A stretch of 64,000 bases of DNA from Plumapathes pennacea (lineage: Eukaryota; Cnidaria; Anthozoa; Antipatharia; Myriopathidae), in NCBI GenBank assembly GCA_964036295.1, contig OZ038469.1:2836501-2900500 (forward strand), in the 5' to 3' direction. This document shows, in pieces, positions 1 to 64,000 of this stretch. The number at the start of each line of letters is the position of its first letter. Position 1 is the stretch's first letter. The translations under genes and the position numbers were made by a program. The notes under the pieces are model-generated. The model saw only the letters and a program-made list of their open reading frames with translations. It did not search any database and was not told the origin of the DNA.

Positions 1-117
1 TAAAAGACCACTAGAATCAAGATTGAGGCTAAGTTTTATGTGCCGAAGTATGGTCGATCTCTGTGATGCCTTTTTGACAATAGTAAAAGGGTTCAAGCGC
101 TCTAATTCTAACCTTAC

Positions 118-3100
118 CTGCAGTGGGAGGTCCGAGCGCAGAAGTGAGACCATAGCACATTGTTCCGATTCCCAAAGATGACGATCTTTGTTTATGGTCC
201 ATGCCGTGCATCAAGACTACCACAGTCATGGTAATAAACATTCCCTCTCCAAATCCATAACAACAGATGAAAACCAGAATATGGTTGTAACTTCTGCACA
301 TTGGCAGAGCCAGTGTTGCTACTGCCGGGAGCAGACCAGTGAATTGATAAAGGCGAGTTTTGTTTATTTGCGGCATATCGCACAACCTTCCGCTGATAAT
401 TCGGCCAATCAAAGAGCCGATGCCATGAAAGACGAACAGACTCGAGGCTGTTGAACTAGGAATTTTAAGCGATTCACAGTATTTCACCTGAAAACGAAAT
501 AAGCGAGGCAAATTCATACAAGAAATAAACTAAGACGAAATGAAAACAGTGAGACCACTAAGTATAAACGATCAAAATGAAACTCAGGCTTTGCTTCTGA
601 ATGTCCAAAAGGGGGAAGGGGGTGATATACGTTACTGTTTTTTGTTGTTGTTGTTGCTGTTGTTGTTGTTGTTATTGTTGTTGTTGTTGCAAGGTTCATC
701 ATGTACAGGGAAATGGGAAAGTATTTCCACTTTTCTTTCTCTAAATCTTATGAAAATCAAAATTTCATCTCATTCGTCACGGGTAAAATATTTTTTGCAA
801 CAAGTTATCCTGGTGTTGGCGATTGAAACCCACTCTGGAAGAGCAGACAAATTAACCCTTTCATTCCCGAGCTCAAAATGTAGATTCTCGTAACCTCTTT
901 AGAAGAAAATGTATGAGTGAGAATTGATAGTCCAATTAACTATCAAAACCCAAGTTCTCCTTACTGTACGACATATTTCTGGTAAAAAAACTGAAGAAGA
1001 AAATTCAAAGAAAAGCTCTTGGGAGTGAAAGAGTTAATTAAGGGGTGACTAGTACTAGGTGAGGATGGAAATTCCATAGTTATACCTACCAAATGTATTT
1101 GAGGAATGTACAGGCCAAAGCAATGAACAGCAACGGAGATAGCGAAGACAACGAACTGAGGGACCTTGCAGACAGACAAATCCAGCATCTTCTCGCTCTG
1201 TTCAAGGTCTTCCTTTGCGCGTCCATCTTTCTCTCCTCGGAGACTGTCAACAATTTCAGTTGCTGGCTCTGTGAACACTGTAGCTGCAAGGAGAATACTC
1301 GCAAAACCTCCGGCCATAACGCGGTAAGTATTTCTCCAGCCAAAGTACTCCAGCATTGTTTGGAAGACCGGCGCGATCACAAGAACGCCCAGGGCTGCTC
1401 CTGACGTCACTACACCAGTGGCGAGCAAACGTCGTTTTTCAAAGTATTTAGCAATGACTACATAACACGACATGTACATACAACTAACTCCAATACCACA
1501 CATCAAACTGTAAGTCAGGTACAGTACAGAAATGTCCTGGGCAAAAGACGATAAAAGGATTCCCAAAACGCAAGATGACGCTCCAGCCATGGCAGTAAAA
1601 CGGCATCCTCTTCGTTGAAGAAGCATCCCTGCTAGAGGGCTGGCTGTGAATATCATAGATATACCAAAAGAGCCAACCAAGGCTGCAAAATACAAACATG
1701 AAGTCTTTTGAGAAATAAAATGTGGCTGTCAATTCCATCTAGTTACTCAGGTCCAACTTCACTAATAAATCGCAAAGTTTTTAATATTTACTTTCTAAGG
1801 GGGATTCCCCGCGACGCGTTGCACGAATTCGGTTTGAATTCATGGAACATTTCGCAGGGTCAAAATGTCGCACGCACATTTGGTCGCCTCGTGTGACATG
1901 CTTGTGTGACATGTCACTGCAACAGATCTGTAAATAAACCAATCACGGCGTTTCCTGCGACGTCCCAGCGTCAAGTCGCATCGTGTGACACGTTTCTTAT
2001 TTTGTCGCGGAAACGTGTAGTGTAGTGTGGAAATGTTGCAGCGACAGTCGCATCGTGTGACATGTACTTCATTTTTTTGTCGCGGAGACATGTCGCCTCT
2101 TGTAACAGGACCTTTAGTTTTCGCAATGGAAAAAAAAAATCGACCCAGGTTGAAGACGCTCGAGTGCTTTCTACCGAAAATTATCTTGAACTTTTAATTC
2201 GAGGTCTTATCAACGAGCCATTTAGCACTTATGTTATAATACTGTTATGTGATCAAGTAATGTATACTTTTGGTTGAAGTGTTGACCGATACGAATCAGA
2301 CTCTTTTAGGCTACGTTTACACTATACCGGATAGGATTTTGAGCCGTTGCAAAAACCTGTCCAGTACAGTGTTTCTCGCTCTTGGAAGCTCCGGTGCGGC
2401 CGCATAGGGCTGAACCTCTGGCACCCTGGGTAGTACAGTGTAAAACAAGAAAAGATCTGTCCGGAGCGACTTTGGCTGAAAAACCTATCCGGTACAGTGT
2501 AAACACAAGGCCAGTCCGGAGCGGCTTTGTCACAATCAATTAATGCAATCGGAGCGTTAGTTTACTAACCTCCTATACGGGTCTTAGGCTACGTTTACAC
2601 TATACCGGATAGGATTTGAGCCTTTGCGAAAACCTGTCCAGTACAGTGTAAACAAGAAAAGATCTGTCCGGAGCGACTTTCGCTGAAAAACCTATCCGGT
2701 ACAGTGTAAACACAAAGTCAGTCCGGAACAGCCTTGTCATAATCAATCAACGCAAATCGAAGCGTTTTCCTATCCGATACGGGTCCGTACCACTTTCAGA
2801 AGCGGAGCGGAGCAACAGCGATCCGTTTCAAAAATCACTCCGAAAACAACACGTATCCAATGTAAACGGAAGGCCTATCCGGTACGTTTTTGCGACGCTA
2901 CGGAAAGCTATCCGGTATAGCGTAAACGTAGCCTTAAACACAAAGTGGTGCGCTTACTGATGGGAATGTACCAGCACTGTGCGAGCATTCCTTATCGACT
3001 AAAAACTCCAGTCGGATCTTAACTCGGATAGTACACCTTACACTGGTGGCAGTGACGTTGGGAGTAGTTGTTAACTAGAGCTGGTCTCTTATGTCCCGAT

Positions 3101-4651
3101 GGTGGCCGCATTAAAGGGTTCCACTGTAGTGCCAAATACATTGTTGCTGCATTTGACCGGCCTGGCAGACACCAGTCTCTTCTCTTGCGCTTTCGTTAGC
3201 GCAGTGATTCCCAAATTTATCGTGTGAACCGGCCACCTCGTGTAAACCCGCTAAACGGGATTTTAAAAACAGGTTTCTTAGAATTTCCAATTTTTACTTT
3301 ACAGAGGTAAGCTACGTTTTGCTCCGAAGATTGGAGACAAAATATACACGAGTGTGAGGTGCACAGTTAATGTGTCGATCGCACACAAAAGAAACGGTAC
3401 CTTTCTGCCGGAAAAGGTTCGCAGTGTTTTCCTGTCTAATTCTCGCAGGTATTCTAGCACACAGCCCAGTTAGCTGGAAGAGCTAGACCGCATTTGACAC
3501 ATGTTGATTTTTTTCATTATGTATTCATAAATGTTTCTGGAATGTTTTTGGGACACATGATGTTGAATTTTTTCATTATGTATTCATATTTCTCGAATGT
3601 TTTGACTATCTTGGGACACAGTAGAGTGATTTTGTATAACTCTATCACTGTGCGCTAATGTAAAAATTCGTCGCACAAGCATTTGACAAAAATTGACATC
3701 AACATTTGGTTTGGTCCGTTTAGACTTAATATTCAACAGTGTGTCGGCTGTGTAAAATTATTTTTTAAAGTTCATGTATGCTGCCTGAGTTGTTGTGTCG
3801 GCTCCTTCGAGAAAATAAAGTTGCTTGCTTTTCAAGTTCAGGGCTTGCAACCGCTTTCACTGAATAAGAAAATTCGTGGTGACGAAACAAACATTGAGTT
3901 CGGCCAGCGAATTTAGCCAAGAACGTTTAGTTTCAATTGAACTCTTAAAATCCAAAGCGGGGCTCAGAAAAATACGAGGAAGTCGTAAAATACCAGCCAA
4001 TATAACGCGCTAAACCATAGAATAAGCTGTATGCATATATCCGTACACTGCCGAGCTCTAGTTGACTACACCCAAACGAATGATTACTAACATTACGAAA
4101 TATCAGAGCCATGGGTAGGCATTTCCGGTGGACTGGACGAGGATAGCCGATTATGAGCAAATGACGGGAAGCAGATATGTCTTGATTGCATTACTAAAGG
4201 GCAAAAGGCTTACAGTCTGTATCGTTTGCAAAAGGAAAACATCTAACCTGATATAGTCTAAGTATATAAAAAAATTGTCACGCAGCAGCAAAGAAATATT
4301 AAACTTTGCGGCGTTATCACATAAAATATTCCACATTAAGGCTGACCAAGGTCTACATGAAATTATTATAATGGCGAGTTAAGAAACTGCAAGAAAGCAA
4401 TTTCGCTCGGTCTTTTAGTCATTGCGTAATTCACATTTGCAAAATTTTCTTCTTAATCTTCGGTTACTATAAATGCCACGAACTCACGTACCGGTTTTTC
4501 CCAGGCTTTCCCTAAAGTGGTCCATCAACACTGGGAACACCACACCGTAACTCAGCATGGATCCAAGGGCAAATCCATAAGCAAAGGTGGCGGAGCAGCA
4601 AACCAGCCATGACCAAGGACTGTCGGCTTGTCGAAGCCTTTGTAGCGCCAT
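118..4651 (-). CDS. SLC16/monocarboxylate-transporter-like MFS carrier, partial (last exon outside window)
   Basis: Probably a 12-helix plasma-membrane carrier of the SLC16 (MCT) branch of the major facilitator superfamily, which moves monocarboxylates or related small organic acids. Three exons on the minus strand are supported: 4651-4492, 1682-1090 and 487-118, with GT/AG borders and phases 1 then 0. The start is placed at the ATG at 4651 (AAGATGGCG context), which matches the start of the paralogue at 21658; an in-frame ATG at 4804 is an alternative. Helix 1 follows DSPWSWLV, a weak form of the family DGGWGW motif. The TM4-5 signature YFEKRRLLATG and the TM8-type stretch GRIISGRLCD are visible. 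The last exon, ending in the final helices, must lie left of base 1. Substrate cannot be told from sequence. An inverted-repeat element sits in the intron at 853-1037. Confidence 0.85.
638..690. repeat. TTG trinucleotide microsatellite
   Basis: Imperfect (TTG)n run with one TTA interruption, inside intron 2 of the first SLC16-like gene. It gives spurious Leu- and Thr-rich reading frames. Confidence 0.85.
853..1037. mobile_element. Short inverted-repeat element, family A (MITE-like)
   Basis: About 185 bp beginning AACCCTTTCATTCCCGAG and ending CTTGGGAGTGAAAGAGTTAA, so the ends are inverted repeats of each other. The interior shares landmarks (GAATTGATAG, AAGTTCTCCTTACTGTA, CATATTTCTGGT) with copies near 15591, 34162, 42340, 45210 and 49398. 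No coding capacity. Confidence 0.75.
1793..2130. repeat. Repeat-rich stretch with GTCGCATCGTGTGACA motifs
   Basis: Near-identical pieces TCGCATCGTGTGACACGT (about 1976) and TCGCATCGTGTGACATGT (about 2047), with related pieces near 1885 and 2090, lie in the large intron of the SLC16-like gene. It looks like a degenerate short interspersed element; its family is not recognised and the ends are uncertain. Confidence 0.4.
2306..2938. mobile_element. Fold-back/MITE-like element, one full and one partial copy
   Basis: A full copy at about 2586-2938 opens with TTAGGCTACGTTTACACTA and closes with TAGCGTAAACGTAGCCTTAA, which are inverted ends. A second, 3'-truncated copy of the left part lies just before it at 2306-2546. 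Internal pieces such as CTATCCGGTACAGTGTAAAC recur. Non-coding. Confidence 0.7.
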
Positions 4652-4804
4652 CTTGCGCTTTAGGAACTTCGCATTCCCGGACGACCCGTGGCGAAAACCG
4701 CTGAACCGAGGCTCATGCGAGCTGTGGCAACACTTGAGACAAGACAAGCGCGAACAAGCGCGAAATACCCGCAACTGATGCAATAACAATCCACTCTTTT
4801 CCAC

Positions 4805-7800
4805 GGCCCTAACAAGAAATACGTCGCTCTCGTTCAGTCATTCTGGGTGCGTCAGTAAAATGACCCTGGAACGATGAACTTGACCGTGCGGTGTTTCCGG
4901 CAGATTTTACGACGTTAACACAGCTCTGAGATTTTTTTAAATATTTTTTTTACACTCAAGGAGTCGAGAACTGATCACGCATGTGAACTCTCAAGTTTCC
5001 AATTCGGCAAACTGGTTCTGCGTGAAACGTGTGTTAACTTTATACAGGCAGCCCAATCTTGTTGTGAGATTCAGTTATATATATATTTTTCGAAAATTAA
5101 AAAATACTGTAAACATCTTGTTCCTTGTATTGTTTTATCCCTTGTGGTACTGACTCAAAAATGCTCAGATCGGCTCAAAATCAGCACAAAACACAGGATA
5201 GAACATCACAAGAGCACTGCTCTTGGTACTTTTTTTTTTTTTTTTTTTTACTTTTCGGGAAAAAAAATTTAATTGAATCTCTCAGAGCAATATTTGACTG
5301 CACGTGAGTTAACATTTTACATTTTGCTAGGTCTGACCGCAGCTGCACAAAGAAGTGACTGGAGCTGTATTAAGATTTTGAAAACCCGGTTCGTGGTATC
5401 CGCCGGAAATCGCCGTCAAGACTTTAGCTTGTGAACATGCAATCATGAACACTGACAATTCGACTATGTGCGGTTTCGTGTTGCGGTTTTGTTTCTCCAA
5501 AAGTGCAAACTCTTCACCCAATAGAAAACTGTCAAAGGATATAAGAACTGTTACGCGCGCAACGAAACAGTCAAGTGTGGGGCATAAGGGTTCTTTGTTG
5601 ATTGAAATACAGTATACATTTACTAATTGGATAGGGCAAAGTACAAAAATGGGAATAGGGGCTGAAAGATATCTCCCCCAGCGAAGGTCATATCACGGAA
5701 TTTTGGCATGTTGGTTGCGATATCGAAGTCCAAACCCTCGAGGCCTTCAGTTAAGTTGGCGGCACAGGCAAAACCAGAAATAAACCGATCTAACCGATTT
5801 ATAGAAATTCAGTTCTAGTCTTGTTTATTTACCAAGCCAATCTGTCTGCTGTCAGAGTGACGGGGCATTTCGGACGCCAAGACGAAAAGGTTGTAACGAA
5901 AACTCGAGACCCGTGAAAAAAAAAGAAATTAAAACCCCATCGGACCATGACGGGATCCCTGACACATAGGGAGCAATCAGCTGTGCTCTGTTCAGCGACA
6001 AAAGTCAGCTTAGGCCACGGTCACGCTTCGCTCTACATGTGCCGAGTCTGACCCTGGCTTCAATTTCCCCCCTCATCTCAGCTTACTCATAATCGTGATT
6101 TCTGCTTTCAGAAGATTCACAAGTTCTTTCCTGTTTGGAAAACGCGGGGTCTAAAAACATGAAAAAATATAAATGCAGTCGAACCCCGCTATTTCGAACT
6201 TTTTTTCATGTCCCGTGCGACTTCGAAATAGCGGGGTTCGACGTATGAATATAAAAGAACTGAATGAGAAAAACAACAACAACAACAGCAGCAGCAGCAG
6301 CAAAAAGGCAAATCCTAGTCGAACCCCGCTATTTCGAAGTCGCACGGGACAAGAAAAAAAGTTCGAAATAGCGGGGTTTCGAAATAGCCGATAGTAAATT
6401 ACTGAAAAAATATATCCAAGGGGATTCGGCTTCACTTCGAAATAACGGGAATTTCGAATTATCCGAGTTCGAAATAGCGAGGTTCGACTATATTTAGTTT
6501 ACGGACGGGGAATACCCAAGTCGAACTGAAGTAATCGAATAATACAAAGATATAGGTAACGCACAGAATAATATTACAGGCATTTCCTGGGTGTTTCCGA
6601 ATAGAGTGGTGTACGTGTACGCAACTCGAAATGAATCTTGAAGACTTAATCCAAAACGGAATCCAAACAAACGGAAGTTCTTTCTGTATTCAGTCAGCGA
6701 AATTTGCCGTCACCCGTCGGGCAGCTTTTGAGCCCTCCCAAGAGAGAGGGAGCCTGTATTTGGGATAAAGCTCAGCACCTGATGTAGACTTGCCGGCGGC
6801 TAACCGAATTGCATTCCCTCGCATCGGTTCTTTGGGTCTTCACAGAACAACGGCCAGGCTCTCGAGCATTTCAGCCAGGCCAGAATGCATCTGGCTGGAC
6901 ATTTCATACCATGCGACGCACTGAATAAGTCTCTCACGGGGTCCCCCACTGGTCTGAAATGTCACGTTGTCCAAAAAGGTGCTTTTGATTGTCAAAAGTT
7001 GCTCTAAGCAAACCATGATACTCATACTTATTCATACTCTACTTTCGGACACCTCCATTCAGAGGACGTCCCCTCTATGGAGGTTCCACTGTACATAAGC
7101 GCGGACATTGTGCAAAACGCCCCCTGTCGCGCTAGGATTTTCGCAATCGGCTGTGAAGGTGAGACAGCCTTGCACAACAGGGATCCATCTCTAACAAGTC
7201 GTTTCCGTCGCACGATCATAAACTGCCACGAACCGAAGTCTAAAATGTATTTCGGATTTTGGCACAACGTATAGTCGCAGTTTTTACTTCCCACAAGGCA
7301 GGGGTTAGCAACCGTCCCACTTTCTCATTTGTTGGGTATCCATTTAGGTCCCGGGAGAGGGGCTTCCACATAAAAAGGGCGGGAATGCTCGTCGTACCTA
7401 TTAGGGGTTATGGTACCGCTCAGGGTGCTCAAAATAAAAATCCTCCCACCCCACCCCTCCGGATTTAGGTCCCCCCATCAAGGTTACTTTACATGCCACG
7501 TGGTACTTGACCCCCACGTGATCAACTTCAAATTTCTCCTTTAGCTTTCTCACCTCATTTATACTAATCAGTGAGGAGAGCTTCGGTCTTAATAGCTTAG
7601 CTATCAATTCTCATTACATAAGGAGTATGGTCTATTAAATTTGGACAGAAAAACTCGGCAGTAAAATAGTTCATACGTCACATCAGGTGTCTCCAAAGTT
7701 ATCGCTGAACAATACATTTTATGCTTAATTAAATCAGCAATATAATTTAGTGTATTTAAGAATTACCTTTCAAAATATTTATGAACTGTAATAAAATAAA

Positions 7801-7930
7801 GGCAATAAACCTTTCTTTCGTTCCGTTTTCAGACATGTAAATAATATTACGAGGGTGTTGATCATACCGACTTCTTTATCAAATATCTTTTACTTTGGTT
7901 AAAATCTTCAAATGAGTGATGGCTGTCTGT
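4805..7930. other. Intergenic DNA with short repeats, no supportable gene
   Basis: No reading frame here has family resemblance or convincing splice borders. Visible content: a poly-T tract near 5230, pogo/Tigger-like inverted repeats at 6172-6492, a GGACACCT-type fragment near 7030-7095, a GCTCGTCGTACCTATTAG repeat piece near 7386 (shared with about 11838), and a partial family A element near 7500-7640. Confidence 0.6.
6172..6492. mobile_element. Nested pogo/Tigger-like inverted-repeat fragments
   Basis: The piece GTCGAACCCCGCTATTTCGA occurs at 6178 and 6318 and its reverse complement at 6225 and 6365; a diverged end at about 6465-6490 reads TTCGAAATAGCGAGGTTCGA. An AACAACAACAGCAGCAGC microsatellite lies between. 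Ends of this sort are typical of Tc1/mariner-pogo derived MITEs; no transposase is present. Confidence 0.65.
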
Positions 7931-9277
7931 GAACAGGTGTTCGTATCTTAACGTCAAGGCTATAACTTCACTTCGGCTTGGATTTACGAGTCAGTATAAC
8001 AACTCTGCTCATACCAGACGGAGCAACTCAATCAACTGAGATACAGGTAAAACAGAGATAATTTTTGTATCAGTTACTTTAAACACGCGAGTGTTGCAAC
8101 GATAGCGCTCAGTCGATTCGAATCCCGCTAATAACCTGATACTTTTTCAGGACAATCGATGCAACTAATTCTTAAGTTACTTCATAATTTCGAAAAACGT
8201 TTGTTTCATGTTTCTCTGTCATGCCTATCACCGAGTTTTTTATTTTTTCTTTCACCAGAAATCCCACGACTACAGATCAACGCGAAGCAAAGCATTATGA
8301 CGGCAACAAGTTCGCTCACTAATTTGACATCAGGCCACAGAAACATGACGACAACACAGCCACAAGATTCAATGTTCTGCCCTCCTTACTCGAGAACCGC
8401 TATTGACATGGTTGGAACTTCCATTCCGTACATCGTGAACGCCGTTTCAAACATCCTAATGGCCGTCACCACAACGCTCGCAAACGTTCTGCTTCTCTCA
8501 GCGATGCGTCGCGTCACCTCCCTTCGCTTGCCGTCCAAGCTTCTGCTCTGCTCTCTTATGCTGAGTGATCTTATTGCTGGTTTAGCGGTTCAACCTCAAC
8601 TAGCAGTGTTTATTTTAATGGTAGTAAACAAATCTTACAGTCCGAGGTTTTTCCTGGCAGAATCGGTTTATGTCTTTGCAGCTGTACTATGTTGTGCTTC
8701 GTTGTTCACGATAACAGGTCTGAGCCTAGATCGGTTCATTGCCTTGCACTTTCACCTCAGATATCACGAGATTGTGACAACCAGGCGAGTTTGTACATTC
8801 CTTGCTTTCATCTGGTCGTTCTCATTATTTGTTGCATCGTCATATTTCTGGAACAGGTTATTGTACTATGTTATTACGATGACCGGTGTTATTAAAGCTT
8901 GCCTCGTCATTCCTGTCATCTATTTGAAGATATACCGCAGTTTGCGAAGTCAACACGGCCATCAGGTTCAACCTCAAGCCCACGTCCAAGCTCAACAACA
9001 GGCAGGAAAAACACTCAACGTGTCGAAGTTCAAAAAATCAGCATCTGCCATGCTGTGGGTCTACGTACTTTTTATCATCTGCTACCTGCCTTTTTTTTCA
9101 ACGTTCGCAATCACACCAGCCGTCGGGTGCACGCCTTTGGTTCAATGCATTCATGAATTCTCTTACACTCTAGTGCTACTGAATTCGACCGTAAATCCGT
9201 TCGTGTACTGTTTTCGGTTGCGCGAAATCCGGACAGACGTTATGAAGAAAGTGCGCCAAATAACGTGTCGTCAATGA
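7930..9277 (+). CDS. Class A (rhodopsin-like) GPCR, copy 1; coding part 8297-9277
   Basis: Seven-helix receptor of 326 residues encoded by a single exon. The start is placed at ATG 8297 because the tandem copy starts at the equivalent ATG and a conserved 3' splice site (TTTCACCAG at about 8257) lies just upstream. A non-coding first exon ending at ATACAG/GTAAAA near 8047 is conserved in both copies. Signs: N-terminal NLT and NMT glycosylation sites; TM1 LANVLLL; TM2 LCSLMLSDL; TM3 GLSLDRF (DRY variant); TM6 CYLPF; TM7 NPFVY. The TM3 Cys (3.25) and an ECL2 Cys are absent, ECL2 is very short and ECL3 has a Cys pair (GCTPLVQC), a layout known from melanocortin and related MECA-cluster receptors. 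A Gln-rich loop 3 follows TM5. The ligand is unknown. Confidence 0.9.
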
Positions 9278-10470
9278 ACAACTAATCTATATAATATCGA
9301 TAATACGGATAATTGGATTATATATAGTGAAAAGCACGGAGGTCTTTAATTTATTAAAACTGAGCTTCTAAATGCCAGTTCGCTGAACATTTCAGTCGTC
9401 TTCGAATTAAAGTAAACTGCACGAAAAATGAGCATGCATTAGGACAACAGTTCGGGACGCATTGCCTTTCATTAAATATGGACATGATTGTCTTCAAGTC
9501 TCTGATTATTGTTATAAGCTGTATATTGGTACCTTTTGATATTAAAATCGCCGGGTGGAAACATAAAATAACAAATTCACTAATTGCTAATTTGTGGGCG
9601 AATATATATGAACTTCTACGGTTAAAAACAAACAAACAAACAAAAAAAAAACACACACACACACACACACTTTTAGTGCAATCTCAGTCCATTTTCCGAC
9701 AATTCAATTCACTGTTAATAAAACGACTGAACGCCACAGACAGAACTCGTTAATCAAAAAATCTCACCAAAACCAAAATCAGCAATACCACATACATATA
9801 AAAAATAATGGCACACATATAAGTGACTACTAAATCAAATATCTTTTTAAAAATTCTTTTTAAAAACTCTGGCTAGAAAGTTAATAATTAAAATCCAACT
9901 TCTGTTTGAATGCCTTTTTGTTTCATTGAGTGACGGGGGAAAACAATTTGATTAAAATATACAAATGAGTGACGCCTTAACAGGTGTTCATATCTTGACG
10001 TCACGGCTATAGCTTCAATCAGCTCCGATTTACGAGTCAGTACGTGCAACAACTTTGTTCATACCAGACTCAACAACTCGATCGGCAGATACAAGTTTAA
10101 AAATAGTAACCTTGATATCGCCGTCACAAACAAAATTCGTTAATCGAAACATCCCACCAAAAATAAAATTAAGAAAAAAAGTACACAAATAATGGCACAC
10201 AAAAGCAATATATACAATAGAAATTCGGAGTCTAATGGAAATTGCACAAACAAGCGCCTCAGTATCTCCTGAATACATTACCGCCTCACTGCGTGGCACA
10301 GAACTAATGTAATTACTCAGGGAAATCCTCAGCCATCACAGTTTTAAGACAAATGACGTGGCGTAATTTGTACTTTGTTGTGCCCGAGCTTCGCTTCGCT
10401 TCATCCGCCATTAATCAAACTTGAAAACGTTAGCCTCACGCTTTCAAGTTTTGCGAGCTGAGCTACCGCC
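9278..10470. repeat. 3' flank of GPCR copy 1, duplicated downstream of copy 2
   Basis: Non-coding DNA that aligns with 13928-15180: shared landmarks include CATGATTGTCTTCAAGTCTC (about 9483 and 14091), CCGTCACAAACAAAATTCGT (10119 and 14828) and a block up to GCGAGCTGAGCTACCGC. It shows the duplication unit extends well past the coding region. No gene seen. Confidence 0.75.
9650..9670. repeat. CA dinucleotide microsatellite
   Basis: A short (AC)n run after an A-rich tract in the 3' flank of GPCR copy 1. The equivalent place in copy 2 (about 14240) has a CAAAACAAA-type run instead, so the site has diverged since duplication. Confidence 0.8.
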
Positions 10471-10559
10471 TCATTGCGTGGCACAGGACTATTGTCATTA
10501 TTCAGGGAAATCCTCGGCCATCTGCTTGAATGCTATTAAGCGTAAATTTCAAATAGGTC

Positions 10560-10855
10560 GTATGCTTCAGTTAAACTGAGGTCAGCTCGTTCATTCTCAA
10601 TTTACTCAAAACTGAAGACGCTACTTTATTCTATTCCGGGTCTATTCCGGAATAGGAATAGCATTGTTGATCGATAACATTGTTTGGTTTTGAAGCTGAT
10701 TAAGGTTTGATGTACTGGGAGCTTTTCAGAATGCAGGCATGGAGGTTTTTAAAGCAATTTCGAAAAAAATTCTTCCCCAGAACAAGCAAAACTTTGCATC
10801 ATTTTAGCTATTCCTATTCCGGAATAGACTCAATCGAACGCACCCTTAATGTATC
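10560..10855. mobile_element. Inverted-repeat element with TATTCCGGAATAG cores
   Basis: CTATTCCGGAATAGGAATAG at about 10642 and CTATTCCTATTCCGGAATAG at about 10807 face each other around about 150 bp of non-coding DNA. MITE-like; exact ends not determined. Confidence 0.5.
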
Positions 10856-11189
10856 GGCTATATAAACTCGTATTTCATGACACGAACTATAGCGTTCGGT
10901 TCAGTGGAATAGTCATCTTATTTTTGACCGAAGCAACCTTGCACAAAGTGCAGTAGATGGAACCCATAAACCGCAAAGGCCATGAAAAATATATTCCATT
11001 GAATTGGTCAACACGGCGGACAGTTCATGTAGTTTCGTGTTTGTATGAAATATCGTCGGGGTACAAAATACAAGCACAATGATACGATGCAGAGTACAAA
11101 AGTTGGAGTGACTCAACAAGTTAAAACGTTTGATTTTACCAGTTCGACTAAAACTAATGACCAGTTTAACATAAAATATCATCTAATTC

Positions 11190-11780
11190 GCCATGCACGG
11201 ATTATAAATTAAGTTGATTCAGCGCGTTTCATTTGCCAAGGTCTTCGATGAGTGAAGCATAGATCAATACAACAAATTGTCAGTCTCAAGACACTGGACA
11301 AAGTTTAGGCAAACGCAACAAGGATGCAAATTAAACGGCTGTAAAACACGCTGTCATTAGCGCAACTGTATAGCACTGAATAGAAGTTGTAATGACAAAA
11401 TTACACATACACTGATACGGTAAAAAAAATAAAAATACTAATATAGTTCCATGAGTGACTTCCTCCTTCCGGTTCTGCAACACAAAGTGCCTGAAAGCCC
11501 TGTAATCATAGGGCTTTTACATCAAAGCAATAATTACTCAATTTTGACAGGCTCGCCACAGCTCTTTGAACGCCGAAATCCTTGATCCGCCGACATTTTT
11601 GAAGAGTCCCGAAAGTGAAAAGCAACTTAGCAATCCATTCCCATCCGTTTCCTTTGAGAAAACTTTAAATTTCTTTACCAAATTTGTCATCGATGAATTA
11701 AGATTTTTCGTGCTGAGAAATGCAACTACAGCAACCTTAGCGATTACAGATCACAAGAGAGTTGTTTCTGTCCGGGGGGG
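11190..11780. repeat. Left arm of a large inverted repeat flanking GPCR copy 2
   Basis: This stretch is the diverged reverse complement of about 15905-16730. Landmarks: GGATTATAAATTAAGTTGAT at 11199 against ATCAACTCAATTTATAATCC near 16695; ATCCTTGATCCGCCGACATT at 11578 against the matching piece near 16318; GATTACAGATCACAAGAG near 11744 against CTCTTGTGATCTGTAATC near 15922. By eye identity is high but not perfect. No coding sequence recognised. Confidence 0.8.
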
Positions 11781-11795
11781 GGGGGGGGGGGGGGA
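11776..11795. repeat. Poly-G tract
   Basis: A G homopolymer of about 19 bases followed by GGGGA repeats. It is likely length-variable and error-prone in assembly, and it marks the inner edge of the left inverted-repeat arm. Confidence 0.85.
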
Positions 11796-11890
11796 GGGGA
11801 GGGGAGGGGGGAATTCCCGCAGAAAATGTACAGGGATGCTCGTCGTACCTTTTAGCGGTCAAAATAATGAATTCTGGTACCACTAAAAAG

Positions 11891-12155
11891 GAGGCGTCGT
11901 AGCCGAGTGGTTAGGGCGCCGGACTTGAAATCCGGAGGTCCCAGGTTCAAGTCCCGCTCTGAACACTAACTGAATTTGTAACACGGTAGCCCCGCGTTCA
12001 AATCCTCGGCCACGTTATGTAAATAGCCAACTGGTTTGCCTTCGACCAGTTGGGATTTTTAACAGATTTACGTTGAGTTTAAAACACGGCCCCACCAGCT
12101 CTGCTGAATTACTTACCGTGTATAAATAACGATAATTTACTTTACTTTTACTTAG
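11891..12155 (+). mobile_element. tRNA-Ser-derived SINE
   Basis: The head (about 11893-11966) folds as a tRNA: A/B-box-like pieces TAGCCGAGTGG and GGTTCAAGTCC and the stem-loop CCGGA-CTTGAAA-TCCGG with anticodon TGA (serine). The variable arm is too short for a real serine tRNA and the acceptor stem is not closed. The head is followed by a non-tRNA body (GCCAACTGGTTTGCC, CAGTTGGGATTTTTAAC). A body-only relative is seen at 18830-18885. This is a SINE, not a working tRNA gene. Confidence 0.75.
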
Positions 12156-12589
12156 GGTGTTCAAGATCAAACGATGACATTTCTGTGACGGGGTACCGTT
12201 TAGTGATCGGTTGTCCGTCGAATGGACCTTTTACGCCACCAGACAAAACTGTTATCATTGCACAAGCTTACAGTCTCGTAATTTATGTTATATAATTTGG
12301 TACCTTTTAGGGGTCACAATAGGCTCGAGCCACGCTTATTTTAGTCTGTTATAGGGGTCAAAACAAAAATTCCCGACAAGCATCTGCATCATTTCTTATG
12401 TGGGAGTCCAGAAAATCCGGACCGCTTAGCAGCCAATCAGAGCGCGCGATTTGCTAGGATTACTAAAACGTCCAGAAAGGAAATACATTTGGGAGAAGTA
12501 ATTATATTTGAGATCATAATAAAGACAGCAACTTTACTTCAAATACTAACTTTTTGTTTGATAAAAGCATTCAAACGGCTGAGTGACGC

Positions 12590-13927
12590 TGTCTGAGAAC
12601 AGGTGTTCATGTCTTGATATCAAGGCTATAACTTCACTTCGGCTTGGATTTACGAGTCAGTATATAACTGCTCATATCAAACGCAGCAACTCAGTCGACA
12701 GATACAGGTAAAATATATCTTATTTTTATCAGTTTCTTTAAACAGGCGAGTGTCACAAGGATAACGCTGAGTCGGTTCGAAACCCGCTGATGACCTGATA
12801 CATTTTCTGGACAATCGACGCACGAAGAACGTTTGCTTCATGTTTCTCTGCCATGCCTATCACCGAGTTTTTTTTTTTAATTTTTTACTTTTTCTATCTT
12901 TCACCAGAAATCCCACGGCCACAGATCAACGGCGAAGCAAAGCATTATGACGGAAACAAGTTCGCTCGCTAATTTGACATCAGGCCACAGAAATGTGACC
13001 CGCACAACACAGCAACAAGACTCGATGTTCTGCCCTCCTCACTCGAGAGCTGCTATTGAGATGGTTGGAACTTCCATTCCGTATATTGTGAACGCCGTTT
13101 TAAACATCCTAATGACCGTCCCTACAACGCTCGCAAACGTTCTGATTCTCATAGCGATGCGTCGCATCACCTCCATCCGTTTACCGTCCAAGCTTCTGCT
13201 CTGCTCTCTTGTGCTGAGTGATCTTAGTGCGGATTTAGTGGCTCAACCTCAACTCGTCGTGCTTCTTTTAATGATAGCAAACAAATCTTACAGTGCGAGG
13301 TTTTTCTTGGCAGAATCGATTTATGTCACTGCAGCTATTCTATCCTGTGCTTCGTTGTTCACGATAACAGGTCTGAGCCTGGATCGGTTCATTACACTCC
13401 ACTTTCACCTCAGATATCACGAGATTGTAACAACCAGGCGAGTTTGTGCATTCCTTGCTTTCATCTGGTCGTTTTCATTATTTTTTGCATCGTCATATCT
13501 CTGGAACAGGGTACTGTATTATGTTATTACGATGAGTGGTATTTTTAATACTTTCCTCATCATTCCTGTCGTCTATATCAAGATATACCGCAGTTTGCGA
13601 AGTCAACACGGCCATCAGCTTCAACCTCAAGCCCACGTCCAAGCTCAACAACAGGCAGGAAAAACACTCAAAATGTCCAGGTACAAAAAATCAGCATCTG
13701 CCATGCTGTGGGTCTACGTACTTTTTATCATCTGTTACCTGCCTTATTTTTCAATGTATGTAATCACAGCAGCCGTTGGGTGCACGCCTTTGATTCATTG
13801 TATTCATGAATTCTCCTACACTTTAGTGCTACTGAATTCGTGCGTAAACCCGTTCGTGTACTGTTTTCGGCTACGCGAAATCCGGACAGAAGTTATGAAG
13901 AAAGTGCGCCAAATATGTCGTCAGTGA
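12590..13927 (+). CDS. Class A (rhodopsin-like) GPCR, copy 2; coding part 12947-13927
   Basis: Tandem paralogue of the receptor at 8297-9277, offset by exactly 4650 bp at the start codon and of the same length (326 residues). The non-coding exon (to ATACAG/GTAAAA near 12710), the intron and the TTTCACCAG acceptor near 12906 are conserved. Motifs: N-terminal NLT and NVT sites, LCSLVLSDL (TM2), GLSLDRF (TM3), CYLPYF (TM6), NPFVYCF (TM7). It likewise lacks the TM3-ECL2 disulfide cysteines and keeps two ECL3 cysteines (GCTPLIHC). Changes from copy 1 cluster in TM2-TM3 and TM5 (for example AGLAVQP against ADLVAQP), which could alter ligand choice. Both copies look intact, so two working receptors are likely. 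Confidence 0.9.
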
Positions 13928-15180
13928 ACAACTAATCTATATAATATCGATAATATAGATAACTGGATAATATATAGTGAAAAGGACGGAGGTCTTTATT
14001 AAAACTTCTTCGAATTAAAGTAAATTGCACGAAAAGTGAGCATGCATTAGGACAACAGTTCGGGACGCATTGCCTTTCATTAATTATGGACATGATTGTC
14101 TTCAAGTCTCTGATTATTGTTATAAGCTGTATATTGGTCCCTTTTGATATTAAAATTGCCGGGTGGAAACATAAAATAACAAAACACTGATTGCTGATTT
14201 GTGGGCGAGTATATATGAACTTCTACGGTTAAAAATAAACAAATAAAAACAAAACAAAAACAAACAAACAAAACAAAACAAAAAACACTTTTAGTACAAT
14301 CTCAGTCCATTTTCCGACAATTCAGTGCTGATAAAAGGACTGAATGCGTCTCGTTAATCGAAAAATCTCACCAAAACCAAAATTAGCAATACAATATACA
14401 TATATTAAAAATAATGTTACACATATAAGTGACTACCAAATGAAATATAACATAAAAATATCCTACTGGTGGAAATGTATGAAATGTAGGCCTTAGTATC
14501 ACCTGGATAAATCTTTTTAAAAACTTTGGCGAGAGAGTTAATAATTAAAATTCCAACTTCCGTTTGAATGCCTTTTTGTTTCATTGAGTGACGGGGCAAA
14601 ACAGTTTGATTTTAATTTAATGATTAATGATTAATTTTTTAATTAATTTAATGATTTTAAAAAATATACGAATGAGTGACGCCGAACAGGTTTTCATATC
14701 TTGACGCCACGGCTATAGCTTCAATCAGCTCCGATTTACGAGTCAGTACATACAACAACTTTGCTCACACCAGACTCAGCAACTCGATCGACAGATACAA
14801 GTTTAAAAATAGTGATCTTTATATCGCCGTCACAAACAAAATTCGTTAACCGAAACATCCCACCAAAAAATAAAATTAAGAAAAAAAGTACACAAATAAT
14901 GGCACATAAAAGTAATATATACAATAGAAATTCGGAGTCTAATGGAAATTGACGAGACATGCGCCTCAGCCGCATCTCCTGAATACATTATCGCCTCATT
15001 GCGTGGCACAGAACTATTGTAAATATTCAGGAAAATCCTCAGCCATCACAGTTTTAAGACAAACGACGTGGCGTAATCTGTACTTTGTTGTGCCCGAGCT
15101 TCGCTTCTCTTCATCCGCCATTAATCAAACTTGAAAACGTTAGCCTCACGCTTTCAAGTTTTGCGAGCTGAGCTACCGCG
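13928..15180. repeat. 3' flank of GPCR copy 2 (paralogous to 9278-10470)
   Basis: Same order of landmarks as the copy 1 flank, with small indels and an extra AT-rich TTAATTAATTTAATG patch near 14620. No gene seen. Confidence 0.75.
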
Positions 15181-15220
15181 CGTCACAGCTCATGACCGAG
15201 CCCCTTTAATATAACATTTA

Positions 15221-15446
15221 AGCTGGTGTTACACTGGTCGATTTGCAACGCCGATTTGCTCCAAATTCGCGCAACGGTGTTGCAAGTTTATGAATCGCTT
15301 TCAAAAACTTGCAACGCGTTGCAGCACTGCAAACATCGCGAAAAATCGTTCGCAATGGGGTGTTACACCTGAACAATTTTTAGCGCAACATCGTATCGTT
15401 GCAAATCGTCGTTGCAAATCGACCAGTGTAACACCACCTTTAAGCG
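15221..15446. mobile_element. MITE with long terminal inverted repeats
   Basis: Left end GGTGTTACACTGGTCGATTT (from about 15227) is matched by AAATCGACCAGTGTAACACC ending near 15437. TTAA lies just outside each end (TTTAAG on both sides), compatible with a TTAA target duplication. Non-coding. Confidence 0.75.
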
Positions 15447-15590
15447 TAAATATTTCACGCCGTGCAAAGTCCAAATAGCTCGTATGCTTCAGAACAAACC
15501 ATTGTTTTAAACATTTATGAACAACGGGAATTGGGTTTTTATCTGACAGTTCACAATGTCTTAGTACTTACATTCATCTCAAGTAATCTA

Positions 15591-15790
15591 TTAATCCTTT
15601 TACTCCCAAGAGTGATCAACTTCAATTTTCTTCTTCAGTTTCTCACCAGAAATATATCATACAGTAAGGAGAACTTGGCTTTTGATACCTTTCTCAGATG
15701 ATGTCTGATTAAACAACCAATTCTTACTACATCACTCACACATTTTCCTCTTAAAGGTTGGGGGAATCTGCATTTTGAACTTGGGAGTTA
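15591..15790. mobile_element. Short inverted-repeat element, family A
   Basis: Reverse-oriented copy: TTTTACTCCCAAGAGTGATC at the left and TTTTGAACTTGGGAGTTA at the right, with the family interior TATATCATACAGTAAGGAGA. About 200 bp, non-coding. Confidence 0.75.
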
Positions 15791-15904
15791 TGTGTAACAA
15801 GTGCAGTTTTATAGCGTTCTTCTTCGCGTTAACAGTGTGAAAAACGACAAACATTTGGAAATAAAATGGCTTTAATAACTTCTATTTTTCCAGGTAAAAA
15901 ATAA

Positions 15905-16730
15905 TACAGAAGAAAGAACCCTCTTGTGATCTGTAATCGCCAAAGTTGCTGTGTTGCATTTCTCAGCACGAGAATTCATAGATGACAAATTTTACAATAA
16001 CACGTCAGTTTCTCGCTTTGTGATTGGCTAATTTTCATCATCAATAAGAGGACAGACACATAAAATCGAGCGCTGACGACAGTGATTTCGACGAAGAATG
16101 GCGAAAGCGAAACTCGGGGAAGCGCCTCGTGGATCCACATCTCTTTGACAATGTTATGACGCGTAAGAGGACAGACACAAAAAACTGACGTCAATTTGTT
16201 AAATTGACAAAATTGGTAAGTAGCCAAAAGAAATTTAAAACCTTCTTCTCAAAGGAGACGGATGGAATTGGACAGCTGAGTTACTTAGTTTGACTTTCGG
16301 GACCCTTCAAAAATGTCGGCGGATCAAGGATTTCGACGCTCAAAGGACTTTGGCGAGATTGCGTCAAAGTTGCCATTCAGTAATTATTGTTTTGATGTGA
16401 AAGCCCTATAAATACGAGACTTTCCACTGTTGCAGAACCGGAAAGAAGAAATCTCTCATGGAACTATTTTAGTATTTCCTCTGTTTTCCTTTACCGTACC
16501 ACCTGTATGTGTAGTTTTGCAATTACAACTTCTATTCAGTGCTATACAGTTGCGCTAATGACAGCGTATTTACAGCCGTCCAATTTGCATCCTGTTTGCG
16601 TTTTCCTAAACTTTGTCCAGTGTCCTGAAACTGACAATCTGTCTTAATGATCTATTCTTCACTTATCGAAGCCCTTGACAAACGAAACGCACTGAATCAA
16701 CTCAATTTATAATCCATGCATTATTTTTTA
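15905..16730. repeat. Right arm of the large inverted repeat flanking GPCR copy 2
   Basis: Reverse complement of 11190-11780, interrupted by about 240 bp (about 16010-16250) that has no match in the left arm and is probably a later insertion. The arms enclose GPCR copy 2, its 3' flank and the SINE. Confidence 0.75.
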
Positions 16731-16936
16731 TCATTTGTGATAGTTCAGTAATCTGGGTCCATTTGTTCAAAGCAGGGCAATCTTGGCTTGGGTATAAACT
16801 TTGCTGTCATTTTTTAGCCAGAAAATGAGACGCTTTACGGACTTTTCCGGACCTTTCCGGACTGTAAAGACTTTCCGGACTTTAACGGACTTTTCCGGAC
16901 CTTTCCGGACTTTTCTGGTCTTCGACCATGCATGTC

Positions 16937-17866
16937 CAATACCACGGCTCGTAACGAGTCGTAAAAGTGAATTGTCGAGTCGTACGAGTCGTACAACTCG
17001 TCTAATGTATTCACGAGTCGTAAAGAAAGCCAGTCGATCAGTGAATCTCATTGACGGCGTGTCCATTCGTACGAGTCGTACAACTCGTCTAATGTATTCA
17101 CGAGTCGTAAAGAAAGCCAGTCAATCCGTGAATTTCATTGACGGTGTCTCCATTTGCATGCGAAATGTGCACAAACAAATCTACTAAAAACACCACGCGA
17201 AATGCACACAAAGAATTGTTTATCCCTCGTTCTACAAAAAGCACCGAGCGCAAAATGCACCCAAAAAGTGTATTCCTCGTTCTACTAAAAACACCACGCA
17301 AAATGCACACAAAGATTCGGTGTGCATTCCTCCTTCTACAAAAAGCACTGAGACAAATGCAAATAAGCGTACTAGATTCCTCATTCTACAAAAGAACCGA
17401 GCGAAATGCGCACAAAGAAGTGCATTCTTCCTTCTACTAAAAAGTAAAGGACACAGACTGAAACTTCTCGAAAAAACTTTAAGTGTCTCTAATGACATTC
17501 AAGAATCGACTGGCTCTCTTTACGACTCGTGAATACATTAGACGAGTTGTACGACTCGTACGACTTGACAGGGTCAAGGACACAGACTGAAACTTCTCGA
17601 AAAAACTCTAAGTGTCTCTAATGACATTCACGAATCGACTGGCTCTCTTTACGACTCGTGAATACATTAGACGAGTTGTACGACTCGTACGACTTTACAG
17701 AGTCAAGGACACAGACTGAAACTTCTCGAAAAAACTCTAAGTGTCTCTAATGAAATTCACGAATCGACTGGCTCTCTTTACGACTCGTGAATATATTAGA
17801 CGAGTCTACGACTTGTACGAGTTGACAATTCACTTTTACGACTCGTTACAAGCCGTGGTATTGGAC
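16937..17866. mobile_element. Fold-back element with ACGAGTCGTA arrays
   Basis: The outer ends CCAATACCACGGCTCGTAAC (16937) and the inverted GTTACAAGCCGTGGTATTGG (ending near 17865) frame about 930 bp. Inside, TCGTACGAGTCGTACAACTC repeats on the left face CGAGTTGTACGACTCGTACG on the right. The right half holds three direct copies of about 120 bp (from about 17451, 17577 and 17704), each with GGACACAGACTGAAACTTCT. Upstream, 16826-16920 has repeated TTTCCGGAC. No transposase. Confidence 0.75.
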
Positions 17867-17964
17867 AACGACGGACTCGTGAACGACTGGGACCACATTT
17901 GAGGCTTACCGTTGGAGAGTTTCAGCTGTTTTTTGATCAGTGATGTTCATGTGTATATATATAT

Positions 17965-18235
17965 ACAGTCATTCCCGAAAAGGTTGTCCAGTTGAAATAT
18001 ATATTTAGGCAATTATATCTATCACGTGACCACTGAAAAAAACGTATAACTATAAAGAAATACATTAAGTCAGCATGTTTATATAATTTTATGGTTGCTA
18101 GTCATTAGAATGGTAAAACCAAGAGCCTTTGGAGTGTTTCCAGTTTTAAAAACGCTAGTTTTAGGTGGTCATGTGACAGATATATTTGTATATTTATATA
18201 TTTAGACTGGACAACCTTTTCGGGATTGACTGTAT
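17965..18235. mobile_element. TA-flanked mariner-type MITE
   Basis: CAGTCATTCCCGAAAAGGTT at the left and AACCTTTTCGGGATTGACTG at the right form near-perfect inverted ends inside TA-rich flanks, so the target is TA as in Tc1/mariner elements. About 265 bp, non-coding. Confidence 0.8.
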
Positions 18236-18444
18236 ATATATATATACTTACATATATATATATATAAGTGTTACTTCACAACATTCCTCACAGGTGTTCA
18301 CTTAACACAAGAACTTTACTGTATTTTTTAAAGGCACACTGCATGGGACCCACGCCCTCAATTCATGCCTTACCTATTGGCCATGGAGTCCAGCAAAAAT
18401 TTCTAAGAAAAAATGAATGCCAGGTCATCTGTGGCCTTATCTGC

Positions 18445-21400
18445 CTATAGTTCTATGACTTCAACTGCATCTTCTCTGTATTGTGCAGGGTCCCTGAAGC
18501 ACTGTAGCAAGAACGGCAAAAAACCTGCGGTTAACATCATGGCCGCTCCCATGTAGAATGCAGGGCTGTAATAACCAACTTTGTCTACGATGAATCCTAA
18601 GGAAACAAGATGTAAAGGTCAGTACTGCCCAATATTTGTTTAGACCAATCCTTACAGTACATTCGACAGCCATTTGAAAACTGGTCCAAGAACACAACAT
18701 TAATTTGCTGTTTCAAACCATCATATTTTAGACCATTGACCACTGACATCTCCCCAATCTAATATTAGTATGGGCAGTGTAATTATTATTGCTAGGAGCA
18801 AACTTCAAAATGGATACTAATATTAGATTGGTTAGCCTATGACCAGTTGGGATTCTTAACAAATTTGTGTTCAGTTTATGATATTTGGTTTCTACATTTC
18901 AAGTCTCCCCAATTAGCATGACAGTGAGACTTAAAAAAAAGTGATTTTATTTATTTTTCAAAACAATTGTGTAAGAACCAATACCTGCTGTGGGACCTCC
19001 AAGTGCTATTCCAGTGCCATAGGACAGTGCGCCCAACCCAAACGCAGATGTTCGTTTACTCGGCTCCACACTGTTCAACAAGATAATACTTAATGTCGCA
19101 ACAAAGCCTCCTTCAGCAATTCCAAAGAAAACAGCATAAACAACAAGGTGTGAATAACGACTTGCTCTGGACACAGCAGCTGCAGAAAGGCCATCCAGTA
19201 TGATGGACAGCTGATACAGGTAACGGACATTGATCCATGATATGTCACTCAGTCGGCCTATGACAATCCGTGAAAGAAATGAAAAAAGGCCCTGGTAGAT
19301 GAAAAGCTGCGAAGATGCATCACCTGCAAAACCCAACTCTCTGGCAAATTTTACCTGCAGAGATTAAATAGATAACTTGTTTGAGAACTTCAAACATGCT
19401 GAATAAAATTCTAACAATTTTAGCTGTAACAGAAGTGCCCCCCTCCCCCCATTTTCATGCTGTTGACTCCGAGCACCAAAATTAGCAGAGAAACCAGACA
19501 AAATAATGACATACATCAGATGTTCGGTGATATATTTTTGAACTTTACATTTCCTCCGCATCAAACTTCACATAGTATTTTGTTGACCACCTCATCTCAT
19601 CTTTTTAAATAAGCCCCCCCATCCTCCTCTCTCTAATAAGCCCCCCTCCCTCTGCAAGGTCAATATTTAAATAAGCCCCTGCTTATTAGAGAATTTACAG
19701 TATGTTGTACAAAGTAAGTAGGTAGAGTAAAGTGACTAAATAACATTAAGCCCTGGCTAAGGGTACTCCCAACTTGAGCTAAGTCAAGCCAACTTACAAA
19801 TCAAAACTTGTATGCAGGTACCCAAACAGTACTGCTGAGTCGAGCCAAGTTAAGCCAACGGTTAAAAACTTGGCTCGACTTGGATGAACATTTGAGCTTG
19901 ATCAATGTCAAGCCAAGTCAAGTCAAATGGGTGGCTAAGCGATACCCAAGTTGGATCAAGTTGAAAACTTGGCTCGACTTGGCTGTCCATTTGGCCAGGG
20001 CTTTAAGCATCAAGAAACTTACTAAATGAATGCGAGGAACAGAATGGCCAAAGAAACCAACTGTAATTGATACTGTAATGATAGTGAAGGCAGGAATCTT
20101 CCACACTGCCAGATCAAGAAGTTTGGAAGGTTGCTCATTTTCTTCTGTGTCAGATGCATCAGTCATGTGTCTCTCCTGTTCAGTTGAGTCTTCTTCCACA
20201 ACAGGTTGAATAAACGTGCATCCCAGGATAAGCACAGTGACAAAAAAGGATGAGAGAATACGATATGTATTTTGCAAACCAACAGAGTCCAGCAGACCTT
20301 GGATGGCAGGTGCCATAACCAACACACCAAGACCAGTACCCGATGCCACAATGCCCGTTGCAAGTGAGCGTCTGTTGTGGAAATACTGTGGAATGATAAG
20401 AAAACTAGCCATAAAAATGCAACATCCGCCGAAGCCTGTTACGCCACTGTAGGTCAGGTACATTACATAGATGTTTGGAGCAAATGAGGTCAGAAGCAAG
20501 CCAATGATACAGAGGAAACCACCGGTTAGGACAGTCACTTGACAACCAAATCGATTGACAATGCAGCCAGCCAGAGGACCACCAACATAGGAGATTCCTA
20601 TTCCCAATGAGCCAATCCAGGCTGGAAAAAGAAAAGAGTTAGTGAGTATTCTTCAAGTTTATTACTAGACTGAGAATTGCTGTCATACAAGCTATAGTTT
20701 CTGAAGAAACTAGCTCTAACTAAAGCAGGAAATTAGCGTGATTTCGATAGAGACAGGCAGAATCTCATATAAATTAAGTAATACAACTAGCAGTGACACT
20801 GCATCTCATGGCTGCAGTTTTAGCAAATAATGCACTTATCAATGTAAATCCCGAGGGGGGGAGAGGGAGTGCGGGCAAGGGACGGGGAGTTGACCAAAAA
20901 GAGAAAATTCCAGTCAAATTCCTGAGAGTGGGGACATAAATGTTATTCAAATGTATCTAATAAGACCCTGAAAAGTTCTGCAACAAAAACCCTCGGGCTA
21001 CGACTCACAATCAAATGCCCGACAGACGGGATTGTCCGTGTTGTCAAATCCCGGCCTATTGCCCGCACTCCCCCACCGAGTGGGTGAGCGCGCTACGCAA
21101 TCCCTCAAAACGAGATCACCGAAGTTTCGCCTCGCTTAGGGAGGTTAGGTTTAGGTTTAGAGTTAGGATTACGTTAGGGTTAGGGTTAGGGTTAGGGTTA
21201 GGGTTAGGATTAGGGTTAGGTTATGGTCATGGTTAGGTTATCTACCGCCATGAGCACAGCGAAATCCCTGTGATCTCGTTTTGAAGGATTGCGAAGCTAG
21301 CGTGCGCTGCCCCAGGTTGCATAATACAATTAGGCGCATTTCCGCCGACTGTTCATTTCGCATCGTTGCATACATGCAGTACACAATTTCTATACAAAGC

Positions 21401-21658
21401 AAGAACTACATCATGTGGCCGTTTTATAGTTCCTATAATTAAGTCACCAATGAGAGTCCACATTAAACATCCAACTTTACCTGTCCGTTGTCTTGTCTCG
21501 TCGAAATGTTCCACTATCGCGGGAAATACGACAGCAAAAGTCAGCAGAATACCCATTTGCAAAGATTGAGAAATCGTCGCTGATATACAGACTATCCAGG
21601 ACCACACAGTGTCTGGTTTTCGAGGCTTGCAAAGCAATGTTCTGTGACATGACGCCAT
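18445..21658 (-). CDS. SLC16/monocarboxylate-transporter-like MFS carrier, complete
   Basis: Paralogue of the carrier at 118-4651. Four exons on the minus strand: 21658-21481, 20621-20023, 19354-18985 and 18596-18445, with GT/AG borders and matched phases, give 432 residues. Start at ATG 21658 (MASCHRTLL); stop TAG at 18447-18445 after EVIEL. Helix 1 begins at DTVWSWIV; the TM4-5 signature is YFHNRRSLATG; a charged central loop (EEDSTEQERHMTDASDTEE) separates the two six-helix halves; TM8 has SRIVIGRLSD; the last exon carries the final helices (FYMGAAMMLTAGFLPFLL). Exon borders match the first gene, so they are duplicates split apart by the GPCR block. Intron 2 holds a TTAA-type MITE ending 17 bp from the exon 2 donor. 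Substrate unknown. Confidence 0.9.
18830..18885 (+). repeat. SINE body fragment
   Basis: GACCAGTTGGGATTCTTAAC matches the body of the tRNA-Ser SINE at 11891-12155; the tRNA head is missing. It lies in intron 3 of the second SLC16-like gene. Confidence 0.6.
19747..20006. mobile_element. TTAA-flanked MITE in SLC16-like intron
   Basis: Left TTAAGCCCTGGCTAAG and right TTGGCCAGGGCTTTAAG are inverted ends with TTAA on each side, which suggests a piggyBac-type target. The interior has repeated AACTTGGCTCGACTTGG and its inverse. It ends 17 bp from a splice donor. Confidence 0.65.
21143..21240 (+). repeat. Interstitial telomere-like TTAGGG tract
   Basis: Starts with degenerate TTAGGTTTAGG, then about six perfect TTAGGG units near 21173-21208, then degenerate copies. 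TTAGGG is the common metazoan telomere repeat. It sits in intron 1 of the second SLC16-like gene, so it is internal and not a chromosome end. Confidence 0.85.
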
Positions 21659-21952
21659 GCTATAAAACCGGCTGCTAAACTAAACAAACCTTGCATGCGC
21701 GCGCGGCCTCTGACCCACTTCATGTTGGCTAACACATGCCGTCCGTATGGTGACAATAGGCGACGGAGGGGGATAAGGTGGATATGGGAAAATGCGTATT
21801 TTTGCGATATGACCATTTTAGACGACGATTGCTTTCTTTTTGCGTGCTTTAATAGGCTGGCAAAGTTTCCTAAAATCATCTACCTGTAGGTCAAACACCC
21901 GTACCAAACAAAAAAAAAAAAAAAAAAAATTAATCTGGCCTGTAGAAATTAA

Positions 21953-22862
21953 GGTGATTCCATCGAAAATGAAGTTGCAGTGATTTTCTTTTGAAACTTT
22001 GCACAATTATTAATTAGCTATAGTACTTGGAAAAAATAAAATAAAAAGAGGGGGTTACGGCACTTGTTTCCGCGCTACGTGGCTGTGGTTTAGACGTACT
22101 TTGCTATGTGCCAACAATATGGCAAAAATATGAAAAAAGTGCAAGAAGAGAGAATGTAGTATTGTTATTGTGATAACACAACATCATTACTGTGAAAAGT
22201 AGCAAAGAATGAAAAATAAAAAGTAAAAAAATATATCAAGCTAATGATATAATAGGCAATTTGTTCATTTTCACGCTTCCTGTGAAACACCTAGCAACAC
22301 ATCTTAACAGTGATTCAATGGGAATACTTCAAAATTGAGCAGTGAAAACTTATTCAAATTCGGATATGTAATGGAGAGTCTTATTTTCTTAACATATATT
22401 AAATAAAAAAGGGGGGTCACCGCACTCGTTATAACGGCAGCGCTTGCAGATTAGTCTCTACTGGTGTACTAGTGCCCAGACCCCTCATTGATATGATGGC
22501 AACAAAACAGCGTTTCTATTGTTTTCAAAAAGGTTTTCTAGTTCGATTATGTACTAGAAAGCCTTAGGCGTATTTTCATGTCTCCTCTCTGCATTCAGTG
22601 TGAACAATTTATGAATTATTACTTGTTTTGTATCATACGACCAGATTTTCAAAATGGCGGACATTGCTGACGCGAGCCACAACGCGTAAACTAAAACCTC
22701 CTGCAAACTCAATCTGAGTTGTAGAAAATGATGAAAAATAAAACATATTTGCATACAAAATGAAGGAAATTTCGTTCTTGAAAATTTAGTGGTCCTCAAT
22801 GTCCACTGTCTCGAAAGTGTTATGCGCAGTAAAGATGCGCAATTCAAAACCAGGGAATCACC
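21953..22862. mobile_element. TTAA-flanked non-autonomous element (piggyBac-like)
   Basis: TTAA at 21949-21952 and again at 22863-22866 brackets about 910 bp whose ends are GGTGATTCCATCG and the inverted CCAGGGAATCACC. The exact TTAA duplication with about 9-12 bp inverted ends is the hallmark of piggyBac-type insertion. No transposase frame is seen. Confidence 0.7.
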
Positions 22863-23225
22863 TTAAGTTATTTGAAAGCAGGTGTCAATACATTTTGTCC
22901 GAGATTGTAGTGGTTTGCAGTTGTTGAAAGCTCAATCCCCCAGTCTGCCGACTTGATCAACAGACATGCCAATGAGTCTCATGCACAAGCGCCTCATCTC
23001 CCGGCCTTCTCCTGCGAACTCACGTCAATCTCCTGTGTGAATCTGAAATCTACCACTTCCCACGCTTAAGTAGAACTTATTTGGCAAATCCTTGGCCCTA
23101 AAGCAAACTTAGTTTACTTGTCAACCCTACTTCTAGACTCTCGGCGAAAATCTACCGCCTAAGAATTTCAGAGGTTTGGCACCAGGCCTCTGCTGCTGTT
23201 ACTATACAGTAGCTCATACATAGAG

Positions 23226-23572
23226 GATATTACACGGCGGCGCGAATGAATTTTATTTTCGAGTGGTAAAAACAACATTTTACGAACGAGCGCTTCGCGA
23301 GTGAGTAAAATATTGTTTTTACCACGAGAAAATAAAATTCATATCTTCAAGCCGCCGTGTAATTTTCTTTTTATTATATTAGACACGAGTGTTTTACGAG
23401 AAATTGCACAAACAACCGTGCAAAAGCGGGAAATGATGCCAACGATATCCTGGAAAATACGCCACTCGGGAAAATATATATATGGAAAATACGCCACTCG
23501 GGTCCCGGATGTAGTTTCGTATGGATTTTACGCACGGTATATTTTCCAGTAAAACACTCGTGTCTATATAAT
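23226..23572. mobile_element. Two adjacent palindromic elements
   Basis: First: ATTACACGGCGGCGCGAATG (23228) faces GCCGCCGTGTAAT (near 23350). Second: TAGACACGAGTGTTTTAC (23380) faces GTAAAACACTCGTGTCTA (near 23552). A diverged relative of the second lies at 55740-55885. Non-coding. Nothing else is supportable in the intergenic DNA 22867-24430. Confidence 0.65.
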
Positions 23573-24429
23573 AAAATGATATCCATTTATTTCAATAAAA
23601 TGCCAAAATTCAGTAGACTCTACTGTACATGATAGTTAATGGATGCTACAAACAGAGGCTCCCTGTGCACTGAACCTTGCTTTCGCAGCATCAGGTAATA
23701 TATCATTAGTTCCTAAATCTTCTTAAATTATTCAATCCAGTGAAAAAATCTTGCATCATCCTCAAATCTGGCCAAATCTGTCTTTACTTGCAATCTTTAT
23801 CTCTACCTTTAATCTGCAATCAATTTAATTCACTTACAAACAGTAAACAAAATATATGTCTTACCATAATTTCAACTCAGATAACACATGCACTCAGGAG
23901 GCTATTGAAACACACACAAAGCATTATTTTAGTTGAGCCAACATTGGACATTTGGTCATTATTATTGGTCATTTGGACTACCAGAACACCACGTGATCAA
24001 CCGAGATGAGATAAGGTTAAGGTCAGGAGAGGAAAGAGCCTGGGAACGAGGTTGGAGATTCCGATGTTTTACCCAGCAAGCCTTGCTGCGCGTGGAGGTC
24101 GGTCCGTGAAAGACACATTTCAAAACGATATGGTGTTCATATTAGTACCCACGCAGGGCGTGGGAATTACTTATTACTTATTACTTATTATTACTTAAAC
24201 GGCGTATACGAGTTTATCTCGGTCCATTTTTACGTAAAACGAGTTACTCAAATTTAGACGGCCAGGAAAACAGCTGACCAGGCACAGAACTTATTTTAAG
24301 ACAGCCAACAATCGTCCTGCGGTATCCTTTATGTAGGTCAATGTATAAGGTTTTACATGTTGGAAGCAAGCAAACTCCTCTGCGCCCTGTCGAAATTCCA
24401 GCCTTGTTCTTCCCTGTCTGGATGAAGGT

Positions 24430-27290
24430 CTAATGGGCGCTTTGGTCTTCAATTTCACCCAGTTCCCATGGTTCCAAGGCAGTCACCAGGCCCACCACAC
24501 TAATTTTGCTGTCTTCTGGGCCCAATGAGCTGGCTTTCGTTGGAACTGTTGCTTGTTCTAGCATCAATTTGATTAATTCTGGAAGGAAAAATACGATGAT
24601 AATACTGGGACGATGTTATTTGTTATATTATGTTATTTGAACCAAACCTAACGCATTTTTCATGTGTCTCTCACAGCACGTATAAAACCTCTTTCTTACT
24701 AGTTTAGTATTTCCATTAGGGCACCCCCCCCCCCCCCCCCCCCCCCTCCCAAACTCCTTCAACGCATTTCCCTACGGAATTAACAGAAGAGTTGCCGACC
24801 AATCACGAACGCTGACAGTAGACTTAAAACCTTGTCGGAGGGCATCGCAAAAAATAACGGAGTCGGATTTATCGGCTGTTTTCGACGTATACAATTTTTA
24901 GGATATCACAAGAATATTGCTCCGTAGAAGAACTGAATACGTTCATGAAATCAAAAAACCAAAAATCTTACCATTTACATTCACAATGCCGTCTCCATCT
25001 TTGTCTGCGGCTAAAAGCATCTTTTTCGTCTCATCTTCGGTAAATTTCTCCCCCATATTCATCATGATATGCTTTAACTGCTCTGTAGATATGAACCCGT
25101 TTTTATCTTCGTCAAACACCGTGAATGCTTCTTTCAGGTCTTCCTCAAAATCGATGTCTTTCAACATCAAACTCACGAACTCGCTGAGGTCAATCGCTTT
25201 GTTTCCTTGAAGGCAAGATACAAATACCAAACAATCAAATATACAATTGCTTCTTTCTAATTGGTCATAACGCAATTATGTGGAAACAAGTTTGGCGCTC
25301 AGCAGAGAGATTTATTTGACAACTCGTTTATACAGGGGAAAGTAAAAACAAAGTGTTACTTGCTACTGTGCATGGTTTGTGAAAGCGGCTAGTGCTATCA
25401 GAAATATATGTATAAATAGCCAATCGAATCAGATAGTCAATATGTTGACGAAAAACTGGCTTGCTTGACAACCGCTGACCGCTGATCTTCTCAAAGGCCA
25501 GAAAAGCTGATTTTAATCAGCACTGGAAACAAAGAGTTAACTATTTTCTCACTTACCGTTTAGATCCACTTCACTGATCATTTCCACAAGCTCTTGTTCC
25601 GTTGGTTTCAGACCAACGGATTCCATGAAAGTGCCCAGCTCTTTAGCCGAGATAAATCCGTTTCCATCTGTGTCAAAAACTGAGAAGGCCTCCCTGATCT
25701 CTACGAAGCAGCAGAAAAAAACAACAACAAATAAACAACAACAAATAAACAACAATAAATAAACAACAATAACAACAAAAATTAGAACAATGTAATGTAT
25801 GCTGTAAAACTTTAAAAGTGACAATTTGCACCATGTACCATACTAACCTTCTAGCTCTTCCTTGGACAATTTTTCCTGCAGTAATAAGAAATTTAAAACA
25901 GCACTGAAGAATTGACGGTAATAAATATACTTACAGCACAGTAGTCTACTGACTTCTCGAATTGATAAATACATCACTGGGTCAAGTTGTAGACAGATGG
26001 CACTCTACGTTGAGAGACCTTTCTCTGAAGAAATTTGACACACAGCTTTGTAGGTAGCCGCCACGTTGGCTGCGTGACTCAGCTCTCGTCCGAATTCAAC
26101 AAATTAACAAGGGTTAATTAATTCAATCGCACTTGTACACTTGTAATTTAATGTGTATTTTATTTTAAAAGTTGCACTTACAAGTCCAGGGAAGATATTG
26201 TAGATGCATAGAGTCTATTTGCCCGAACGATTACGTATTTTGACGTGTCGTGAAATTAATCCAACTGGTAAAATGAACTACATTTATAATAGACCCCTTC
26301 ACGGCTTTCGATGCATGAGGGGTAATCAATTGAAGCTCCCGTTAGCAGACACCCTTTGGAAACAGAAAAAGTTTCCGTAACTGGAACTGTCCGCTTACGA
26401 GAATGTGTAAATACAGAGTTTTACTGAGCTAGAGTTTAAACTGTCTGCTTACAAAGTGTCCACCCAGAGAGCTTTGACTGTAGAGTGTTCTTGCCTTGAT
26501 TACCGCATCATGTGATCGAATTTTCCACACAATTGTACTATCCCATAATGTTTCTAGTAAAAATATACACAAACAGCTTGAGCGCCCGCTATAAAATTTA
26601 GGCGGAGTTGAACTCGATATGTATGGAAGCACAACATACGCCTCGCTTTTGTCAAACAAAAGGCGATCGATATATTGTGTCAGTGTTTTGATTCAACTGT
26701 AAAACAGACTATATTCGCATGAGGCTTCAGAAGGTGACCCAGACGACTACAAACTCAATTTTACATGCAGTGGGATGAGGCAATTTTGTAAACACCACAG
26801 TTCACAGACGATCAAACGTCAGGAATTTCAAGCACAAGTGAGCCTTGCACAGCCGATAAACAGCAGGGAATCCTTGCACCGCGTGTTTCATGTCACTAAG
26901 ACTACTGAACAATTATGACTATTAAATAAAGGTGTTGGGCACTGAACTTCTTCAGGGAAATCTAAACTTTGATTTTTGGTTCTGTAAGTGAGTCAATCTC
27001 CCCTTCGGCGGACCGATAATGGCACTGGGGATGAAGAGTCATGTTGATGCTAGCCGTCACCGGACCTACTCATAAAGTGGCAACGAAGCTATTTCTGAAA
27101 GAAGTAATTTATTTACTGCTTAGAATGTCAGCATTACGAATTGGAAAGAACGCGACAGAATCAGATCCTTGCGTAGGTGCAACGCTTGAGGGATCACGGA
27201 GTTCTGTGCCTTTAAATGCTCACGGACATATTTTGGCGGTGATAAAGCTACGGCGAACAAACTAGTATCCTTAACTGTTCCACTTACCAT
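24430..27290 (-). CDS. Calmodulin-like EF-hand protein (array gene 1)
   Basis: Four-EF-hand calcium sensor of 185 residues built from five exons: 27290-27288 (the ATG alone), 25875-25848, 25700-25557, 25205-24972 and 24578-24430. All borders are GT/AG and phases match. An intron directly after the initiator ATG is a known feature of metazoan calmodulin genes. EF1 [12 protein letters not shown] is canonical. EF2 [12 protein letters not shown] lacks the central Gly. EF3 [12 protein letters not shown] has Gln in place of the last Glu. EF4 [12 protein letters not shown] is canonical. A C-terminal extension of about 45 residues rich in Ser, Glu and Leu follows EF4 and is absent from calmodulin. 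Likely a cytosolic sensor; partner unknown. The single-codon first exon is the least certain part. Confidence 0.85.
24724..24746. repeat. Poly-C tract
   Basis: About 23 consecutive C in an intron of EF-hand gene 1. Several similar G or C homopolymers (about 11776, 29829, 35307, 38753, 50327) are spread over the window. Confidence 0.9.
26330..26490. repeat. Diverged pogo/Tigger-like fragment
   Basis: Pieces such as AACTGTCCGCTTACGAGAA, TGTCTGCTTACAAAGTGTCC and GAGAGCTTTGACTGTAG recall the ends of the element at 39643-39833. It lies in intron 1 of EF-hand gene 1. Confidence 0.5.
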
Positions 27291-28413
27291 GTTGTAAGTC
27301 AAGCAGTGCGTACTGACTGTGCTGGCTCAGCAATCGTACCACTCTCGAAGCAAATAGAAACCACCAGAAACACAGTTGGCAATAATTGATTCAAATTTGA
27401 GAACATTTACCAATATCCACACGGGGCTATTTTTATGTCTGCGGGCACGCGGGACGCCCTTGACTGAATAAGAACAATAGTATGTCATTCCTAAATTTGC
27501 TTTCCCAACACAATTAAAATTACGAAAACAACTATAGAATTATTTAACGGGGGACTAGAATATCGATCACGGAACATTGACACGTCATTTATCGAAATGT
27601 ACTAAACAAATATAACTGAATCCCTAGTCAGGGATTCACGGAACTCGTGTGCAACTCACATGACAAATTGACAAACTGAACACCGTTACAAAACAAACAA
27701 ACAAACAAACAAACAAAAAATGAATTTGGGAGTTGTGAAATCTGTTGGGAAGTTTTAAGTGGGGAAGAGGTGGAAGGAATTGTCAACGGATGATGCGTGA
27801 CGGAGGGGGAAGGGGTGGGAAGAAATTTGTCTTCACAGGGAAAGTTGAACGAAGTATAAAAAGAAATCAAATTAATTTGAGAACTCGAGTGTATTAAAAA
27901 TGCCCTGTTTTCTATTCAAGAGTATTGAAAAGAGGATTAACTCTCGAATATCTCCTTTGCATTCTTTACGGCGTTTCATTTTAGCGTGAGTTCATCAAGT
28001 TTGGGTTTAGTTGCACTATAATCCATCGGTTAACACAATGCATGCTGGGAACTGTTTAGTCCAGTTGTGATCGGAGGTTCTTAACCTGTTTTAAACCGGT
28101 TTGAAAAGTGAATTAGTAGAATTGTGCGTCTACGTCTTCTAGTAAATCCCATGTTAACGTATTGAAGCACTATTTATTTAAAACTCGATCGCTTTATTAC
28201 ACGAAGCTTTTACATATAAGCAAAGTTATTCTTACTGATACAAACGTTATACAATACTGAATGTAAATAGCGGTACGTAGATTTCTTAGCAACTTTGGGC
28301 AATACAGATGCTACTGAGACGTCACAGCTAAACACAAAATAGCGAGAACTATCGGGGTCAGTTGACCAAATATGGTGAACTTCCCAGTGCTTCGGTGCTG
28401 CTCATGACACGTC

Positions 28414-30971
<2,558 letters not shown>

Positions 30972-30979
30972 TGTAAATT

Positions 30980-33760
30980 CGAGGCTGGATGCGGCAGAAG
31001 AGACGATGACGCGACCACGAGTTGCCAGTGCCCAATGCTAATTATTTATAATTGCCGAAGCGCGTGAAAGCCAATATACTTGGCACCTCCTACTTATTAG
31101 TAAACCGCAGGTACTTCTAAGGTCTTGTTGTGTACTGTGCAGGTTCTGAATGCGTGACACAACAAAGAACTTTTGCGATTAACATATGTTATCTCCGCTG
31201 TGTTGAGCTTGGAGATAATAACTCACCATCGAGAGAGCAATACGATGGCTTCTTCAATGTTTGGTTGCAACTTGCTGACATATATTTCTGGTGACAAGCG
31301 CTGTTTGCACTTCAAATGCTACAAATGTCGATATTAATGTAGTTAAAGTTACGAGTGCGACCGGAGCCTTATTTGACGAAAAAATTGAGTCGCAAAGAGT
31401 TTAGTGCAAAATATTATTTCTGACCGGATTTCCCGTTATAAACTCTGTAAAGTCAGTATTGAATCTCGCCCACTCGCTCACAAGGAAACTGAATTTGTAA
31501 AGTTTCTTCACTGTGCGACACATTTGTTTGGTTGGATTTCGAGGTTTTTCCAAGTTTTTCAATGATACGACGGCAGGGGCATTGGGGCTGAGCCTGAAAT
31601 GTCCCGGTCTCTCTCGCCCCGGACGGCGGGGCTTGAGTGGGAGAAGATTAGGTTTTGTTACACACTCCTATACGGTAAAATCTAAAGAACTATCCTTACA
31701 AGTTATACATGTAACTCTCCTTGGGAATAGTGTCACTCGTATGAATCGCTTGGGTACTGTTGAACTCCAGAAAATTGATTTGCACGAAGACTACAAACGC
31801 TCAGTGGCTATGAAATTAAACACTTTGAGAGACAGTTGCGATGCATATTTACGTTACAGTATACGACTCAAACTTATGAACTAAACTACATGAAACCAAA
31901 CACTCGGTACATTGGAGCTGTGCCATGCGCAGGAAACAAGGATGCAACCGAACCCCGACAACACACCTTACTGTTCTGGTGGGGGGCCCAAAACTAAAAC
32001 CCGGTCATGAACAGAAACGCTGCATGCGGTGTTTGCTGAGCAAATCTGTAAATGCGATTCAATTTTGAGACCAACTAATCACGAAACTAACCAAGATAAG
32101 CCTCAAGTTTGTGAAGAAGGCGAATTTAGTACAAGGATATCAGAAGCAGACGGTTCCTGTTTGTAGCAATAACAAATGGCCGCTGTCGGTGTGTTTGGGA
32201 ATGACTGGTTGTATATGATGACAGTTTATAGCGCTACGTACCATACTGTCTTGAATTTGTAAGGCTTATCGAGCTGTCCAGTACCAAAGCAAGTGATGGG
32301 GGCCACAACAGATTTCTCGACTCACTCTTGTAAGCTCGCCGCAGAATCGACTACAGATCAAATGATCAATGTCAGAAATTCGCAGCATCTGATACTGTTC
32401 ATTGTTTGCTCAAGGCGCTGTCAGTCAAATCTCGGAGTTCTTGGGAGGGGTATGTGGGGTTATAAATAATTTCACCGGCAATAGCTTGGTAGTCAGACTC
32501 CCAGTATAACTTGTAGTAACTTCAAGAGGATCTAAGAAGGGCAAATACATCTTTGTAAAAATCTCCGAAGTATTATGAGAAAAATACAGGTAAATATAGA
32601 AACTATATTCATTGCAGATTAAGCCCTCTCCACAGGGAAGAAAATTTGCGTTCGACGCCTTGGTGTGAACTACAACAGCCGAAGTAACGCAACACTCTAA
32701 TCAAAGTCTGTTTTGTTAAATGTCTCATTTCGCTGCTTATTCTGCATACAAGTTTCTTTTGCATGTTTGTGATACTCTGCCAGCATCGTCAAGATTCTGG
32801 AAGTACAGTAGAGGACTCTAGAAACGAAATTGCGCGAAACACAGGCGCTACTCGTGACCGGACTTCCATGACGAACAAAATATGCAAAGAATTTGAAACA
32901 GTTCACTGGTCATGCGACCCAAGCGCGCCAAATAAGGACTGATTCCGACTGCACGCTGCTCCTCGAGTGATCAACTTCAAAATTCTCTTTCATCCCCATC
33001 ATGTATTAATATGGAGAACTTGGCGTTTGATATCTTGCTCAAATGATTATAAAACGTTTGAAACTGAAGGATTTATCCGGTACCTTACACAATCCATACT
33101 TGAGTAAATACGGCAGTTATTTCTGACCCGGTCAAAACAAAATATTCCTCGAATGTCGACTATCCGGAACTTTAATCTCGTAATCCATATTACACTCTCA
33201 AACATCAGAAAAGCTAGAACGGAGCACTCCTCAGACGAGCACAATCAAATCCGTGATAGATCCTGCTCTTGATGCAAACAAAAGATTTTCATCTATTGTC
33301 GATACGGCCATACTCAAATAGAGCAACTACAGAATAATCCTATTGTCGGCAAATCAGTCAGAGCGCGTTGAACGAGAAAAAGACAAAAGGTTTCATTGTT
33401 AAGAAACAAACACACAATTAACATATGATCAGTTACAATTTGTAATGATAAAACTGTATGCTGTAAAAAACCATTCTTGGTTTGCAATTCGGCTGCAGAC
33501 TCAGAATAGAAAGACATGTTGGTTCAGTACAATTTGGGCTAATGAGCAATCTTAAGTGAAACTTCATCTAACAAACGAAGAATAACTTCTCGTGAAATCA
33601 AGCGGCTGCTTGAAAACTACAGCTAACTGACGCGGCTTACGTTTTGTGGTTAAGCAAAGTCTGAAGTCCAAATTACACACCCCTCTGTAACAGTTATATA
33701 CAGGTGACTTGAACAGGTGAATTTGATTTCGGGAGTGTGGGTCACGGTTAAGTATTTCGG
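30980..33760. other. Intergenic DNA between EF-hand genes 2 and 3
   Basis: No supportable gene. A 123-codon plus-strand frame at 31513-31884 has no recognisable family or splice support. A partial family A element (GAGTGATCAACTTCAAAATT, GGAGAACTTGGCGTTTGATA) lies near 32960-33050. Confidence 0.5.
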
Positions 33761-33764
33761 TGCA

Positions 33765-35292
33765 CTATTTGAGCAGCATCTTGACAAAATCTGAAAGGAT
33801 AAATGTCCCATAGTTAATGCAAAATAGGTTTTGTTCTAATCAGCTACACTAGGCTCCTTGAAAAGTTCTCGATAGCTGTTCAGTTCTTTCTAAGTTTCAC
33901 TATCTAAAAATGTCTCCCGTTGATAATGTAACTCGTGAAAAGTGTTCATGGGCGAAGATTTTCTCCTTTGAATTTACCAGTAGCCCTAGGTTGACTACGC
34001 TGGAACTCTAAATACAAGTTGGACCACACCAATCAAGTGGCCGAAAATGCATCGGCCTCGATTGTCTTTCATATGAGCAAGGTAAAAAAAAAAGGCTCAG
34101 AAAGACTCAGAGAGAATTCAAAGATAATTTGAAGTTATGTTTCAGAGGAAACTGAGACTTTTTAACCCTTCCCAAGCTCAAAATACAGATTCTCCATATG
34201 TAACCTTTTAAGAAGGATTTGTATGAGCGATGTGGTGAGAATTGATAGTTTAATCAGTTTTCATCTGAAGAATATATCAAAAGCCAAGTTCTCCTTTCTG
34301 TACGATATATTTCTGGTGAGAAACTGAAGGAGAAAATCGAGGTTGATCACTCTTGGGAGCCAAAGGGTTAATTAGCCAGAAGTTTTACCTTCAAATACAA
34401 TGATACCGTTCTTGTTCTTGTCGGCTGCCGCGACTATCTTCTGGATCTCTGCCGGATGTAGTGTTTCAGGAACACTCGACAACATGTCCCCGAGTACGTT
34501 TGCCTTCAGCACTCCACGGCCAGCTGTGTCCCAGGCCTCGAACGCGGCCAGGAGCTCCGCTTTCCCATCAGCGAACATCTTTATTTTCATGAACTCACAG
34601 AACTCCGGAAAGTCAATTTCCCCGCTTCCTAATATAAGAAAATGAAAAAGTTAGCAAATTTTTTGAAATAGTAGGGACTTCGAGATAACCGAGTTCGAGA
34701 TAGAGGGGTTTTACTGTACGTACAAACCAAGCAGGCTAGCAACATGTGAAGTGATCAGCATCCATTGAAAGTCGGAAGCAAAACTTTATACAATTTATGA
34801 AAGTAGCAAAATATTATAAGTAACAGTTCTCACCATCCTCATCGACTTCCTTGATCATCTCTTCCAATTCTTTGCGGCTCATGTCTTCACCGAGCTGCTT
34901 CATAACAGTACCCAGCTCACGTGTTGTAATCGTGCCGTCACCATCCTTGTCAAACAAGCTGAAAGCGTCACGGAACTCTGCGGTTTGGAAAAGTTTATCA
35001 AAACAAAATATTGCTGTACAAGTACAGAGCCTAAGCTGTCTCAAAATAACTAACTATATATATAGCCTCCATCTCTGACCAACTTTTAATTTAGCTACAA
35101 CAAAGGTAGGATCAAAACGCACAATAAGTACCAACTTGGAAAGCCCTAAGTGGGTGCTAGACGAACTAAGAGAAGTCACAAACTGTATGCAACACGCATT
35201 TACTTTTTACTTTTATTATTATTTTTGGGGGGAGGAGGAAGAGGGGGGGCGAAATCCCGAAAGGGGGAGAGGGAGAGTGGGAGAATGTGTGT

Positions 35293-35323
<31 letters not shown>

Positions 35324-35796
35324 GGGGGTGAAATCCCTAGGACACCGGTACCTTGCACTTGTTCTGGGCTGAGTTCCGTAACCTGTTCAGATAAATAGCA
35401 AACATTAGAAATATTCCAAGAGCATAGTCTCCAGTCGCCCATTCAACACTTCACACAAAAATGAAATGCACTGCAGACTGAGTTATCCGTTTCTTGGTTG
35501 AGTTCAGATTTGCATTTGGCAACGAAATCGCCAAGCGGCATGGAGAGCTATGAATTACAAGTCAGAAACTGTTACATTGCATCCAGTTTGGAGTTTAGCT
35601 GCAATATCGTAAGTCAGAAAGCAGATTTATCCTGTAAGATAGCGAACTTGAAGCACAAGCAGTACACGGCGAAATGAGCGACGCGCTGCCACAATTCGCC
35701 GTGCAACCCGAATGCTTGCGTTATAAAGGTCGTGAAGTAAATATGGCTTACCCAACTTCCTCTCCGTCGAAGGCTTCCTTTCCTTGACTTGCCCAT
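33765..35796 (-). CDS. Calmodulin-like EF-hand protein (array gene 3)
   Basis: 161-residue EF-hand protein in five exons: 35796-35752, 35382-35352, 34977-34834, 34628-34389 and 33790-33765; all phases agree with array gene 2. The first exon gives a basic leader ([15 protein letters not shown]). EF1 [12 protein letters not shown] and EF2 [12 protein letters not shown] are canonical. EF3 [12 protein letters not shown] has lost its ligands. EF4 [12 protein letters not shown] is plausible. The last exon encodes DFVKMLLK, a typical EF-hand protein end. A family A element ends 17 bp beyond the exon 4 donor. RRGS in the leader fits a PKA-type phosphorylation site, which is only a pattern match. Function beyond calcium sensing is unknown. 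Confidence 0.85.
34162..34372. mobile_element. Short inverted-repeat element, family A
   Basis: Complete copy in the last intron of EF-hand gene 3, from TTAACCCTTCCCAAGCTC to GGGAGCCAAAGGGTTAA. It has the interior AAGTTCTCCTTTCTGTACGA. Its edge is 17 bp from the splice donor at 34389. Confidence 0.8.
34660..34722. repeat. Pogo-like fragment
   Basis: TTCGAGATAACCGAGTTCGA and GAGGGGTTTTACTGTACGTA resemble ends of the element at 6172-6492. Intronic, in EF-hand gene 3. Confidence 0.45.
35290..35330. repeat. GT microsatellite and poly-G tract
   Basis: (TG)n followed directly by about 22 G in intron 2 of EF-hand gene 3. Confidence 0.85.
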
Positions 35797-36394
35797 AATA
35801 TCTTCAGCTTGACGAGTGTTTTCGGTGATATTCCTTACGTGCGGTATCAGGCATTCACTACACACAGTGACAGCAAATAAAGCGACGCTTGGCTCAGATT
35901 ATTCATGAAATCTTTCACAACTGTGAACAATCTTTTAATTCCCCCGGCGCTTTGAATCTAAATTACAATTAACACAAACAAAAAGCTCTATTTTTTTTTT
36001 GTTTACGAGTGCGCTTTTGTTTTTTGTGATTTCATTATGTAAACCGTTATTTGATATAAAACTGAGAAAATGAGTGAATCAAGGTTATCCAGTCTTCACC
36101 TGGAGCGACGCGAACACACAAGAACTACTCTTTTCGCGGTGAACAGGCTCGACGAAAGCGCAATGGGCAAAAATGTGTCCTGGCCTATTGTGTTTACACC
36201 GCTTACCCGTTGTTCATAGTTGGATTAAATTAATCCTGCTTTTGGTCTAAACTATTTTGATATGTTTAGCTGGCCATGTCCAGCAAAATCAGAACTATAA
36301 TCGGGCGGTGTCTTTGTGTGATTAGACTGCCGCGAGCGCAAGTCCCTTTTCCCATCCACTAAAGAAACCACAGGGTGTAATTTTATATGTGTTG

Positions 36395-36400
36395 TTTATT
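36395..36400 (-). terminator. Candidate polyadenylation signal of the modular gene
   Basis: AATAAA on the minus strand, about 330 bp after the stop codon at 36731. It is the first canonical hexamer noticed downstream; cleavage site not verified. Confidence 0.45.
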
Positions 36401-36730
36401 GAATGTTCGGTGGCTGATGTTGATATGGACAATCAGCAGAGAACATTTACAAGACGTGTAAAAGCTACAAAACGTGACCAACGCATGCAACAAATGCATC
36501 ACTGTACAATTCGATTCGTCAGTGTACAATGTTCAAAGGGGTTTAAATAATGTGCCTCTAAACTAACATGAAACTGTGGAGATATCCCTATGCACAGCGC
36601 CATGAAATGAGTGTGCAAGAATACTGCCTACAGTTAAAGGGTGATCACGATCAGATTCATCATGTAGTGCAAAACATTGTGTGAGTGCATACAAACCACT
36701 GACACACCATACTCGAAACTTAAGTACACT

Positions 36731-37483
36731 CTACATGCCATCTGGTTCTGGCATACAGGGCCCCTTTGAGGTAGGTGTGGTTGGTGAGACAGTAAAAGGC
36801 GCATTCCCCGGCAAGACGAACTGTATGTCTGGGAGGTGTTTTGTCTTGAAGTCGCCTGACATTTTCTTGCCTTCTTTTGCAGTGGTTGTTGTGTCGGGCG
36901 CGCTGCTTATTTTGCGCTTGCCCTAACAAAACGAGGAAGAGATTGGTAAAACACAAATAAATAAATTACAGATTCGAAACACTTTTATCGCTAAGACCAC
37001 TAAGGGCCCGGTCACTATCTCCCATACAGTGGCACAATGCCCGGGTCGTTTACAGCCTCCCGTCAAACTGCTTTCCTTGTATTTGCATCTTGTTCAGTTT
37101 TAGAAAATCCCTGGTCGTGCCACGCTTCAAAAATCAAATTTGAGAGCTTAGCTGCCGCGCCTGGAGGTCGCGCGCCACTAACGGACATTAATATTCATGA
37201 CTGCATCACGATTAGTAACCTCGCAGGGCTCGGTGAACATTTTACTATTTATGCTGATCGACGAGTTTTAAAATACTGAACTTACCCGCAGTCTGTAAAC
37301 CAGGAATGCTGCAGCCACAAGCACAACAGCCAGACAAGCCCCGATGGCGATGCCTTCTGTGAAATTCTTGGAGCCATTTTCCGCCGGCGGGGCCTCTGTT
37401 TGCTCGACAATTGTCAGCTCAACAATACCGTTAGCTTTGTATTCTTGATCGCCCATTGCCACGGTAAAGTTCTGTGCTTTTGC
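36731..37483 (-). CDS. Exons: SEA C-part, transmembrane helix and cytoplasmic tail of modular protein
   Basis: The exon at 37483-37286 encodes the end of the SEA-like domain, a short Pro/Glu stretch (EQTEAPPAENGS), then one hydrophobic helix (AIGACLAVVLVAAAFLVY) with a basic stop-transfer (RLRGKRK). The exon at 36922-36731 encodes a tail with Thr-rich patches and ends PCMPEPDGM. This gives a type I topology. Confidence 0.82.
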
Positions 37484-40400
37484 CTACAAAATCATCGAAT
37501 AATAGACCATGATTTTATCTGTTACATAATTAAGAATTATGAAATGCACGCCGTGTTTAGCCTTTACACAAAATTTCGAGTTCTCCTAAACTCACTCGAG
37601 TGTTTGCATCAGGCTATGCTTTTTATATGCATCACTGTTGATCTGCCCAAAACAACTAAAGTCAGTGGACTTTATGGTCTATTTAATGATATTTTTTGTA
37701 GTTTACTTTCGTTGTTATACCTCGTTCGCAATTTGTTCGGCCACCTCCTCCACTGTTCCTTCATCATCTGGCGAAGATTCAATTTCAAAGTCCACTTTGA
37801 TGCTTCCCGCTGATAACTAAGTTAGAAACGTTAGAACAACCTTAGTACAAGATTGACCCATCAAAATACGAATTCTCCTATCTTTTTAAAAAGGAAACGT
37901 AGGAGTGATGTTGTGAGAATTGATAGCTCAATCAGCTGTCATGTGAGGAAGCTGCTGCATATAAACACATTTTCCTTGCTGCTTTTTGAAGATAAAGAGA
38001 AACATAAAAGGACATATTATACAGAGAAATATGAGGCATTAGAGACTTGCCTATAACCCTTTGACTCCAAAGAGTGATCATTTTCAATTTTCAAGGTTTT
38101 CTACAAGGTAACGCAATAAGACTTTCACTTTCACCTTGATGTTCTTGACCCGTTCCCTTGGTATATTATACTTTCTCTCCAGTGTTATTAGTAGTGCCCT
38201 AACAACCGAACAAAACAATTTAGTCAGTTATTTTTTACGCGTAAGATATTTTTTCTAATCCCAGATCAGCCTTACGCAACGATGTGAATACATATGTCGT
38301 ATAGTATGTTGCAATCATCATTGTAATCATCATCACCATCATCATTACTAGCTATTTCTGCATTAATACCCCTTGCAAAACTTCCAAGATGATTTACATA
38401 CTCTTCAAGCTCCGGCAAACGCTTCTTGACGTCTTCAAATTTTCCTGCCAGGTGAACCACAAGCCTGAAATGAACGAAGAGATATTCAGTTAAATGTCAA
38501 CCTTTTAGACAACTGGTGTAGAGCAGCTCTAGAGGCCCAAACCAAAGCAATTACATCGCCAATCACAGAGGTTGTAAGAAAAGGAATAAATTCACATCCT
38601 ATATTACCTCGCCCTCCGCCTCTTGGTCTTGCGACTTGATTTTTGTCTCCGTCCCGCTACATTGAGAATCGAATAACTGTGTTAGACACGCTACCCGAAG
38701 CCGGGGGAGGAGGTGGGGGTGGGGATTCCCTGAAATGGCACTTCCTGTCACTCCCCCCCCCCCCCCCCCCCCCCCCCCGAACTCCCATCTCCCCGCCACA
38801 GGAAAAGAAAATTTGGCGGGACTGAAACATCTTATGTCAGAATTGAAGTGCATCTGACTTTTCAACTTTCTTGATTATTATAAAAATGTGGAATTTGTAC
38901 TTTAACTTTGTTTAGGCTTCCAGCAGACAGATTTAACGAGACTAGCCCCGATCTTCAAAACGTTTTGAGTACAAACTCTTATAACTTTTACAAATACTGG
39001 TACCGACAGTATGGGCCCAACGTGGAAATCGCAATTAGTTATCGCGAACAAGCGTTTTATGCCTAATTGCGTAACTATATTTTTGATTTTGCAAGCTGAG
39101 AATTCACAGAGATAACGGGAAATACTTTAACGACACTCACAATTTTCGTCCTTCTTCTTTTTGTTGTTTCTTATCTTGGGGGTTGTTCGTGAAGGCATTT
39201 CCGAGAAATCTTCTGCGCTTGAAGGTGAACCTAAAGAAGAAAAGAAAATACAATTATCGCTGATTAAGATAGAAACTAAAGAAAGTTTAGACTTCAACAG
39301 GTGAGGTTAGCCTGTAAAAAAATTTCTTAATAAATGCTTCTTTTCCTGCATGAGTCTTGTAGACTCTTGTCAAACTGGTTGAAGAATTCTTACTCGTACA
39401 TTACCTTAGAACAATCTACCGGCTAATCTACGTACAGCTCCTGATACAAAGACATTCATAAGGATGCTTACTAAAGTGGAGCTCACCCAGATTTATACAT
39501 TCCGTGACTTTGCAGCATACGTACAGCTACTACATGGCTTGTGTAAATTATAGCTCCAGTGAAACGTAGGATAATTTTCATCACCGAATAATTAGAATAG
39601 ATTTAAAATTTTTAATTGTTATTACTCTTACAATTGTTATACAGTCAACTCTCTCTGAGCGAACACCTCTCTAAAGCGGACGCCTCTCTAAGGCGGACAG
39701 CATGCAGATTTGGTCCTTGCCGATTTTCACTTGTTTCTCTGTAACAGAACTCTCTATAAGGCAGACACCTCTCTAAGGCGGACACTAAATCTAGTCCCGA
39801 GGGTGTCCGCCTTAGAGAGAGTTGACTGTACATCAGGTTTTAGCTAGTAGATTCTGAGACACATGAGCGTGAGTCCCTGACTCCAAGGCGTTTTGTGTTT
39901 AAATAAACGATTGATCAATAAATTGATTGATTAATTGGCGCGCCAACACGTAACTTTCGCCGCACTGTTCTTGTAATCAAGAACTTGATGGGCACTTTTT
40001 GTGTTATACTAACCCTTCTTCAAACAGTTTCTGGGTCTTTTCCCCATGGTTTGCGTGTTCTCTTTCAATCGGCCGTATCTGTCGACACACCAGCACATCC
40101 CAGACGTTTGGTTGCACTGAATCTCCTCAAACTCGCCTTCAGGTGAACAGGTTGGAATATACACGCCAAGATTGGAGAAACTAAGAATCAGAGAGTTAAG
40201 ATTTATTAAAGGAAGTCACAAGATGCAACGGTGTATCCCTGAAGTACTCAAAATGTGTAGCATAAGACTTCGATCTGGTGATATAAATATTGAGGATTTG
40301 TACATGCAAATAACGGTCTTTTACAGAATAATTTCACTGGGATAGCTTTCGACTAGTACACTATACCTTGAAGCAGTAAGACCTTGATTAGCTCCTCCAC

Positions 40401-43400
40401 CTTGATGATTGCCTTGTCCACCTTGTCCTTGATTGGCTCGTCCTCCTTGTCCGCCTTGTCCTTGATTGGCTTGTCCGCCTTGTCCTTGATTGGCTCGTCC
40501 ACCTTGTCCGCCTTGTCCTTGATTGGCTCGTCCACCTTGTCCACCTTGTCCTTGATTGGCTCGTCCTCCTTGTCCACCTTGTCCTTGATTGGCTCGTCCT
40601 CCTTGTCCGCCTTGTCCTTGATTGGCTCGTCCACCTTGTCCACCTTGTCCTTGATTGGCTCGTCCTCCTTGTCCACCTTGTCCTTGATTGGCTCGTCCTC
40701 CTTGTCCGCCTTGTCCTTGACTGGCTCGTCTACCTTGTCCGCCTTGCCCTTGATTGGCTCGTCCACCTTGTCCACCTTGTCCTTGATTGGCTCGTCCACC
40801 TTGTCCGCCTTGCCCTTGATTGCCTCGTCCACCTTGTCCTTGATTGGCTTGTCCACCTTGCCCTTGATTGGCTCGTCCACCTTGTCCGCCTTGCCCTTGA
40901 TTGCCTCGTCCACCTTGTCCTTGATTGGCTTGTCCACCTTGTCCTTGATTGGCTTGTCCACCTTGCCCTTGATTGGCTTGTCCGCCTTGTCCGTGATTGG
41001 GTCGTCCACCTTGTCCATGTTTGGCTTGCCTGCCTTTTGCTGTAAATATGTCGACCAAAACTGATACTGCTGGTGGATTGCCTTGGTTGAGCAGTTGATA
41101 TTTCTTTCTGTATTCTCCAATGGCATTCCGCTGCCGCTTTTGACAGATGGTTACTAAACATAAACAACAAAAGCAATTTTATAAAATGCTCGAAGACGAA
41201 CAACGTATCAACATAACGTGGTCAAGAATGTAAGAATGTACACCAGAGAGCGGTATTGGAATAAGCAATTACTTCAATGTCTATCGTTTGTTTGTTGTTC
41301 AGTACTTAAGCCACGCTCACACCTAAAAACTATTTCGGATAAAAATTTTCCGCATTCAAAGCTCTCACTTTCGATTCCGGATGCCATTTCTCTCCGGAAT
41401 CAAAGAAAATGACTCAATTTACGTTTTCACGGATTTAGAAACAAAACGTCTCGAATCCAGATGAATTCGCCCAAGTGTAAACGAGGTGTAAAGCAGTATC
41501 CCAGACCAGGATGCTGACTTTATCTGACAAAGGTAAGATTGACATTTTCACCGTAAGGCATTGGACTTATTTATGTAGTTCTTACATGCAGAGCAGTTGA
41601 TTTTCTGCTTGTTCTTGTCGTAGAACACAGGTTTGCATCCGGAGCATGGATTCATAATGCACTTCGCTTTCGGTCTACTGGGACACCTGGCACGCTTGCA
41701 TGAATCATAGAGACAAGCTACGGCCTCTTTTCCTTTTGGGCAGTCTGAGGACGAGGAGAAATAATTTAAATAATTTATTATTATACTTAAAAGTTTCTAC
41801 TTTGGTGGGAGATAATGCTGTTTAAAAGATACCATAGTCGGTTGTGAATTTCTTCGATGGCTCTTTGTGAATGTCTGAACCTTATAGGACTGCATTTTAC
41901 TCTGAGCATATCTGATCGATGGAAATGTACATTAATCTACATAGACAATAAAGTTTGCCATAGCATTGTTTCTTAGAATTTTAAGACCGACACAAGAGAT
42001 TTTCATACTCAGTGACCATGAATTTTTACACGTAATAACAGTATAATATTAGCGTTAGCATTTTATTGAAGGGAATTACCTTGTCTACGTCTGTTACGTC
42101 TTCGTTACGCTTGTTGTTAGATTTTCGGTATTGGTCACTTAAATAACTGAATAACTTACCTATTTTACAGTCAACTTTAGTCCCATTGCGATCGTAAAAT
42201 TCGGCGGCGCACTTTCCGCAGTAGTTCATACGGCATCGCGCATGCGGATGAGCAGGACAGCTAGAACTGGGGCAAGCGTCGTACAAACACATCTTGAAGT
42301 CTTGTCCTTTTGGACACACTGAGTAAAAAAAGGTTTTACAAATTCTCCTAACTATTCAAGAATATAACGTATCTTTTGATATGGCGAGAATTAATAGACC
42401 AATCAGCTTTCATTTGAGTGAACTATCAAGTGGCAAATTCTCCATACTGTATGATATATCTCTGGTTAGAGATTGAAGGAGAAAATTGAAGTTGATCACT
42501 CTTGGAGATGTCAGTTTCCTCTTTCAGTCTCTCACCAGAGACATATCACACAGTATGGAGAACTTGGCTTTTGAAAACTCATGTAACAGGTGATTGTAGT
42601 GTCAATTCTCACTACATCACTCATACATTTTTCTATTGAATGGCGGGGAGAATCTGCATGATAAACTTGGGATTGAAAGGATTAGGCTCGGGGAGACTGG
42701 ACACTTAATTTTCGTCCACTGCGTTTGTAGTTATACTTTCGTCTGGCCTTTCAAAGCGGCACTGTTTCCCTTGATGCTTTGCGTGACGATGTTTATGTTA
42801 TCGTCCGGGTGTTTTACAGATCATCAGTGATTTTCTATTATATATATATATATATATGGCTGTAAATTTGAGTTACCTGGTTGGACTGGAAGCTTACAAG
42901 TCCTGCCGCATCCAATCATACAGCACTTCCGGTCTTTGGCGCAATCGGCGTCCGAGGAGCATTTGGAAGGACACGTGACATTCGAAGCAGGCATCACTGG
43001 GCACAACCCAGGTTTAACTGAAGGAAAGAAGAACTCTCAGATAGTATAACAGGAAAATTTTTGGAAAAATATAAGCAAAATGCTTTTTATTAAACAATCA
43101 CAGAAGAGATGCGCATTGGAGACGCGATTCTAACTCACAACAAATCGAGGATCGAAACCCTCGCTTTGCTATAAAGTCAAACTTGTTTTTCCCTTTATTT
43201 CCTTTAATTTAAGGTTTGTATCCACTTCTCTTCGCTTTTACTGTAGCAAATAACGACATGTCGACCGCTGTGGACATCTGACATTCGAGGTTCAAGGAAG
43301 GGACGTGGAGTTTATGTGATTTGCTTTTGAAAAAAAAATAAAAATAATAAAAAACCGTCGATTTGGTGTCTCAATAATTTTTGTCTAAGATTGCACCTTA

Positions 43401-46400
43401 TGCTGCCGGACGTACATTTAGCCTGATTGATGTCTGCAAAATACAGTAACACATGCTTACCAGTAGGAGGGGGAGGGGTCGGTTTCTTCCGAGGTTCAAC
43501 GCATGTCTTCCCACAAGGCATCTGGCAACAAACTTTAGAGGCGTCGCAGTCCTTGCTGCTTGAGCACGGTTGTGCGCATATGCTGAACGAGTCTGCAGGT
43601 ACCCGCGGACATTGGTTGTCTGTTGGTTGAAGTAAATCAGCACAAACTCAGAACGTGTATTGAATACGGCAAGCAACGACAGTCAGATCAATCAGTCATA
43701 ACGTGGGCGCCTCAGGAAAGTCGAGCTCCAGATGTAAATATAAACATGGGCGCGCAAAGCATCTACGGTGAGAGGGTCTTTTTAAGACGGACACCTCTCT
43801 TAAACGGAAAGTTTGAGATGGTCCCGATAATGCCCGTAGTAAAATGGGAAGTTCACTGTAATACAGAACAATTTCAACAAGATTTAAGTTTTATTTAATT
43901 TATTTATTTAAGTACTATTAGCTACTGCGTATGAGGGTGAACGTGGGCTATTATGTCCAAAGTGTTTTCTCATAATAATCAGATTTGACTAAACTTTAGT
44001 TTATAGGGTGAGTGTAGTGAATGTGGCTGTGGTCGTGCGTGGAAAGGAATTGGAGTAATGAATGAATGAATGTTCCATCTGTTAGAAACCAAATCACTAA
44101 CCAGAACTATTTTTATTTAATTTGTTGTCCTTACCAGCTGTCTTGCAGTTCGGACGTCCTTTCGTTATTGTGTTTGCCTTCCTTTGGCCCTTGCCGTTGA
44201 CGCACCAACAAAAGTTTCTTTTTGAATTACACCGCACTTCGTCGAAACTCCCACTAGGCGAACATGTCGGTACGAAGAGTCTATTGGCTTTTCTACGAAG
44301 GCTGGCAGCTTTTCTGAGAAACCAGAACATCTTCATAGGGCAACTGGTGACGACGTAGACGGTGCTGTTACCCGATCTCCTCGTGAAGCTGCGAACTCGC
44401 GTGGCATTGCTTGAAGTTTCACTGAGGGCGACGGCCGAGTTGTTCAGTTGTTTAGCTTTTTCCAAGAGCCCCTCTATCACGTCTAGTGTTTGCAGGCGTC
44501 GTCTCTGACACTCAGTCAAAACTGTGATTAGAAAAGGGCGTTTGATAAATAAAGCATAGTATACTAAATTGAATATTGAGTTCTCGAATTCAATAATTCA
44601 TTATTATATTAGCCAATTAATGCATCGCATTTAGTCAAGTGGATGGGTTTTGAAACAGCGTCAAACACTGGTTTGAGCGATTAAAGATGTAGCAGAATGT
44701 CTATGCGCACCTACTTGCATGGTACCTATGATTTAACATATCAACAGCATTAGCAAGAAAAAAGATTCATTTCATACATGAATGCAATTTTCGTAGAAAC
44801 CAAAGGAAGCCTTGTCAGTAGCGCTACTCGCTTCAGTTAGTAGCAGCAGCTTCGTGTTAGACTAATATAGTGCACAGCTTCAGCCTTTCTTACCAGATCC
44901 ATTGCCATTGCAGGAATCGAGCGGACCCTTTTGTCTGGTGGCATTCCTCTCTCGGCCATACTCGTCAACGCACCAGCATTTGCCCGTTGGACGATAACAT
45001 TGGACAGCAGTAAAGCTGCCGTCTGGATTACATTGCGGCACAAACTGGGGGACCAAGGTCTTCTTGATCCATTTCTTGACTCGACGTCGTTGAGTCTCGC
45101 AGCGAGACAAACCTTAGAAAAAAAAAAAAAAAAGAAAATGACGCCGAGTGTAAAAAGTACAGTTTGATTGATTACTTATGCAATGTTTTGAGTGGTTAGG
45201 AGAATCTGTATCATAAACTCCCAAAAGTGATCAACTTCGGTTTTCTCCTTCAGTTTCTCACCAGAAATATATCATACAGTAAGGAGAACTTGGCTTTTGA
45301 TACCTTGCTCATACTACAGCAGATTGAACTATCAATTCTCACTACATCACTCATACATTTTCTTCTAAAAAGGTTGGGAGAATCTGTATTTTGAACTTGG
45401 GAGTGAGAGGGTTAACAAACCTCTGGCGCAGTCAACATGTTGGGCGTTTTCGTCGTAGAACGCGGGTGCACACGTTCCGCACGGATTGATTCGACACGTG
45501 GCGTTCATATTCCCTCGGCATTTCACCAGTGAGCAAAGAAACGCCGGGCAATTTGCCATCATAGGTTTGTCCTTCGGACACACTGCAATGTGAACACAAT
45601 AAAGACATTTAGTCCCTCTTTTCTTGCTTGTTTTGAACCCACTCTTCAATTTGAAAGGACCAAAATCCATAACCGACATTCTAAAAGCAAAATTTAAATG
45701 AAACGACGCGTTTCATAATTTCTAAATGCAGGAGCTTTTCAACTGCAATCCTGGCCAAAAGTATGTGGAACACTCTGAAAACTTGTTATGTTTTCACCAC
45801 CACTCCTTGTTGAACAACGAAAGCGGCTCCTGTTTCCGAAACTTAGTCCTCCCCCCCATACAATGTTGCCTAAAGGGAGTGCACTTTGAGCACATTCATT
45901 CAACATTGTAAGGGGGGAGGGGGGGCGGGAAGAGGGAAAGTGTCATAATTTTTAATTAAAAGGCTAAGTGTCCCACGACTTTTGGCCAGGATTGTGGTAT
46001 TGTACTGCTGTTGGAGTACTGTTGTTAGTAGCAGTGAGACTATAGAGCTGTTTTCGGATGACTGTCGAAAGTAATCGTGTGATTGCTTTGGTTTTGCGTT
46101 TGCTTCGCTTTCTGATTGGTCCACACAAGTTTGGCAGCCTTCTCAACCAATCAGGAACAAAACCAAAACCAAAACCAAACACTTCTCACGCAAGCGATGG
46201 CGTGTACTCGCATTACTGATTGGAAAGTAAAACCAAACGCAAGACCGAACGTGAATTACTTTGGCTTCTGATTGGCTGAACTGTTTTCTCTCAGTCTCTG
46301 TGATTGGCCTGTGTGATTACTTTGGTTTTGGTTTTCGACAGTCATCCGAAAACGGCTCTATGTGAAACGTGGTGACTTTAGTTATTTACCAGGTAAAGTG

Positions 46401-46707
46401 ATTGTTCGATTAGTGTTCTTAGCAGCAATGTGCTTCTATCTAAGACGTGGTGAGTTAGTTACTTACCAGAGGGTGGGATGAAGTTGGGATTTTTGTAAGG
46501 ATCGCAGGGACGTCCTCTGTGTTTTTGGTTATCTGGGCGGGAGTGTTTGTTATGAGGCAAGTGTCTGCGACTGCTAACGTTCCTGGCCCTTTCATTTTGG
46601 ACATCGGCTGCAGGTCCTCCATCAAGTACGCCAGAAGAAACAACATCATCGTTACTATTACCATCATCATCATCATCATTATCACCATCATCATCATCAT
46701 CATCATT

Positions 46708-46805
<98 letters not shown>

Positions 46806-49800
46806 TGTCATCATCTTCATCATCATTATCATCATCATCATCAATAGAGTCATCACTATCATCATCATTATCAATGGAGTCATAATCATCAATGGAGTCA
46901 TCATCAACAATGGAGTCATCTTCATTATCATTATCACCACCATCATCATCATCATCATCATCATCGTCATCGTCAATAGAGTCATCACCGTTATCATCAT
47001 AAACCCCTTCAGCACTGTCATAGTGAGAATCGTCACTGGATGTTTCACAAGGAGTCCCATCCTCATCAAATTCAATGTAATGTTCGATGGTGTCATAAAA
47101 ATCTTGTTTACCTTCATATGAAAGAAAACAAAAACGCTAAATAAACAAAAAACAAACATAAATCTATACAGTAGAAGTGTAAACAGAACTATAGGAAGTT
47201 ATAATTAACATCTGGTTAGTATTCACACTGATCGTAAGCACGGTTATATATATTTTTATACAGATAATACTAATGATAGCTCCAATTACGATAAAAACGG
47301 TATTGGCACGGTAGCTTCAAAATGATTTTAATTTTGTTATAGTTACAATAATACTACTCTTATGATGGCACATTTATTCGCAGAAATTGCTCTTTAACCA
47401 TACTACTGTTGCTGAATAGCTTACCTCTCCTGCAGGTGTACTTCACTCGAAGAGAATGTACAATTTCCTTGCAGTCCTTTCCAGCGATACATAACGACAA
47501 TGTACAGCGGTGTTTCCCCTGGCAACGTCTCCTAACTGTGGCTACTGCTCGAGTTGTATTGCATTTCACATCATCCTGGCTAGTGGTGTTGGTATTATTA
47601 TGAACGTGATGGCCACAGGATGAGCGGCTAAATGTCACCTTCCTGAGAGCAAGAATCTTTTTGAGACCACAGTTTATTACTTTGGGTCTTCTTTGGCACA
47701 CGATTGCTGTCTTCAACTCTACAAAAGAATTAAATAAACACAAGTTGCACTATTAGAAATGAGTGCTTGACAAAAACATTAAATTAGTGACGTTTACTCG
47801 GAATGTTGGTTGGCGTTCTCTTCAAAGTAAAACAAATTTATGCAGATACATTTAGTCAGAAAAATCGACTTACTTTTGCTTAGTCGACACTGCGGTTGCA
47901 GTTTAGTCAAGCTGTTATTTATCATTCGTCCGTTCGTTTCATTCGCCACCCAAGATAGCCCAATTGCTGGCCATGTCTGACGACACATATACGAACCGTC
48001 CCAGTCGCACCGAGGAACAAAGGTTGCTATGGCAATACCCCAATGGCTTTTTGGCTGGTGTCGCTTACTTATGGCATGCACCCTATCTTGGTGACACCTT
48101 CGGGCCTTGTGTGGTGAACACCTGGATTTTTGCAGTCGCTTTCGCCCTTCTTGTGCTCGGCCTCCTTGTTGTTTATCTCCTTGGTTGAAATCTTGCTGAA
48201 CTCGTTGCTGTTGCCCTCCTTGGTGTTGTCCTTGTCGCTGTTGGCCTCCTTGGTTCTGACCTTGTTGCTGTTGGCCTCCTTGATGGGGCCCTCCATGGTG
48301 TTGTCCTCCTTGGTTCTGACCTTTCTGCTGTTGGCCTCCTTGCTGTTGCCCTCCTTGGTTCTGGCCTTGTTGCTGTTGGCCTCCTTGGTGGGGCCCTCCT
48401 TGGTTCTGACCTTGTCGCTGTTGTCCTCCCTGGTGAGGTCTTCCGTGCTGTTGGCCTCCTTGGTGAGGTCCTCCTTGTTGTTGCCCTCCTTGGTTCTGAC
48501 CTTGTTGCTGTTGTCCTCCCTGGTGAGGTCCTCCTTGCTGTTGGCCTCCTTGGTTTTGACCTTGTTGCTGTTGCCCTCCTTGGTGGGGCCCTCCTTGGTT
48601 CTGACCTTGCTGCTGTTGTCCTCCCTGGTGAGGTCCTCCTTGCTGTTGGCCTCCTTGGTGAGGTCCTCCTTGCTGTTGGCCTCCTTGGTGGGGTCCTCCT
48701 TGTTGTTGGCCTCCTTGGTTTTGACCTTGTTGCTGTTGGCCTCCTTGCTGTTGGCCTCCTTGCTGCTGTTGGCCTCCTTGGCTCTGACTTTGTCGCTGTT
48801 GTCCTCCCTGGTGAGGTCCTCCTTGCTGTTGGCCTCCTTGGTGGGGTCCTCCTTGTTGTTGGCCTCCTTGGTTTTGACCTTGTTGCTGTTGGCCTCCTTG
48901 CTGTTGGCCTCCTTGCTGCTGTTGGCCTCCTTGGCTCTGACTTTGTCGCTGTTGTCCTCCCTGGTGAGGTCCTCCTTGCTGTTGACCTCCTTGCTGCTGT
49001 TGTCCACCTTGGTGAGATCCTCTTTGCTGTTGGCCTCCTTGGTTCTGACCTTGTTGCTGGTGGCCTGCACATAAGTAGAAATTAATGTAGCAAAATTATG
49101 CGTCATACATAGATGGGGAAAAACGTAACGCCATATTACGTCATGCATTTGACATTGCGGACGCACAATTAACCAGCAGATTTGATCACATGACTCGTAA
49201 AGCAACCAGCGGCATGAAAGTTTGTGACTTGAGTTGATTTTAAACCTGTTAAGACCGGTTTTCTTTAATTGATTCGTCCAAACAGAGTATGCCGAGGTCC
49301 CTTTCTCATCGGAACCTCTGTTTAGCACAGTATAGCTACCGTGGATTTATTTTTGAAACATCGGAGTGTAAAGCAGAAGTCATTGAAGGTATTGGGTTTA
49401 ACCCTTTCACTCCCAAGCTCAAAATGCAGATTCTCCCAACCTTCTAAGGAGAAAATGTATGAGTCATGTTGCGAGAATTGATAGTTTAATCAGCTTTCAT
49501 CAGAACAAGGTATCAAATGTCAAGTTCTCCTTACTGTAAGACATATTTCTGGTGAGAAACTGAAGGAGAAAATTGATCTTGATCACTCTTGGGAGTGAAA
49601 TGGTTAAGAGTTTCCGCTGGTTAAACGTGATATGGGATTTTTGTAGCTTGAAGTCACGTGACTCAAAATCTATCACGTGACGGGTTTTAATCCCTGACTG
49701 AACTTTTTCCATACAACTCTATCTAATTGTTTCTGAATTCCGCCAAATTTGATGTTTTAATGCTACTGACCTGAAAATGTTCCTTTTTACGTATTTGTTT

Positions 49801-50783
49801 TATGCTCGCCTTTACCTGGCACTCAAAAAGCCATAAATAGCGTTTGGATAACCACCAAATTGTATTGAGTGAAACTTAAACGCGCAAAATATAGAAATAG
49901 AAAGACAGATTAGTCATAATTTCAGTGAGAGAAAATTCACAATGTCTGTATATGAATAGAAAGATTAAAGAGACTTTCTACCAGGTGCTTCATTCTTGTA
50001 AATGTCACAGGACTGGTACAACGCAAGTCAACCACAAATTGGGAAAGCTGAGAAGACAAACGAAGAAATGGGATATTATAATACCCCTTTGTTTCACGGA
50101 GCATGTCCTGTGTGTTATAGGAATGTTGTTACATATCTTTTCGAATAAACACCTGCATGACGCCAGCAGCCACCCGTAAGAAGTTTTCAAAACAATCCCA
50201 ACAAGGAAACGCGTTTAATTCAACAAGGAATTCCATCGAAATGAAATATTCGCCGCGCAGACAGAAGGCAAGAAAGAAATATGACTACAATTGTATTCTC
50301 TGTGTACCATGCAGAATACAAATACCCCCCCCCCCCCTCCCTCCTCTCCCACCTCACTTCACCCCCTTCAGGTACTCCGCGGAACATTTGGTCAGGATGT
50401 GTCGCAAGGCTGTCAAAATCATAATCGTACTTTTCAGGCCAAAATAATGCGATTTTCCATAACCCAAACTTTGTAGCCCGTATTTGTTGTCATATCAAAA
50501 TCACATCATATCCAAGACCACAAGACAAACTATAATCCTACTTTAAACTAAAATGTTTTAAGATGACATGCATCCTCCCCAAACAAATAAAGAAATTAAT
50601 TTTTTTTTTTTTTTGAAACTCTTTATGATTTTGCACTGGAATTTCGAGTAAACGGGACGATTTCGTTACTTTCGACACGAAGGCTTTGGTACTCAACAAG
50701 GACCACACAGAAAACTTACAAAAGCTGTGGAAAAGTAAGTGAAGCGCGACAGCTTGTGAACCTGCTCCCCCAAAAGGCTTCAT
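36731..50783 (-). CDS. Large modular membrane-anchored ECM-type protein (QG-rich, Tg1, SUEL lectin, Asp-rich, WAP, SEA-like, TM)
   Basis: Minus-strand gene: 19 in-phase exons, 49064-47874, 47718-47425, 47111-46467, 45582-45421, 45112-44894, 44521-44135, 43619-43461, 43017-42877, 42318-42160, 41744-41586, 41153-40367, 40180-40014, 39230-39141, 38656-38608, 38464-38402, 38198-38135, 37816-37721, 37483-37286 and 36922-36731. Candidate first exon 50783-50720 (weak signal peptide, AVALHLLFHSF core) fits the phase and gives 1,761 residues. Order: Q/G repeat; degenerate Tg1; SUEL lectin; Asp-rich; Cys module; Tg1; Tg1; WAP; WAP; Cys module x2; Tg1 split by an N/Q/G repeat; basic linker; SEA-like; one TM helix; 70-residue tail ending PCMPEPDGM. 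Stop TAG at 36733. Likely a surface or shed matrix protein; a biomineralisation role is inference. All ectodomain introns up to exon 10 are phase 1, the sign of exon shuffling. Could be two genes, but unbroken phase argues for one. Confidence 0.8.
37721..38464 (-). CDS. Exons: SEA-like domain with GSIKV cleavage-type motif
   Basis: Three small exons (38464-38402, 38198-38135, 37816-37721) encode an alpha/beta unit: LVVHLAGKFEDVKKRLPE, ITLERKYNIPRERVKN, then LSAGSIKVDFEIE. G-S-I-K-V in a hydrophobic strand before an acidic loop is the pattern of SEA autoproteolysis sites (G/S break), and the position next to a membrane helix fits. The next exon completes the domain. Family assignment is by pattern only. 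Confidence 0.65.
37858..38100. mobile_element. Broken family A element
   Basis: Left part (CGAATTCTCCTATC, GAGAATTGATAGCTCAATCA) and a separated end (AACCCTTTGACTCCAAAGAG at about 38055) are split by unrelated sequence. It lies in an intron of the modular gene. Confidence 0.5.
38608..39230 (-). CDS. Exons: polybasic linker of modular protein
   Basis: Two short exons (39230-39141 and 38656-38608) encode a Ser/Lys/Arg-rich linker: NNKKKKDEN, then QKSSRKTKRRRARR just before the SEA-like domain. RRAR and RARR fit the furin-type R-x-K/R-R pattern. The second exon is only 49 bp and is supported by matched phases on both sides. Confidence 0.7.
38753..38778. repeat. Poly-C tract
   Basis: About 25 C in an intron of the modular gene, between the two basic-linker exons. 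Confidence 0.9.
39643..39833. mobile_element. Pogo/Tigger-like MITE
   Basis: ACAGTCAACTCTCTCTGAGC at the left and TTAGAGAGAGTTGACTGTA at the right are inverted ends flanked by TA, with internal CTCTCTAAGGCGGACA repeats. About 190 bp, in an intron of the modular gene. Related fragments: 7030-7095, 26330-26490, 29899-29950, 43769-43862. Confidence 0.8.
40014..41153 (-). CDS. Exons: Tg1 domain split by an Asn/Gln/Gly-rich repeat
   Basis: The exon at 41153-40367 starts ICQKRQRNAIGEYRKKYQ, the first-Cys helix of a thyroglobulin type-1 domain, then runs into about 200 residues of an 11-residue repeat (GQGGQGGRANQ, 33 bp units). After a phase 2 intron, the exon at 40180-40014 supplies the rest of the domain: YIPTCSPEGEFEEIQC, MCWCVDRYG and RPRNC. 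The frame is fixed by both Tg1 halves and by splice phase. Two other minus-strand frames (Lys/Asp-rich and Arg/Ser-rich) are open but do not join the flanking exons as domains. Confidence 0.82.
41586..42318 (-). CDS. Exons: two unnamed six/seven-Cys modules
   Basis: Exons 42318-42160 and 41744-41586 (each 159 bp, phase 1-1) encode paired copies of CPKGxxxxxCLYDxC, then a CP-rich spacer, then NxCxxCxxxFYDxN, then C. Copy 1 has CRMNYCGKCAAEFYDRNGTK and copy 2 has MNPCSGCKPVFYDKNKQ. A third copy is the exon at 45582-45421. The pattern is conserved with the Cys spacing kept, so it is a real disulfide module. I do not recognise a named family with certainty. Confidence 0.75.
42340..42686. mobile_element. 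Two family A elements in opposite orientation (palindrome)
   Basis: About 42340-42510 reads in one orientation (GAGAATTAATAG to TTGATCACTCTTGG) and about 42515-42686 in the other (TTCAGTCTCTCACCAGAGAC to AACTTGGGATTGAAAGG), giving a fold-back of about 345 bp in the intron between a WAP exon and a Cys-module exon. Confidence 0.7.
42877..43619 (-). CDS. Exons: two WAP (four-disulfide core) domains
   Basis: The exon at 43619-43461 (CPRVPADSFSICAQPC, KDCDASKVCCQMPCGKTC) ends in a Pro-rich hinge (KKPTPPPPTG). The exon at 43017-42877 reads CPVMPASNVTCPSKC, then DADCAKDRKCCMIGCGRTC. Both have the CC pair and the C-xxx-C end of WAP domains, a fold often used to inhibit serine proteases or as an antimicrobial. 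The intron between them is phase 1. Confidence 0.88.
43769..43862. repeat. Pogo-like fragment
   Basis: AAGACGGACACCTCTCTTAA and GGAAGTTCACTGTAATA resemble the ends of the element at 39643-39833. Intronic in the modular gene. Confidence 0.5.
44135..45112 (-). CDS. Exons: two thyroglobulin type-1 domains
   Basis: The exon at 45112-44894 is a canonical Tg1: C-E-T-Q-R-R-R helix, FVPQCNPDGSFTAVQC, GKCWCVDEYGRE and final DSC. The exon at 44521-44135 is a longer Tg1: ECQRRRLQTLDVIEGLLEKA, then an unusually long insertion with NSTV and NATR glycosylation sites and basic WFLRKAASLRRKANRLFVP, then TCSPSGSFDEVRC, FCWCVNGKG and PNC. CWCV is the family signature. Tg1 domains commonly inhibit cysteine proteases or bind growth factors; which applies here is unknown. 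Confidence 0.9.
45210..45420. mobile_element. Family A element abutting a splice donor
   Basis: From ATAAACTCCCAAAAGTGATC to GGGAGTGAGAGGGTTAAC. Its right end falls within about 6 bp of the 3' border of the Cys-module exon (45421), so part of the donor GTTTGTTAACCC comes from the element. Confidence 0.75.
45421..45582 (-). CDS. Exon: unnamed Cys module, copy nearest the N-terminus
   Basis: 162 bp, phase 1-1. Pattern: CPKDKPMMANCPAFLC, then KCRGNMNATCRINPCGTC, then APAFYDENAQHVDC. Same Cys spacing as the modules at 42318-42160 and 41744-41586. The NATC site could be glycosylated. Confidence 0.8.
46041..46364. mobile_element. MITE with TAGAGC ends
   Basis: TAGAGCTGTTTTCGGATGAC at the left and GTCATCCGAAAACGGCTCTA at the right are inverted ends; the interior carries several CCAATCA/TGATTGG pieces. 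About 320 bp in the intron before the Asp-rich exon's downstream neighbour. Non-coding. Confidence 0.8.
46467..47111 (-). CDS. Exon: Asp-rich acidic domain of modular protein
   Basis: 645 bp, phase 1-1, open throughout in the frame set by both neighbours. It starts GKQDFYDTIEHYIEFDEDG, passes into long Asp runs (one of about 18 consecutive Asp) broken by Ser-Ile (DDSIDD, DSIVDDDSID), Gly and Asn, and leaves through a basic tail (RHLPHNKHSRPDNQKHRGRP). By count nearly half of the 214 residues are Asp. Such stretches bind calcium weakly and in bulk. It superficially looks like an ATC microsatellite. Splice sites: acceptor ATGAAG/GT and donor CTG/GTAAGT. Translation in vivo is unproven. Confidence 0.78.
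47425..47718 (-). CDS. Exon: SUEL / rhamnose-galactose-binding lectin domain
   Basis: 294 bp, phase 1-1. Signs of a SUEL-type lectin: an N-terminal VCQRRPKVINCG strand, a central Cys (SRSSCGH), then the core CNTTRAVATVRRRCQGKHRC, and the closing LRVKYTC. The family usually binds L-rhamnose or D-galactose in extracellular lectins and latrophilin-like receptors. The YGR and DPC sugar-contact motifs of classical members are not evident, so sugar binding is uncertain. Confidence 0.82.
47874..49064 (-). CDS. Exon: Gln/Gly-rich repeat followed by degenerate Tg1 domain
   Basis: 1191 bp, 2 nt then 396 codons then 1 nt. The true frame is the Q/G frame (repeats such as QGGQQQQGQN and QGGPHQGGQQQ, about 280 residues), because it runs without stop into a Tg1-like unit: RCHQDRVHAISKRH, ATFVPRCDWDGSYMC, then SWV and PQC. 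The CWCV signature is reduced to LSWV, so a disulfide is lost. Other frames (Lys/Glu/Asn-rich, Arg/Pro/Thr-rich) are also open but end outside the exon. Acceptor TGTGCAG/GC; donor AAAA/GTAAGT. Confidence 0.8.
49398..49607. mobile_element. Family A element, best-preserved copy
   Basis: From AACCCTTTCACTCCCAAG to CTTGGGAGTGAAATGGTTAA, about 210 bp with matching inverted ends of about 18 bp. A good reference copy for the family in this window. Confidence 0.85.
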
Positions 50784-50941
50784 AGCTCTGTGTCGGAGCA
50801 GTACACCTGTGTTCCAAAGGTGTCATAGGTGCGAATTCCATTGAAGCCCTAAATTTCTTTTTACCTATCTTTGCAACTCTTAACTGCAATCTTGAGATGT
50901 TTCACATCCGCAAATACTATTTACATTGCTACGGTGTTTTG

Positions 50942-50942
50942 G

Positions 50943-50972
<30 letters not shown>
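50942..50972. repeat. Poly-A tract
   Basis: About 31 A. It could be the tail of an eroded retro-element but no body is recognisable to the left. Confidence 0.8.
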
Positions 50973-50973
<1 letters not shown>

Positions 50974-51400
50974 AGACAAGTAAAAATGTAAACTTTGCCG
51001 AGTAAGCCACTTGACCCACACTGGTGGTTGAATACGCACCCATGCATTGGTAAACAATATTCGCATTATGTCACTATCCGATATACCGTGTAAACTGAAG
51101 AACGCGCGACGGTTAGACTTTTGTTCCTTTCGATTTTCTCGTTCTAGGTGTAATAGCTGTATAATTGAGTATTTTGGTGGCGAAAAACATTCTGGCCTTG
51201 TTCTGTTGACGGGAACAGATGACGCATTCTAACAACAAAAGCACCAGCCCACCTGTTAAATTTGGCACCGAATTCATGCATGAATGCAGTGTGACATCAT
51301 TTACAATTAATCACACCTCAAAACAGTAAGTCCTAAGGCGTCTTGTGCTACATTTCACCCGTACTGCAGACGGAAGCGTTCGAACGCACTGACGCTCAAG

Positions 51401-52213
51401 ATGTCGACTAGCTTAAAGTGCTTCACTTTGTTGATGGGCGATAATTGTCTCCTTAGCAAACAAGAGGGCTTCGCTTTGTCGCGTTCTGTCCGGCGGGAAG
51501 CTTTAACAAGAGTAAGGTGAGTCCGTTGTGATGTAAACTTCAGTTAATTTCTTTTGGTCATTTTGTACTTTTTTCATGGCTAAATTTATCGAGACCACAT
51601 CGCCTTTATATCCACAAGTTGACGAAATCCTATTTTCTAAACTAAGGTTTTAAAACCTTTTTAAATCAAGACTGTTAATTCCTGTTCTGTTCTTTCCTTC
51701 CTCTTAGTTGACATCTCGCCATCGTATCTGGAAATGGCGGATTTGAAACCTCGCATTTGCCCAAACACCAATGATACAACCCCGCTACCTTCTACAGAAG
51801 GATGGAGCTCTGACGGTGGAAAAAAAGAGCCTTGACTTTAGTCGGGTTGATATATTTGCAACTAACACTGTTCTGCCAGGCGAAAGAGAAACAAGCTACA
51901 CAAATCTTGAGCAGGTATGTATGTCATGTGAACATGGCGTTTTTTTCTTCGTATCGACTTATGAACGTCGATTCTTTAGCGCCTAACAGAATATTTTAGA
52001 TTATATCCTGAAAGGGCGCGGCTCTGTGGGAAAATTTCCGCGTTTGATTTTGTCATTTCTTTTATTTATTTATTTTTTTTGCGATTTTGCGTTTTCTTTT
52101 TCCAGTCAAGATATATCTGTCTTTGTTTTTCACAGAATACAATCATGTTAGCAACGCCGCATGCAGCACTGCAAAGGAGAAGACTCCCAAAGGTTTGATG
52201 AGCCAAAAATGAC
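51401..52213 (+). CDS. Doubtful small plus-strand gene, head-to-head with the modular gene
   Basis: ATG at 51401 in good context (AAGATGTCG) opens 37 codons to a donor AGA/GTAAGG (51511). An exon at 51708-51915 has a clear acceptor (TTCCTCTTAG) and donor (CAG/GTATGT). If joined in phase 0, TGA at 51744 stops it, so the second exon would start at ATG 51771 (MIQPRYLLQKDGALTVEKKS). An exon from 52136 (TTTCACAG acceptor) continues in phase and ends at TGA near 52211. The product is not recognised. It may be a non-coding RNA or a UTR-rich gene; confidence is low. Confidence 0.25.
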
Positions 52214-52579
52214 GCCATTATAACAACTGGAAAGTGTAAAATACAGCTGGACAAGATCAAAAAACGGCGCAAGTGTAAACAACGCCAAAGCTATTATGTG
52301 TAATATCATTCCGCAATAGTTCAAAAGACACCCGTCAAGATAATTCTGCTTTTGCTACTGCTAACTTTAATGCCAAGGGCGTGCGAAGCTGTTAAATCCC
52401 TCGTGAGCTTTGTTTCGCATTTTGCCAGCGGGAGATCCTTACTCTCAAACTAGAGCATGCCGCACAGGTGCAGATGTTGGAAACCAATGCAAAAACCTAG
52501 TTTGCCAATGTCAGTGTGAACTTTAAAGTGCTAAGGTTGTGTTACTATGACAACAACTGTGTTGATGTTACTAAAACAA

Positions 52580-54840
52580 CCAACAACTCAGTTGAAGCCG
52601 ATGACGATATTGATACCGACGCGCTAATGCTACTGCTCATTGTACCAACCAAATTCTAAAAGCATTACTGATGATATCAGTGCTAACCACTAGTGCAACG
52701 GGTAGTAATTGGGGGCAATACTATAGGTTCTGATGCTGTTGCGCTACATGGCTAATTCTAACCGCATCCCGCATTACTGGTGACCAAGTGCAAATGCTAA
52801 TAACAATGATGATACTTATATATTTTGGCCGTTGAGCTATAACCATCGGCACCACTGATAGCACCGCCGCTTACAGGTTCACATATTTCATAATATTTGC
52901 GCGTAATGTGATGTCAATTGAGATAATGGTAATCGTTGATGCTGGATAATGTTTCAATGTTCATGGCACTACTAACTCTAACCATAATTCTTTCGTCTTA
53001 TGCTGATTATTTGACCAAATGCTGCTAATGCTAAAACTAATGCCAAAGCTAATGGTGTCTGGAATCTAAGGGCGTTGCAAACTAGCAATCATGCTGGTGA
53101 TAATCATTGATAACAATAATGCTTCTTCTATAATTCAATTCACTGGTGCTAATGTCAAAATTAATGTCAGCGCTAAATGCAACCTTTTTCTCCTTCTTCT
53201 AGCAATCATGCTTGTGATAATGTCATTACTAACATTCACTGATAATAATGCTCTTTCTATAATTCTATCCACTGGTGCTAATGTCAGCATTAATAACGTC
53301 GCGAATGTTATCTTTTTCTCCTTCTTCTAACGATCATGTTGGCGATAATGTCATTACTAACATTATATTACTAATGCTTCCTCTATTATAATTATTCTAT
53401 CCACTACTGAGTGCTAATAATGCTTCTTTTGTAATTATATCTACTGGACGGGTACTAACGTAAGCGCTAATAACGTCGCGAATGTTATCTTTTTCTCCTT
53501 CTACTAAAAATCATGCTGGTGATAATGTCATTACTAACACTATATTACTAATGCTTCCTCTATAACTATTCTATCCACTAGTGCTAACGCCAAAGTTAAT
53601 ATCAGCGCTAATAACGTCACCAATGCAACTTTCCCCTTCTTTTACTAACTATTTATATACGCTGGTGATAATGTCATTACTAATATTACTAATAATGATT
53701 ATTCTATAATTCTATCCACTGGTGCTTATGTCAACGTTGATGTCAGAGGTAATGATGTCACGAACACAATATTTTTTCTGCTCTTCCTCACAATCATTTG
53801 TCTATCAGCACTTCTGTTCCCTACTGATTTAACTTGCTGATCAATGATAATGCTGTGCTAAATTCATAGATCAACTGACGCCAAAACTAATCCTAGTGTT
53901 TTATGTGCTTAATTATCATTCTACTGACCACAATGCTTGTATCAATGCGAACACCACCGCTGGTTAAATGCTGCTGATATTAATGTTAATGCTAGGGTTA
54001 ATGTTGTTGTGATTGCCAGCTAATCTTCTTTTGCTGTCTATAACGCTTGCATGTGTCAATGCCAGTACTAATCAGCTGACCATAATTTAAGTTGGTGCCT
54101 CTTCTCAGGTCAAATGCTGCGAATGTTTTAACATTTACAAATGTTAGGCTAGTGCATTTAATGTCATGTTTGCCAGATTTTCTGCTCCTACTGACTATAA
54201 TGTTTGAGCCTTTGCATGCCAATACTAGTCAATGCTTTAACGCTCGCTGGTGCTGATTCTTACGTCGTCAAATGCTGCTAATGTTAACGTAACTATTAAT
54301 AGTGTTACCTAATGATTACCACCTTCTGCTGACTATAATGCTTAATAATGCTTCTTTTTATGATGCTGCCGATTATGACCTTAAATAATGTTAATGTTAA
54401 TGTTATGTTAATGCTATAGTGCCAATAATGTAATGATTTTCAGTTTTTTCTATGATATCTAATAACTACTATAATGCTTGTATCAATGCCAAAACTAATG
54501 CTAACCTGTGACCATAATGCTTAAGTAATGCTTCTTGTCATCCTGGTACAGCCGATTGTCAGGCAATTGCTTCTAATGCTAATGCTGATGCTAATGCTAA
54601 TAATGTCATGATTCCAGCCTTTTCGGCTGCTAATGTTAATGTGTCAGCTATTCTCCATCGATCTGCTGACTATAATACCGCCCAATACTAAAGCTAATCA
54701 TGATGCTTGTAATGTTGGTACCGATTTTGAGGTCAAACGCTGCTAATGTTAAGTGTTAATGATTGTCAGAAATTCCAGTCCTGTGAACTATAATGCCAAT
54801 GCCAGTGTTAATGAAAATGTCAAAACTGAATAAATTGAAT
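52580..54840. repeat. Degenerate CTAATG-rich tandem-repeat tract
   Basis: Over about 2.2 kb the motifs TAATGCTAATG, GCTAATGTTAATG and TAATGTCA recur at all scales. Longer units of about 120-175 bp repeat at 53085-53700, each with ATCATGCTGGTGATAATGTC and then CTATCCACTGGTGCTAATGTC. No lasting reading frame. It is an old, decayed satellite-like array. Confidence 0.7.
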
Positions 54841-54849
54841 GAAGAGATG

Positions 54850-57800
54850 GTCCAAAAGGAAGTTCCTTTGAAAGGCGAATTATCCCTGATGACCAACGCG
54901 GCGCCTAGATTAATTTGCCCCTGGTGGCTCAGATGGACTCCCCTAGTATTTAATCAAACACTTCTCACCTGCTCCTCCTGCTCCCCGGTGCCCACCCCGT
55001 GAGGAAACCAACACAATGGCGGCCAGAAAGATCTAGAAATTAAAAAACAGAGCGCATCATTACGCCTTGAGTTGGAGAGTCGTGGAAACGAGATCAGGCT
55101 GAGCTTATTTGCCTAGCGTGTTTTACTCCAAGATTCACTTATGGCGATTTGCGATAAATAGACCCTTTCAGCAATAGGTCACGTGACCCAAAATTACCCA
55201 CGTTAATGAAAATGTGTTTAAGAGTACCATAAATAGAAAGATTATCAAAACAAAAAAAAAAACAAAAAAAAAAAAAACATGTAGACTTGCAAAATTTCAG
55301 ATCCACCGCTTTCTTGGATAGGGTCACAAATTAATGCAAGTTTCGTCTCGCAAATGTTTCACGTTTGGCCACTCGACCAAAGTTTGTTTCAAAGTTCTGG
55401 CTGTGCAGACTTACGGCGGTCCGTTTGCCGAGGGTTTTACAGACCTGTCGCGCTGACAGTTACGGCGTAAATTTAAGGACCAAACTTACCAGCAGAAACA
55501 ATGCCTTGGCCTGAAGCATTTTGCTAGAGGTTACCACTTTGAACAGGATCTAAATAAGATAATAAAGGGACATTCTAAGTGAATCAGTGTGGCAGATGAT
55601 AGGTCTGAAAGCTAACCATAACCCACTTCACGCCCGGCCAACATCAAAACACATCATTATTTCTAAAAAAAAAAAAAAAAAAACATAAAAATAAATAAGA
55701 AATAAGAAATAATAACCATATAAAAACGCACAAACATCGATTATATTCTATATAGACTCGAGTGTTTTACTGACCACTCGTAAAATTTATACGAAACTAC
55801 ATCCAGGGCCTGAGTGGCTTCTTTTCCCTATCCTTACTTCCCATTTGCGCGTTTTTTCCAGTAAAACACTTGCGTCTGTATAGGGCTCAATTTTGCTTAG
55901 TTTAAAAGCCTGTAATGGGCACAACGACCTTGGTAAACAAGCGCTAGCAGGTATTTGAAGTCTCTCGAATAAGACTTACGCAAAACGTGACAAGAATTTT
56001 TTTAACGACAACCTGAGAATTCAGTGGAATAAGTTGTCATCTACCCAGTTATTGCCATAATAGCATTCATGGCTTTATAACGTCTCATATTTAGGGTTTT
56101 CAGTTGTTTATAAATTGTCACATATTTGATTGGATTTAAGCTAAGTTCGCACGATCTGAAATCGACCCAGGCCAAGGAGCAGTTCTGGATCGATCTCGAT
56201 TTAAGAAATTTTTCGAAGATGTGAACGCGTGCCAATTCTGGCAGTCTGGCGCAAAAATTTCCTTATTTTTTCTTCTATTATCTAACGTATTTGGAAACCG
56301 AATTTCACACTTTGACTCAAATAATAGTGCTAGGAAGTCCTTCTGTATTTTAATGCACATACCCTGGGTTCCGTTAGCTACATTTTTAAACTATTCAAGC
56401 AACCGATAGTATGATCTATCTTTTTCATCCGTGAAGATTTTCTCTTTCGAGCAAAGGTAAGCGCAACGCCGGTTTCCTCGGCCGTAGATCGTACAGGTTT
56501 CGTTTACTCTGATGGAGGCAAGACCGTTGCTATACTCGAAAACAAATATTGAATCATTCGTCCACATTAACATATCACCACAAATAGCTTGTATTTCTTC
56601 AGTGTGGCACTAAGTACTGCAGAGATACCACTAAGTGCAAACTTGCAATTCAGGTGCAGGTGCTTTTCTACAACGGTGCTTGTGAAAGGTTTGGTGTAAG
56701 AAGACATCCTTTCATACTTACAAAATCGCTATATAACGTCCCCTGCTTTACAAAAATCCTCGGTTTTAAAATAAATTTTAAGTGTCATTCATTAAGCCTT
56801 GCTAAGCCTTTCTGTTTTTCTCTCGATCTTCCCAAAGTTCATCTTCGCAGTTAAAATTAGTCGGTGGTTTTCTACACCTGCCCGCCGCAAAAAAATAACC
56901 TGATTGGTCCGTTAAAACAATAGCAGCGAACTCCATTTAATAAAGTTAATTTGCTTCAGGAGTCCAAGGAAAAATTATAGTTGGGAGAGTGTCATGTGGA
57001 TTTTTACAATGTAAAGCCGCTGTTGTAGAACAACGCAAAAGAAATTATAACGCATTAAGTGTTCTCAAGAATTTCAGAATAGTTTGTCGGTCTTGCTACA
57101 ACGCAAAGCCCATAAAGAGAGCTTGACTTAAATTTGCTTCAGTTAATGAAACTAAGATGTTTTTCCCAGGTAGACTTCAAACTCAAACCAATCTCAAACC
57201 AATTTTTTGCAATTTTTTTTTTTTTTTTTTGACACGCAGTATATATTATTCAGTAGTCCTACTTTTATTGATGTCTCAAGTCGGAAAATGAATAGTTCTC
57301 GTTAACGAACCTTAATATTGGCTTTGGCGACGACTCCGGTTATACTCAGAAAATATGAAAATGATGAGGACCCTACTGCAACAAAGCCATTTTTATGTAA
57401 CGTGCAGCAAATACATATTAAAAGCGAGGATTGTATACAGCTATACAATCGACCTCTACAAATTGAAATAGCTCTAATATGGCAGATTTTTAAACTACAA
57501 CCCTTAAAGTTCTCCATAATTTCTTTAACGGATGCAGGGATGCTGTAAAAAAGAGTACGCGCCTTTATAGAAGACGATCGTTTTGTTTTTCCCGGCTTCC
57601 TTCCTTCCTTCTTTTCTTTCTTTCTCTTTTATTTCTAGTTATTTTTATGAACCCATGGAACGACTGTGGACAGAAAATAGCCACACTGGGAAAAACATCT
57701 TAGTTTAGGAATTTTTATTAATTTAAGGATTGACACAGTTACCTGAGGCAGACGAGGTCGGGCTTTAACTTGTACAAACGCATTTAGGTCAAAGCCGTCA

Positions 57801-58060
57801 TATTTTGCATCAACAGGTAATGTTTAGATTTAATTTAAACCAATCAGATAAAACCCTCGCCAAGCTAATCAAGTTCTTTTTTCTGATAAAGCCACAACCA
57901 CTAATTATCCTCTTTGTTTCAATTTCTTTGCAGTTCGCACTCATTTAGTAAAAGCCATACGACAGGAATCTGACCGCGTTGACTTCTGGATAACTAGGCC
58001 CATGCCCTTTACGCGCGCATTTGAGCCTTGTGAGCCGATCTACATATGCATATATCCATA
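54850..58060. other. Intergenic DNA, no supportable gene
   Basis: A-rich tracts near 55250 and 55665, a diverged palindromic element at 55740-55885 related to 23374-23572, and a poly-T near 57216. Frames of 60-76 codons here have no family match or splice support. Confidence 0.55.
55740..55885. mobile_element. Diverged inverted-repeat element
   Basis: TATAGACTCGAGTGTTTTACT at the left and CCAGTAAAACACTTGCGTCT at the right are inverted; it shares ACGAAACTACATCC-type interior with 23374-23572. Confidence 0.6.
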
Positions 58061-58074
58061 CATAAAGTATCCAA

Positions 58075-59089
58075 TTATTCGTTGCTAAGTCGCTTCAGAC
58101 AAGAAATAAGCTCATCCACGGTGGGCCGATCAGTTGACACTTTGCTGCGATGAATCAGGGCCACGTTGCCATGGCAATCGATGACGAAGTCCCCGCCCAT
58201 TTGGGTGGGGTCATCGTTTTCGTACAGCTCTACCAGCTTCCGGCCTGCGCGCTTTTGTTCGGCGTAGTAAATCAAAGCAGAAGTGTTCCAAACTTCAGCC
58301 ACAGATTTTTTTAGGCCAAATGCCTTGTACAGTTTCCTTTCCGGGTCCACGAACATTTTGAACTGACAATCGGTTTCTTTGAGCCATTTCTTGGCTCCAC
58401 GCTGAGAAAAAAAAAAAGAAAAAAAGCAAGAACCAATTAAAGGAGAAATTAAAATGTAATGCCCAAAAGGGACTTTCACTCTTTTGAAAGACTTTCACGT
58501 CAAACGCTTAATTCCGAAGTTTCGTTTTAAAATATGGGCTTTATTTATGGATCTATGAATTTTTTTTATACATTTTCTTCAGCAACAAGACGACGTACTT
58601 ACGATTTGTGTTGGCACGAGGTCGGAAAGCATTTTAGGCGCGCCTTATCACGATGAAATAGCTCCCAGTTATTTCTATAATCTGACTCACAAGAATGGAA
58701 ATGCGTTTTTGTGAAAATTGAAAAGTTCAAGCTTGAGAGAAGGGCTAACGCTCGGAACAACAGCTCAGACTTCCTGACGGCGTCCAGTTTGATTCACCCA
58801 TCGATCTTTAGTGGATTCATGATAGAGCTTTTTCCATGCCGACCCAGTTAAAACTAGTCCTCCAAAGTTCTATCTCTCCATTGTGAAGAGTTCAAGTTTC
58901 CCTGCACTTGAATCTGATTGTTTTGGCTTGAAGTACCATGTGATTTATGGAGTACCACGTGGTTTATGAAGTAGCACGTGGTATATTGACACAGTACTCC
59001 ACTCACCTCATCTCCAAAGCTGATTACAATCACGTGACCATTCAGCAGCTCCAGATCCTTCCTCCTAGCCTGGACCTGGGCCACATGGT
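58075..59089 (-). CDS. AhpC/TSA-like (peroxiredoxin-like, thioredoxin-fold) protein, 3' end only
   Basis: Two exons, 59089-59007 and 58401-58075, join in phase 0 to give DHVAQVQARRKDLELL, HVIVISFGDE, RGAKKWLKET, then VDPERKLYKAFGL, and QMGGDFVIDCHGNVALIH before the stop. This is the C-terminal two-thirds of an AhpC/TSA-type thioredoxin fold, as in peroxiredoxin-like 2 and bacterial peroxiredoxin-like proteins. The phase (G from an upstream exon completing D before HVAQ) shows that at least one earlier exon exists; it should carry the N-terminal Cys motif and was not found in the window. A short exon at about 58640-58611 (MLSDLVPTQI) could also join the last exon in phase as an alternative start. 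Likely a redox enzyme; substrate unknown. Confidence 0.78.
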
Positions 59090-59594
59090 CTCGTCATGGA
59101 AGTCACGCAAAATGGCGAAGGAAGATCAACACCAGAGCCATGGAACCTTGGCATTCTTTTAAGGACTCTTTCCTACAAAAACATAAAGAATATAGAAAAC
59201 AGTCTGCCATCTTACCGTGTAGGCGGCCAAATTAACGTGTAAAAAAACTATTTACTTGTTTTACTGGCTCTTAACCAATGAGCATGCAGGAATTTTGATC
59301 TATTTTTGACTGAGTAAAATTTTACTTGCTCTAGTCAATCAGAGACCAGGCAAGATTTAACAAGCAAAATGATCTACCAGATGTTTGCAAAATATCCTTG
59401 TTTTAAGCTCTTGGAGGGCAGGAAATGCCATCAACTTGTTATCTTTGCAATTTTTCGGCAATTGGAACCTTTTAACAACAGAGAAATTGAACTTTATTTC
59501 ACGTGATGCACAGTTTCTGCGCTGCTTCAAATACAGAGTTTGACACATACAGCATATATGCATCATGACTGACAACTGCCAGATATGCAAAGCC

Positions 59595-60532
59595 GGGTGT
59601 ATCGAAAACGAAGACCCCGAAAACGAAGACCCCAACAGTAATAGCCAACAGCTTCACTAAGTGGCACTCTATTTCATACTGCTTGTTCAAGCTTTACGAC
59701 GAGTGGCAAAAATTGCGGGGTCTTCGTTTTATGGGTCTTCGTTTTCGATACACCCACCACCGAAAATCGAAAACGAAGATCCCGAAAGGGAATCGTCCAC
59801 TTTCCTGCATTTTGCGCGTGGTTTCTCTTGAAGTGATCTGTCTACGGTGTTTTGTAGCGCTAATCGTGCTGTCAGCTTTTCTGCCATGTTGTTTACTTGT
59901 GGCGTAGAACCGCTGACCGGCTCACCCTTCGCGCGCACAAGCAACACGCGCCAGGCAATGCAAATTTAACCAAGTTCACATGAAAGTCAACGTAAATTAA
60001 AAACGTTGAGTCGGTTTATTTCAAGTTTGATATTAAGCAGACTGCGTTTGAGCCTTCAAAAGAAACCACGCGCAAAACACAGGAAAGTGGACGATTCCCT
60101 TTGGGGTCTTCGTTTTCGGGGTCTTCGTTTTCGATTTTCGGTGGTGGGTGTATCGAAAACGAAGACCCATAAAACGAAGACCCCGCAATTTTTGCCACTC
60201 GTCGTAAAGCTTGAACAAGCAGTATGAAATAGAGTGCCACTTAGTGAAGCTGTTGGCTATTATATATCGGGGGGAGGTGTATCGAAAACAAAGACCCCGA
60301 AAACCAAGACCTAAGACCCAGAAAACGAAGACCCCAAAATAAATTAACATAAAATTGCGGGGTCTTCGTTTTCGATTTTCGGTGGTGGGTGTATCGAAAA
60401 CGAAGACCCCAACAATAATAGCCAAAAGCTTCACTAAGTGGCACTCTATTTCATACTGCTTGTTCAAGCTTTACGACGAGTGGCAAAAATTGCGGGGTCT
60501 TCGTTTTTTGGGTCTTCGTTTTCGATACACCC
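59595..60532. mobile_element. Three copies of a GGGTGTATCG-ended MITE
   Basis: Copy 1 at about 59595-59756, copy 2 inverted at about 60146-60290 (one end eroded) and copy 3 at about 60386-60532. The ends read GGGTGTATCGAAAACGAAGA and TCTTCGTTTTCGATACACCC. The shared core includes CACTAAGTGGCACTCTATTT and AAGCTTTACGACGAGTGGCA. Sequence just outside copies 1 and 2 (CGAAAATCGAAAACGAAG, TGCGCGTGGTTTCT) is also inverted. Non-coding. Confidence 0.75.
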
Positions 60533-63500
60533 TTTATAAACCCTAGGAGCCTGGGTCAAACCCTAACTAAGTCTGACTTTGACCAGTGTTTTCTCCAAGA
60601 ATAAAACCTATTATCAAAATCAAAAGGCTGATTCCTATCATTTACCATCTCGACTGCCTATTTCCAGTGTTTGAGTTGAACTAGAGCACCAAAAAATTTT
60701 GGTTTAAAACCCTACAAGCCTGGGTCAAACCCTAACTAAGTCTGACTTTGACCAATGTTTTCTCCAAGAATAAAACATATTTTCAAAATCAAAAGGCTGA
60801 TTCCTATCATTTACCATCTCGACTGCCTATTTCCAGTGTTTGAGTTGAACTCAAGGAGAAAAAAATTTTGGTTTATAAACCCTGGGAGCCAGTGGGTCAA
60901 ACCCTAACTAAGTCTGACTTTGACCAGTGTTTTCTCCAAGAATAACACCTATTTTCAAAATCAAAAGTCTGATTCCTATCATTTACCATCTCGACTGCCT
61001 ATTTCCAGTGTTTGAGTTGAACTAGAGCACCAAAAAATTTTGGTTTATAAACCCTAAGACTCTGGGTCAAACCCTAACTAAGTCTGACTTTGACCAGTGT
61101 TTTCTCCAAGAATAAAACCTATTTTCAAAATCAAAAGGCTGATTCCTATCATTTACCATCTCGACTATCTATATCCAGTGTTTGAGTTGAACTAAAGGAC
61201 CAATATGTTTTCAAAATCAAAACGCAGATTCCTATTATTTACCACCTCAAGTTCCTATTTCAAGTGTTTAAGTTGAACTAAAGGACCAAAAAAATTTTGG
61301 TTTATAAACCCTAGGAGCCTGGGTCAAACCCTAACTAAATCTGACTTTGACCAGTGTTTTCTCCAAAAATAAAACATATTTTCAAAATCAAAAGGCTGAT
61401 TCCTATCATTTACCATCTCAACTGCCTATTTCCAGTGTTTGAGTTGAACTAGAGCACCAAAAAATTTTGGTTTATAAACCCTAGGAGCCTGGGTCAAACC
61501 CTCACTAAGTCTGACTTTAACCAGTGTTTTCTCCAAAAATAAAACCTAATATCAAAATCAAAAGGCTGATTCCTATCATTTACCATCTCAACTGCCTATT
61601 TCCAGTGTTTGAGTTGAACTCAAGGAGAAAAAAATTTTGGTTTATAAACCCTGGGAGCCTGGGTCAAACCCTAACTAAGTCTGACTTTCACCAGTGTTTT
61701 CTCCAAGAATAAAACCTATTTTCAAAATCAAAAGGCTGATTCCTATCATTTACCATCTCGACTGCCTATTTCCAGTGTTTGAGTTGAACTAGAGCACCAA
61801 AAAATTTTGGTTTATAAACCCTAGGACCCTGGGTTAAACCCTAACTAAGTCTGACTTTGACAAGTGTGTTCTCCAAGAATAAAACCTATTTTCAAAATCA
61901 AAAGGCTGATTCCTATCATTTACCATCTCGACTGCCTATATCCAGTGTTTGAGTTGAACTCAAGGAGAAAAAAATTTTGGTTTATAAACCCTGGGAGCCT
62001 GGGTCAAACCCTAACTAAGTCTGACTTTGACCAGTGTTTTCTCCAAGAATAAAACCTATTTTCAAAATCAAAAGGCTGATTCCTATCATTTACCATCTCG
62101 ACTGCCTATTTCCAGTGTTTGAGTTGAACTAGAGCACCAAAAAATTTTCGTTTATAAACCCTAGGACCCTGGGTTAAACCTTAACTAAGCCTGACTTTGA
62201 CAAGTGTTTTCTCCAAGAATAAAACCTATTTTCAAAATCAAAAGGCTGATTCCTATCATTTACCATCTCGACTGCCTATATCCAGTGTTTGAGTTGAACT
62301 AAAGGACAAAAAGAATTTGGTATATAAACCCTAGGATCCTGGGTCAAACCCTATAACTAAGTCTGACTTTGACCAGTGTTTTCTCAAAGAATAAAACCTA
62401 TTTTCAAAATCAAAAGTCTCATTCCTATCATTTACCATCTCGACTGCCTATTTCCAGTGTTTGAGTTGAACTAAAGCACCAAAAAATTTTGGTATATAGA
62501 CCCTTAGAAGCCTGGGTCAAACCCTAACTAAGTCTGACTTTAACCAGTGTTTTCTCCAAGAATAAAACCTATTTTCAAAATCAAAAGGCTGATTCCTATC
62601 ATTTACCATCTCGACTGCCTATATCCAGTGTTTGAGTTGAACTCAAGGAGAAAAAAATTTTGGTTTATAAACCCTGGGAGCCAGTGGGTCAAACCCTAAC
62701 TAAGTCTGACTTTGACCAGTGTTTTCTCCAAGAATAAAACCTATTTTCAAAATCAAAAGTCTGATTCCTATCATTTACCATCTCGACTGCCTATTTCCAG
62801 TGTTTGAGTTGAACTAGAGCACCAAAAAATTTTGGTTTATAAACCCTAGGACCCTGGGTCAAACCCTAACTAAGTCTGACTTTCACAAGTGTTTTCTCCA
62901 AGAATAAAACCTATTTTCAAAATCAAAAGGCTGATTCCTATCATTTACCATCTCAACTGTCTATATCCAGTGTTTGAGTTGAACTAAAGGACCAAAAAAA
63001 ATTGGTATATAAACCCTAGGATCCTGGGTCAAACCCTATAACTAAGTCTGACTTTGACCAGTGTTTTCTCCAAGAATAAAACCTATTTTCAAAATCAAAA
63101 GTCTGATTCCTATCATTTACCATCTCGACTGCCAATTTCCAGTGTTTGAGTTGAACTAAAGGACCAAAAAATTTTGGTATATAAACCCTAAGGAGCCTGG
63201 GTCAAACCCTAACTAAGTCTGACTTTGACCAGTGTTTTCTCCAAGAATAAAACATATTTTCAAAATCAAAAGGCTGATTCCTATCATTTACCATCTCAAC
63301 TGCCTATATCCAGTGTTTCAGTTGAACTACAGGACCAAAAAATTTTGGTATATAAACCCTAGGATCCTGGGTCAAACCCTATAACTGAGTCTGACTTTGA
63401 CCAGTGTTTTCTCCAAGAATAAAACCTATTTTCAAAATCAAAAGTCTGATTGCTATCATTTACCATCTCAACTGCCTATTTCCAGTGTTTGAGTTGAACT

Positions 63501-64000
63501 CAAGGACCAAAAAATTTTGGTATATAAACCCTAGGAGCCTGGGTCAAACCCTAACTAAGTCTGACTTTGACCAGTGTTTTCTCCAAGAATAAAACCTATT
63601 TTCAAAATCAAAAGGCTGATTCCTATCATTTACCATCTCGACTGCCTATTTCCAGTGTTTGAGTTGAACTAGAGCACCAAAAAATTTTGGTTTATAAACC
63701 CTAGGACCCTGGGTCAAACCCTAATTAAGTCTGACTTTGACCAGTGTTTTCTCCAAGAATAAAACATATTTTCAAAATCAAAAGGCTGATTCCTATCATT
63801 TAACATCTGAACTGCCTATTTCCAGTGTTTGAATTGAACTAAAGCACCAAAAAAATTTTGGTTTCTAAACCCTAGGAGCCTGGGTCAAACCCTAACTAAA
63901 TCTGACTTTGACCAGTGTTATCTCCAAGAATAAAACCTATTTTCAAAATCAAAAGTCTGATTCCTATCACTTACCATCTCCACTGCCTATTTCCAGTGTT
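60533..64000. repeat. About 170-bp tandem satellite array, continues past window
   Basis: About 20 head-to-tail units; the marker GGGTCAAACCCTAACTAAG starts at 60553, 60722, 60894, 61064, 61321, 61491, 61661 and on to 63882, with spacing of 169-173 bp except one irregular gap of 257 bp around 61190-61320. Each unit holds CTGATTCCTATCATTTACCA and CCAGTGTTTGAGTTGAAC. Variant tails (AGAGCACC, CTCAAGGAG, AAAGGACC) differ between units. The length is near one nucleosome plus linker. Reading frames here are not genes. Confidence 0.95.

Follow-up and report, generated by a model that had tools for sequence, protein, structure and literature searches.

A single gene with a mosaic product

Does a chain of minus-strand exons in the anthozoan Plumapathes pennacea encode one mosaic protein, and what might such a protein do at the cell surface? 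We analyzed a 64,000-nucleotide stretch of contig OZ038469.1 (the window; all positions refer to it). The original prediction joined 19 exons, with matched phases and no stop, to a candidate first exon that keeps the frame. The chain was rebuilt in the same form from splice-site landmarks chosen by visual inspection of the letters, and 20 exons from position 50783 to 36734, with the stop codon at 36733-36731, specify 1761 residues without an internal stop. The joined coding length (19 exons plus the candidate first exon) is 5286 nt including the stop. All 19 introns are GT-AG, the sites having been chosen as such, the entry phase is 1 across E2-E12, and AATAAA is found 330 nt past the stop codon. 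The ends of the gene are:

50720-50783, minus strand: E1, candidate first exon and putative signal peptide, MKPFGGAGSQAVALHLLFHSFC (GTAAGT donor; weak)
36395-36400, minus strand: AATAAA polyadenylation signal (sequence)

E1 was one of three candidates that passed a crude first-exon filter. A frame check showed that a second frame runs open through E4 as well, and that a second frame of E12 is broken by one stop. The low-complexity tract of E2 also lies inside open frames in other minus-strand frames (e.g. 48069-49346), and the frame there therefore rests on phase, flanks and orthologs.

From N to C terminus, the modules are a Gln/Gly-rich (Q/G) tract, a degenerate thyroglobulin type-1 (Tg1) unit, a SUEL-like module, an Asp-rich linker, an eight-cysteine (8-Cys) module, two Tg1, two WAP and two 8-Cys modules, a Tg1 with a second Q/G tract inserted in it, a SEA domain, a transmembrane (TM) helix and a tail. 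Pfam (run on nine pieces taken from outside the Q/G and acidic tracts), composition and structure models recover every part of the mosaic surface protein that had been predicted, namely Tg1, WAP, SUEL-like, acidic, Q/G and SEA-like. Of two pieces searched against NCBIfam, the first had no match and the second only weak, unrelated ones.

The weak first exon could suggest that the chain is an artefact, produced by fusing two neighboring genes in the reconstruction or by a faulty assembly. However, the phases agree, and two orthologs, LOC144634818 of Oculina patagonica (P0006; Oculina is a stony coral) and P0003 (a predicted protein of 1179 aa, source 'lgn', 71 member sequences), each span the window order from the first Tg1 to the tail as a single predicted protein. 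Since the chain recurs in both, an artefact is very improbable and we consider it ruled out. Because both orthologs keep the module order with small losses, including the acidic linker and the Gly-rich insert, the chain reads, as far as sequence goes, as one gene. Their identity to the window composite is 35% for one and 38% for the other.

Like the window protein, the two orthologs contain a degenerate first Tg1, a SUEL-like module, the acidic linker, 8-Cys, two Tg1, WAP, 8-Cys, a Tg1 with a Gly-rich insert, SEA and TM. They differ from it in having one 8-Cys module fewer; P0003 keeps only the second WAP, while P0006 has a first WAP with six of eight cysteines and, its N-terminus missing, starts inside the first Tg1. 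The domain order, which had been thought probably lineage-specific, is thus not unique to this animal. The literature searches showed no description of this architecture, in agreement with the original statement that no described protein with this order was known to its author.

Further relatives are Pocillopora verrucosa 'thyroglobulin-like' isoform X2 (P0001), Stylophora LOC111327458 (P0002) and a paralog at C8:2113068-2130431 of the same genome, in which the window occupies C8:2836501-2900500; these have WAP, 8-Cys and Tg1 modules (ten Tg1 units by motif in P0001, nine in P0002) and end in Tg1-SEA-TM, but in which no SUEL, acidic or Q/G parts were seen. Glandiceps talaboti (an acorn worm) LOC144448627 isoform X2 (P0007) carries WAP, Tg1 and 8-Cys modules and likewise ends in Tg1-SEA-TM, with the turn GSIIV; it differs from the window protein in other Cys-rich parts, and neither SUEL nor a Q/G tract was seen in it by eye. 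The composite query retrieved five proteins, P0006 not among them, the P0003 query six, including P0006, and the three-ortholog profile nine, including P0006 and lacking P0003, P0001 and P0002; the other eight rows of the profile search were thyroglobulins, other Tg1/WAP proteins or unnamed. Known relatives being absent from some searches, true relatives were missed, and the searches say nothing about absence from other cnidarians.

Cysteine-rich and lectin-like modules

The exons that carry these modules are:

47874-49064, minus strand: E2, with a Gln/Gly-rich tract over residues 23-330, followed by the degenerate Tg1-1 at about 47887-48096 (chain, Pfam, repeat analysis, orthologs)
47425-47718, minus strand: E3, divergent SUEL/rhamnose-binding-lectin-like module (Pfam; profile match to lectins)
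45421-45582, minus strand: E5, 8-Cys module 1 (Cys count, alignment)
44894-45112, minus strand: E6, Tg1-2 (Pfam)
44135-44521, minus strand: E7, Tg1-3, with a long stretch separating the first Cys from the core (Pfam, profile positions 9-67 of 67)
43461-43619, minus strand: E8, WAP-1 (Pfam)
42877-43017, minus strand: E9, WAP-2 (Pfam)
42160-42318, minus strand: E10, 8-Cys module 2 (Cys count, alignment)
41586-41744, minus strand: E11, 8-Cys module 3, without counterpart in P0003 or P0006 (Cys count, alignment)
40367-41153, minus strand: E12, which opens Tg1-4 and continues into the second Gly/Gln-rich tract at about 40414-41004 (chain, repeat analysis, orthologs)
40014-40180, minus strand: E13, second part of Tg1-4 (Pfam, profile positions 20-65 of 67)

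The protein falls within the thyroglobulin type-1 superfamily, with four units above the Pfam cut-off of 20.6 bits (26.9 at the end of E2, 61.9 in E6, 52.6 in E7 and 55.1 in E13). E8-E9 exceed the WAP cut-off in two stretches (62.7 bits), with eight cysteines each, counted by eye. The three 8-Cys modules had not been part of the original prediction. Their exons matched no Pfam family at E<=1; 16 members searched against Pfam gave only weak, unrelated matches, and a search of PDB sequences gave none at E<=5.

Four Tg1 and two WAP modules could suggest a membrane-bound multivalent protease inhibitor, acting at the cell surface on cysteine cathepsins through Tg1 and on serine proteases through WAP. 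Published passages are in favor of this: inhibition of cysteine cathepsins is described for the Tg1 domains of several proteins (PMC7349879), and Tg1-repeat proteins of Nematostella are counted among protease inhibitors (PMC12549020). However, the first Tg1 has GLSW in place of the CWCV of the other units, and hence no CWC cysteines, in the window protein, P0003 and P0006 alike. Tg1-3 and Tg1-4 are interrupted by long inserts, the WAP complement is incomplete in the orthologs as described above, and inhibition offers no reason for the Q/G tracts, the acidic linker or the SUEL-like module. We consider an inhibitor unlikely.

The module of E3 scored 25.6 bits, under the SUEL cut-off of 31.4, while a profile built from the SUEL stretches of three orthologs matched solved rhamnose-binding lectins (E 1.4e-17). 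The DPCxGxxKYL stretch, which has a role in sugar binding, is present in the solved lectin rows of the profile alignment; it is absent from the module, which reads KDCKEIVHSL in the window and has KAC and SAC in the orthologs. A working lectin is not supported, given the sub-threshold score and the missing stretch. In its own genome, the window SUEL sequence matched itself and one weak place (E 0.049). The SUEL-like and first Tg1 modules are degenerate, a feature that the original prediction had not contained.

Low-complexity tracts

Between the SUEL-like module and the first 8-Cys module lies the acidic exon:

46467-47111, minus strand: E4, acidic linker of 215 residues, among them 97 Asp and 8 Glu (chain, composition)

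An acidic linker occurs at the same place in the orthologs, with 36 Asp/Glu of 120 residues in P0003 and 45 of 142 in P0006. The Asp run could suggest a skeletal organic matrix protein, its linker binding calcium and the protein being shed into the calcifying space, and skeleton formation was among the roles named in the original prediction. The conserved position of the linker in Oculina is consistent with this, as is the Corallium rubrum skeletome paper, where the domain labels of a figure legend in the section on agrin-like proteins include TY and WAP (PMC7853314). However, the D/E share is 49% in the window compared to 30-32% in P0003 and P0006, and 75 of 83 Asp codons of the run are GAT in a genome (290 Mb, 24 contigs) where (ATG)7 has 44,860 overlapping matches, compared to 4,177 when the pattern is reversed. 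A mineral-binding function is therefore not needed to explain how long the run is; the Asp run looks microsatellite-driven. A skeletal role appears distinctly unlikely.

The low-complexity stretches might also be functionless repeat expansions in an otherwise ordinary Tg1/WAP surface protein. This would fit the near-uniform GAT of the Asp tract, whose repeat copies differ mostly at codon positions 1 and 2 (114 of 558 differences at third positions), the 153-bp unit of E2 (2.3 copies), recent in view of the 98% match between copies, and the N-terminal tract of P0003, a low-complexity sequence of another kind in which G, R, H and P abound. However, the acidic linker and the Gly-rich insert, the latter at the same place in Tg1-4 of P0003 and P0006, keep their location and general character in all three proteins, and in both Q/G tracts the variation among copies is concentrated at third positions (217 of 328 and 116 of 207), the pattern that translation in the chosen frame would produce; all these counts are of overlapping pairs and not of independent events. 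Expansion without function is a possible explanation, though one that we doubt.

The membrane-near cassette

Downstream of Tg1-4, the protein continues as follows:

38608-39230, minus strand: E14 (39141-39230) and E15 (38608-38656), a basic linker of 45 residues with a net charge of +11 (chain, composition)
37286-38464, minus strand: E16-E19, SEA domain (38402-38464, 38135-38198, 37721-37816, 37286-37483) and predicted TM helix (about 37289-37354, by eye) (ortholog model, introns)
37793-37807, minus strand: Gly-Ser-Ile-Lys-Val, turn between SEA strands 2 and 3, candidate self-cleavage site (alignment, model, motif literature)
36731-36922, minus strand: E20, putative cytoplasmic tail and stop TAG (chain)

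No Pfam family exceeded its cut-off in the SEA part of the window member; FAZ1_cons reached 20 of 27.5 bits and two of six members (best E 4.9e-5), which we took as chance. A SEA fold next to the predicted TM helix was found on a structure model of the Oculina ortholog, to which the window sequence is 28% identical. Three intron positions in the SEA region are shared between the window gene and the C8 paralog, and a fourth is about two residues off. The GSIxV turn, unmentioned in the original prediction, is conserved (GSIKV in the window protein). GSxxV-type turns are described for SEA proteins in passages of PMC7349879 and PMC6954182, and by its sequence GSIKV is a candidate self-cleavage site.

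The order of Tg1, SEA-like domain, TM and tail is that of EpCAM/Trop-2 (TACSTD), a likeness that also goes beyond the original prediction. The Tg1-SEA fold is supported by models of the Oculina and Pocillopora relatives, with structure matches to EpCAM/Trop-2, the SEA match at 7% identity. SEA alone did not retrieve EpCAM at E<=10, whereas a Tg1+SEA profile did so in one stretch (E 6.6e-6). According to PMC7349879, the one Tg1 of EpCAM follows an N-terminal domain peculiar to that protein and precedes the SEA-like domain, and Tyr250-Tyr251 of EpCAM lies near the position where MUC1 cuts itself. In the window gene, by comparison, the 45-residue basic linker separates Tg1 from SEA. No EpCAM-type N-terminal domain was among the families listed for the nine Pfam-scanned pieces, which come from outside the Q/G and acidic tracts. 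Since the window protein has four Tg1 units and the TACSTD family a single one, we do not file it as EpCAM and claim a likeness instead of membership. MUC1, MUC16 and dystroglycan share with it a membrane-near SEA fold and a GSxxV-type turn; compared to cell-surface mucins, it has no Ser/Thr-rich mucin tract, and Tg1 is the neighbor of SEA instead.

Proposed role

We consider it somewhat probable that the product is a type I surface protein with a Tg1-SEA switch that both retains and releases the ectodomain. It would cross the membrane once and probably belong to epithelial cells of corals and related animals. From the Q/G tract through the degenerate Tg1, the SUEL-like module and the acidic linker to the 8-Cys/Tg1/WAP modules, the far part would form an extended coat, mostly basic and rich in disulfides but with a single strongly acidic segment, and would have putative ligands of its own. 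The near part would be a Tg1-SEA-TM cassette of EpCAM/Trop-2-like build. The SEA domain would keep the ectodomain on the cell, its GS turn being cut by itself or by a protease, and might let go under pull or on opening of the neighboring Tg1 contact. Shedding could then deliver the coat to mucus, to the matrix or to the space beneath the epithelium.

Tentatively, and at slightly less than an even chance, we suggest that the membrane cassette of EpCAM/Trop-2 (Tg1, SEA and TM) is an ancient animal proteolytic switch that predates the cnidarian-bilaterian split, and not a vertebrate invention, onto which corals and their kin bolted a lectin-like, polyacidic and Q/G-rich coat, resulting in a releasable surface-coat protein. 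Occurring both in corals and in an acorn worm, the Tg1-SEA-TM cassette offers a concrete candidate for the origin of the membrane part of EpCAM, and the Notch-chimera shedding assay of PMC6586460 would be applicable to the question of whether it acts as a switch. For corals, this would be a surface protein whose shedding could take acidic and Q/G-rich material away from the cell, and membrane proteins might arrive in mucus or skeleton in this way.

Gene structure and orthologs

Joining of 20 minus-strand exons (E1-E20, 50783-36731) in silico gave 5286 nt including the stop codon, encoding 1761 residues with no internal stops, which bears out the exon count and protein length of the original prediction (19 exons plus a candidate first exon, about 1,760 residues). 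The exon borders were chosen by eye from splice landmarks, and the introns are GT-AG, having been selected as such. A polyA signal is present downstream of the stop. Exons E2-E11 are entered and left in phase 1, as is usual for shuffled extracellular modules. E1 is the least secure exon: three candidates were left after a crude filter. The selected one carries a GTAAGT donor, and its junction immediately precedes His; in P0003, a predicted ortholog, the signal-peptide-like stretch likewise stops just ahead of a His. Donor and junction are no more than suggestive of this choice.

Of 6971 candidates, five proteins, including P0003, matched a composite query of the non-repetitive parts at E≤0.001. 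With P0003 as the query, six proteins including itself were found among 7940, the next being P0006 (Oculina patagonica LOC144634818). The module order recurs in both orthologs, minus one eight-cysteine module each, and P0003 is additionally one WAP short. Both also carry an acidic linker at the equivalent position and a Gly-rich insert within the last Tg1. Judged from these alignments, the chain is one gene and not a join of two.

Other genes in the window
8135-9277 and 12881-13927: two single-frame rhodopsin-type GPCR genes, alike by eye, probably a tandem duplicate
961-1728 and 18947-20652, minus strand: MFS transporter pieces
24943-29406, minus strand: EF-hand (calmodulin-like) exons, plus an extended (GAT)n repeat (~28.5-29.0 kb)
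58075-58494, minus strand: AhpC/TSA antioxidant-type exon

Extracellular modules

A Pfam scan, run on nine pieces, placed four Tg1 units and the WAP modules of E8-E9 above the cut-off, with the SUEL stretch below it. A profile from three orthologous SUEL stretches matched solved rhamnose-binding lectins (E 1.4e-17), so the SUEL-like module likely adopts this lectin fold; sugar binding is doubtful, since the DPC...KYL letters of the solved lectins are not conserved. In Tg1-1 of the gene, P0003 and P0006, GLSW replaces the CWCV of other Tg1 units, a loss that appears from this shared state to be old.

An eight-cysteine module, unnamed in the original prediction, occurs three times (E5, E10, E11). 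It was also found in P0001 (Pocillopora), P0002 (Stylophora), P0007 (acorn worm), P0005 and P0008 (crustacean) and P0009 (scallop), and had no convincing match among Pfam models or PDB sequences. Elsewhere in the genome, three such modules lie on the plus strand at C6:130299-138168, with a Gly-rich frame with MEGG/LKGG-like repeats beyond, at ~145 kb, and a single one, about half identical to E10, lies at C9:208235-208387. The cytoplasmic tails of the gene (36734-36922), P0003 and P0006 have in common a Gln-Phe/Tyr-x-x-Pro stretch (QFVLP, QYVMP, QYTIP).

Low-complexity tracts

Mismatches between repeat copies, counted over overlapping pairs and hence non-independent, fell on third codon positions in 217/328 (E2), 116/207 (E12) and 114/558 (Asp tract, E4) cases. 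GAT supplies 75 of the 83 Asp codons of the Asp tract, and genome-wide overlapping matches numbered 44,860 for (ATG)7 versus 4,177 for the reversed pattern. The D/E content of the acidic linker is 105/215, versus 36/120 and 45/142 in the orthologs. Because of these counts, the acidic character of the linker is read as common to all three proteins, and the long uninterrupted Asp run as probably recent repeat growth. E2 holds a 153-bp unit in 2.3 copies with 98% match, and the length of its tract therefore likely differs among individuals.

A second gene type in the same genome

P0001 and P0002 represent another type, in which no SUEL, acidic or Q/G parts were seen. A gene of this type is also present here, ~0.74 Mb from the window gene:
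C8:2113068-2130431 (L029-L031): WAP/eight-cysteine/Tg1 array, then Tg1-SEA-TM with GSIVV; counterpart of the Pocillopora 'thyroglobulin-like' gene

In a tree of ten SEA-TM stretches, the window gene groups with P0003 and P0006 (support 99/96); the C8 paralog falls in a second group (95/94), that of the Pocillopora and Stylophora sequences. The two types coexist in this genome, and a duplication on this chromosome may have given rise to them. GSIIV also occurs in related SEA-TM stretches at C2:22850181 (L041), C2:22894393 (L039) and C2:23079325 (L042); that of L039 is preceded by long, mucin-like Ala/Ser/Pro-rich repeats in an open frame listed at 1144 aa, of which 690 aa were inspected. Two dense Tg1 arrays, C3:9053898-9114945 and C3:17864284-17882106, together hold ~73 of at least 100 genomic Tg1 places.

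SEA turn and proposed role

The product would function in the manner of EpCAM/Trop-2 or mucin-type SEA surface proteins. It is not classed as EpCAM, since it has four Tg1 units and its far part differs. Literature searches, largely of open-access papers, turned up no account of this architecture.

At the turn joining SEA strands 2 and 3, GSIxV is present in 9/10 sequences, the exception being P0003 (GGIKV). GSVVV or GSIVA at the equivalent turn is the self-cleavage site of mucin-type and receptor SEA domains (PMC6954182, PMC7349879), and SEA-like domains with their neighbouring domain have been assayed for proteolytic-switch activity, in which Trop2 produced a ligand-dependent signal of moderate strength (PMC6586460). 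On the basis of this turn and these assays, we propose that the gene product would form a releasable surface coat. Protease inhibition by its Tg1 and WAP modules is a serious candidate for an additional role.
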